The notes under the pieces: generated by a model
Databases searched by the model: none
Seen by the model: the letters and a program-made list of their open reading frames with translations, nothing else
Told to the model about the DNA's origin: nothing
Source: Mogibacterium sp.
Lineage (GTDB): Bacteria; Bacillota; Clostridia; Peptostreptococcales; Anaerovoracaceae
NCBI GenBank assembly: GCA_017512365.1
Contig: JAFWGQ010000056.1
Location: 1 to 39,415 of the forward strand
Length of the DNA stretch: 39,415 nucleotides
Direction: 5' to 3'
Made by a program: the position numbers and the translations under genes
In this document: positions 1 through 39,415 of the stretch, in pieces
Numbering within the stretch: the first letter of the stretch is position 1
Layout: every line of letters starts with the position of its first letter

Positions 1-191
1 AGAAAGAAATCTATTATCTCGTGTGTCATCGATCCACCATGCATATTCAGGATAAAAGATACCAGCGCGCTGAAGCTCAACTTTCTCTTTCGAGTAAAAT
101 CCCTGCCCGGATTTTGACAATAAAGTTCCGGATGTTCTGCATGATTCTCGATTTTATCAAGCAGAGATTGTTTTACACATGCCGCATTCAT
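1..191 (-). mobile_element. IS4-like transposase, N-terminal part, cut by window edge
   Basis: A reading frame on the minus strand starts at the ATG at 191-189 and stays open to base 1, giving about 63 residues. It is preceded by a good ribosome site, GGAGG at 203-199, 7 bases from the start. The peptide begins MNAACVKQSLLDKIENH and contains NPGRDFTRKRKLSF and later GGSMTHEIIDFF. This matches my recollection of the start of clostridial IS4-type (DDE) transposases, where an NPG-DFTR-RKL segment precedes the catalytic core. The catalytic domain lies outside the window, so activity cannot be judged. No terminal inverted repeat could be assigned with certainty. The element is probably one border of the gene-poor mosaic that follows. 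Confidence 0.7.
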
Positions 192-203
192 TACAATGCC
201 TCC

Positions 204-385
204 TTTCAAGCTGAGCGTGTGTCCTACCTCTGCTTAATTGGCCGCTTTTATTGGTTTTGATATATGGCCAATAAAACCTGCTAACAAAACAGCCGCTGTG
301 TCAAGTGTTTTATGAAGGTTTTTCGCGCGCCCGGAAGGGGGCGGGTGCAAGGTGGGGCGGGCTTAAAGGCGCGCGCTTTAAAGAT
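204..385. other. Non-coding upstream region of the IS element
   Basis: No convincing gene is visible here. Apart from the inverted repeat at 246-276, the stretch holds GC-rich runs around 325-360 and a near-palindrome TTAAAGGCGCGCGCTTTAA at about 363-381. Its unusual mix of G-runs and AT suggests the IS boundary lies within it, but no exact end could be placed. Confidence 0.4.
246..276. repeat. Inverted repeat TTTTATTGG / CCAATAAAA
   Basis: A perfect 9-base inverted repeat (246-254 and 268-276) with a 13-base loop lies just upstream of the transposase start. Its position fits a hairpin protecting the transposase gene from outside transcription, or an operator. Function is inferred only from position. 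Confidence 0.5.
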
Positions 386-420
386 AAGAAAAAAATACCC
401 CCTCATCATTTCTGATGAGA
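385..420 (-). terminator. Rho-independent terminator, minus strand
   Basis: Read on the minus strand, a 7-bp stem CTCATCA/TGATGAG (419-413 and 408-402) closes a GAAA tetraloop and is followed by GGGGGTATTTTTTTC. GNRA loop plus T-run is a classic intrinsic terminator. It would stop transcription coming from the amidohydrolase operon and the SEC-C remnant. Confidence 0.75.
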
Positions 421-452
421 GAGTATCTCCTCGTCAACTTAACTTAATGACA

Positions 453-480
453 TTGGGCCGGATGGGCCCTCTTTGTTGTT
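453..480 (+). terminator. Terminator-like hairpin, plus strand
   Basis: GGGCC and GGCCC flank a GGATG loop and are followed by TCTTTGTTGTTT. The stem is short (5 bp) but GC-only and the tail is T-rich. It would act on plus-strand transcription, for which no upstream gene is visible here. Confidence 0.4.
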
Positions 481-503
481 TGGTGAAGCCGGTGGGAGTC
501 GAA
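481..503 (-). other. tRNA/tmRNA-like 3' end fragment (possible att remnant)
   Basis: Read on the minus strand, the 23 bases parse as the 3' quarter of a tRNA: T-loop TTCGACT, 5-base T-stem half CCCAC, 7-base acceptor half CGGCTTC, discriminator A, then CCA. The 5' half of the T-stem is not present (GTCTC cannot pair with CCCAC) and the rest of a tRNA is missing. This is therefore not a functional tRNA. Integrases often recombine at tRNA or tmRNA 3' ends and leave exactly such duplicated tails, so this may be one end of a former integrated element. Confidence 0.4.
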
Positions 504-611
504 GAGACAAGTAGTGTTTTTACAGGCTGTAACCGTTGAAAACAAAGGAGGTCATACACGCCGTCCGCAGCCTGTAACCAGTACTGTACCCAACTAATAA
601 TCAAATGCTCG

Positions 612-881
612 TTTATAAAGCTATTCTTTTCCACAACAGTTTTTATATTTTTTACCACTTCCACAAGGGCACATCTCATTTCTTCACAATTCATTTTTCC
701 TTGTTTTTCACATGAGTCAAGATAATCTATATAGTCTAATAATACTATTGCTTCCTCGCTGTTTCTCTGCTTTGGTGGGTTCTGTATTTTTTTAGTAAGC
801 TGTTATCATATAAATCATTTACGATTGGCCTACTTATCCCTCAAGTCGAAAAGTGCTGTTTTGGCTTCCTTATATTTGCCC
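612..881 (-). pseudogene. Degraded SEC-C motif protein remnant
   Basis: Minus-strand fragments of a gene are visible in several frames. The clearest is at 677-621: E-M-C-P-C-G-S-G-K-K-Y-K-N-C-C-G-K-E followed by TAG, a complete SEC-C zinc motif (CPCGSGKKYKNCC) at its usual place at the C-terminus. A TGA (686-684) interrupts this frame just upstream. Further upstream the fragments FDEGKYKEAKTALFDLRDK and SRPIVNDLYDNSLLKKYRT lie in different frames with intervening stops. The whole is best read as a gene inactivated by several frameshifts. SEC-C motifs bind zinc in SecA and many stand-alone proteins; nothing more about function can be said. Confidence 0.6.
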
Positions 882-920
882 TCATCGAATTGCGTTTCTT
901 ATAATTCTGTCTGCTTTCAT
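882..920 (-). pseudogene. 5' stub of a third amidohydrolase
   Basis: At 920-918 an ATG with a strong ribosome site (AAGGAGG, 8 bases upstream) starts MKADRIIRNAIR and then a stop. The first ten residues match the starts of the two intact amidohydrolases upstream in the same operon (MKADMLIKNA and MKAERIIKNA). After those codons the sequence changes to the SEC-C remnant. A third tandem copy appears to have lost everything but its start through a deletion or rearrangement with its breakpoint near 890. The intact spacing from the upstream membrane-protein gene shows that it was the last gene of this operon. Confidence 0.6.
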
Positions 921-954
921 GCGCCCCCTCCTTTTCAAACAATGACAGTCAGCA

Positions 955-1617
955 TCAAGGCTCCGATCCATGTATTGTTTCGTTCACATCCTTTTCGATT
1001 TCGGAGTACAACTGATTGACATCCTTCTCTGTATAAACCGAATCCTCATAGTTGTCGGAAAAAAGGATCTTTATACTCGCGAGCCGCCCGGCCAGTCGTC
1101 TCTCTTCGCGGAGATCATGGCCGCTCAGGAAGATATGATCGAGCAAAATGTCTGCCGCAAAATAGAACAAAAGATAAAGCAGTTCCCGCGGTCCATCTGC
1201 CATAGTGAGTGAGGACCACAGCAGTGCCGCCGTAACGATCAAAATGATGAGCATCAGCCATAATCTCTTGGTATGCCGCTTTTCAATCTCTTCCACCATG
1301 CCAAGATCATAGGCCATATCGTCCCGGATGATCTCCTCGATGGTCGTCTTCTCCTCCTGTGACAGGCAGTCACCGATAATGTTCAGAACGATTGGCGACT
1401 CCTCCGGTGTCACCGCTGCCGTCGATTTGAGATATTCCGCAAATTCGGGATTAAGCGTCTCTAAGCCTTTTACGCTGTATGAACTTATCACATCGTCGTA
1501 ACCGGAAACGCGGCATGGTATCACGGCAACACCGTTTCGGATATAGTCCCGTTTAATACGGGTATCGAGGTGTGCCTTTCTTGCCTCAAACAATTTTAAA
1601 AAATTCAGTCCTAACAT
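955..1617 (-). CDS. Two-TM membrane protein of unknown function
   Basis: A 220-residue protein I do not recognise. Residues 1-115 are charged and soluble, with no known motif seen. A segment K-R-L-W-L-M-L-I-I-L-I-V at about 117-135 is a transmembrane helix, and a second hydrophobic stretch (LLYLLFYFAADILL) follows at about 147-160. The C-terminus (about 170-220) is charged and probably cytosolic with the N-terminus, making a hairpin topology. The ATG at 1617 is preceded by a modest GAGG. It lies 16 bases after the first amidohydrolase in the same direction, so the two are likely co-transcribed. The gene may help place or regulate the amidohydrolases, but this is only inferred from proximity. 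Confidence 0.75.
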   Translation of the reverse strand: MLGLNFLKLFEARKAHLDTRIKRDYIRNGVAVIPCRVSGYDDVISSYSVKGLETLNPEFAEYLKSTAAVTPEESPIVLNIIGDCLSQEEKTTIEEIIRDDMAYDLGMVEEIEKRHTKRLWLMLIILIVTAALLWSSLTMADGPRELLYLLFYFAADILLDHIFLSGHDLREERRLAGRLASIKILFSDNYEDSVYTEKDVNQLYSEIEKDVNETIHGSEP

Positions 1618-1633
1618 ATGCTCAGCCTCATCC

Positions 1634-3304
1634 TTAATTTATCTTTTTGCCGCCAAGATATACATCCTTTGGCAAGTTGTTGCTGAAGCCTTCATGTTCT
1701 GCCGTAAGAAGATCATTGTCAAACACCAGGAAATCGGCATCCTTGCCGGCCTCGATGGAGCCCTTGGAAGCTTCGATCCCAAGCTGCTTTGCGCCGTTGA
1801 TGGTATAGCCGATGATCATTTCCTCAATGCCCATTTTTTCGTCGAGAGGAACAAACGGCTCATCCGTTTTGTTGATATCCGGCGCCAGGGTCTTCTCCGA
1901 AGTCATGCGCGTCATACCGACCTCCATGCCGAGATACGGGCTCCAGGTCTGAAAATCCGAAAAGACGATATCATCGCTGGACCAGGTCACAAGCGCGCCT
2001 GTATCCCAGAGCGTTTTGCAGCGGTACATGTTTGATGCGCGTTTCTCGCCAATAAGTCTTCGCCAGAGTTCATAAGGTTTACCGCCGATGTTTCCGCTGT
2101 GCCATGCAGGTGTATAATTCGCGATCACACCAAGCTTTGCAAAACGGTCCATATCCTCATCGTTCTGCACCCAGAGATGGGCAGCTGTGACTCTTACGCG
2201 GAAGCTGTCTCCAAGCTCTTTCCTGGCCAGCTCCACTCCGTCCAGCACCACCCTCGACGCGGCATCGCCGACGGTGTGCAGGTGAAGGTCCAGCCCTTCC
2301 TCATTGAGCTTTTTGAGAAGATCTGCGAATTCCTCTTTATTCAGGGCCGTGATTCCTGTCTTCTGAACATCCGCATATGGTTCGACCATGGCCGCTGTAT
2401 GGATCTTCAGGGTGCCGTCTATGAAAATCTTCAGAGTATGGATCTTCAGATGCTCTGTGTCATATTCAGCCCTGAGGCGTTTCAGTTCCCTGAGTCCTTC
2501 CTCTACCTCACGGGCGGAGGATATTACGTGGCAGCCGTCCACATAAACCGGCAGCTTTCCATGTCTGTCCATTTTGCGAAGCCTGTCGTAGACCCGCTCA
2601 TTGAACGCGTTAAGCCCGGGGATTCCTGCGTCAAATACACAGCTTACACCATTTTTCACGGAGAAATCGATCCAGCGCTGTATCGCTGCATCGACCTGCT
2701 CGTCCGTGAGGTCCATAGCACCGTCAATCAGGACCGGCATTTCCGCTGCGCCTTCAAATATGTTTCCGGTCACGTGCCCGTCCTTGCGCACATAATAGCT
2801 TAAGCCCGGTACCGGATCCGGTGTATCGTCCGTAATACCATGGCGGGCGATGAGTTTTGAGTTTATCCAGACGCTGTGCCCCTCTGCCTCTGTAATTCGA
2901 AGTTCACTGTCCGGGCAGATCGCGTCGAGATCCTCCTTTGCGAGACTGGCTCCGTTCAGCTGTTTCGTCTCCAGATCGAAGTAGTAGCAGTCCATACCGG
3001 GATTTTTCCTGATATGGTCTGCCATGAAGTCCAGAATTTCCTGTTTCCCTGAGCAAGGGATCCATACTCCCGGTTTTACATACTCATATCCGGCTGCAAA
3101 GGTGACATGCACATGGCTGTCAATGATACCGGGCATTATAAATTTTCCGCCGAGGTCCGTAACTTCGCCCTCATACGCAGCAAGTCCTGCTTCGTCGCCG
3201 ACATAGACGAATCTGCCGTCCTTCACTGCAAGAGCGGTCGCCTGCGGATTATTGCTGTCTGCTGTAAAGACTTTTGCGTTTTTGATAAGCATATCTGCTT
3301 TCAT
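1634..3304 (-). CDS. Metal-dependent amidohydrolase, YtcJ-like (amidohydrolase_3)
   Basis: This 556-residue protein belongs to the amidohydrolase superfamily, subfamily 3 (YtcJ-like), which hydrolyses amide or related bonds on a TIM barrel with one or two metals. The N-terminal beta-sandwich starts MKADMLIKNAKVFTAD. The metal site HxH is seen in IDSHVHVTF (about residue 64). A further ligand appears in HLHTVGDAASR, another in AAHLWVQ, and the catalytic Asp in WSSDDIVF. The closing sandwich strand reads KGSIEAGKDADFLVFDNDL. Length is normal for the family. The start is supported by GGAAGGAG upstream. It is about as long as, and clearly paralogous to, the next upstream gene, but differs in substrate-pocket loops. 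The substrate is unknown. Intact catalytic residues argue for an active enzyme. Confidence 0.88.
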   Translation of the reverse strand: MKADMLIKNAKVFTADSNNPQATALAVKDGRFVYVGDEAGLAAYEGEVTDLGGKFIMPGIIDSHVHVTFAAGYEYVKPGVWIPCSGKQEILDFMADHIRKNPGMDCYYFDLETKQLNGASLAKEDLDAICPDSELRITEAEGHSVWINSKLIARHGITDDTPDPVPGLSYYVRKDGHVTGNIFEGAAEMPVLIDGAMDLTDEQVDAAIQRWIDFSVKNGVSCVFDAGIPGLNAFNERVYDRLRKMDRHGKLPVYVDGCHVISSAREVEEGLRELKRLRAEYDTEHLKIHTLKIFIDGTLKIHTAAMVEPYADVQKTGITALNKEEFADLLKKLNEEGLDLHLHTVGDAASRVVLDGVELARKELGDSFRVRVTAAHLWVQNDEDMDRFAKLGVIANYTPAWHSGNIGGKPYELWRRLIGEKRASNMYRCKTLWDTGALVTWSSDDIVFSDFQTWSPYLGMEVGMTRMTSEKTLAPDINKTDEPFVPLDEKMGIEEMIIGYTINGAKQLGIEASKGSIEAGKDADFLVFDNDLLTAEHEGFSNNLPKDVYLGGKKIN

Positions 3305-3324
3305 GACGTGTCTGCTCTCCTTCC

Positions 3325-3343
3325 TGCATTTTCCGAAAATGCA
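3325..3343. repeat. Perfect palindrome between amidohydrolase genes
   Basis: TGCATTTT (3325-3332), CCG, AAAATGCA (3336-3343): 8-base arms around a 3-base centre, in the 59-base gap between the paralogs and immediately before the ribosome site of the downstream one. It could be a protein operator or a small RNA hairpin tuning the second gene. It has no T-run of terminator type. Confidence 0.5.
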
Positions 3344-3363
3344 ACGCCCCCCGTTTTATTGTA

Positions 3364-5013
3364 TCAGTTCACCTTCCTGCCGCAGATGAATACATCTTCT
3401 GGCAGATTCTGGCTGAAACCGTCATGTTCAGCAGTAAGAAGGTCGTTATCGAACACCAGGAAGTCGGCGTCCTTACCAGCCTCAATGGAACCCTTCTGCG
3501 CCTCTATGCCCAGCATCTTAGCGCCGTTGATTGTGTAACCGAGCAGCATCTCCTCGATACCCATTCTCTCATTTTCAGGAGGGAGTACTGCAGCGGTTCT
3601 GTCGTATTCTGCGATCTTTGTCTTTTCGGTCCTTATACGTGTCATGCCGACCTCCATCCCGAGGTATGGATTCCATTTCATAAAATCAGCATAGGCGACG
3701 CAGTCGCTGGACCATGTCACAAGCGCGCCGCTGTCCCAGATAGTCTTGCAGCGGAACAGTTTTTTCGAGCGCTCCTCGCCGAGCCATGAAGCAGTGGTCG
3801 CCGGGTCGCCGGCATGCCACCATGGCGTGAAATTTGCGATGACGCCCAGCTTCGCGAAGCGGTCCATATCCGCGTCGTCCTGGATCTCCAGATGCGCACA
3901 GGTGACCTTCACGTGGAAAGCATCTCCCAGCTCCTTCCGGGCGAGCTCAACGCCATCCAGCGCAGTACGGGATGCGCGCTCACCGACGGTATGCAGATGA
4001 AGATCCATGCCCATCTCATTGAGCTGCTTCAGAACATCTGCAAGCCCCTTCGCGTCAAAAGTGGTACAGCCCAGCTCACCGGTGTCCGCATATGGTGTGA
4101 CCATGGCCGCAGTATGGATCTTCTGAGTGCCGTCCATCAGGATCTTCAGGGTATGCACCTTCAGATGCTCCGTGTTGAACTCGCGGTTAAAGCGCTGCAG
4201 TTCCTCAAGGGCCGTTTTCGTCTTCTGAGGATTGGTCAGCATATAGCAGCCGTCGATATAAACCGGCAGTCTTCCTTCAAGGTCCATCTTGCGTAGCTGC
4301 TGATAGACGCGCTCATGGATCTTTTCATGCTCCGGGAAACCGGCATCAAACAGAACGTTCACGCCCGTGTTCACGCAATAGTCGATCAGACGGCCCAGCG
4401 GCCCCTCGATCTTCTCATCATTCAGCTCCAGACCATCGAAGAGGAACGGCCAGGACGCGGATTCAAAGGTGTTGCCTGTCACATGTCCGTCAACGCGGAC
4501 AAAATAACTTAAGCCCGGCACAGGATCCGGCGTTTCGTCGGTGATACCATGCTTCTCGAGGACCTTGGAATTTACCCAGTTGCTGTGGCATTCACCCTCC
4601 AGGACCACCAGCTCGCAGTCCGGACAGATCGAATCGAGATCGTCCTTCGTGAGCAATTCTCCCTTAAGGTACTTCTGTTCCATCATGAACCTGTAACGCG
4701 GAAGCCCCGGATTCTCTTTGATGTAGTCCGCCATAAAGCGGAGGGCTTCCTGCTTGCCGTCGCACTCAAAACGCACCCCAAGATCCGCATATTCAAATCC
4801 GATGCTTGAGGTCACATGCACATGAGTATCCAGAATGGCAGGCATAATGAATTTTCCGCCAAGATCTGTGACCTCTCCCTCGTAAGCAGATAGTCCTGCC
4901 TCGTCGCCCACATAGGCGAACTTGCCATCCTTTACCACAAGTGCGCTCGCCTGAGGATGATCCTTATCTGCTGTGAAGATTTTTGCATTTTTAATAATTC
5001 TCTCTGCTTTCAT
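3364..5013 (-). CDS. Metal-dependent amidohydrolase, YtcJ-like, paralog 2
   Basis: A 549-residue paralog of the neighbouring amidohydrolase, with the same order of parts: MKAERIIKNAKIFTAD, LDTHVHVTS (metal HxH), HLHTVGERASR, CAHLEIQDDADMDRF, WSSDCVAYAD and KGSIEAGKDADF. It is first in the operon, with AAGGAGG 5-6 bases before the ATG at 5013 and a plausible promoter further upstream. The residue after the catalytic Asp changes from SSDD in the paralog to SSDC here, and the loop between the HLHT and WSSD motifs is shorter, so the two may prefer different substrates. Tandem duplication is the simplest origin. Substrate and product remain unknown; hydrolysis of N-acyl or cyclic amides is only a family expectation. 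Confidence 0.88.
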   Translation of the reverse strand: MKAERIIKNAKIFTADKDHPQASALVVKDGKFAYVGDEAGLSAYEGEVTDLGGKFIMPAILDTHVHVTSSIGFEYADLGVRFECDGKQEALRFMADYIKENPGLPRYRFMMEQKYLKGELLTKDDLDSICPDCELVVLEGECHSNWVNSKVLEKHGITDETPDPVPGLSYFVRVDGHVTGNTFESASWPFLFDGLELNDEKIEGPLGRLIDYCVNTGVNVLFDAGFPEHEKIHERVYQQLRKMDLEGRLPVYIDGCYMLTNPQKTKTALEELQRFNREFNTEHLKVHTLKILMDGTQKIHTAAMVTPYADTGELGCTTFDAKGLADVLKQLNEMGMDLHLHTVGERASRTALDGVELARKELGDAFHVKVTCAHLEIQDDADMDRFAKLGVIANFTPWWHAGDPATTASWLGEERSKKLFRCKTIWDSGALVTWSSDCVAYADFMKWNPYLGMEVGMTRIRTEKTKIAEYDRTAAVLPPENERMGIEEMLLGYTINGAKMLGIEAQKGSIEAGKDADFLVFDNDLLTAEHDGFSQNLPEDVFICGRKVN

Positions 5014-5093
5014 AAGCCCTCCTTCCTGTCAAACATTGAATCTTCTCTTTTTTTCTTTGATCACCTCAGTCCCAATTAAAGTAGCTATCTTTA

Positions 5094-5140
5094 AGTATAC
5101 ACTATAAAGACGCGACCTGCATTAACCGGCAAATCGCGTC
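5094..5140 (-). promoter_or_regulatory. Promoter and overlapping inverted repeat for the amidohydrolase operon
   Basis: On the minus strand a -10 box TATACT lies at 5099-5094, about 80 bases before the first amidohydrolase start. A perfect 7-bp inverted repeat GACGCGA/TCGCGTC (5109-5115 and 5134-5140, 18-base spacer) covers the place where a -35 box would sit, and no good -35 is visible. An operator for a repressor or activator is the simplest reading. Confidence 0.45.
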
Positions 5141-5242
5141 AATTGTTTATCATATCATTTTGCTCAGGCAGTACAATGGTCCCATAGGGTTGGACAATAA
5201 ATGCTGAGTTTATCGTGAACATGGTAGAATACAACCAAGCAA

Positions 5243-5416
5243 GGAGGAACCCACCATGTCACGTTAGGACTCATACTGCTCGGCCTTGGCATTATGCAGG
5301 TAGGACTTTCACTCAAGTCCCACGATCCGAGCCAGAGGGCCAACGGGTTCCTGACAGTAGCCGGCGGCATCATAATAACCTTTACCAAGGAGATCCTGAC
5401 TATGATCACGGGCTAA
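5243..5416 (+). pseudogene. Frameshifted small membrane protein of a conjugative element
   Basis: A ribosome site (AAGGAGG) and ATG at about 5255 give only MSR before a stop. One frame over, an open stretch begins TLGLILLGLGIMQVG, continues SLKSHDPSQRANGF and LTVAGGIIITF, and ends EILTMITG with TAA at 5414-5416. Two hydrophobic helices separated by a polar HDPSQR loop and a GG-I-I second helix resemble the small VirB2/TrbC-like or Maff2-like proteins encoded next to conjugation genes in Gram-positive integrative elements. A single-base shift near the start has disabled it. No other conjugation gene is present nearby. Confidence 0.45.
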
Positions 5417-5423
5417 CAACAAG

Positions 5424-5551
5424 GCAGCGTCAATGCTGCCGATATATGAAAAATGACTTTTGCTATACACAAACAGTAAAACAGCTCCGACTGAAGAAGA
5501 GCGCGAGGCAGCGAAGGCAGAATACCTATATGATTGACGGAGATTTGTAAC
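5424..5551 (+). other. Gene fragment region with small hairpin
   Basis: After the membrane-protein relic, a hairpin GGCAGC/GCTGCC lies at about 5423-5440. Later an open stretch reads T-E-E-E-R-E-A-A-K-A-E-Y-L-Y-D and stops at about 5536. It has no start codon and looks like the C-terminal tail of another lost gene. The rest of the 5416-5640 stretch shows no gene. Confidence 0.3.
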
Positions 5552-5642
5552 ACCTCCGTTACTCTTATAGGAGATGGCTACGTAAGGTAGTCTCAAGGCA
5601 ACATCATATGTGATATATTTACGGGCAAGGGTGCAGTTTACG

Positions 5643-5671
5643 TTGATTATTATTTGCCTGCTTAATAAAAT
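5643..5671 (+). promoter_or_regulatory. Promoter for the phosphatase lipoprotein
   Basis: TTGATT (5643-5648) and TAAAAT (5666-5671) are separated by exactly 17 bases and lie 52 bases before the ATG at 5724, a close match to a vegetative sigma promoter. Confidence 0.6.
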
Positions 5672-5723
5672 AACGGTGTAGATCAATAGTCAATTTGATG
5701 GATGGAAGAATAGGGGAATAGAA

Positions 5724-6884
5724 ATGAAGAAACAAACCAGAGCCGGAATATATGCAATGTTATTATTTGCAGCTGTTCTGTTATGCATATTTGCAGCTTC
5801 GTGTGCAAAGGGCGGCAATGCGCCAACCGAAGATGATACGATCGCATTAAACGACTGCAAGATCGAGCATAACGAGGAAAAAGGTGGTGTCTATATAAAA
5901 TGTCCGATCGAGGAATTCCAACAGCTGGGATTCGAATACGGAGACAGTGTAAACATTATCTTTTCCAACGAGTACAGTATGAACGATGTTCCATATCACA
6001 CCGGAGATTACGTGGATATGGGTAATCCTGTGCTTGTTGCATATCCGGAGCACTCCGAAATCGAAGTACATATTTATCACGGAGATGACATATGGAAGAT
6101 AGCCGGTCTGGATGATTCCATGACAGCATCTGTTGTATTGAATGAAAAAGGAAAGTATCAGGACGAACAAACCATCAACGGCCTCACATACACTTATGAG
6201 CAGGGAAATCTGCCGGATGCGGTCTATGCAAATTTCCGCGCAGTCAACGTCGGCAATTTAAAAGAGAACATATTATACCGGTCCTCATCTCCTGTTGATA
6301 ACCAGATCAATCGTGCTTCAGTGACAGATAAACTATGTCAGGAAGCAAATATCAAGTATGTCATCAATATGGCAGATGGTAAAGACGATATTGAATACTT
6401 TATTGACCAGGATGATTTTGATTCTCCATGGTATTCAGAATTATATGAGAGGGATCAGGTTTGCGCGTTAGACATGGATATCAATGTCAATACAGAGCAG
6501 TTGTTCCAGAAGCTTGCTGAAGGGTTCACAAATATGGCACATCACGATGGTCCTTATCTGGTCCATTGTCTGGAAGGAAAAGACCGCACCGGTGTTGCAT
6601 GCATGTTGCTGGAGGCTTTGGCAGGTGCGTCTGAGGACGAGATCATACAGGATTACATGAAAACTTATGATAATTATTACTCCGTTACAGAGGATACGGA
6701 TGCAGAATTGTATTCGAAAATACGCGCTGCCAATATTGATAAGATGATCACATTTATTACGGATGGGGAAAGTGTAGATCCCGCCAAGCCCGACCAGCTC
6801 AGCAAATATGCAGAAAAATTCTTGGTCGATCAGGGAATGAAGCCTGATGATGTACAGGCTCTGAAAGACAAATTGTGCCGGTGA
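5724..6884 (+). CDS. Secreted tyrosine/dual-specificity phosphatase lipoprotein
   Basis: A 386-residue protein with a lipoprotein signal: positively charged start, hydrophobic core LLFAAVLLCIFAA and lipobox A-A-S-C at about 24-27, so it should be anchored outside the membrane. The phosphatase signature HCLEGKDRTG gives Cys282 as nucleophile and Arg288 as phosphate binder, of the Y_phosphatase3 type (CxxGKDRTG), which in bacteria acts on phosphotyrosine, phosphoserine or phosphoinositides. Residues 30-150 form a separate region that I do not recognise, perhaps a substrate-binding or wall-binding domain. The ribosome site AGGGGA is 7 bases from the ATG. It has its own promoter and no operon partner. 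Export of such an enzyme suggests a host or environmental phosphorylated substrate, but this is inference. Confidence 0.85.
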   Translation: MKKQTRAGIYAMLLFAAVLLCIFAASCAKGGNAPTEDDTIALNDCKIEHNEEKGGVYIKCPIEEFQQLGFEYGDSVNIIFSNEYSMNDVPYHTGDYVDMGNPVLVAYPEHSEIEVHIYHGDDIWKIAGLDDSMTASVVLNEKGKYQDEQTINGLTYTYEQGNLPDAVYANFRAVNVGNLKENILYRSSSPVDNQINRASVTDKLCQEANIKYVINMADGKDDIEYFIDQDDFDSPWYSELYERDQVCALDMDINVNTEQLFQKLAEGFTNMAHHDGPYLVHCLEGKDRTGVACMLLEALAGASEDEIIQDYMKTYDNYYSVTEDTDAELYSKIRAANIDKMITFITDGESVDPAKPDQLSKYAEKFLVDQGMKPDDVQALKDKLCR

Positions 6885-7015
6885 TCAGATCAAAAACAGA
6901 CTGCCTGACTACATGCAGAAAGCGTTATGGTACACAGCTAAGCTGGCAGTACATACATTTGGGGATTCTGAGGTAATATGAATGAATACAAATGGGGATT
7001 TGAGCGGAATTCCGA

Positions 7016-7044
7016 TTTACTCGAACGGGGATTTGCGCTATACT
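7016..7044 (+). promoter_or_regulatory. Promoter for the AAA ATPase
   Basis: TTTACT (7016-7021), a 17-base spacer, and TATACT (7039-7044). A near repeat, GGGGATTTG-GC, occurs at about 6994-7005 and 7027-7038. Because the promoter lies inside the longest possible reading frame, it supports translation starting at 7069 rather than at 6982. Confidence 0.6.
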
Positions 7045-7068
7045 ATCGTTGAAAAGGTGGTCGTTTAT

Positions 7069-8409
7069 ATGGAAAGACAAGTTTTTAGAAGAAAAATTTA
7101 CGATGAGATCCGCGACTGGAAAGTCAATAGAAGCGATAAGTATGCGCTTCTTATAAAAGGTGCGAGACGTGTCGGTAAATCTACGATAGTAGAAGAGTTT
7201 GCAAAGAATGAGTTTAAATCTTATATACTGATCGATTTTGCCAATACGAGCAAGGAAATCAAATCGTTGTTTGATGACACTTATAACCTTGACTTCTTCT
7301 TCCTGCAGCTGCAGCAATTAACAGGAAAAAGATTATATGAAAATGAGTCTGTAATCATATTTGATGAAGTCCAACTCTTTCCCAAGGCCAGACAGGCTAT
7401 AAAGTATCTTGTGGCCGATGGCAGGTACAAGTACATTGAAACAGGTTCGCTTATATCTATAAAAAAGAATACTAAGGAAATCCTTATACCCAGCGAAGAG
7501 CATAAAGTCTCTATGTACCCTTTAGACTTTGAAGAGTTCTTATGGGCAATTGGTGATGAAATCACTGCTGAAACTATAAAAATGCTATGGGCTAAAAGGA
7601 TGCCGGCCGGGAACGTAATGCATAGAAATCTGATGCGTGTCTTTAGATTGTATATGCTTATCGGAGGAATGCCGCAGGCAATAGAAACATATCTTGAGCA
7701 GAATAATCTTCAGGCAGTAGATGCGACTAAAAGAGAGATAGTAGATCTTTATGAAGAAGATTTTACAAAAATTGACAGCTCGGGTCTGGCAGGAGACATA
7801 TACGATGCGATACCTGCAAATCTTAGCGGCAATGCGTCCAGATATGTGCTGTCCAATGCAAGAGTGGGGACTCGTTCGGAGCAGGTGCGCGATTTGTTAC
7901 CGAATATGCTAAACTCATACACGGTAAATATCGCATATCATGCAAATAATCCCACGGTGGGGATGGCGCTGGAAAAGGATACTGGGCGATATAAACTGTT
8001 TACATCTGATATTGGTATGTTTGTAACATTGGCTTTCAAAGATAAGATTTACACTGAGAACATAATCTATAATAGACTTCTTTCTGATAAGCTGGAAGCA
8101 AATCTTGGCTATGTTCATGAAAACGTAGTTGCCCAAATGCTCATCGCTAAAGGAAATAATTTATTCTACTATACGATGGGAAGCGAGACATCAAATCATT
8201 TATATGAAATTGATTTCCTTATATCCGTAGGAAATAAGATATGTCCTATAGAAGTGAAGTCCGGAAATTACAGAGGCCATAAGTCGCTGGATGTTTTCTG
8301 CAACAAATTCAGCAGTCGGATAAAAGATAAATATGTAGTCCATACGAAAGACTATAAGAGGGAAAATGGTATTAACTATATACCGATTTATATGGTCCCA
8401 TTCATTTAA
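7069..8409 (+). CDS. ATP-binding protein, AAA_14 / DUF4143 family
   Basis: From ATG 7069 (ribosome site AAGGTGG 8 bases upstream) this gives 446 residues starting MERQVFRRKIYDEI, typical of the family. An upstream in-frame codon at 6982 is less likely, since it precedes the promoter. Walker A GARRVGKST is at about residues 31-39 and Walker B VIIFDEVQ at about 93-100. The C-terminal half is DUF4143, ending in a PD-(D/E)xK-like core: E-I-D-F-L-I-S followed by P-I-E-V-K-S-G. Such ATPases are common, often multicopy, in anaerobes and archaea. Their role is not established; the nuclease-like fold suggests DNA or toxin-related work. Base composition is AT-rich compared with the right half of the window, in line with acquisition. 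Confidence 0.85.
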   Translation: MERQVFRRKIYDEIRDWKVNRSDKYALLIKGARRVGKSTIVEEFAKNEFKSYILIDFANTSKEIKSLFDDTYNLDFFFLQLQQLTGKRLYENESVIIFDEVQLFPKARQAIKYLVADGRYKYIETGSLISIKKNTKEILIPSEEHKVSMYPLDFEEFLWAIGDEITAETIKMLWAKRMPAGNVMHRNLMRVFRLYMLIGGMPQAIETYLEQNNLQAVDATKREIVDLYEEDFTKIDSSGLAGDIYDAIPANLSGNASRYVLSNARVGTRSEQVRDLLPNMLNSYTVNIAYHANNPTVGMALEKDTGRYKLFTSDIGMFVTLAFKDKIYTENIIYNRLLSDKLEANLGYVHENVVAQMLIAKGNNLFYYTMGSETSNHLYEIDFLISVGNKICPIEVKSGNYRGHKSLDVFCNKFSSRIKDKYVVHTKDYKRENGINYIPIYMVPFI

Positions 8410-8682
8410 AATGGCTTTGCTAACACACTTCTGCTGACATATTTCTTTGAGCGGTTTCTCGTAAGGTTATCGGGAAGTGAATACAAGACGGATCTTATCC
8501 TTAAGGGCGGTTTTCTTCTCTCGTCTATTATGGGCCACAGTGACATAAGCGTCACGCTGGATATATACACTCACCTTGGCCTTGACGATGCTCAGATGGA
8601 GCTCACGAGACTTCAGGCACAGGAGCAGAACATAAAGGATGCGGAAGATGAGAGAGGCAAGCTGCTGAAGTTTGCACAGTAG
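8410..8682 (+). pseudogene. AbiEii fragment joined in frame to integrase C-terminus
   Basis: Directly after the ATPase stop, one frame stays open to TAG at 8680-8682 but has no start codon. The first part, with YFFERFLVRLSGSEYK and LILKGGFLLSS, is the beginning of an AbiEii/AbiGii nucleotidyltransferase toxin (the family's LKGG motif). From about 8530 it switches to MGHSDISVTLDIYTH, the active-site end of a tyrosine recombinase (HxxxR...Y motif region with the catalytic Tyr in IYTH), and ends KLLKFAQ. The junction SSIMG could belong to either family, suggesting recombination at a short shared sequence. Neither half can work. It records the loss of an abortive-infection gene and an integrative element. 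Confidence 0.7.
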
Positions 8683-8715
8683 GATAGGCGTCGATCCGGT
8701 CGCTTTAAACACAGG

Positions 8716-8739
8716 GGTAACTTGCCCGGTCACTTGCCC
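8716..8739 (+). repeat. Two tandem 12-base repeats
   Basis: GGTAACTTGCCC (8716-8727) is followed directly by GGTCACTTGCCC (8728-8739), one mismatch. The core GGTCACTTGCC recurs at 39275-39285 beside the tandem repeat at the right end of the window. It lies just after the recombinase remnant, so it may be a leftover recombinase or transposase binding site. Confidence 0.5.
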
Positions 8740-8767
8740 TGTCTCCGCCTGATACGTAAAACTGTAT

Positions 8768-8998
8768 ATGACATGGAAGCAAAAAATGCTGACGAAGACA
8801 ATAACTGATCGAACCTATCAGGGCAGGAAGATGCAGTTTGAACTCAAGGACAGATCCGGACAGGCGATACCAAAGGAAATGCTGTATGTACAGCGGTATG
8901 CAAAAAAATGCGAGGAGTGTTCGTTCAAAATCCTTTGTAACGGATGCTTTAACTGCGGCGCATGTGAAGGATGGTCGGATCAGCAGATCCGGAAGTAA
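8768..8998 (+). CDS. Small Cys-rich protein, uncertain
   Basis: A possible 76-residue protein; internal ATGs (e.g. at 8831) would give shorter forms, and no strong ribosome site is visible before any of them. The C-terminal third is Cys-rich: C-E-E-C at about 48-51 followed by C-N-G-C-F-N-C-G-A-C, enough ligands for zinc or an Fe-S cluster. It ends 5 bases before the nitrilase start, so translation may be coupled. The pattern resembles the tail of a larger metalloprotein, and it may be a relic rather than a gene. Unknown function. Confidence 0.4.
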   Translation: MTWKQKMLTKTITDRTYQGRKMQFELKDRSGQAIPKEMLYVQRYAKKCEECSFKILCNGCFNCGACEGWSDQQIRK

Positions 8999-9003
8999 TA
9001 AAG

Positions 9004-9927
9004 ATGAAAGATTTAGGTAAACATACATGCCTCATTGCACTGGTCCAGGCTGAGCCGGTTCTGTTCAGTAAGCAGGACTGTTTGAAAAAAGCTTTGGGCT
9101 ATATTGAAGAGGCAGCAAAAAACAATGCTGAACTGATAGTGTTCCCTGAACTGTTCATTCCGGGGTATCCCGTCGGGATGAATTTCGGTTTCAGTGTCGG
9201 CAAGAGGACGGAACCCGGAAGGGAAGACTGGAAGAGATACTATGATGCTTCTGTCGTGGCCGGAGGAGAGGAGTTCATTCAGCTCGCGGATGAAGCGAAA
9301 AAGCATGGTGCATATATCAGCATCGGCTTTTCCGAAAGAGATGCGGTCGGCGGGACTTTGTACAACAGCAATGCCATCTTCGAACCGGACGGAACATATA
9401 AAGTGCATCGCAAACTGAAACCTACAGGGTCGGAAAGACTTGTGTGGGGAGATGCCGATAAATGCTATTTTCCGGTCACTGAAACACCATGGGGACCTGT
9501 AGGAAGCCTTATATGCTGGGAGAGCTATATGCCGCTTGCCAGAGTCGCTCTGTATCAGAAAGGAATAACGATATATATATCCCCTAACACAAACGATAAC
9601 CCCGAATGGCAGGCGACCATACAGCACATAGCAATAGAGGGCAAATGCTATTTTATCAATTCCGACATGATAATCAGAAAAGAGTCATACCCGGAGGACC
9701 TGAATACCAAAGCCGATGTAGCGGCTCTGCCGGATATGGTGTGCCGCGGCGGAAGCTGCATAATAGACCCGTACGGACACTACGTCACAGAGCCGGTATG
9801 GGATGAGGAAACGATAATATATGCTGAACTGGACATGGACCTTCCGGCAGCATGCAAGATGGAGCATGATGCAGTAGGTCATTATGCAAGACCGGATGTA
9901 CTGCAGCTGGTAGTATCAGAAAGTTAA
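9004..9927 (+). CDS. Nitrilase-family hydrolase
   Basis: The 307-residue protein starts at ATG 9004 (GGAAG 8 bases upstream); an earlier in-frame GTG-like extension lacks support. The catalytic triad of the nitrilase branch is visible: Glu in FPELF (about 47), Lys in HRKLKPT (about 137-139), and Cys171 in CWESY. The motif HRKLKPTGSERLVWG is typical of true nitrilases (nitrile to carboxylic acid plus ammonia) rather than amidases. A TNDNPEW-like segment and a C-terminal region of normal length follow. The protein acts in the cytosol, probably as helical oligomers. Substrate unknown. Neighbours (GNAT downstream) give no pathway. Confidence 0.88.
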   Translation: MKDLGKHTCLIALVQAEPVLFSKQDCLKKALGYIEEAAKNNAELIVFPELFIPGYPVGMNFGFSVGKRTEPGREDWKRYYDASVVAGGEEFIQLADEAKKHGAYISIGFSERDAVGGTLYNSNAIFEPDGTYKVHRKLKPTGSERLVWGDADKCYFPVTETPWGPVGSLICWESYMPLARVALYQKGITIYISPNTNDNPEWQATIQHIAIEGKCYFINSDMIIRKESYPEDLNTKADVAALPDMVCRGGSCIIDPYGHYVTEPVWDEETIIYAELDMDLPAACKMEHDAVGHYARPDVLQLVVSES

Positions 9928-10003
9928 ATCAGGTTTGCGGTATAAGCTAAAAATGAGTGGGAAGAGCAGATGCTGCAGTGAATAGTCAGAAACGACAGAC
10001 AGG

Positions 10004-10474
10004 ATGAAATACAGAGAACTGAAGCCAGATGAATATGGATTGCTTAAGCTCTTCACGTACGAAGCGATCTTCATTCCGGAGGGTTCTGAGCCGCCGGATC
10101 GCTCCATAACAGAACAGCCGGAACTCTCTTTGTATTATGACGGTTTTGGCAGCGGACCGGCTGATCTGTGCATGGCAGCAGAGGATAACGGAACCATTGC
10201 CGGTGTTGCATGGACACGCAGCATGGACGATTACGGTCATGTGGATGACGGCATACCTTCACTTGCCATATCGCTTATAAGAGAATACAGAGGCAAAGGC
10301 ATAGGCACAAAGCTTCTCGGGAAGCTGCTCGATCAGCTGAAACATAATGGCTACGGGAGAGTATCGCTGTCAGTCCAGAAGGAGAATTACGCAGTACGCA
10401 TGTATGAGCATGCAGGTTTCAGAACTATCAGTGAGAATGATGAAGAATTCATAATGGTTTGCGCGCTGAATTAG
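10004..10474 (+). CDS. GNAT family N-acetyltransferase
   Basis: A 156-residue acetyltransferase. The acetyl-CoA pyrophosphate loop is clear: LIREYRGKGIGTKLL (R/Q-x-x-G-x-G/A) at about 90-104, followed by the helix and strand ending SVQKENYAVRMYEHAGF, the usual C-terminal part of the fold. It transfers an acetyl group from acetyl-CoA to an amine. The acceptor is unknown. The ribosome site is weak (ACAGG immediately before the ATG). It lies 76 bases after the nitrilase in the same direction and is followed by a strong terminator, so the two may form a short operon. Confidence 0.85.
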   Translation: MKYRELKPDEYGLLKLFTYEAIFIPEGSEPPDRSITEQPELSLYYDGFGSGPADLCMAAEDNGTIAGVAWTRSMDDYGHVDDGIPSLAISLIREYRGKGIGTKLLGKLLDQLKHNGYGRVSLSVQKENYAVRMYEHAGFRTISENDEEFIMVCALN

Positions 10475-10518
10475 CAGGGCATGATACATAGACCTTTGAC
10501 ATGGAAGATCAGCTGACA

Positions 10519-10572
10519 AGCAAACAGGGCCGCGATTTCACGCGGTCCTGTTTGCTGAAAGGTGTTTTTGAG
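10519..10572 (+). terminator. Strong intrinsic terminator after the GNAT gene
   Basis: A 16-bp stem (10519-10534 with 10541-10556, one G-T pair) around a 6-base loop, AGCAAACAGG paired with CCTGTTTGCT in its lower part. A TGTTTTTG stretch follows at about 10563. It probably ends nitrilase/GNAT transcription. Confidence 0.7.
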
Positions 10573-10755
10573 GTTGTTATGAAGAAGATTGTCTTGCTTT
10601 TTCGAGACCTGTCCCGATTTCTGAAAGAAATCGATGGAAGGTCCGATGCCGGAGATGTCCAAGAACACGGAGTGTGATTGGGTGCATCTCACGGCTGACA
10701 GCTATAGAATAACGCCTGAAGTTTAAATGAAACGTAAACAGGAAAACTTTTCTGA
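10573..10755 (+). other. Gap with only very short open frames
   Basis: No recognisable gene. Two tiny frames exist: ATG 10580 (32 residues, MKKIVLLFRDLSRF...) and ATG 10634 (30 residues, ending DWVHLTADSYRITPEV). Neither has a ribosome site and both are probably chance or relic. Confidence 0.3.
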
Positions 10756-10761
10756 TATAAT
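10753..10761 (+). promoter_or_regulatory. Extended -10 promoter for the GIY-YIG gene
   Basis: TGATATAAT at 10753-10761 is a perfect extended -10 (TGn-TATAAT). A -35 box is weak. It lies 82 bases before the ATG; the leader in between carries an inverted repeat GCCGGCG/CGCCGGC (about 10776 and 10815). Confidence 0.55.
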
Positions 10762-10842
10762 GTTTTCATCGTTAAGCCGGCGTTGCCGTAAGGATGAGAA
10801 CACTGATCTCCGCCGGCAAGCTCCTTCGATTGAATTTTTCAT

Positions 10843-11106
10843 ATGGACAAGAAACATTACGTATATATTCTTAAGTGTGCTGACGGTACGTACTACACGG
10901 GATATACAACGGATCCGGAAAGACGGACGCAGGTGCACAACTCCGGCAAAGGAGCGAAATATACCAGAGCCCGCAGACCGGTAGAACTCATCTACACTGA
11001 AGAATATGACGATAAGACAGAAGCTCAGAGGCGAGAGTATGCGATCAAGCAGCTCACGCGGGCAGAGAAGGAGAAACTGATCAATGGTCAAACCTATAAT
11101 GCGTGA
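10843..11106 (+). CDS. GIY-YIG nuclease superfamily protein (UPF0213, YhbQ-like)
   Basis: An 87-residue single-domain protein. The GIY-YIG core appears as YVYILKC followed by [12 protein letters not shown], with Arg at the catalytic position and Glu in [13 protein letters not shown]. Length equals the usual size of the YhbQ/UPF0213 family. Some members nick or degrade DNA; the cellular role is uncertain. Its last 23 bases overlap the start of the deformylase gene in another frame, so they are translationally coupled. Confidence 0.85.
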
Positions 11107-11494
11107 CGCATTCTTTCTGAATCAGAAGTCAGAAGAAGCGACAAAGGCGGACCTGCCTGTCGCACAGGATCTCGAAGATACCCTCAAGGCAAACCGTGAG
11201 CACTGTGTCGGCATGGCAGCAAACATGATCGGCAGCAGGAAAAGAATCATAATAGTTGCCGCAGGCTTCGCAGACATGATCATGATAAATCCTGCCATAA
11301 CCGCAAAGTCTGATCCATATGAAGCAGAAGAGGGCTGCCTTTCTCTTCCGGGGACAAGAAAGGCAACGAGATATGAATCGATCACGGTCGATTATCTGGA
11401 TAAGAGGTTTGAGAAGCATACACAGTCATTCAGCGGACATATCGCGCAGATCATCCAGCATGAATGCGACCACCTTGAAGGGATACTCATATAA
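11084..11494 (+). CDS. Peptide deformylase-like protein
   Basis: This 136-residue protein has the three deformylase motifs: GMAANMIG (about 43-50, normally GxGLAAxQxG), EEGCLSLPG (Cys metal ligand), and QHECDHLEG (HExxH, two His ligands and the catalytic Glu). It would remove the formyl group from nascent proteins. The Gln of motif 1, which helps stabilise the transition state, is Met here; this variant is seen in a shorter deformylase-like branch. A divergent, possibly accessory deformylase is likely; the main def gene is probably elsewhere. Start ATG 11084 overlaps the GIY-YIG gene. Confidence 0.82.
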
Positions 11495-11887
11495 TGGAAC
11501 TTATAGCGGAAATAATCGTAGAACTGATACTCGCCGGAGGCGTTGATCCGGCTGACCACGCAGATGGTGAACATAACCGTTCATGATGAAAAGATCATCA
11601 TGACGCGCAAGGTGCTGACGCTTGAGCAGTTCCGGGATGACCGCGCGCGGGAACTGGCGACGAAACACTTCCTGACCGGACTGACGGAGATGTTCACACA
11701 CATCTTTGCCGGGATGATGGACAAGGGATTGATCCGCCGTGATGACCCCGCCATGCTGGCCTTTGCCTATACCACGCCGATTTCAGCACTGATCCACCTG
11801 TGCGATCGGGAGCCGGAGAAGACGGAGGAAGCGATCACCCGGGTGGAGGCGTTCTGCCGGCACTTTGTCCGGACATACGGGATGTGA
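11494..11887 (+). pseudogene. Headless TetR-family regulator joined to a foreign start
   Basis: An ATG overlapping the deformylase stop (TAATG) begins [16 protein letters not shown], the start of an unrelated small protein. Near 11542 the reading changes. In the next frame the sequence IRLTTQMVNITVHDEK continues to 11887 and has the look of a TetR/AcrR ligand-binding C-terminal domain, with a typical LATKHFLTGLTEMF-type helix and an ending EAFCRHFVRTYG. The DNA-binding N-terminal domain of a TetR protein (about 60 residues) is missing. Translation from the TTG at 11543 would make only the effector domain. It is most likely an inactive fragment. Confidence 0.55.
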
Positions 11888-11966
11888 GATCAGGACAGTG
11901 TGGACCGGTCCGGGCGGGATCCTGATCGGGGGACATGCGGCTGAATATCTATATGGGGGTGAAATA

Positions 11967-12953
11967 ATGCGTATCTATGTTGATTTTGACGATTGCCTGT
12001 GCGAGACAGGAAGGGCCTTCTCAAAGATCGTGCCGGAAATGTTCAATAAGCATGTTCCTTATGAACAGATCCGTTATTTTGAACTGGACAGGTCTTTTGG
12101 CCTGGATGCGGAACAATACGAGCGGTTTATGCTTCGGGTGCACGAGCCGGAGATACTGTTGTCGTATGATGCGACGCCGGGAGCTGCGGAGACCATAAAC
12201 GAATGGATTTCCTGCGGGCACGAGGTATCGATTATTACCGGCCGGCCGTCAAGCGTTTATGAGACATCCCGCATATGGCTGGATGAGCATGGACTTAAGA
12301 AAGCCGGACTGTACTGCCTCAATAAATACGGAAGGGATCATTTTATCAAAAACAGTAACAGCACTCTTGAACTTGAAGATTATTACAGGATGAAGTTTGA
12401 TTATGCAGTTGAGGATTCTCCAAAAGCGTTCAGGTTTTTCGAACATCTGCCGGAACTCAAGGTTCTGGTGTTTGACAGACCATGGAACAGAGAGTGTGCT
12501 TTTCCGAATGGAAACTATCAAAGATGCGCCGATTGGGAGAGCATTCGCAGGATCGTTGCAGGAGATCGAAAAAGAGACCGGAGGAAAGTCAAAATGAAGG
12601 ATTACACAGCATACTGCGGACTGGACTGCGAGACATGTGAAGCCCATATTGCAACTGTAAACAATGATAATGATCTGCGGATCAAGGTCGCAAAGGAATG
12701 GTCAGAGCTGAACAAAGTGGAAATCACACCGGAGATGATCAACTGCGCCGGATGCCGTATCGACGGAGCGAAGACTCCTTTCTGCGATTCACTTTGCCCG
12801 ATAAGGCAGTGTGCGCTGGGCAAGGCTGCTGAGACCTGCGGAGACTGTGATAAGATGAGTACATGTGAAAAACTTGCGATGATCACAGGGAATAACGAGG
12901 ATCTCTGTCAGTTTGAACGCAGGCAATCAAAACGAAGGCCTTTTAGTGTATAA
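11967..12953 (+). CDS. HAD-like nucleotidase fused to DUF3795 Cys-rich domain
   Basis: ATG 11967, preceded by GGGGGT, gives 328 residues. Residues 1-195 form a HAD hydrolase: D-F-D-D at about 5-8 (nucleophile and acid), SIITGRPS (motif 2) and VEDSPKAF (motif 4), near the 5'-nucleotidase type. From residue 210 the protein is DUF3795: YCGLDCETCEAH, C-A-G-C-R, C-P-I-R-Q-C and C-G-D-C-D-K-M, many Cys for metal or zinc. The DUF3795 part has its own ATG at 12594 with GGAGG 9 bases upstream. One frame away, the HAD gene would end AFAGSLQEIEKETGGKSK, with a TGA overlapping that ATG. A small frameshift near 12545 may have fused two genes that were once coupled. Confidence 0.7.
   Translation: MRIYVDFDDCLCETGRAFSKIVPEMFNKHVPYEQIRYFELDRSFGLDAEQYERFMLRVHEPEILLSYDATPGAAETINEWISCGHEVSIITGRPSSVYETSRIWLDEHGLKKAGLYCLNKYGRDHFIKNSNSTLELEDYYRMKFDYAVEDSPKAFRFFEHLPELKVLVFDRPWNRECAFPNGNYQRCADWESIRRIVAGDRKRDRRKVKMKDYTAYCGLDCETCEAHIATVNNDNDLRIKVAKEWSELNKVEITPEMINCAGCRIDGAKTPFCDSLCPIRQCALGKAAETCGDCDKMSTCEKLAMITGNNEDLCQFERRQSKRRPFSV
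12594..12953 (+). CDS. DUF3795 protein (internal start of the fusion)
   Basis: Alternative translation of the second half alone. MKDYTAYCGLDCETC is the natural family start and is preceded by GGAGG at 12580-12584. It gives 119 residues with about a dozen Cys, arranged C-x2-C, C-x2-C and C-x3-C. DUF3795 proteins are usually stand-alone and of this length. Whether the cell makes the long form, this short form or both cannot be told from sequence. Confidence 0.55.
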   Translation: MKDYTAYCGLDCETCEAHIATVNNDNDLRIKVAKEWSELNKVEITPEMINCAGCRIDGAKTPFCDSLCPIRQCALGKAAETCGDCDKMSTCEKLAMITGNNEDLCQFERRQSKRRPFSV

Positions 12954-12954
12954 T
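12949..12954 (+). promoter_or_regulatory. -10 box for the DUF3089 gene
   Basis: TATAAT at 12949-12954, preceded by TG, overlaps the stop of the DUF3795 gene. The -35 is poor. Downstream, before the gene start, lies an inverted repeat ATGACAGC (12976-12983) / GCTGTCAT (13018-13025) and a 10-base near-duplication AGCTTATGAC/AGCTTATGAG. Confidence 0.4.
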
Positions 12955-13042
12955 CGTATGCATAGCAGACAGCTTATGACAGCTTATGAGCAAACAGCGC
13001 AGAGCGGCTTGCAGCAGGCTGTCATGATCCAGAGGAGGCAGC

Positions 13043-14047
13043 GTGAAGGAAGAATTGTTTGATATGATCGCATCAGTGATTCCGGATCTGCCGGATCGTG
13101 CTGATGAGACAGAGGCGCCTGATTATTCCCGTAAAGAGTGCTGGCTGAGTTTTCCGGAAATCACTAAGGATGTCGATACGTTCTACATTTACTCGACAAC
13201 TTATGTTGAGTCGAGCGCCGAGAAGGGAGCCCCGGATTACGCACCGCTGGATGATCCCGAGATGATAATAGGCGCACAGGGCGAATACGTGACAAATGCG
13301 AGTGTGTTCGAGGAATCTACAAACGTGTTTGCCCCCTACTATCGTCAGGCCGGCATGAGGTATGCCGGGGAGGTCCGGGAGAAGACAGGGAACATCGACG
13401 CGGCGATCTCCGGCATGCCGTACGATGACATATCTGCTGCTCTTGACTATTTCTTCGGGACCTGCAACTGCGGACGTCCGTTCATCATCGCGGGCCACAG
13501 CCAGGGATCGGGAATGGTCAAGTACGTATTGAAGAATTACTTCAAAGATCATCCTGAATATTACGAGCGCATGGTGGCTGCCTACGTCATAGGCTTTTCC
13601 GTCACTGAGAACGATCTCGAAGCCTGTCCGCATCTGAAGTTTGCATCCGCCGAGAGCGACACAGGCGTTATAATCAGCTGGAACACCGAGGGACCGAAGA
13701 ACGTGGAGACTAATGCACATAACGTTGTGGTGATGCCGGATGCCATCAGCATCAACCCGCTGAACTGGAGGCTGGATGAAACGTACGCGTCTGCCGCCGA
13801 GAACCTGGGCTCGCTTGTCCTGAATGAAGAAACAGGTGAATACGTGATCGCCGATATCGGTGCGGATGCGCAGGTGGTTCCCGGACGGGGCGTGATCGTT
13901 TCGAATGCCCGGCTGGCCCCTTCTGAGATGAGCGGATATTTCGGACCTGACAGCTTCCACGAGGACGAATACAATCTTTTTTACAACAATATCAAAGACA
14001 ATGCAGCGAAGAGGATCGCAGCTTACATGGCACGATGCCATGAGTGA
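13043..14047 (+). CDS. Alpha/beta hydrolase, DUF3089 family
   Basis: A 334-residue protein starting with GTG at 13043 behind GGAGG (6-8 bases). The nucleophile elbow AGHSQGSG (about 149-156) shows the Ser of an alpha/beta hydrolase; F-A-P-Y-Y-R-Q at about 95-101 and the context fit DUF3089, a lipase/esterase-like family. It lacks a signal peptide in the start chosen, although family members elsewhere are often exported. Substrate unknown. The YdcF gene starts 3 bases after its stop, so the two form one operon. Confidence 0.82.
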   Translation: MKEELFDMIASVIPDLPDRADETEAPDYSRKECWLSFPEITKDVDTFYIYSTTYVESSAEKGAPDYAPLDDPEMIIGAQGEYVTNASVFEESTNVFAPYYRQAGMRYAGEVREKTGNIDAAISGMPYDDISAALDYFFGTCNCGRPFIIAGHSQGSGMVKYVLKNYFKDHPEYYERMVAAYVIGFSVTENDLEACPHLKFASAESDTGVIISWNTEGPKNVETNAHNVVVMPDAISINPLNWRLDETYASAAENLGSLVLNEETGEYVIADIGADAQVVPGRGVIVSNARLAPSEMSGYFGPDSFHEDEYNLFYNNIKDNAAKRIAAYMARCHE

Positions 14048-14050
14048 AAG

Positions 14051-14683
14051 ATGACAAAACGGGAGAAAGCCCGGAAGAGCGGGTGGATAAAAGCAGCTGC
14101 CGTTCTGCTGATCGCAGTCCTGGCCTGTCTGACAGCTGCAGCGGTAAGCATCGTGTCTTTTTCAAAGACGGATGAAACAAAAAAGGCCGATGCAGCGATC
14201 GTTCTCGGAGCAAGCGTCTGTGACAACTCTCCGTCGCCTGTGTTCAGTGAACGCATCAATCATGCCGTAGATCTTTATAATGACGGATATGTTGATGCGA
14301 TCATCATGACCGGCGGAACAGGAAAAGGCAATATCCGATCGGAAGCAGACATTGCAGGAGAGTATGCGGAGAAGAAGGGTATCCCGGCAGAAGCGGTCTT
14401 CATGGAAGAGGATTCATCTGTCACTGAAGAAAACCTTGTGAATGCAGGGAAGGTCATGAGTGAGAACGGCATGGATACTGCGCTGATCGTAAGTGATCCG
14501 CTCCACATGAAGAGAGCCATGCTGTATGCTAAAGACCTCAACATGACTGCTTACAGCTCTCCGACACCAACCACGATGTATCGCAGCTGGAATACCAGGC
14601 TGCCGTTTCTGATAAGAGAAACAATCTATTATTCAGGGTACAGGCTGGCGCGGCTGTTCAGACATAAGCCGGCACAGCCATAG
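14051..14683 (+). CDS. YdcF/SanA-type DUF218 membrane protein
   Basis: A 210-residue protein with an N-terminal membrane helix (about 13-36, AAAVLLIAVLACLTAAAVSIV) and an outside DUF218 domain. Typical pieces are ADAAIVLGASV, ERINHAVDLYNDGYVDAIIMTGG, the Glu-rich active-site loop EEDSSVTEENL and VSDPLHMKRAM. The family (YdcF, SanA, ElyC) is tied to envelope integrity or vancomycin tolerance, but the reaction is not established. It follows the DUF3089 gene at 3 bases' distance. The likely terminator is at 14824. Confidence 0.85.
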   Translation: MTKREKARKSGWIKAAAVLLIAVLACLTAAAVSIVSFSKTDETKKADAAIVLGASVCDNSPSPVFSERINHAVDLYNDGYVDAIIMTGGTGKGNIRSEADIAGEYAEKKGIPAEAVFMEEDSSVTEENLVNAGKVMSENGMDTALIVSDPLHMKRAMLYAKDLNMTAYSSPTPTTMYRSWNTRLPFLIRETIYYSGYRLARLFRHKPAQP

Positions 14684-14823
14684 CCATAGAGATCGGAAGG
14701 CGCTGATCATGTGGTTTCGGTTCTTCTCGCCGGAGTACAGGTGGAGCCGCGATACCGCCGCTGCCGAAGAGGCGTCATCCTGAGGCCCGTGTAATAGAGG
14801 AAATCTATACTCGCTGCACTTTC
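14684..14823 (+). other. Short gap, one possible 24-residue ORF
   Basis: No recognised gene. A tiny frame starts at ATG 14709 with GGAAGG about 7 bases upstream and gives MWFRFFSPEYRWSRD followed by an Ala/Glu-rich end (24 residues). It may be chance; nothing else is seen. Confidence 0.25.
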
Positions 14824-14847
14824 TGCCCCCAAACAGGGGGCATTTTG
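14824..14847 (+). terminator. Intrinsic terminator after YdcF
   Basis: TGCCCCC (14824-14830), loop AAACA, GGGGGCA (14836-14842), then TTTTGT. A GC-rich 7-bp stem with a short T-tail. It lies upstream of the ThrE-like gene. Confidence 0.65.
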
Positions 14848-14895
14848 TGATACTATAGATGCAATGCATTTGAAACATCAAGAGAGAAGGAGCGG

Positions 14896-15492
14896 GTTAA
14901 CAGAGACATAAAAGCAACGGGAAACCTCCTGGGTACGATACTCGACCTGGGACGTGAGATGATGGTTACAGGAGCCGAGGTATGGCGCGTCGAGGACATG
15001 CTCGAGAAACTGTTCGACGCGTACTGCTTCAAGGACTGGGAAGTATGGGTCGTATCGAGCTGCCTGGCGGCTACGGTATACACCTGGGATGACCGCGAAT
15101 ACACGCAGATAAGGATCATCAAGGGCCGCAATTACGACCTTGACAAGCTGGAGCGCCTGTACAGGCTGGCTGAGGAGGTGTTTGAGACACCGACCAGTGT
15201 CAGTGCCATAAGGATGAAGGTCAACACGATAATCGAAGCTCCGGGCCTTCCGGTCCTGCAGACTTATCTCGCGACGGTCATGGCCGGTGTAGGCGTTGCG
15301 ATCTTTTACAACGGAAGTCTGATGGACGCTTTTGTCGTCTGTATCATGTCGCTTGCTTTCACGGCCTATACCAGACGGATAGGCCGGATGATAAACAATA
15401 TGCTTGCGTACAACATCGTGGGAGCCTTCATCATAGAGATGATAGCGCTGGCTGTGAGCCGATCGCTTCTTGAAAACTCAAAAGGAGAATGA
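14896..15492 (+). CDS. ThrE-like threonine/serine exporter domain protein, short
   Basis: The certain part runs from ATG 14959 (177 residues). The frame is open upstream to 14851 and the family-like sequence NRDIKATGNLLGTILDLG precedes that ATG, so the true start is probably near 14896. That codon is GTT, with AAGGAG just upstream; a lost GTG/ATG or a rare start is possible. Residues resemble the cytosolic ThrE domain (PF06738): REMMVTGAEVWRVEDML, a beta-rich stretch, then three membrane helices (TYLATVMAGVGVAIF, MDAFVVCIMSLAF, NIVGAFIIEMIALAV). The usual protein has about 250 residues and five or more helices, so this one is short at the C-terminus. Its stop is 3 bases before the next gene, and AAAGGAG serves the ligase. 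It could export a small amino acid for the locus, or be degenerate. Confidence 0.6.
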   Translation, partial: VNRDIKATGNLLGTILDLGREMMVTGAEVWRVEDMLEKLFDAYCFKDWEVWVVSSCLAATVYTWDDREYTQIRIIKGRNYDLDKLERLYRLAEEVFETPTSVSAIRMKVNTIIEAPGLPVLQTYLATVMAGVGVAIFYNGSLMDAFVVCIMSLAFTAYTRRIGRMINNMLAYNIVGAFIIEMIALAVSRSLLENSKGE

Positions 15493-15495
15493 TCC

Positions 15496-17937
15496 ATGAA
15501 CGATAACACCATGCCCGGCAATATCGCTGAGAGAAAGCAAGTCAGGCAGTCGCAGAAGGCCTGGAAGTATATCCGGGATGTGAACAACACCTCGCTGAGC
15601 GATCTCAGCCGTATCGCCGTAGAAGACGGTAAAAGGAAATACACCTACGGGCTCATGTTCCGCGAGTGGGAACGTTATGCTTCGGTGTTCACGGCGCTCG
15701 GCATGACGGGCGCGAACTCTTCGCGCGCGGGCCTGCTCGGTTCTACCTGCGCAGAAACCATCTTTTCGTTCTACGCTCTCGACATGACGGGCGCGGAGGT
15801 CTCTCTGATCCCCGCGTACAGCGCGTTCACGCCCGCGCGCATCATGCAGACCATACGCAGCGAAGAGCTGACCGACTTCATCATCACCGATGACTTCGCC
15901 CAGCAGAACCTCATAAACGACCTGCTTGCGAATCAGAAGAAGCTCGGTCTCAGGAACATCATCGTGCTGCACGTGCCGGTCGCGGGCGTCACCGTGAACC
16001 GGGCGCTGAGAGCGATGCAGGAGACCAAGTATGCGTATCTGAAAGCCTTTTACGGTCCGATATGCATGGACACTCTGCTTGATGTATACGGCAGTACTCC
16101 GGTAAGCTACGCGGACGAAAAGAGCAGCGACGCCGCGCTCATACTGCATACCACAGGCACGACGAGCGGCACAGGCAAGCCCGTACCGCTGTCCGACAGC
16201 GCGCTCAACGCTGCCGCCGCCTGCTTCTATGACGGCGCAGGCCTCGAACTGCCGTGGGACGATCTTGTGACATCGGCCATAGTGGACCTCAGCAACGCCT
16301 ACAGCATGATCGATCAGGTGCACGTGCCGTTCGCGATGGGAGCCGCAGTCGTGTGCGTCCCGGGGGGAGTGCTCAATCCGCGGTTCTACAGAGCGATACC
16401 GAAGTACGGCATAAGCTTCCTGTTCACCATAAGCGCGATGTTCGAGCGCTGGATGAAGCTGCCCGAAAAGAAAAGACCGGACTTTTCGAGCCTGCGCTTC
16501 GTGGTGCTCGGAGGGACCTCCGTTTCGGCGGCGGACAAGAGGCGTTACTATGAATTCATGAAAGAGAACGGGGCGAAGGACATCACTCTCCTGAACGGAT
16601 ACGGGATATCCGAGCTCGGCGGAGCCTGCATACTGTCCGGCCCCGACATAGACGACGAATCGATCGGACGGCCGCTGCCTGGGGTGAGCGTGAGGCTGCT
16701 CGACGAGGAAAAGGGAAAGTACCTTTCGGAAAAAGACGCCCCGTGCGACGGAGTCCTCTACCTGCATTCGCCTTCGATCGCCACGCCTGAGCTCGACGGA
16801 AGGGAAGTGATGAAGATCGAAAAGATAGAAGGGAGACCTTACGTCTGCACAAACGACCTTGTAAGGCTGGAGGCAGACGGAAGGCTCACGTTCCTCGGAA
16901 GAGCCAACCGCTACTTCATAAACGACGAGGGCAGGAAGTACGAATCAGGCCGTGTCGAGACCGAGTTTGCGCGTCAGAGCGGCATCGAAAGCTGCGGCGT
17001 GGTGCCGGTGTACGTCAAGACCACGCACGACAACATACCGATGTTATGCGTAAGCATGCTCGACGGGGAAGATGACCCGAAGGAGGTCGTCATCGGGGCG
17101 CTCAGACGTATATTCATAGAGGAAAAGACTCTGAGACCGCATGACGTCCCGAACCGCATAATGATAGCGGAGGAGCTTCCGCGCAACGGCAACGGCAAGA
17201 TCGATCTCTACAGGATAAACAAGGGCGAGGTCGAAGGCGAGACCTTCACCGCGGAGCCCGTGAAAAGGAACGGCGTCCTGACGGATTTCAGACTCGTGCC
17301 ATATGAAGAGGGACCGGCCGACATGATAAAAGAGGTATTCGACGGTATTTCGGCAGAGCTCAGAAGCAGCATGCCTTTCAATAACAGTAATACAAACGGA
17401 AACAAGGAGGAACCTGAAATGAAAAACTTCAACCCTTTCAGCGGCTTCATGGCCATGAACAAGATGGGAATGCAGATGATGCAGAACATGATGAACATGA
17501 TGAGCCAGAACAAGGACTCGGAGCAGTGCAAGGGAATGCCTGACATGTCAAAGATGATGGGCAGCATGCCTGACATGTCCAAAATGATGGGCAGCATGCA
17601 GGAAATGAACAAAAAATTCATGGCGGGCATGCCTGATGTACAGGGCATGGTGCAGAAGCAGGCCGGCGCTATGCTTCCGGGCATGCAGCAGCAGATGAAC
17701 CAGATGATGGAATACATGAGCCAGATGAACAGGATGGGCTATGAGATGATGCAGAAGATGCTGGATCAGCAGACTGCGATGATGAACCAGTTCTTCGAAC
17801 TCGCTGCCGGACTCCAGGCCGCGGGCGGAGCGCCGAAAGCTCCTACCGCCGCAGCTGAAAAACCTGCAAAGGCCGCGGCAGAAAAGCCTGCAAAGGCCGC
17901 CAAAGAGCCTGCGAAGGCCAAAAAGGCAGACAAGTAA
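15496..17937 (+). CDS. Adenylate-forming ligase with methionine-rich C-terminal extension
   Basis: An 813-residue protein. Residues 1-600 form an ANL-type ligase: phosphate loop HTTGTTSGTGKP (218-229), A5 motif GYGISELGG (about 368), A8-like TNDLVRLEADGRLTFLGR and the catalytic Lys in NGNGKIDLYR (about 562-572). It should activate a carboxylate as acyl-AMP, then load CoA or another thiol or amine. From residue 642 an unrelated tail begins: about 37 Met within 130 residues, including a tandem MPDMSKMMGS pair, then an AEKPAKAA Lys/Ala/Pro end. An AAGGAGG and ATG at 17419 in the same frame could also start the tail alone. There is no signal peptide. Substrate unknown. The first of three paralogous ligases in the locus. 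Confidence 0.82.
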   Translation: MNDNTMPGNIAERKQVRQSQKAWKYIRDVNNTSLSDLSRIAVEDGKRKYTYGLMFREWERYASVFTALGMTGANSSRAGLLGSTCAETIFSFYALDMTGAEVSLIPAYSAFTPARIMQTIRSEELTDFIITDDFAQQNLINDLLANQKKLGLRNIIVLHVPVAGVTVNRALRAMQETKYAYLKAFYGPICMDTLLDVYGSTPVSYADEKSSDAALILHTTGTTSGTGKPVPLSDSALNAAAACFYDGAGLELPWDDLVTSAIVDLSNAYSMIDQVHVPFAMGAAVVCVPGGVLNPRFYRAIPKYGISFLFTISAMFERWMKLPEKKRPDFSSLRFVVLGGTSVSAADKRRYYEFMKENGAKDITLLNGYGISELGGACILSGPDIDDESIGRPLPGVSVRLLDEEKGKYLSEKDAPCDGVLYLHSPSIATPELDGREVMKIEKIEGRPYVCTNDLVRLEADGRLTFLGRANRYFINDEGRKYESGRVETEFARQSGIESCGVVPVYVKTTHDNIPMLCVSMLDGEDDPKEVVIGALRRIFIEEKTLRPHDVPNRIMIAEELPRNGNGKIDLYRINKGEVEGETFTAEPVKRNGVLTDFRLVPYEEGPADMIKEVFDGISAELRSSMPFNNSNTNGNKEEPEMKNFNPFSGFMAMNKMGMQMMQNMMNMMSQNKDSEQCKGMPDMSKMMGSMPDMSKMMGSMQEMNKKFMAGMPDVQGMVQKQAGAMLPGMQQQMNQMMEYMSQMNRMGYEMMQKMLDQQTAMMNQFFELAAGLQAAGGAPKAPTAAAEKPAKAAAEKPAKAAKEPAKAKKADK
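17419..17937 (+). CDS. Possible separate Met-rich protein (internal start)
   Basis: MKNFNPFSGFMAMNKMGMQ at 17419, preceded by AAGGAGG with 7-8 bases spacing, would give a free 172-residue protein. A comparable stand-alone Met-rich gene exists behind the second ligase, so a dual product (fused and free) is plausible. Met-x-x-Met-Met runs would form amphipathic helices, comparable in chemistry to the M domain of SRP54, which grips flexible hydrophobic segments. The Lys/Ala/Pro tail is similar in character to phasin and histone-H1-like tails. No homology is claimed. Confidence 0.5.
   Translation: MKNFNPFSGFMAMNKMGMQMMQNMMNMMSQNKDSEQCKGMPDMSKMMGSMPDMSKMMGSMQEMNKKFMAGMPDVQGMVQKQAGAMLPGMQQQMNQMMEYMSQMNRMGYEMMQKMLDQQTAMMNQFFELAAGLQAAGGAPKAPTAAAEKPAKAAAEKPAKAAKEPAKAKKADK
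17536..17595 (+). repeat. 30-base tandem repeat (MPDMSKMMGS twice)
   Basis: Two copies, 17536-17565 and 17566-17595, differing at two third-codon positions, encode the same ten residues. It shows that the Met-rich part grows by duplication under protein-level constraint. Confidence 0.8.
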
Positions 17938-17952
17938 AACGGGACGATCCAC

Positions 17953-19863
17953 ATGGGAGGGACTGGAAGGAAAAAGCTTGAAAAAAGAATAAAAGACGGC
18001 AGCATAAACGAGCAGAGCATATGGAGGTATATCCGCGAGAAGAACAGCGCTGAGCCGTACATGCTCTGCCGCACGGCCGTGATAGACTGCACGAGGGAGT
18101 ATACCTACGGGCAGATGTTCACCGAATGGGAGCATTACGCCCGCGCTTTCTCAGCGCTCGGCATGACAGGAAGCAACGGCTCCAGAGTCGCCGTTGCCGG
18201 CACTGTCTCCGCGGAGCCTCTCTTTTCGTTCTACGGTCTCAACATGACCGGCGCCGAGGTCTCGATGTTCTCATATCCGGACTTCCTGCCGGGAGGCATG
18301 TGGAAGACCATGGCCGAAAAGGAAAGGATCACAGACCTGATCATATCCGACATCATGGTGAGTCCGGATACATGGCCGGACATAAAAAAGACTGCGGATG
18401 AGCTGGGCATGCGCAACGTGATACTCGTGCATTCAAAGCTCGGAGGCCCCAGCACCGGTCCGGCGGAGCTCGTATACAACGAATTCAACTACCACGCCCT
18501 CAGGCGGCTGCCGGATACCGTGTTCATGGATGACATGATCAGAAGATACGCTGCGGCACCGATCTCATACGGCGCGGGAGATCCGGATCACCTCGCCCTG
18601 ATCACGCATACCTCGGGCACTACGAAGGGCACGCGCAAGCCCCTGCCGTATAAAGAGAGGTCCGTCAACACAGTAGCCACAAATTACACCGGCGGATTTC
18701 ACAGCATGCTGTACGGCACGAAGCATACCGGCCAGGTGCGTATTACGCCGAGCTTTGATTTCAGCTCCTTCCTGTGCATGTGCGGAGTTGTCAATGCATA
18801 TTTCTCAGAAGGGCAGACTGTAGTGCTCACGTTCTTCGGATTCATGCACCCGAAATTCGTCAGGGCGGTGGGATATTACGGCATCAACGTGTTGTTTACT
18901 TCCGGCTTCATGATCGACAGCTGGATGGACAGGACGGATACCGGAGATATCGATTTCTCCCCGGTCATAGTATTCGGCTGCGGTGGTTCGTACATGCCGC
19001 CTGACAAAGTCAGGAAGTATACGGAGTTCATAAAGAGCCGGGGCTTCAGGGGCGAGATCATAAGAGGGTACGGTATGTCGGAGACAGGAGGCGCCGAGCT
19101 GTATGTGCCTCCCGGATGCATGGACGACATCCTCGGATATCCTGTCAACGCGGATGACTACCGCATCCTGGACAGCGGGGACGGCCGCTTCTATTCGCCT
19201 GACGAAGGGCCCAGGACAGGAGTCATGTATGCGGCTTCGGATTCGCTGTGCATGAACGAACTCGACAGTGAGACTCTGTTCGAGTTCACTGAGATAGACG
19301 GCAGGGACTTCCTCTGTTCGAACGATCTCGTCAGGGTCAACGGGGACGGGAGCTTATCGTATGCCGGCAGGACTGACAGATACTTTGTAAATAATGACGG
19401 AGTCCGCTTCGAGGCGGGCCTTGTCGAGACGGAAGTATCGAGGCAGCCCGGCATATCCATGTGCGCGGTCGTACCGGTGCTCGACAAACGAATACACGAC
19501 ACCGTTCCGGTGCTGTATGTGACGGCTGATGCCGGAGAGGATGATCCTGCGGAGACCGTCAGGATAGCCCTCAGAAATGTCTTCATCGAAGACGGGCTCA
19601 TGGCGAAGAGCATACTGCCGTCACAGTTCGTGCTCGCGGACGATATCCCGTGCAATTCAAACGGCAAGATAGATATATACAGGATCACAAGGGACAGACT
19701 CAAAGGAGAGGCGTACAATGTCGGCATAGTGAGCGAAGGCGGTGCGGCCGCTGACATAAGCTGTGAACCGGCGGAACGGACCGAAAGCATCAAAGCGGGA
19801 GCCCTCCCTGAGGGAATGGGCGCAGGATCCGCGCTCGGCTTATTCGAGCTCTTCAACAGCTGA
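17953..19863 (+). CDS. Adenylate-forming ligase, paralog 2
   Basis: A 636-residue ligase sharing architecture with its neighbours. It starts with a Lys-rich helix ending RIKDGSINEQSIWRYIRE, which is echoed in ligase 3. The A3 loop is HTSGTTKGTRKP (219-230), A5 GYGMSETGG (about 372), then SNDLVRVNGDGSLSYAGR and A10 NSNGKIDIYR (about 568). All residues needed for adenylation are present. The end, GALPEGMGAGSALGLFELFNS, has a counterpart in ligase 3 (GTLPQGMENNSAYNMFDLL). No good ribosome site precedes the ATG; being 15 bases after the previous stop, it may depend on coupling. A separate Met-rich gene follows, in place of the fused tail of ligase 1. Substrate unknown. Confidence 0.82.
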   Translation: MGGTGRKKLEKRIKDGSINEQSIWRYIREKNSAEPYMLCRTAVIDCTREYTYGQMFTEWEHYARAFSALGMTGSNGSRVAVAGTVSAEPLFSFYGLNMTGAEVSMFSYPDFLPGGMWKTMAEKERITDLIISDIMVSPDTWPDIKKTADELGMRNVILVHSKLGGPSTGPAELVYNEFNYHALRRLPDTVFMDDMIRRYAAAPISYGAGDPDHLALITHTSGTTKGTRKPLPYKERSVNTVATNYTGGFHSMLYGTKHTGQVRITPSFDFSSFLCMCGVVNAYFSEGQTVVLTFFGFMHPKFVRAVGYYGINVLFTSGFMIDSWMDRTDTGDIDFSPVIVFGCGGSYMPPDKVRKYTEFIKSRGFRGEIIRGYGMSETGGAELYVPPGCMDDILGYPVNADDYRILDSGDGRFYSPDEGPRTGVMYAASDSLCMNELDSETLFEFTEIDGRDFLCSNDLVRVNGDGSLSYAGRTDRYFVNNDGVRFEAGLVETEVSRQPGISMCAVVPVLDKRIHDTVPVLYVTADAGEDDPAETVRIALRNVFIEDGLMAKSILPSQFVLADDIPCNSNGKIDIYRITRDRLKGEAYNVGIVSEGGAAADISCEPAERTESIKAGALPEGMGAGSALGLFELFNS

Positions 19864-19913
19864 CCGCCGTGATCCGTTTCAGATAAATCACTAAAACCAA
19901 AGGAGAAGATAGA

Positions 19914-20354
19914 ATGTTTGATTTTTCCAATGACCACAAGAATCCGTTCATGTTCCTGATGGACATGGATGATGAGGATGCTGAAGCCATGGAGCAGTTC
20001 GATTTCGGAGGCTTCGCTGATCCGATGATGTTTATGCAGCAGGCATTCATGATGCAGATGCAGTTTGCCTCTTTCATGTTCATGATGCCTTTCCGGATGA
20101 TGAAGGCCATGGCGGACATGATGAAGGAAGCGGCACCGGACGGCGAAGAGGAAAAGGCCGCCGAAGCTCCGGCCCAGAACGGCATAAAGATCGGCGGCAT
20201 GGACGTGCCTCCGGAGCTTCTCCAGAAGCTGCTGTACATGGACATGAGCCCGGAGAACCTCGAAAAGCTCCAGAAGGCGCTCGACTTTGCATTCAGCATG
20301 GTACCTGACAAGAAAGAGGACAAGGAATCCCGGGAGGTCACAGATGAGCATTGA
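19914..20354 (+). CDS. Methionine-rich small protein
   Basis: A 146-residue protein with AAAGGAG 8 bases before its ATG. The first 62 residues hold about 19 Met, with acidic (DDEDAEAMEQ) and then very hydrophobic Met/Phe stretches (QQAFMMQMQFASFMFMM). The second half is charged and contains a helical segment PPELLQKLLYMD that resembles a small binding domain. No known domain recognised. No signal peptide; the hydrophobic region is not clearly a membrane helix because Met/Gln/Phe alternate. It lies between two ligases, and its end overlaps the next gene by 11 bases. It likely binds the ligase or a lipid-like substrate (inference). Confidence 0.7.
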   Translation: MFDFSNDHKNPFMFLMDMDDEDAEAMEQFDFGGFADPMMFMQQAFMMQMQFASFMFMMPFRMMKAMADMMKEAAPDGEEEKAAEAPAQNGIKIGGMDVPPELLQKLLYMDMSPENLEKLQKALDFAFSMVPDKKEDKESREVTDEH

Positions 20355-23300
20355 CGATATCGGAAATACAGTAAAACGCGAACTGTTCCGTGCGATGATG
20401 GAACGCACACAGAGCATGAACATGATGGACATGATGAATGCTTTCGGCGCGTCGGATCCGGTCATGTACGATGATGTGGAGGAGACACTCAATATCGCTT
20501 ACGTAAACCGCGAAGAGACAGCTCTCGCCATGGATGTATTCAGGCCGGTCGTCCCGAAAGGGACCGAACTCCCTGTGATAGTCATAATCCACGGAGGCGG
20601 GCTCTTCATGGGAGACCGCGGTCTCGAAAGACCGTACAGCCGTCTGCTGGCTCACAAGGGCTATCTGGTGTTCTCTCTCGAGTACAGGCTGGCGCCGAAG
20701 GCCACGATCGGTCAGCAGCTCGATGATGTCTGCGCCGGCATGGATATCGTCGGGAGCATGCTGGTGGACTACGATGTGGATTTCGGACGCATGTTCCTCA
20801 TGGCGGACAGCGCGGGCGCATATCTTGCCTGCTACGTCACGGCCATGCACGAATCCGAGAAACTCCAGAATGTCATCGGCTACAAGCCGTCAAGGATGGT
20901 GTTCGCGGCAGTCGGCTTCATGAGCGGTATGTTCTATACCAACAAGATGCTCGCGGACCAGATATTCGGCGACAAGAGGGATGACAAGAAGTTCCTCAAA
21001 TACATGAACCCGGAGCACCCGGAGATAGTGAAGAACCTGCCTCCGGCGTTCCTTCTGACGAGCTGCGGAGACAGCTTCAACAACTACTCCATCAGGTTCA
21101 ACAGAGCTCTCAAAAAGGCGGGCAGGGTCTCAAAGCTGCTGTACTTCGGAGACGAGGAACTCCAGCATGTCTTCACGATCACGAATCCCGAGCATCCGAG
21201 GAGCATCGAGGCCACCGACAGGATGCTGGCGTGGTTCGAGGAGCAGGCGGACATCAGGAGAAAAAGGCGCAGAAAAGACCCGAAGGTCGAAGCCGCGAAG
21301 AAAAAGGTGCAGGAGCGCATAAAGGACGGCAGCATCACCGACCAGAAGGTGTGGCGTAATCTCAGGGAAAGGATAGCGGCCGATCCGGCGACTCTCGAAA
21401 AGACCGCGGTCATAGACTGCACGCGCGAATACACATACGGGCAGATGCTTGAAGAGTGGGAACGCTATGCAAGAGCCTTCACAGGCCTCGGCATCGGTTA
21501 TGAGAACAAGTCCCGCGTCGCGCTCTGCGGCACCATCACCGCTGAGCCTGTGTTCGCGATATACGGACTCAACATGGTCGGCGCCGAGGTATCGCTGTTC
21601 TCTTATCCGGACTTCCTGCCTCACGGCATGTGGAAGGACATGATCGAAAAGGAAAAGATCACAGACCTCGTTCTCTCCGACATCATCGCGACTCCTGAAG
21701 TGTGGAAGGAGATCCTCGAGATAAAGGAGAAGTGCGGTCTTCGCAACGTCATACTCATGCACTCCCTGATGGGAGGACCGGCGATAGGACCTGCCGAGCT
21801 CGTGCTCAACGAAGCAAATTACCACATGCTGAAGCGCAGGCCTGAGACCGTGTTCATGGATGAACTCATCGAAAAATACAGGAATACGGAGATCCGCTAT
21901 GACGAGACAGTGGGCGAACGCATCGCGTTCATCACGCATACATCAGGCACCACAAAGGGCACGCGCAAGCTCCTGCCGTACACCGACAAGGCGTTCAACG
22001 CCTCGCTCGACGTTGTGCCGGGAGGTCTGCGCAGCTTCGTCAGGGGGGCTGATGACGGAAAGCAGCTCAGGATCATCCAGCTCTTCGACTTCAGCTCCAT
22101 AATGGCGCTGGCCGCTCAGCTCAACGGAGCGTTCATAGCGGGAGAGACGATCGTGCTCACGTTCTTCGGATTCCTGCACCCGAAGTTCATACGGGCGATC
22201 GATTACTATAATATCAGCCTGCTGATCATAACAGGCTTCATGGTCGACAAGTGGATAGACAGGACGGACATCGACGATGTGGACTTCTCATCGCTCAAGG
22301 TCGCAGGCCTGGCAGGCGGATACACATCGCCTGAGAAGCTCGATAAGTACAAAGCCTTCTTCAAAGCGCACGGATTCAAGTATGAGCTCATGTCCGGTTA
22401 CGGGATGTCCGAAGCGGGCGGAAGGCCGCTTGTCACCAAAGCGGATTCAAAGAAGGATGTTATCGGCACCTTCGACGATCCTGACGAGATACGGATCAAA
22501 GACGAGAACGACGGAAAGTTCTACAGATCGGATGAGGGCCCGCGCACCGGGCTTCTGTACAGGATGAACGAAGTGCGGCCCGACAACAAGCTGGACGGAG
22601 AGGTCCTCTACGAATACACGAACATAGACGGCAGGGACTTCCTCTGCACGAACGACCTCGTCCGCGTCAACGAAGACGGAAGCCTCTCGTTCGCCGGCAG
22701 GGCAGACAAGTATTTCGTCAACAACGAAGGACTGAAGTTCGACTCCGGCATAGTGGACAACGAGATGAGCTCCCACGGGGCGATCGACAGATGCGCGGTG
22801 GTGCCTGTCATGGAAAAGAGGATACACGACACTGTTCCCGTGCTCTATGTCATACCTGCCGAGAGAGGCAAGGGCGCGGCCGAAAGGATCAGACAGGCCT
22901 TTGTCGATGTATACGTGAAGGACAGAAAGGTCGGCGCGGACAATCTCCCGACGCAGTTCATGATCGTGGACGACATCCCTCTCAACGCCAACGGCAAACT
23001 GGACATCTACAGGATCACCAGGGAGAGGCTCGAGGGCGACGCCTACAACCTCGTACCGGTGATGACAGACGGAGAGCTTACGGACATAAAGGCCGAGCAT
23101 GTCGAAAAGGTCAACAGCACCACCGCGGGGACGCTGCCTCAGGGCATGGAGAACAACTCCGCGTACAACATGTTCGACCTCCTCACTTCGCCGCCTGCAA
23201 AGAGCGACCGGGACTTCTCGTTCACGGACATCTTCAGACCGTGGAAGCTCTTCATGCCTGAGATGAAAGGAAAGAAGAAGGGCTTCAGCATGCCTGAGAT

Positions 23301-23397
23301 ACCTGAGGATGCGATGAAGATCCTGCTCAAATACGGCAACAGGATCTCGGGGATACCTAACGGACGCAAGTCCATCGACTTCGATTTCGAAGACTGA
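20344..23397 (+). CDS. HSL-type esterase fused to adenylate-forming ligase
   Basis: A 1017-residue protein from ATG 20344 (GGGAGG upstream). The start has its own Met-rich helix, MERTQSMNMMDMMN. Residues 45-310 are an HSL-like alpha/beta hydrolase: HGGG oxyanion hole (about 83), nucleophile Ser in ADSAGAY (about 156) and a likely catalytic His in EELQHVF. After a basic linker (RRKRRRKDPK) the ligase begins (about 320), with HTSGTTKGTRK (532), GYGMSEAGG (685) and NANGKLDIYR (881). The end is Lys-rich and finishes DFDFED. Esterase and acyl-activating enzyme in one chain suggests release and re-activation of the same acid, or quality control of a wrong acyl group. Third paralog of the locus. Confidence 0.83.
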   Translation: MSIDDIGNTVKRELFRAMMERTQSMNMMDMMNAFGASDPVMYDDVEETLNIAYVNREETALAMDVFRPVVPKGTELPVIVIIHGGGLFMGDRGLERPYSRLLAHKGYLVFSLEYRLAPKATIGQQLDDVCAGMDIVGSMLVDYDVDFGRMFLMADSAGAYLACYVTAMHESEKLQNVIGYKPSRMVFAAVGFMSGMFYTNKMLADQIFGDKRDDKKFLKYMNPEHPEIVKNLPPAFLLTSCGDSFNNYSIRFNRALKKAGRVSKLLYFGDEELQHVFTITNPEHPRSIEATDRMLAWFEEQADIRRKRRRKDPKVEAAKKKVQERIKDGSITDQKVWRNLRERIAADPATLEKTAVIDCTREYTYGQMLEEWERYARAFTGLGIGYENKSRVALCGTITAEPVFAIYGLNMVGAEVSLFSYPDFLPHGMWKDMIEKEKITDLVLSDIIATPEVWKEILEIKEKCGLRNVILMHSLMGGPAIGPAELVLNEANYHMLKRRPETVFMDELIEKYRNTEIRYDETVGERIAFITHTSGTTKGTRKLLPYTDKAFNASLDVVPGGLRSFVRGADDGKQLRIIQLFDFSSIMALAAQLNGAFIAGETIVLTFFGFLHPKFIRAIDYYNISLLIITGFMVDKWIDRTDIDDVDFSSLKVAGLAGGYTSPEKLDKYKAFFKAHGFKYELMSGYGMSEAGGRPLVTKADSKKDVIGTFDDPDEIRIKDENDGKFYRSDEGPRTGLLYRMNEVRPDNKLDGEVLYEYTNIDGRDFLCTNDLVRVNEDGSLSFAGRADKYFVNNEGLKFDSGIVDNEMSSHGAIDRCAVVPVMEKRIHDTVPVLYVIPAERGKGAAERIRQAFVDVYVKDRKVGADNLPTQFMIVDDIPLNANGKLDIYRITRERLEGDAYNLVPVMTDGELTDIKAEHVEKVNSTTAGTLPQGMENNSAYNMFDLLTSPPAKSDRDFSFTDIFRPWKLFMPEMKGKKKGFSMPEIPEDAMKILLKYGNRISGIPNGRKSIDFDFED

Positions 23398-23401
23398 TAA
23401 C

Positions 23402-23432
23402 GCCTGATGATGCCGTTCTGACGGCATCAGGG
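23402..23432 (+). other. Hairpin between ligase 3 and PBP1A
   Basis: CCTGATG-ATGCCG pairs with CGGCAT-CAGG around a short loop. There is no T-run, so it is not a classic terminator; it may moderate read-through or stabilise the 3' end. Confidence 0.4.
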
Positions 23433-23437
23433 CAGAA

Positions 23438-26032
23438 ATGCTGATGGAAGATAAAGAACTGGAAAAAACAGGAGAACAGAATAAGGATCCGGCACCCAGG
23501 CCCGTAAAGCTCCCTCTGAGGGACCGCGACTCGGAGCCGGCGTTCAACTGGGGCGATACAGAGACTGTTGTATTCACGCCTCAGACAGGGACGCCGGCGA
23601 AAGAGAGGGCGGCAAAGCCTGCGAAGGAGAAGCGGGAAAAGGCGCCTGAGCCTCCGAAGCCGCCAAAGGCAAAGAAGGAAAAGGCGCCTGAGTCTCCGAA
23701 GCCGCCTAAGGCAAAGAAGGAGAAGGCGCCTGAGCCTCCGAAGCCGCCAAAGGCAAAGAAGAAAAAGGCGCCTGAGCCTCCGAAACCGCCGAAGGCAAAG
23801 AAGGAGAAGGCTCCGAAGCCTCCGAAGCCGCCAAAGGCAAAGAAGGAGAAGGCTCCGAAGCCTCCGAAGCCGCCAAAGGCAAAGAAGGAAAAGGCTCCGA
23901 AGCCTCCGAAGGCCGGGCGCGAAAGAAAGCGCAGGGAAGTTACCGGGAAACGGCGCATAGCTGTGATCACAGCTCAGATACTGCTGGGCCTGTTCTTGTG
24001 CGCCGTGGCTGTTTCGGGAGCGTATGTCGCGTATGTAGCGGTCTCTTCGAACGACATAGATCCGCACAATATCTACGCGGCCGTGGATACGAGCACCGTG
24101 CTCTACGATAAGAACGGAGAAGCGATAGACAAGGTGTACTACAGTGAAGACAGGGAGCTCGTGACCATAAACGAGATACCGGAATACACTAAAGATGCCT
24201 TCATAGCGATAGAGGACAAGACCTTCTACGAGCATCACGGCTTCAACCTGCACAGGATGATCGGCGCGGTGATCAACAAGCTCCTCGGAAGGACGGATGC
24301 GATCAGCGGCACTTCGACCATCACGCAGCAGCTTGCCAGGAACGTGTTCCTGCCGGACGTGAAGAGCCAGAGGACGCTGAGGCGAAAGGTGAGCGAGATG
24401 CTCTACGCGAGGCAGATAGAGCGTACGCTCACAAAGGATGAGATACTCGAGGCATACCTCAATACCATATATCTGGGCTACGGCAATTACGGCATAGGCG
24501 CGGCCGCGCGTTCATATTTCGATAAGGACGTGAGAGATCTGACCCTTGCCGAAAGCGCTGCCCTCGCCGCTCTTCCGCAGGCTCCGGACAGTTACGCGCT
24601 CCTGAAGGACGATAAGGAAGAGGGGACGGTATATCTTAAAAAGTACGATGTCTACGCCAACGACGCTTCGAAGGAGCGCAGGGATCTGGTGCTCGACCTG
24701 ATGACTGAACAGGGATACATCTCCAGAGACGAGGCCGCCTCGGCAAGGGTGGACATCAAAGACATCCTCAGACCGCACATAGAGGAAAAGACGAGCGAAT
24801 ACACCTACTTTACCGATTACGTAGTCGGCGAGGTGGCAAAGGATCTGGAAAAGGAATACAAGCTGACGGAGGAAGACGCCCAGAGGATAGTATATACGGG
24901 AGGCCTTCAGATAAAGACGACTGTGGATCCGGAGATCCAGAAGATCATCAATGACGAATTCGCAGATGATTATAATTTCCCGTGGTCGGCCGAAGATCCC
25001 GAAGCGGCCATGGTGGTGACTGAGACGGAAAACGGAAGGATAGCGGCCATGGTCGGAGGACGGAAAAAGAGCGGCAGGAGGCTCTTCAACAGAGCTGTCT
25101 CACCCCGTCAGCCGGGATCGTCGATCAAACCGCTGTCCGTTTACGCGGCGGCTCTTCAGAAGAGCTATGACTACGCCGAAAAAGGAGAACCGTTCCCGTT
25201 CGTAAACTACGGCTTCGACAGACAGGGTACGTATTACTGGGGAGACTACATCACCGCCTCGTCATACGTGGCGGACGAGCAGATGATCGTGAACGGCGAG
25301 GTCTGGCCTCAGAACTTCAGCCGCAGGTTCACCGGCAGGCAGACGTTCAGGTCTGCTCTGCAGCAGTCCCTCAATACATGCGCTGTAAAGATACAGCTGC
25401 AGGTCGGGGCGGATTACTCGATGGACATACTGAAAAAGTTCGGGATCACGACAGCCGTTGATGATCCGGAGAAGCCTGTGAACGACCTCAACTCGGCTGC
25501 GCTCGGTCTGGGCGCAATGACGTACGGCGTCACTCCTCTGGACATGGCGGAGGCCTACGCCGCCTTCCCTAACGGCGGCAAAAGACACGATCCCGTCTGT
25601 TATACCGAAATAACGGATTCGGAAGGAAGGCTCATTCTGCTCAAGAAGTCAGAGCCTGTCAAGGTGATGGATGAAGGCGTCGCGTTCATCATGACCGACT
25701 GCCTCAAGTCCGTCGTGTCGCGCGGCATCGCGAGGAATGCGGGGATCTCCGGCGTACAGGTCGGAGGAAAGACCGGTACTACGAACGATACCGCGGATAT
25801 CTGGTTCTGCGGATTCACGCCTAAGTACTCTTCGGCGCTCTGGATAGGGACCGACCACAATTCCGAGATGAATACCACATCGACGACCGCGGCCTCGCTG
25901 TGGAGCCGCATAATGAGCCGGGTCCCTGACGTGACGGAGGGAGAATACCCGGAAATGCCCGCTGATGTGGTCCTGACGGGCGGAGAATACTACACGATGG
26001 GCACCGAGCCAGGCAATTACCTGAGAAGGTAG
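23438..26032 (+). CDS. Class A penicillin-binding protein (PBP1A-like)
   Basis: An 864-residue bifunctional peptidoglycan synthase. Residues 1-60 are a cytosolic lead, 65-160 a Lys/Pro-rich repeat, and one membrane helix lies at about 172-200 (LLGLFLCAVAVSGAYVAYVAV). The glycosyltransferase domain (GT51) follows with EDKTFYEHHGF, GTSTITQQLARN, RKVSEMLYA and EILEAYLNTIYLG. The transpeptidase domain has SSIK (Ser nucleophile in QPGSSIKPL), SLN and KTG (GGKTGTT). All catalytic motifs are present. The Met start at 23438 has no strong ribosome site and a second Met lies two codons later. The N-terminal tail is unusual and would lie in the cytosol. It is the first envelope gene after the ligase locus. 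Confidence 0.93.
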   Translation: MLMEDKELEKTGEQNKDPAPRPVKLPLRDRDSEPAFNWGDTETVVFTPQTGTPAKERAAKPAKEKREKAPEPPKPPKAKKEKAPESPKPPKAKKEKAPEPPKPPKAKKKKAPEPPKPPKAKKEKAPKPPKPPKAKKEKAPKPPKPPKAKKEKAPKPPKAGRERKRREVTGKRRIAVITAQILLGLFLCAVAVSGAYVAYVAVSSNDIDPHNIYAAVDTSTVLYDKNGEAIDKVYYSEDRELVTINEIPEYTKDAFIAIEDKTFYEHHGFNLHRMIGAVINKLLGRTDAISGTSTITQQLARNVFLPDVKSQRTLRRKVSEMLYARQIERTLTKDEILEAYLNTIYLGYGNYGIGAAARSYFDKDVRDLTLAESAALAALPQAPDSYALLKDDKEEGTVYLKKYDVYANDASKERRDLVLDLMTEQGYISRDEAASARVDIKDILRPHIEEKTSEYTYFTDYVVGEVAKDLEKEYKLTEEDAQRIVYTGGLQIKTTVDPEIQKIINDEFADDYNFPWSAEDPEAAMVVTETENGRIAAMVGGRKKSGRRLFNRAVSPRQPGSSIKPLSVYAAALQKSYDYAEKGEPFPFVNYGFDRQGTYYWGDYITASSYVADEQMIVNGEVWPQNFSRRFTGRQTFRSALQQSLNTCAVKIQLQVGADYSMDILKKFGITTAVDDPEKPVNDLNSAALGLGAMTYGVTPLDMAEAYAAFPNGGKRHDPVCYTEITDSEGRLILLKKSEPVKVMDEGVAFIMTDCLKSVVSRGIARNAGISGVQVGGKTGTTNDTADIWFCGFTPKYSSALWIGTDHNSEMNTTSTTAASLWSRIMSRVPDVTEGEYPEMPADVVLTGGEYYTMGTEPGNYLRR
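23630..23914 (+). repeat. 42-base tandem repeats in the PBP1A tail
   Basis: About six and a half copies of a 14-residue unit, KKEKAPEPPKPPKA with E/K, P/S variants, in the cytosolic tail of the PBP. Copies are close in DNA too, so recent expansion is likely and copy number could vary between strains. A highly basic Pro-rich arm in this place could bind acidic membrane lipids, DNA or a cytosolic partner. Confidence 0.85.
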
Positions 26033-26036
26033 CTCA

Positions 26037-28451
26037 ATGGGACAGGGAAGCAAAATGGGAAACAACAATGACGAACTGATAAGAAAGCTCGCGGCGGAAT
26101 GCACTCTCTTCCTGAAAAAGGACGGGAGCTTCCCTCTCGATAAGCCGTGCAGCGTCGCGCTCTTCGGAAACGGCGCGCGAAATACCGTGCGCGGAGGCAC
26201 GGGGTCCGGCGATGTCTATTCGAAAAAGGTCGTTACGATCGAGGACGGCCTCAGGGCCGCCGGCTTTGACATCACCACGGATTACTGGATGACACGCTGC
26301 GGACAGATCAGGGATAACGCAAGAAAAGAATGGCTGAGCCGGCAGAAAAAGCAGGCAAAGGGGATATCCGGGTTTGCAGGGCTCCTGGGCATGAAGATGC
26401 CCGAGCCGGACTACGAACTCAGCGTCGATTATCCGGGAGACATATGCGTGTATGTGCTCTCCAGGATATCCGGCGAGGGCAGTGACAGAAAGGCCGAACG
26501 GGGCGACATACTGCTCTCGGAGACCGAGGTCAGAGACATCAACGCGCTGAACAGGAAGTTTGACAGGTTCGTTCTGGTCCTCAACACCGGCGGACCGGTC
26601 GATCTCTCCGAAGTATCGGATGCGGGCAACATACTGCAGTTCTCGCAGCTCGGACCTCTGTCCGGTGACATACTCGCGGATATCCTCCTCGGGGAAAGCA
26701 TACCGTCCGGCAAGCTGGCCGCGACATGGACCGACTGGTGCGGATACTGCGGCATAGGCGAGTTCGGCGATCCTGACGACACGCGCTATATCGAAGGCAT
26801 ATACGTCGGCTACAGGTACTTCGACAGCGTCGGAAAAAGGCCGATGTATCCGTTCGGATACGGTCTTACGTTCACGGATTTCACACTCGGCAGGCCGTCT
26901 GTGAAGGTAAAGGGGACGGAGGTCACGCTGAGCCTTACGGTAAAGAACAGCGGCGGATATCCGGGCAGGGAGGTCGTCCAGGTCTACGTCTCGGTCCCTG
27001 AGGGCAGGCTGGATCAGCCATACCAGACGCTTGCGGCGTTCGCCAAGACAGGGATGATAGATGCGGGCGGATCGGAAAGGATCAGCCTCGCATTTGACAT
27101 GAAGGATCTCGCTTCGTACGACGGGGAGACGGCTTCATACATACTCGAGGCCGGAGACTACATAGTTCGCGCAGGAGATTCGAGCGCTGACGCGAAGACG
27201 GCTGCAGTGCTGGAACTGCCTGAGACGGTCACCGTACTTAAGGCGAGGAATGTGCTCGGAGAGTGCGGCTTCAGAGACTGGCGCCCGGAGAGAAAGCTCA
27301 GACCTGAAGCCGGAAGCGCAAAGCGCATCATCATCGACAGCGGTGCATTCACCGAAGAGGCTGTCTGCTATGAGCTTGCTGAAGAGGTCGATCCGTTCGC
27401 TGAGAGCCTGACGGATGAGGAGCTCTGCTATATCGGCACCGGCCACTTCAGAGACAGGCAGTTCAGCATCATCGGCGAGGCAAGCGAAACTGTCGCGGGA
27501 GCCGCCGGAGACTTCACGACGAGGCTCACGGATAAGGGCTTCCCGGCCGTAGTTACCGCGGACGGCCCCGCGGGACTGCGTCTTGAAAGCAGATACTATG
27601 CGGATGAAAAGGGCGAGCACAGCGTCAGCAGAGACTCTGTCGATGAATTCAGCGAGGTCCTGCCTGATCTGCTGTATAGGCTGATCTCAAGACCCCGGAA
27701 GATAAAGCCCGGAACGAAGATATACGAGCAGAACTGCACCATGCTGCCGGCGGCCAGCGCTGTCGCGCAGTCTTTCGACACCTGTCTTGCGGAGAAGCTG
27801 GGCGCTGTCGTGAGTGAAGAGATGGAAAGATACGGCGTGGACTTCTGGCTCGCGCCTGCCCTCAACATACACAGGGACATTCGCTGCGGCCGCAACTTCG
27901 AGTACTACTCGGAGGATCCGCTGGTTTCCGGAAAGATGGCAGCGGCCGTGGTCAGGGGCGTGCAGTCTGCGGAGGGGCGCCATGCGACCATAAAGCACTA
28001 TGCGGCAAATAACCAGGAGACAAACCGCTACAGCAATAATTCACTGGTATCGGAGCGTGCCATGAGGGAAATATACCTCAGGGGTTTCGGGATCTGCATC
28101 AGAGAGTCCCGGCCGGACGCTGTGATGACCTCGTATAATCTGCTCAACGGCGTGCATACCGCGGCGCACCCGGGGCTCATAAGGGATATCCTCAGATGCG
28201 AGTTCGGCTTCAGAGGCATAGTCATGAGCGACTGGATAGTGCGCATGTCCATGGGCGGGGGCAGGTACAGGCTGCCGCTCTCATATGAGGTCGCGGCCGC
28301 GGGCGGCGATGTGCTGATGCCCGGCAGCAGGAGCGACTGGAAAACTCTGCTCAGAGGGCTCAGAAAGGGCAGGGTCAGCCGCAGACAGCTCGAGATAAAC
28401 GCGAGCAGAATGTATTCGTTCGCAAAAGAAAAGGCACAGAGACAGAAATGA
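26037..28451 (+). CDS. Glycoside hydrolase family 3, permuted domain order
   Basis: An 804-residue GH3 protein in which the usual second domain comes first. Residues 80-260 hold the GH3 C-domain, with the acid/base candidate Glu147 in RISGEGSDR and GESIPSGKLAATW. A fibronectin-like domain follows (about 290-375: VKNSGGYPGREVVQVYVSVPE). The (beta/alpha) barrel is last (about 450-780): KHYAANNQETNR, and the nucleophile Asp732 in GIVMSDWIV. No signal peptide, so it is cytosolic and probably acts on imported or recycled glycosides. Either ATG 26037 or 26055 may be used; both have a purine-rich site. The stop overlaps the next gene (ATGA). It is a beta-glucosidase, xylosidase or hexosaminidase; the sugar cannot be told from sequence. 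Confidence 0.9.
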   Translation: MGQGSKMGNNNDELIRKLAAECTLFLKKDGSFPLDKPCSVALFGNGARNTVRGGTGSGDVYSKKVVTIEDGLRAAGFDITTDYWMTRCGQIRDNARKEWLSRQKKQAKGISGFAGLLGMKMPEPDYELSVDYPGDICVYVLSRISGEGSDRKAERGDILLSETEVRDINALNRKFDRFVLVLNTGGPVDLSEVSDAGNILQFSQLGPLSGDILADILLGESIPSGKLAATWTDWCGYCGIGEFGDPDDTRYIEGIYVGYRYFDSVGKRPMYPFGYGLTFTDFTLGRPSVKVKGTEVTLSLTVKNSGGYPGREVVQVYVSVPEGRLDQPYQTLAAFAKTGMIDAGGSERISLAFDMKDLASYDGETASYILEAGDYIVRAGDSSADAKTAAVLELPETVTVLKARNVLGECGFRDWRPERKLRPEAGSAKRIIIDSGAFTEEAVCYELAEEVDPFAESLTDEELCYIGTGHFRDRQFSIIGEASETVAGAAGDFTTRLTDKGFPAVVTADGPAGLRLESRYYADEKGEHSVSRDSVDEFSEVLPDLLYRLISRPRKIKPGTKIYEQNCTMLPAASAVAQSFDTCLAEKLGAVVSEEMERYGVDFWLAPALNIHRDIRCGRNFEYYSEDPLVSGKMAAAVVRGVQSAEGRHATIKHYAANNQETNRYSNNSLVSERAMREIYLRGFGICIRESRPDAVMTSYNLLNGVHTAAHPGLIRDILRCEFGFRGIVMSDWIVRMSMGGGRYRLPLSYEVAAAGGDVLMPGSRSDWKTLLRGLRKGRVSRRQLEINASRMYSFAKEKAQRQK

Positions 28452-29692
28452 TAACTACAGTAGTATTCGACATAGGAATGGTGCTCATAGGATTCGACTG
28501 GGAGCGCTACATGAGAGATCTCTTCGATGAGGAGACGGCGGTACGCGTGACGCGGGCCATGTTCGGCGGATCCGCATGGAAGGAGCTCGACAGAGCCGTG
28601 CTGAGCGAGGAGGAAGTGCTCTCACGCTTCTATGAGTCCGAGCCGGAGTACAAAAAAGAAATAGACGAGGCGTTCGAAAGAGTGGGAGAGTGCGTCGCAA
28701 GGCGCGGATGGGTGATCCCATTCATAGACTCGCTGAAGGAGAGAGGATACAGGGTCCTTTATCTCTCCAACATGTCGGAGCACGTGCTGGGGTCCAACCC
28801 GGAGGCCTACGACTTCGTGAGCCGCATGGACGGCGGCATATGGTCGTGCCGCGCCCATCTCATAAAGCCGGATCCCGGGATCTACAGGCTGCTCCTTGAA
28901 GAATACGGCCTTGCAGCGGAGGAGTGCGTATTCATAGACGATACGCCGGCCAACATCAGGGCGGCAAAGAGGCTGGGCATGAAGGGCATCGTATACCGCG
29001 ATCCGGATCAGCTGGCAGCCGATCTCGGGCAGGCTCTGGCAAAGGATGCGGGGCACGACAGGATAAGCGTGCTCTGCTACGGAGATTCGAACACCTACGC
29101 ATACGACCCGGAGACAGGCGGCAGGTATCCGTACGAAAAGAGATGGACGAGCCTGCTCGGGGAGATGCTCGGAGGCAGATACGAGGTCATATCCGAGGGA
29201 CTGAACGGCAGGACGACTGCATATGACAGACCTGACGCGGCCTGGAAGAACGGCGCCTCGAGCTTCGTCGCGTGCATGGGCACGCACAAGCCGGTCGATT
29301 ATCTGATCATCATGCTCGGTACCAACGACTGCAACGCGGATCTCGGTCTCTCGGCCGCAGACATAGCAGACGGCATGGAGACTCTGGTAAGGCTTGCCGG
29401 GGAAAACGCGCCGGCTCTGCAGGGCTGCGTGCCGCAGATCATCGTGGCCTCTCCGGCAGCGATCGGAGAGGACTACCGGGATTCTCCGTTCGCGGACAAT
29501 CTCACGGCGGAGTCCGTCCGCAAGTCAAAGGACATAGCGCCTCTGTACGAAGAGATCGCCCGCCGGCACGGCTGCGTATTCGTCGATGCGGAAGGCGCGG
29601 CAGAGGTGTCCCGGGACTGCGAGCACCTGACCGAAAAAGGCCACCGTCAGCTCGCGGAGCTTTTCCGCGACGCGATCACCGGAGCCGGTTAA
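28448..29692 (+). CDS. HAD phosphatase (YihX-like) fused to SGNH/GDSL hydrolase
   Basis: A 414-residue fusion. Residues 1-200 are a HAD-IA phosphatase with nucleophile Asp8 (VVFDIGMVL, the FDxG type of YihX-like sugar phosphatases), LSNMS (motif 2) and FIDDTPANI (motif 4). From about 205 an SGNH hydrolase begins: GDSNTY with Ser214, GLNGRTT, GTNDCN, and DCEHLTEKGH with the catalytic Asp/His. The SGNH family removes acyl groups from sugars or lipids. Both sets of catalytic residues are complete. The 4-base overlap with the GH3 gene indicates coupling, so deacylation, dephosphorylation and glycoside cleavage may work on the same glycan. No signal peptide. Confidence 0.88.
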   Translation: MITTVVFDIGMVLIGFDWERYMRDLFDEETAVRVTRAMFGGSAWKELDRAVLSEEEVLSRFYESEPEYKKEIDEAFERVGECVARRGWVIPFIDSLKERGYRVLYLSNMSEHVLGSNPEAYDFVSRMDGGIWSCRAHLIKPDPGIYRLLLEEYGLAAEECVFIDDTPANIRAAKRLGMKGIVYRDPDQLAADLGQALAKDAGHDRISVLCYGDSNTYAYDPETGGRYPYEKRWTSLLGEMLGGRYEVISEGLNGRTTAYDRPDAAWKNGASSFVACMGTHKPVDYLIIMLGTNDCNADLGLSAADIADGMETLVRLAGENAPALQGCVPQIIVASPAAIGEDYRDSPFADNLTAESVRKSKDIAPLYEEIARRHGCVFVDAEGAAEVSRDCEHLTEKGHRQLAELFRDAITGAG

Positions 29693-29715
29693 ATAACAGA
29701 GCGGCATTTTCGCAG

Positions 29716-30005
29716 CTGTGTAATAAGCCGCAGCTGATCATCAGATTTGTGTAATATCCTTCCGGATCCGGCGATCGATACACATATTCGTCTCCCGGAA
29801 GCCTGATCTGACCATTATGATTACCTGCTTTGTGTAATATTTACTGAATCAACAGATCTCATACACAAGTTTTGCTGAAATCCTGTGTATGAGATTTCAT
29901 TTTCAGATTAAAATACACAAACCGGAGGAACCATGAGCTGTCTGCACGGAGCAGACCTACAGATTTGTGCATGATCAGACGATAATGCCCGAAAAATACA
30001 CAAAT
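29716..30005. repeat. Array of TTTGTGTA / TACACAAA boxes
   Basis: About nine copies of a short box in both directions within 290 bases. Full or near copies are TTTGTGTAATAT (29746-29757 and 29829-29840, identical), AAATACACAAA (29911-29921 and 29994-30004, identical), CATACACAAG (29860), CTGTGTATGAG (29883), ATACACATAT (29778), TGTGTAAT (29717) and ATTTGTGCAT (29963). Spacing is often about 30 bases, or near three helical turns. Typical of cooperative binding by a regulator, or of an iteron-like site. Confidence 0.6.
29856..29895. terminator. Long inverted repeat, possible terminator
   Basis: ATCTCATACACA (29856-29867) and TGTGTATGAGAT (29884-29895): 12-bp perfect arms, 16-base loop, followed by TTTCATTTTC. 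It could end the HAD-SGNH operon, while the arms themselves carry two of the TACACA boxes, so it could be an operator instead. Confidence 0.5.
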
Positions 30006-30067
30006 GAATGTCTGTAAAGAACTGTGTTCTGGTGAAGGCAAAAAGACCGCATATTCAGCTGCATATT

Positions 30068-30078
30068 ATGGTAGAATC
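30068..30078 (+). promoter_or_regulatory. Extended -10 for the flavoprotein gene
   Basis: TATGGTAGAAT (TG-n-TAGAAT) about 55 bases before the ATG at 30132; the -35 is not obvious. A near-identical element (ATGGTAGAAT) precedes the membrane-protein relic at about 5221-5230. Confidence 0.45.
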
Positions 30079-30131
30079 AATACAGTATGTGAGCGATTAC
30101 CGAATTGCTGCTTGAGAGGGAGATACAGACA

Positions 30132-32825
30132 ATGGAAACCAGACATGACAAACTGATGAGACTTGCCACGGAGATGTGCGCCGGAGAGCTCGACATCAAC
30201 CCGGAATGCGCCGAATACCAGCTGCTCGATTATCTGCTTACGGATGACGAGCTGGCTGTGATGAGCGAGATGAAGCTGGTCACTCCGGCGACCGCAAGGG
30301 GCCTGGCAAAGAAGACGGGCATGAAGCCTGAAAAAGTCAAGAGGATACTCGAGGACTGCGCCGACAAGGCATACTTCATGGACGTGAAGCTCGGGAAGGG
30401 AGGAGCCAAGCTCTATCTGCTCGTGCCTTTCGCGCCGGGGATATTCGAGTTCCAGCTTGCCAGGAGCAAAGAATACAACGAGGCTCATCCTGAGATATCC
30501 TACTTCTTCCAGAGACACGCATTCGAATCATATTCAAAGGTGGCCGCGTCGAACCCTATGGGTGTGGGCATCATGAGGGTCGTTCCGGTCGAGAGCTCGC
30601 TGCCTGCGGGCACGAAGATCCTTACCATGGAGAGACTCAGCACGCTGATCGAGACAACGATCGGCGGAGCGTTCTGCAGAGTGCCGTGCCAGTGCCGCAG
30701 GGTGCGCCGCATCATGGGAGAAGGCACGGGCGATCTCGAGGACGGCATGTGCATCTACATGGGACTTCTCGCCGAATCGATGCTGAGACACGGCCGTGGA
30801 GAGAGGCTCACCAAGGAGCAGGTATACGAGCATCTTAAGAGGACAGAAGAGCTCGGCTGCATCCATCAGATAACCACGCTCGAGAGCGGCATATCGTTCG
30901 CTATCTGCAACTGCCAGCCTCAGTCCTGCATGGCTCTGGGCAGCGCGACGTACTACGGCACGCCTAACATGGTGCGCAGCAACTATGTCGCCGAGATCGA
31001 CAGCGAAAAGTGCGTCGCATGCGGACAGTGCGTCGAGACATGCGCGAACAACGCTCTGAGGCTCGGGCAGAAGATCTGCTCGAAGACGCCGATCGTCCAG
31101 ATCCCGACCGAGCTTCCGGATGACCTTGAATGGGGACCGGAAAGATACGACGCGGACTACAGAGATCACAGAAAGAACGTGGTCGAGACAGGCACATCGC
31201 CTTGCAAGACCACCTGCCCTGCGCACATCGCGATACAGGGATATATAAGACTGGCCGCTCAGGGCAAGTACATGGAAGCCCTCGAGCTCATCAAGAAGGA
31301 GAATCCTCTTCCTGCGGTTTGCGGACGGATCTGTCCTCATGACTGCGAGAACGAGTGCACCAGAGGCGAGATAGACGAGGCCGTCGCAATAGACGAGGTC
31401 AAGAGATTCATCGCCGACAGGGAGATCGAGGCATCGCAGAGATTCGTCCCGAACAGGCTCTGGGATCACGACAAGAAGATCGCCGTCATAGGCTCCGGCC
31501 CGGCGGGCATCTCCTGCGCTTACTATCTGGCAGCCGGCGGCTACAAGGTCACCGTATTCGAGAAGGAGGCAAGGCCGGGCGGCATGCTCGTGAACGGCAT
31601 CCCTGCATTCAGGCTTGAAAAGGATGTAGTCGACGCCGAGATCGACGTACTGAGAGAGCTCGGAGTCGAGTTCAGATGCGGCATCGAGGTCGGCGCGGAC
31701 GTGACGATCCCGCAGCTTCGTGAAGAGGGATTCGAGGCGTTCTACCTCGGCATCGGCCTTCAGAACTGCGGAAAGCTCGGCATCCCGGGAGACGACGCAG
31801 AAGGAGTGATCGCCGGAGTCGAATTCCTCAAGGATATCAACCGCGGCAGCGACGCGGAGCTTTCGGGCAGCGTCGTCGTCATAGGCGGCGGCAGCATCGG
31901 AGCCGATGTGGCCCGTACCGCTAAGAGATACGGTGCAAAGAAGGTCGACCTTTACTGCCTCGAGTCCTACGATGAGATGCCTATGGGCGAAGAAGACCAG
32001 GCATACTGCAAAGAGGACGGAGTCACCATCCACGACGGATGGGGACAGACGGAGGTCGTCACAAAGAACGGCAAAGTCACAGGCATAAAATTCAGAAAGT
32101 GCGTGAGCGTAAAGGACAAGGACGGAAAATTCGCTCCGAAGTTCGACGACAAGGTGACCGAAGAGGCGAGGTGCGATACCGTGCTGTACTGCATCGGGCA
32201 GAGGCCTGACTGGGGCAGCCTGCTGACTGGCGTCAATGTGGAGCTCACGGAAAGAGGCTTCGTAAAGGCGGATCCTCTCACATACCAGACGAGCGAGCCT
32301 GACATCTTCGCGGGCGGCGACATCTACACGGGACAGAAGTTCTGCATCGACGCGATCGCGGCCGGCAAGGAAGCCTCGATATCCATCAACCGCTTCGTAT
32401 GGCCGGGACACAGCCTTACTCTGGCAAGAGATAAAAGAGAGTTCACTGCGCTCGACAAGAGCGACCTCGATTTCGATCATATAAGCTGGGACAACATCAA
32501 GCGCCAGGTGCCGGGCGTCGACAAGGCAAAGAAGGGCACGAAGCGCAACGAGAGCCTTACCTTCACCGAAGAGCAGCTCAAGGCCGAGACCTCGCGCTGC
32601 CTCGGATGCGGAGCCACTGTGGTCGATCAGAACAAGTGCTTCGGATGCGGAGTCTGCACGACGAGGTGCAAGTTCGACGCGATACACCTCATAAAGAAAT
32701 TCGACGAGCCGATCCACTCGATCCGCTTCCGCGAAAAGTTCGTGGAGAACTACCGCAGGGAGCGCGACATGAAGATAGCTGTCAGAAAGTTCAGAGAAGA
32801 GGAAAACAGGCAGTTTCTGAAGTAG
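30132..32825 (+). CDS. GltD/NfnB-like Fe-S flavoprotein with N-terminal helix-turn-helix
   Basis: 897 residues from ATG 30132 (GGGAG upstream). Order: winged-helix-like region (about 40-75, TPATARGLAKKTGMKPEKVKR); Cys-rich part PCQCRRV and CNCQPQSC; ferredoxin CVACGQCVETC (about 294); GltD-type Fe-S domain CKTTCPAHIAIQGY to CPHDCENEC; FAD site GSGPAGISCA (about 454); NAD(P) site GGGSIGADVA (about 585); C-terminal ferredoxin CLGCGA and CFGCGVCTTRC. It likely passes electrons from NAD(P)H through FAD to several 4Fe-4S clusters, as in glutamate synthase small subunit and NfnB. The HTH-like start is odd for an oxidoreductase and hints at redox-linked control or a partner-binding domain. Cytosolic. 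Confidence 0.88.
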   Translation: METRHDKLMRLATEMCAGELDINPECAEYQLLDYLLTDDELAVMSEMKLVTPATARGLAKKTGMKPEKVKRILEDCADKAYFMDVKLGKGGAKLYLLVPFAPGIFEFQLARSKEYNEAHPEISYFFQRHAFESYSKVAASNPMGVGIMRVVPVESSLPAGTKILTMERLSTLIETTIGGAFCRVPCQCRRVRRIMGEGTGDLEDGMCIYMGLLAESMLRHGRGERLTKEQVYEHLKRTEELGCIHQITTLESGISFAICNCQPQSCMALGSATYYGTPNMVRSNYVAEIDSEKCVACGQCVETCANNALRLGQKICSKTPIVQIPTELPDDLEWGPERYDADYRDHRKNVVETGTSPCKTTCPAHIAIQGYIRLAAQGKYMEALELIKKENPLPAVCGRICPHDCENECTRGEIDEAVAIDEVKRFIADREIEASQRFVPNRLWDHDKKIAVIGSGPAGISCAYYLAAGGYKVTVFEKEARPGGMLVNGIPAFRLEKDVVDAEIDVLRELGVEFRCGIEVGADVTIPQLREEGFEAFYLGIGLQNCGKLGIPGDDAEGVIAGVEFLKDINRGSDAELSGSVVVIGGGSIGADVARTAKRYGAKKVDLYCLESYDEMPMGEEDQAYCKEDGVTIHDGWGQTEVVTKNGKVTGIKFRKCVSVKDKDGKFAPKFDDKVTEEARCDTVLYCIGQRPDWGSLLTGVNVELTERGFVKADPLTYQTSEPDIFAGGDIYTGQKFCIDAIAAGKEASISINRFVWPGHSLTLARDKREFTALDKSDLDFDHISWDNIKRQVPGVDKAKKGTKRNESLTFTEEQLKAETSRCLGCGATVVDQNKCFGCGVCTTRCKFDAIHLIKKFDEPIHSIRFREKFVENYRRERDMKIAVRKFREEENRQFLK

Positions 32826-32856
32826 GGTATCAAGGACAGAGGAAGCGGAGAGTCAT

Positions 32857-34941
32857 ATGGCGGGACAACTGGCAATGATCCTGAGGATGTCGATACACAC
32901 GGCGATATACATCGCCGTGACTGTGTTGGTGTTCAGATTTTATAAAAACAAAGAACTGACCATGCGCGACAGGATCCTGATAGGTATCATCTTCGGAGGA
33001 TTGTCTGTCGCGTCGACTCACTTCGGCGTTAACTACGAAACGATGGTCCTCAATGTAAGAGACATCGGACCGATGTCGGCGGGCCTTTTCTTTGATCCGA
33101 TCTCAGGCATCATAGCGGGCCTCATCGGAGGCTTCGAGCGCTATATCGCGGGCACTTACTTCCAAGTAGGCGAGTTCACCACAGTCGCATGCAGCCTGTC
33201 GACATGCCTCGCAGGATTCTTTGCCGCATTCCTCAACATGTATCTCTTCAAGGGCAAAAAGCCTTCGATCGGCCACGCCTTCTTCATGGGCTGCGTCATC
33301 GAGGTGTTCCACATGTATGTGGTGCTCGTCACAAACAGGGAAGACATGGCGATGGCCTTCTCCGTGGTGAGGGTATGCTCGCTGCCGATGATCGGCTTCA
33401 CCGGTCTCGGACTCATGATATCCGCGATCCTCATAAAGGCCATGAGCGGTGAACTGGACGATCCGTTCCGGCGCCCTGAAAGCGATAAAGTGACGGTATC
33501 CCAGAGATTCCAGACATGGCTCTTCGGCGTGACCGCCGCGGTCCTTCTCATGAATTTCTGGTTCAACTATTCCCTGCAGACATTCTCCGCCGAGCAGAAT
33601 GCAAAGCTCGAGATGGATGTCGCCGAGGTCTATACGATGTACAATTACGACATGTATATCGAGAAAGGCCTTGATCTGTCAAAGATGGAGGTATATATCG
33701 CCTACGACGGGGTGTTCCTGATCGTGGATGAATCAGACAAAATAATCGCGGGCTTTTCTGACTGGACATCCGCTGACAAGGTGATCGAGGAGGCCAGGAA
33801 GCACGGGGAAAATGAATTCTTCACGATGAATTTGGGACACGGAAAGTGGCTTGGCCGTGTCACGACGATGGATGCGGACAGTACCAAAAAGATCATCACG
33901 GTAATGCCGTACACATCCATCTACATGGCGAGGGACGCCCAGGCGTACGAGACATTTCTCGCGGACATACTGGTGTTCACGGTCATCTACGTGCTCATAT
34001 CCCTGCTGGTGCAGATCCTCGTAGTCGACAACCTGATAAAGGTCAACGAATCGCTCAACAAGATCACTGAAGGCGACCTGAATGAGAAGGTCAGCGTATA
34101 CACTTCATCGGAATTCGCGTCTCTGTCGGATGACATCAACCTGACGGTGGACGCTCTGAAGGGATATATCGAGGCAGCCGAAAAGAAGATGGAGCAGGAA
34201 CTGCTGCTCGCGAGGACGATACAGGCCTCCGCCCTGCCTGTGAATTTCGATTTCGGCCATTCGGCGTTCGAACTCTTTGCGACGATGGATCCGGCAAAGG
34301 AGGTCGGAGGAGACTTCTACGACTTCTTCTTCATAGACAGCGAGAGGATGGCGCTCGTAATGGCGGACGTGTCAGGCAAGGGCATCCCGGCGGCGCTCTT
34401 CATGATGCGCAGCAAAACGGCGATCCGCGGCCTTACAGAAAGCGGCTACCATCCGGGCGAGATGCTCGAGAGGGTAAACAACGAGCTGTGCACCAACAAC
34501 GAGGCCAGCATGTTCGTTACGGTGTGGGTAGGCATCATCGATCTTATGACCGGGGATATCCGCTGCGCCAACGCCGGCCACGAGTACCCTGCGGTCAGAA
34601 GAGGTGAGGGACAGTTCGAGTCGTTCAGGGACAAGCACGGCCTGCCTCTGGGATGCATGGAGAACATGAAGTACAAAGAGTACGACATGCATCTCGATCC
34701 GGGCGATACGCTCTTCGTATATACGGACGGAGTGCCTGAGGCGATCAATACCGAAGAAGAGCAGTACGGAGAAGAGCGCATGCTCAGGGCTCTTACCAGG
34801 AACAAAAAAGCCTCGATGAAGAAACTGCTGCATGCAGTAAAAAGGGATCAGGACAAATTCGTCGGTGAAGCCGATCAGTTCGATGACATAACCATGCTCG
34901 GCTTCCGTTACTTTGGAGGAAATGATGAGAAAAAGTCCTGA
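32857..34941 (+). CDS. 5TM sensor, HAMP and SpoIIE-type PP2C phosphatase
   Basis: A 694-residue membrane sensor. The first 200 residues hold 5-6 helices of the LytS-like 5TMR type (LFFDPISGIIAGLIGGFERYIAG is the family mark, about 75-100). A loop of about 140 residues outside follows, then a helix (about 368-390), HAMP (NKITEGDLNEKV) and a coiled coil. The PP2C/SpoIIE domain has EVGGDFYDFFFI, ADVSGKGIPAALFM, GHEYPAVR and DDITMLGF. It dephosphorylates a Ser/Thr protein, typically an anti-sigma antagonist. No partner kinase or anti-sigma gene is seen nearby. The start lies about 31 bases after the flavoprotein gene, with AAGCGGAGAG upstream; the two are likely co-transcribed. Confidence 0.9.
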   Translation: MAGQLAMILRMSIHTAIYIAVTVLVFRFYKNKELTMRDRILIGIIFGGLSVASTHFGVNYETMVLNVRDIGPMSAGLFFDPISGIIAGLIGGFERYIAGTYFQVGEFTTVACSLSTCLAGFFAAFLNMYLFKGKKPSIGHAFFMGCVIEVFHMYVVLVTNREDMAMAFSVVRVCSLPMIGFTGLGLMISAILIKAMSGELDDPFRRPESDKVTVSQRFQTWLFGVTAAVLLMNFWFNYSLQTFSAEQNAKLEMDVAEVYTMYNYDMYIEKGLDLSKMEVYIAYDGVFLIVDESDKIIAGFSDWTSADKVIEEARKHGENEFFTMNLGHGKWLGRVTTMDADSTKKIITVMPYTSIYMARDAQAYETFLADILVFTVIYVLISLLVQILVVDNLIKVNESLNKITEGDLNEKVSVYTSSEFASLSDDINLTVDALKGYIEAAEKKMEQELLLARTIQASALPVNFDFGHSAFELFATMDPAKEVGGDFYDFFFIDSERMALVMADVSGKGIPAALFMMRSKTAIRGLTESGYHPGEMLERVNNELCTNNEASMFVTVWVGIIDLMTGDIRCANAGHEYPAVRRGEGQFESFRDKHGLPLGCMENMKYKEYDMHLDPGDTLFVYTDGVPEAINTEEEQYGEERMLRALTRNKKASMKKLLHAVKRDQDKFVGEADQFDDITMLGFRYFGGNDEKKS

Positions 34942-35172
34942 TGCAAATCCGGTAAAACGCATAGCCGCGCTGTTTATGTGCGCGGCTCTTGTATTTGCGG
35001 CGCTGCCGCAGACGGTTTCGCATGCGGCCGACACGCATGAAAAGGCAGGACGGTGCGAGTGGGATGGTATGAATCGTCCTTCAACACCCTGGACAGCAGC
35101 GGACGGCGCTCGGGCTACGCGTACGAAAACAAGCGCGGGAAGAAGTCCTGCAGTCAGGGAGAGGTAAAATGA
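34922..35172 (+). pseudogene. Wreck of a solute-binding sensor (SBP_bac_3)
   Basis: ATG 34922/34925 with GGAGG starts a signal peptide (AALFMCAALVFAALPQTVSHAA). At about 35052 the frame shifts by one base; in the new frame VRVGWYESSFNTLDSSGRRSGYAYE follows, the unmistakable start of an SBP_bac_3 domain as found in clostridial sensor proteins. Right after that the sequence jumps to KRGKKSCSQGEVK and a stop. A whole sensor protein has thus been reduced to its two ends. It overlaps the SpoIIE gene start-to-stop, and the next histidine kinase uses its last bases as ribosome site. Confidence 0.65.
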
Positions 35173-37619
35173 TGCCCGGCAAAAAAATGAAACTCAGGAC
35201 AAAAGCTATAATACTGGTATCCGTGTTCATGCTGGTGACCAATCTGGCGCTGGGCAAGATCCTGAGCCAGATGAACAGCGCGACAAAGATGCAGATCAAC
35301 GAGCGCATGCTCGATGTCGTAAACACCGCCGCGGCGATGCTCGACGGAGACGTTCTCGAAGATCTGAGCGCCGAAGACAAAGGGACGCCTGAATACGAAC
35401 AGGTCATGGAGACCCTCGTAAAATTCCGCGACAATATCAATCTCGAATACATCTACTATGTCAGGGAAGAGGAAGACGGGACCTTCACCTTCGGCATAGA
35501 CACCGACCCGGACGATCCCGGGGAATTCGGAACGCCCGTGGTATATACCGATGCTCTCAGGGAGGCAAGCCGGGGCAGGGCGGCTGTCGACGAGAAGCCT
35601 TACGCAGACAGGTGGGGCAGGTTCTACAGCGCTTTCAGCCCGGTGTTCAACTCTTCCGGAGAGGTCACGGCCATAGTGGCCGCCGATTTCAACGCCGAAT
35701 GGTATGACGAGCAGATCGCACGCAACCGCCGCACGGTAATTTTTGCCTGCCTGCTCTTCATTGCCATAAGCATAGTCGTCACGATCCTACTGACCGGCCA
35801 GTACAGCCGCCAGATGAAGTCCATCAGGTCGAATCTGAACGATCTGGCCGATGACATGGAATCGCTCACCAACGAATACTCCGCAGGAGAGCAGAAAACG
35901 GGCCATGCGGATTTCCGGACAGACAGCATCCAGGAGCTCGGAGAGGACATATCCGAACTCAGAGACACCCTGCGCGACTACGTGACCCACAACAGCACTC
36001 AGGCCAACAGCATGATCACTGCGATGGCGTCCGACTACCGCGCCGTCTATTACGTGAACCTCGATGAGGATGAGGGCGTATGCTGGCGTACAGACTCGAC
36101 CGAAAGGGAACAGAGCAGGGAAGGAGAACACTTCAGGTTCCACGACAGGTTCGCCAGATACGCCGATGCGCATGTCACGGAGAGCTACCGCGAGGGCTTC
36201 ATGAACTTCATAGATCCCGACAATATCAGGGAGGCTCTCCTTACACAGCCGATAATCGCATACAGATATTTGGCAAGCAGGGAGGGACATGAATACTACG
36301 AGATGATAAGGATGGCGGGAGTGCGCCGAGTCGAGGACAGAGACGACCATATGGTGCACGCCATAGGACTCGGACTCACCGTAATAGACGAGGAGATGAG
36401 AGAGACTCTCGCAAGGAACGAGGCCCTTGCGGAGGCCCTCGAGCTTGCCGAGAGCGCGAACAACGCCAAGACGGCCTTCCTGTCCAACATGAGCCACGAG
36501 ATCCGCACCCCGATGAACGCCATCATCGGACTGGACAGCATCGCCCTGCGCGACCCTTCCATCTCGCCACAGACCCGCGACGAGCTTGAAAAGATAGGCG
36601 CGAGCGCCAAGCACCTGCTGTCCCTGATAAACGACATACTCGACATGAGCCGCATAGAATCGGGCCAGATAGTCCTCAGGCAGGAGGAATTCTCCTTTGC
36701 CGGCATGCTCGATCAGATCAACACCATGGTGACCTCTCAGTGCGCCGACAAGGGGCTGGACTACGAATGCCGCGTTCTGTCGGAGATGGACGACTACTAC
36801 ATCGGCGACGACATGAAGCTCAAGGAGGTGCTGATCAACATCCTCAGCAACGCCATCAAGTTCACCGACGCTCCGGGCAGAGTCACGCTGAGCGTGGAGA
36901 AGGCGGCTTCGTTCGGTGACCAGTCGGCGCTCAGGTTCCGCATACAGGATACGGGCCTCGGCATGGACAGGGAATACATACCGAAGATATTCGATGCGTT
37001 CTCGCAGGAGGATTCGAGCCGCAAGAACAAGTACGGCAGCACGGGCCTCGGCATGGCTATCACCAAGAACCTGGTCGACATGATGAACGGAACGATAAAC
37101 GTCGAGTCCGAAAAGGGGAAAGGCACGGAGTTCACAGTCGTGGTGACTCTCAAAAGGAGCGAACGCATGGATGCTGCAGCCGGAGAGAGGGCGGCACAGG
37201 CGGCGGATGCCGACGCGGGATACACGCTTGCGGGACGCAGGGTCCTGATAGCAGAGGACATGGAGATCAATGCCGAGATACTGATGGACATCCTGGAGAT
37301 GGAAGAGATAGAGGCGGATCACGCGGAAAACGGAAGGATAGCCGTCGACATGTTCTCGGCGTCAGAGCCGGGGGCATATTCGGCTGTGCTGATGGACATA
37401 CGCATGCCGGAGATGGACGGACTGGAGGCTGCAGAGGCCATAAGGGCGCTTGACAGGCCTGACGCGAAGACTATACCGATCATAGCGCTTACAGCCAATG
37501 CCTTTGACGAGGACGTGCAGCGCTCGCTGCAGGCGGGCATGAACGCCCACCTCACAAAGCCTGTCGAGCCTGAAGTCCTGTACAGGACCCTCGATGAGCT
37601 GATCGGAAGGACGGACTGA
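35169..37619 (+). CDS. Hybrid sensor histidine kinase with receiver domain
   Basis: An 816-residue kinase. A first helix (about 10-28) and a second (about 195-217, VIFACLLFIAISIVVTILLTG) enclose an outside sensor (about 30-190). A PAS-like/HAMP linker region follows, with coiled coil to 435. The HisKA box SHEIRTPMNAIIG has His443; the ATPase shows NILSNAIKF, DTGLGMD and STGLGMAITK. A receiver domain ends the protein, with phosphoacceptor Asp743 in VLMDIRMPEMDG and Lys in HLTKPV. No output domain: phosphate probably moves on to a separate Hpt or regulator not in the window. GAGAGG precedes the ATG. It lies behind the broken sensor gene and may have taken over its signalling place. Confidence 0.92.
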   Translation: MMPGKKMKLRTKAIILVSVFMLVTNLALGKILSQMNSATKMQINERMLDVVNTAAAMLDGDVLEDLSAEDKGTPEYEQVMETLVKFRDNINLEYIYYVREEEDGTFTFGIDTDPDDPGEFGTPVVYTDALREASRGRAAVDEKPYADRWGRFYSAFSPVFNSSGEVTAIVAADFNAEWYDEQIARNRRTVIFACLLFIAISIVVTILLTGQYSRQMKSIRSNLNDLADDMESLTNEYSAGEQKTGHADFRTDSIQELGEDISELRDTLRDYVTHNSTQANSMITAMASDYRAVYYVNLDEDEGVCWRTDSTEREQSREGEHFRFHDRFARYADAHVTESYREGFMNFIDPDNIREALLTQPIIAYRYLASREGHEYYEMIRMAGVRRVEDRDDHMVHAIGLGLTVIDEEMRETLARNEALAEALELAESANNAKTAFLSNMSHEIRTPMNAIIGLDSIALRDPSISPQTRDELEKIGASAKHLLSLINDILDMSRIESGQIVLRQEEFSFAGMLDQINTMVTSQCADKGLDYECRVLSEMDDYYIGDDMKLKEVLINILSNAIKFTDAPGRVTLSVEKAASFGDQSALRFRIQDTGLGMDREYIPKIFDAFSQEDSSRKNKYGSTGLGMAITKNLVDMMNGTINVESEKGKGTEFTVVVTLKRSERMDAAAGERAAQAADADAGYTLAGRRVLIAEDMEINAEILMDILEMEEIEADHAENGRIAVDMFSASEPGAYSAVLMDIRMPEMDGLEAAEAIRALDRPDAKTIPIIALTANAFDEDVQRSLQAGMNAHLTKPVEPEVLYRTLDELIGRTD

Positions 37620-37621
37620 AA

Positions 37622-37972
37622 ATGCACGAACTCACCCTTCTGTACGGAGTCGCCGAAAAGGTGGAGCAGGTCGTTAAGGAAAACGGCCTCGAAAGGATAG
37701 ACGCCGTCGTTCTCGAGGTAGGCGAGGCCACGACTGTGGTGCCCGAATTCCTCCGCGACGGATACTCCGTCATATCCGATGACTACGATTTTCTCAGAGG
37801 CTCGGAGCTGATAATAGACATGATAACAGCTGTCGGACGCTGCCGCAGCTGCGGCAGGGAATTCCCGATAGCCGAAAACAAAGGGATATGCCCGGACTGC
37901 GGAAGTTTTGAAAAAGACGTGATCGAAGGCACTGACTTCTTCATTAAGGAAGTCCGGATCATGGAAACCTGA
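37622..37972 (+). CDS. hypA: HypA/HybF hydrogenase nickel-insertion protein
   Basis: A 116-residue protein beginning MHELTLL; the conserved Met1-His2-Glu3 binds nickel. The zinc loop has two Cys pairs: CRSCG and CPDCG. It brings nickel to [NiFe]-hydrogenase or urease. It starts 2 bases after the kinase stop. No other hydrogenase or nickel gene (hypB, hypC, hyc or ech) lies in the window, so it acts with genes elsewhere or has an unusual duty. The symbol is by family; orthology is not proven. Confidence 0.88.
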   Translation: MHELTLLYGVAEKVEQVVKENGLERIDAVVLEVGEATTVVPEFLRDGYSVISDDYDFLRGSELIIDMITAVGRCRSCGREFPIAENKGICPDCGSFEKDVIEGTDFFIKEVRIMET

Positions 37973-37984
37973 AGAAGGAGTTTT

Positions 37985-39247
37985 ATGGATCAGAAGATTT
38001 TTATCGAGGCCCAGGGCCTTTACGGCTCAACAGATCGGCTGCCAAATGTGATCAGGGTCGGGATCCGCCTGAAAAACAGTATCGACCCCGGGATCCTTCG
38101 CTACGCCGTGGACAGATGCGCGGAGCGCTACCCCTACTTCTGCGTACAGATCGAAAAAAAGGACGGGGAATGGGTTCTTGCGGCAAACGAAAGGCCTGTA
38201 CCGGTCACCGCTTCGAGAGAAGGAGTCAGGCTGGGCTCGGATGACGCCGGCCGGCATCTGATGGCCTTCTCTTACAACGACTGCTGGATCAATTTCGATA
38301 TCAGCCACGCGGTCACTGACGGGATAGGTGCCTACGAGGTGGTGCGCACGCTGCTGTATTACTACTGCAGCAGGCGGAACGGAACTGAGCTCTCAGCTGA
38401 AGGCATAAGGATCTGCGGAGATGAGATAAGTCCGGCGGAATGGGAGGATCCTCTCCTCGGACTCACAGATGTCGAGGCACGGGATCCGGCCGGCATGGGG
38501 CCGGCGCTGTGCCTTACTGAAGAAAGCGGCATCGGGATCAGCGATCATCACTGGGCATGGGACATCGCGATAGACGAAAAGGAATTCATGCGCTTCAATC
38601 TGGAGAACGACGGAAGCCCGGGCACGATGACTGCGCTCTTCCTGAGCCGCGCGATAGAAAGGCTGCATCCGGACGCCGGAGACGGCCTGAGAGTATTGCT
38701 TGCGGTAAACATGCGCAGAGCTCTCCGTGCTCCTCTTGCGCACCAGCCGCTTGTCGGTGGAGCTGCACTCACATATAAGCCGGTGATGAGGGGCTGGCCG
38801 CTCGAGAAGCAGGCGACGGCATACAGGGGCATGGTGCTCGTTCAGACGAGAGAAGAGCACGTCCTGGCCGAAGCCGCCGGTCAGAGGGCCATGGCAGGGA
38901 TGATACTCTCGCTCGGCACGGACCCGGAGAGAAGGGGGGTTGCGGAAAACGCCGCGTCCATGACGGACAGTATCATCACCGCCGGCGTCAGCTATGTCGG
39001 CAGGGGCAATTTCGGAGATGCCGAGAAATACGTGCGCGATTTCAGGCTGTATACGAACAGCATAAGCAGGACGCCTCTCATAGAGATCTCCGCCGTGAAC
39101 GGCAGATTCATACTGAGCTTCATACAGCCGTTCAGGGATGACAGATATATAAGATCGTTCCTTGAGGAGCTGGATGACAACTACATATCCTACAGCCTGA
39201 TGGATGCGGGCAGAGTATGGCTTCCGGGCGTCGAGCTGCCGTTTTGA
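37985..39247 (+). CDS. Condensation/alcohol-acyltransferase-fold protein
   Basis: A 420-residue protein of the CoA-dependent acyltransferase fold (condensation domain, CAT, AATase, WS/DGAT). The catalytic motif HAVTDG (HxxxDG) has His108 and Asp112, preceded by INFDIS as in this superfamily. Later segments (VLLAVNMRRAL; VSYVGRGNFGDAEKYV, a DFGWG-like place) also fit. AAGGAG 6 bases before the ATG. It would move an acyl group from a thioester to an alcohol or amine. No carrier protein is nearby. It could use the products of the three ligases, but this is inference from locus and chemistry only. No signal peptide or membrane helix. Confidence 0.75.
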   Translation: MDQKIFIEAQGLYGSTDRLPNVIRVGIRLKNSIDPGILRYAVDRCAERYPYFCVQIEKKDGEWVLAANERPVPVTASREGVRLGSDDAGRHLMAFSYNDCWINFDISHAVTDGIGAYEVVRTLLYYYCSRRNGTELSAEGIRICGDEISPAEWEDPLLGLTDVEARDPAGMGPALCLTEESGIGISDHHWAWDIAIDEKEFMRFNLENDGSPGTMTALFLSRAIERLHPDAGDGLRVLLAVNMRRALRAPLAHQPLVGGAALTYKPVMRGWPLEKQATAYRGMVLVQTREEHVLAEAAGQRAMAGMILSLGTDPERRGVAENAASMTDSIITAGVSYVGRGNFGDAEKYVRDFRLYTNSISRTPLIEISAVNGRFILSFIQPFRDDRYIRSFLEELDDNYISYSLMDAGRVWLPGVELPF

Positions 39248-39254
39248 ACTGCTG

Positions 39255-39272
39255 CCTGAGGTGTTGCTCAGG
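39255..39272 (+). other. Short hairpin after the last gene
   Basis: CCTGAG (39255-39260) pairs with CTCAGG (39267-39272) across 6 bases. No T-run follows, so termination is doubtful; it could be part of the repeat-rich IS end. Confidence 0.4.
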
Positions 39273-39280
39273 GGGGTCAC

Positions 39281-39320
39281 TTGCCAGAGTAAATGCAACA
39301 TTGCCAGAGTAAATGCAACA
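39281..39320 (+). repeat. Exact 20-base tandem repeat, possible IS end
   Basis: TTGCCAGAGTAAATGCAACA occurs twice without gap (39281-39300, 39301-39320). Multiple short repeats next to GGGGGGTCAC resemble the repeated transposase-binding sites at ends of IS21-type elements. No transposase gene is inside the window; it would lie to the right. The remaining bases to 39415 show no gene. Confidence 0.45.
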
Positions 39321-39415
39321 AATAGTCAAAAAATGAGATAAAACAGGCCGCCGGAGGGGTGCAAAAGAGGCTGAAATCGTGTAAAATCGCGGTACAGAAA
39401 AAAGTCTGGGCACAA

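Follow-up and report, generated by a model that had tools for sequence, protein, structure and literature searches.

An apparent nested gene for a methionine-rich, scaffold-like protein in a rare operon of four genes from uncultured bacteria

The window, the whole stretch of 39,415 nucleotides that was analyzed, contains four consecutive genes identified by open reading frame analysis, all on the forward strand: Lig1, Lig2, MetP, and EstLig3 (Table 1). Lig1 is built from a ligase (residues ~1-605), a linker, a methionine-rich helical tail, and an end rich in lysine, alanine, and proline. Counted from its ATG, EstLig3 shares its first 11 nt with the end of MetP. A scan of promoters and terminators returned a number of sites not above that found in shuffled sequences.

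Table 1. Positions in the window of the four genes and of the features within them
Feature	Position	Strand	Description and basis
Lig1	15496..17937	+	Adenylate-forming ligase with tail, 813 aa; ORF, Pfam AMP-binding (2.7e-44), motifs
AAGGAGG ribosome-binding site within Lig1	17404..17410	+	In-frame ATG 8 nt downstream; sequence and homologues
Putative nested in-frame gene	17419..17937	+	Predicted 172-aa methionine-rich, scaffold-like product; sequence, alignments A4 and A5, low-confidence helical model
Lig2	17953..19863	+	Adenylate-forming ligase, 636 aa; ORF, Pfam, motifs
MetP	19914..20354	+	Separate methionine-rich protein, 146 aa; ORF; model pLDDT 52
EstLig3	20344..23397	+	HSL-type esterase-ligase fusion, 1017 aa counted from the ATG with GGAGG
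EstLig3 N-terminal helix	20344..20457	+	8 Met in 38 residues
EstLig3 esterase domain	20578..21153	+	Abhydrolase_3 match, residues 79-270; HGGG, ADSAG, candidate Asp/His
EstLig3 ligase domain	21394..22998	+	AMP-binding and AMP-binding_C matches, residues 351-885
EstLig3 C-terminal acidic-aromatic peptide	23377..23397	+	DFDFED and stop; also carried by a small protein encoded at the second ligase locus

The assignment of three adenylate-forming ligases with shared motifs, first made from the sequence alone, is confirmed by Pfam AMP-binding matches of 152, 79.9, and 86.8 bits against a cut-off of 29.9. The P-loop, GYGxSE, ND, and C-terminal lysine patterns are intact in all three, and the stricter hinge pattern is matched by two, with Lig2 carrying a variant. 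Domain and motifs are held in common with ANL acyl-CoA synthetases of the PRK06187/PRK08314 type, but the operon ligases are distinguished by fusion to a tail or an esterase. Since their best NCBIfam scores (70-89 bits) lie far under the cut-offs (476-705), they form a branch without an NCBIfam assignment. The esterase half of EstLig3 matches Abhydrolase_3 with 63.9 bits (cut-off 25) and has both the oxyanion motif and the SxG nucleophile of HSL-type esterases (HGGG at 83 and ADSAG at 154). A role in hydroxycinnamate catabolism, an idea that came from the logic of pairing an esterase with ligases, was set aside, as there was no gene evidence for it and a literature search gave nothing relevant.

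Against a background of 3.3%, methionine accounts for 37 of 172 residues in the Lig1 tail and 23 of 146 in MetP. The richest 130 residues of the tail contain 37 (binomial P about 1e-19 at a background of 0.033), as first counted, while the richest 62 residues of MetP contain 18 (P about 6e-10 at the same background) and not the 19 originally given. Among 22 comparison coding sequences of the window, which include the Lig1 body, Lig2, and EstLig3, the highest counts were 12 in 130 residues and 9 in 62, and EstLig3 itself held both of them. The proposal that each ligase is accompanied by methionine-rich matter holds strongly for the tail and MetP but more weakly for the N-terminal helix of EstLig3. 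This helix has 8 methionines in 38 residues, no more than 6 were found in any of the remaining 21 sequences, and homologous N-termini have 3-8 (n = 7, that of the window included). Methionine richness is also not a constant feature of the tail, because the most divergent member, that of G013, has only 11 in 155 residues (7%). An MPDMSKMMG repeat occurs twice in the tail of the window and four times, with a variant fifth, in that of L004.

The tail of Lig1 appears to form a nested gene that has its own start signal, a feature newly described here. GGAGG lies exactly 8 nt upstream of an in-frame ATG at the start of the tail in seven of eight Lig1 homologues, one from another family, and is absent from L060; the same spacing was found at 4 of 529 other internal ATGs. 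The residue before the tail ATG varies (K, Q, E, M, or T), and its codon ends in G in 7/7. Given the residues, the chance of GGAGG at a single locus is 0.04-0.70, and the product over the seven, given residues and codon usage, is 1.5e-4 with the loci treated as independent, L004 and L005 being close kin. On these estimates, the protein-conditioned chance for the tail start signal is only moderate. The arrangement is that of CcmM-type genes, namely, a conserved internal in-frame start with a strong ribosome-binding site, found here in seven of eight homologues. The tail is probably made both fused to the ligase and as a free protein, internal initiation being deduced from the start signal.

In another family, complete stand-alone genes for the tail domain are found beside the tailed ligase in genomes G1111 (two) and G1166 (four). 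One of the copies at L063 bears long AAKP-like repeats, and the fourth copy there has no clear ribosome-binding site ahead of its first ATG. In the least saturated pair, L004 and L005, dN/dS was 0.107 for the tail and 0.19 for MetP, which indicates that the methionine-rich parts are under purifying selection. AlphaFold models are of low mean confidence (pLDDT 57.5 for the tail and 52.1 for MetP); that of the tail has helices at 6-30 and 74-134, in blocks up to pLDDT 76, and a disordered end. MetP has a conserved C-terminal motif around DMSPENLEKLQKxLDF, and its homology to the tail is unsupported (hhalign probability 3%). The hydrophobic moment exceeded the 95% shuffle level in two of the six segments yielding a value, a seventh yielding none, and the long helix of MetP was not amphipathic by this test. 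A search with profile A5 for solved relatives of the tail gave two matches no better than chance (E 0.94 and 6.4), and no match in Pfam, NCBIfam, or PDB supported a scaffold function.

The full set of tailed ligase, ligase, methionine-rich protein, and esterase-ligase is present in five of six loci with a readable stretch; L006 has no Lig2 between Lig1 and MetP. The flanks of these loci are mostly unlike one another. This operon of uncultured bacteria is rare in the samples searched: within the genus, EstLig3 was matched in 5 of 47 genomes, and in a class sample Lig1 was matched in 2 of 391. One scan of viral contigs, with A1, found no relative, and a literature search gave no description of this gene combination among the titles and abstract openings listed. 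The sequence-only reading had suggested that the methionine-rich segments serve as a functional partner or offer an assembly surface; a conserved role of this kind gains support from the order of ligase and methionine-rich unit kept in related genomes, from the occurrence of ligase with tail in a second family, and from the low dN/dS of both segments. Its further idea of repeated independent attachment found no support. Phylogenetic analysis placed the seven tailed ligases in a single clade (100/100), while Lig2 and the ligase domain of EstLig3 are each other's kin, so one attachment of the tail suffices. Ligases at a second, paralogous locus of the same genomes lack a methionine-rich neighbor; the argument that homologous ligases commonly occurring alone would speak against a partnership thus applies to the wider family.

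EstLig3 terminates in D[FY]D[FY]ED. This peptide followed by a stop was matched seven times in ten genomes, always at this operon or the paralogous ligase locus, and the reversed control gave no match. In the ten genomes searched, it is specific to the two ligase loci. In beta-carboxysomes, the extreme C-terminal sequence of the partner enzyme CcaA docks on a scaffold protein (PMC8580825).

Taken together, we suggest that the operon produces an assembly of acid-activating enzymes along with a protein to scaffold it, a proposal whose chances we judge to be about even and in which internal initiation, self-assembly, docking, and chemistry are all deduced. Judging from the protein families, the esterase half of EstLig3 would act on an ester to liberate an organic acid, and acids of this sort would be adenylated by the ligase half of the protein and by Lig1 and Lig2, presumably toward acyl-CoA. 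The Lig1 tail would serve as a helical scaffold domain whose Lys/Ala/Pro-rich end is disordered. Translation probably initiates at both the Lig1 ATG and the internal ATG at 17419, which would yield free scaffold subunits interspersed with some that are fused to the ligase. Through their methionine-rich helices, the subunits may self-associate and build a coat or condensate to hold the enzymes, with MetP as a second subunit and the D[FY]D[FY]ED peptide as a docking tag. CcmM of beta-carboxysomes (M58/M35) occurs as a scaffold both free and fused, as predicted here for the tail. It differs in having a carbonic-anhydrase-like domain where the operon has a ligase and Rubisco small-subunit-like modules in place of methionine-rich helices, and no sequence relation is claimed. 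The methionine-rich low-complexity region of Pbp1/ataxin-2 is reported to form condensates (PMC8394241); Pbp1 shares methionine density with the operon proteins but is eukaryotic and redox sensing, and no homology is claimed.

More speculatively, and in our view rather doubtful, this could be an undescribed bacterial enzyme-organizing system in which a nested gene yields free and ligase-fused methionine-rich scaffold, the C-terminal peptide docks the esterase-ligase, and Cys/Asp-rich proteins take part in another assembly made by the paralogous locus of the same cells, each cell thus containing two distinct bodies for acid activation. If true, gene nesting would produce a scaffolded acyl-activation module outside carboxysomes, with scaffold domains fused in some species and free in others; strongly methionine-rich bacterial proteins would acquire a testable function, and the C-terminal tag could be used to trace cargo. 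The claim is limited by how rarely the system occurs in the searched samples.

Of the alternatives, a phasin-like coat survives best, though we consider it unlikely. The methionine-rich proteins would cover hydrophobic inclusions of polyester, wax, or other lipid that the esterase and ligases mobilize or load, much as ACS1 and PhaZ belong to the protein layer that surrounds PHA granules, where the phasins PhaF and PhaI also combine a helical domain with an AAKP-type tail (PMC5658603). The helices and Lys/Ala/Pro tail fit this description, the AAKP-like repeats of one L063 copy resemble those described for PhaF, and three of seven proteins gave sub-threshold Phasin_2 matches (E 0.04-0.17; 12.5-14.6 bits against a cut-off of 24.9). 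However, no phasin family match passed the cut-off, none of seven further proteins from G1111 and G1166 matched a phasin family, and the long MetP helix did not score as amphipathic in the moment test. PHA synthase (PhaC_N) was not detected in any of the seven genomes searched (0/5 and 0/2; assemblies 75-96% complete) with a positive Caulobacter control, and membership in PHA granules was rejected. WS_DGAT, sought with lipid bodies in mind, was likewise not detected in ten genomes, but its control matched nowhere, so this is not decisive.

A second alternative makes the methionine-rich helices a binding site for a hydrophobic acid or acyl product, which they would pass between esterase and ligases with no higher assembly. 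This would resemble the SRP54 M domain and its groove lined with methionines, and methionine-dense helices do lie fused to or adjoining the esterase and ligase. Multiple free copies beside one ligase, together with a start signal from which free tail would be translated, instead suggest more than one subunit per enzyme, and the low methionine content of the G013 tail also counts against such a grip, which we regard as quite improbable. Neutral low-complexity expansion, with the internal GGAGG a by-product of an EE-rich linker, would account for the differing repeat number and for a signal that is not improbable at single loci; the dN/dS of 0.11-0.19, the identical spacing in seven of eight homologues, and the existence of stand-alone tail copies make it very improbable. 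Least probable of all is that the methionines bind soft metals or absorb oxidants, since tails poor in histidine and cysteine (0-4 and 0-6 residues, respectively, in eight tails), Pfam matches of the four genes that include no metal-handling domain, and the drop to 7% methionine in G013 outweigh the MxxM-type spacing of the MPDMSKMMG repeats.

The four genes described in the sequence-only reading are all found in the window and are collinear (table). All three ligases carry P-loop, GYGxSE, ND and C-terminal Lys motifs, with the hinge pattern in two of the three, and a motif scan of the EstLig3 esterase found HGGG, ADSAG and a candidate Asp and His. Of the methionine enrichment claimed for all three Met-rich segments, that in the tail, the predicted helical C-terminal domain of Lig1 (37/172), and in MetP (23/146) is strong, and that in the EstLig3 N-terminus is only modest. 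Met content across eight tails runs from 7% (L019) to 21.5%. The unit MPDMSKMMG occurs twice in the window and more often in the related locus L004. Predicted models (mean pLDDT 52.1 for MetP and 57.5 for the tail, which is helical at 6-30 and 74-134 in the model and disordered towards its end) support helicity only, and a PDB profile search gave no significant match.

Coordinates of the operon, its flank and features of related loci
Locus	Position	Feature	Remarks
Window	15496-17937 (+)	Lig1, ligase with Met-rich tail	AMP-binding (Pfam)
Window	17419	Putative nested start	Internal ATG of Lig1
Window	17953-19863 (+)	Lig2, ligase	AMP-binding (Pfam)
Window	19914-20354 (+)	MetP, separate Met-rich protein	No Pfam match at E 0.1
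Window	20344-23397 (+)	EstLig3, esterase-ligase fusion	Abhydrolase_3 and AMP-binding (Pfam)
Window	23438-26032	Penicillin-binding-protein-like gene (named by eye)	Just downstream of operon; repeated Lys/Pro-rich N-terminal segment
Window	26037-28451	GH3-type enzyme	Order permuted: Glyco_hydro_3_C match N-terminal of Glyco_hydro_3 match
Window	35169	Histidine-kinase-like ORF	12 kb from operon
L004	4951-5592	MPDMSKMMG units	Four plus a variant fifth
L005	764-1588	274-aa hydrolase-type ORF	Upstream of Lig1
L019 (G013)	660-6724	Oxidored_FMN/short-chain-dehydrogenase fusion, Tocopherol_cycl match, aldehyde ferredoxin oxidoreductase	Adjoining the set
L019	14713-15495	Abhydrolase_5 protein	Upstream of Lig1; hydrolase-type, distantly similar to L005:764-1588 (30%)
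L050/L051	G000:C19:30698-49102	Three ligases, two esterase-ligases, MFS_2 transporters (three), one MatE protein, small Cys/Asp-rich proteins	Second locus
L051	2447-4207 (-)	One 587-aa protein, MatE and C-terminal histidine-kinase-like ATPase (HATPase_c_2) match	Unusual pairing

The Lig1 linker reads AACAAGGAGGAACCTGAA-ATG. Across 13 coding sequences with 535 internal in-frame ATGs, a script found GGAGG ahead of 10. Six of these are tail starts, one in each of the six Lig1 genes compared, and the remaining four comprise three on esterase HGGG codons and another ATG in the L005 tail. Lig1 of two further loci brings the total to seven of eight (L063 has the GGAGG start signal, L060 lacks it), and GGAGG lies 8 nt upstream of the tail ATG in all seven. 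Given the residues and codon usage, the chance of GGAGG is 0.04-0.70 per locus, with a product of 1.5e-4 that overstates independence because L004 and L005 are near kin.

L060 and L063 belong to G1111 and G1166, the two genomes sampled from a genus in another family of the same class, each with a tailed Lig1 (53% identity for G1111). After Lig1, L060 has two complete separate tail-domain genes plus a third cut short by the end of the contig, and L063 has four. The last of the four finishes in a long stretch of AAKP-like repeats, and its first ATG is not preceded by a clear ribosome-binding site. In both genomes profile A2 at E 1e-80 matches Lig1 itself alone, which makes the ligase with its tail the apparent core. 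The pair occurs in 2 of 40 genomes of that family.

Further ligases and esterase-ligases (34-46% identity) lie at a second locus on G000:C19, G008:C4, G369:C5 and G025:C10, beside small proteins with FACDxAPCF-type motifs and acidic runs, one type with Lys/Ala/Pro/Glu tails. No Met-rich ORF is among those listed there (highest Met fraction 0.07); for the wider ligase family this counts against the Met-rich partner proposed in the sequence-only reading. EstLig3 ends in DFDFED and one type of second-locus small protein in DYDYED. Searching the DNA of 10 genomes for D[FY]D[FY]ED-stop gave seven matches, three being EstLig3 and four the small protein. The pattern was absent from G013, where EstLig3 ends DYDYDIED, from G1111 and G1166, from three genomes of the genus in which EstLig3 has no match, and from a reversed control.

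The conserved internal start, the stand-alone copies and the system-specific C-terminal peptide together make a scaffold produced in free and enzyme-fused forms the simplest reading. CcmM is such a scaffold (PMC8580825), and the likeness lies in the free and fused forms, here predicted from sequence. The main rival is a phasin-like coat, of the kind treated in PMC5658603; PHA synthase, however, was not detected in the seven genomes searched. Regarding the substrate of the putative scaffolded enzymes, the genes adjoining the L019 set give a hint that unsaturated or hydrophobic acids may be reduced in G013, but among the ORFs compared none of them reappears next to the window, L004, L005, L006 or L007.

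The tail and MetP are conserved at the protein level, with dN/dS of 0.107 for the tail and 0.191 for MetP rather than near 1 in L004-L005, the least saturated pair (many others are saturated at silent sites); Lig1 body, Lig2 and EstLig3 give 0.109, 0.149 and 0.105. Repeated independent attachment of these segments was not borne out. A tree built from 33 ligase domains places all seven Lig1 rows in one clade (100/100), and a single attachment would explain the tail data. Lig2 and EstLig3 together form another clade (100/100), and the second-locus ligases separate from both at 91/86.

In overlapping samples and at strict thresholds, EstLig3 was found in 5/47 genomes of the genus (E 1e-80), 5/393 of the order (E 1e-60) and 1/398 of the phylum (E 1e-100), and Lig1 in 2/391 of the class (E 1e-45), the window's own being one. 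One of the five, G025, carries esterase-ligases of 36-41% identity, and the ORFs of its partial loci include no MetP. An EstLig3 scan of genome contigs gave five loci, L004-L008, from records of uncultured organisms or MAGs, the RUG and SIG names presumably denoting ruminant-gut assemblies; L004 and G008:C20, and likewise L005 and G369:C36, were taken as identical contigs and counted once.

The stretch from Lig1 to EstLig3 is readable in six loci, and five (window, L004, L005, L007, L019) hold the full four-gene set, with MetP after EstLig3 in L019 and before it in the others. In L006 the end of Lig1 is followed directly by MetP and EstLig3, the intervening Lig2 being absent, and the short contig L008 holds MetP and EstLig3 only. 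Comparing 46 flanking ORFs from the six loci all-against-all, 10 of them from the window, gave four between-locus similarities and no other shared flanking gene: the 274-aa L005 ORF with two L019 ORFs upstream of Lig1 (30 and 33%), a histidine-kinase-like ORF adjoining the L007 set with its window counterpart (59%, 372 residues), and two flavoprotein-type ORFs (30% over 161 residues). The L006 record is labelled Chloroflexi, whereas its EstLig3 falls within rows of Bacillota records in the tree; mislabelling, mis-binning or transfer are possible explanations.
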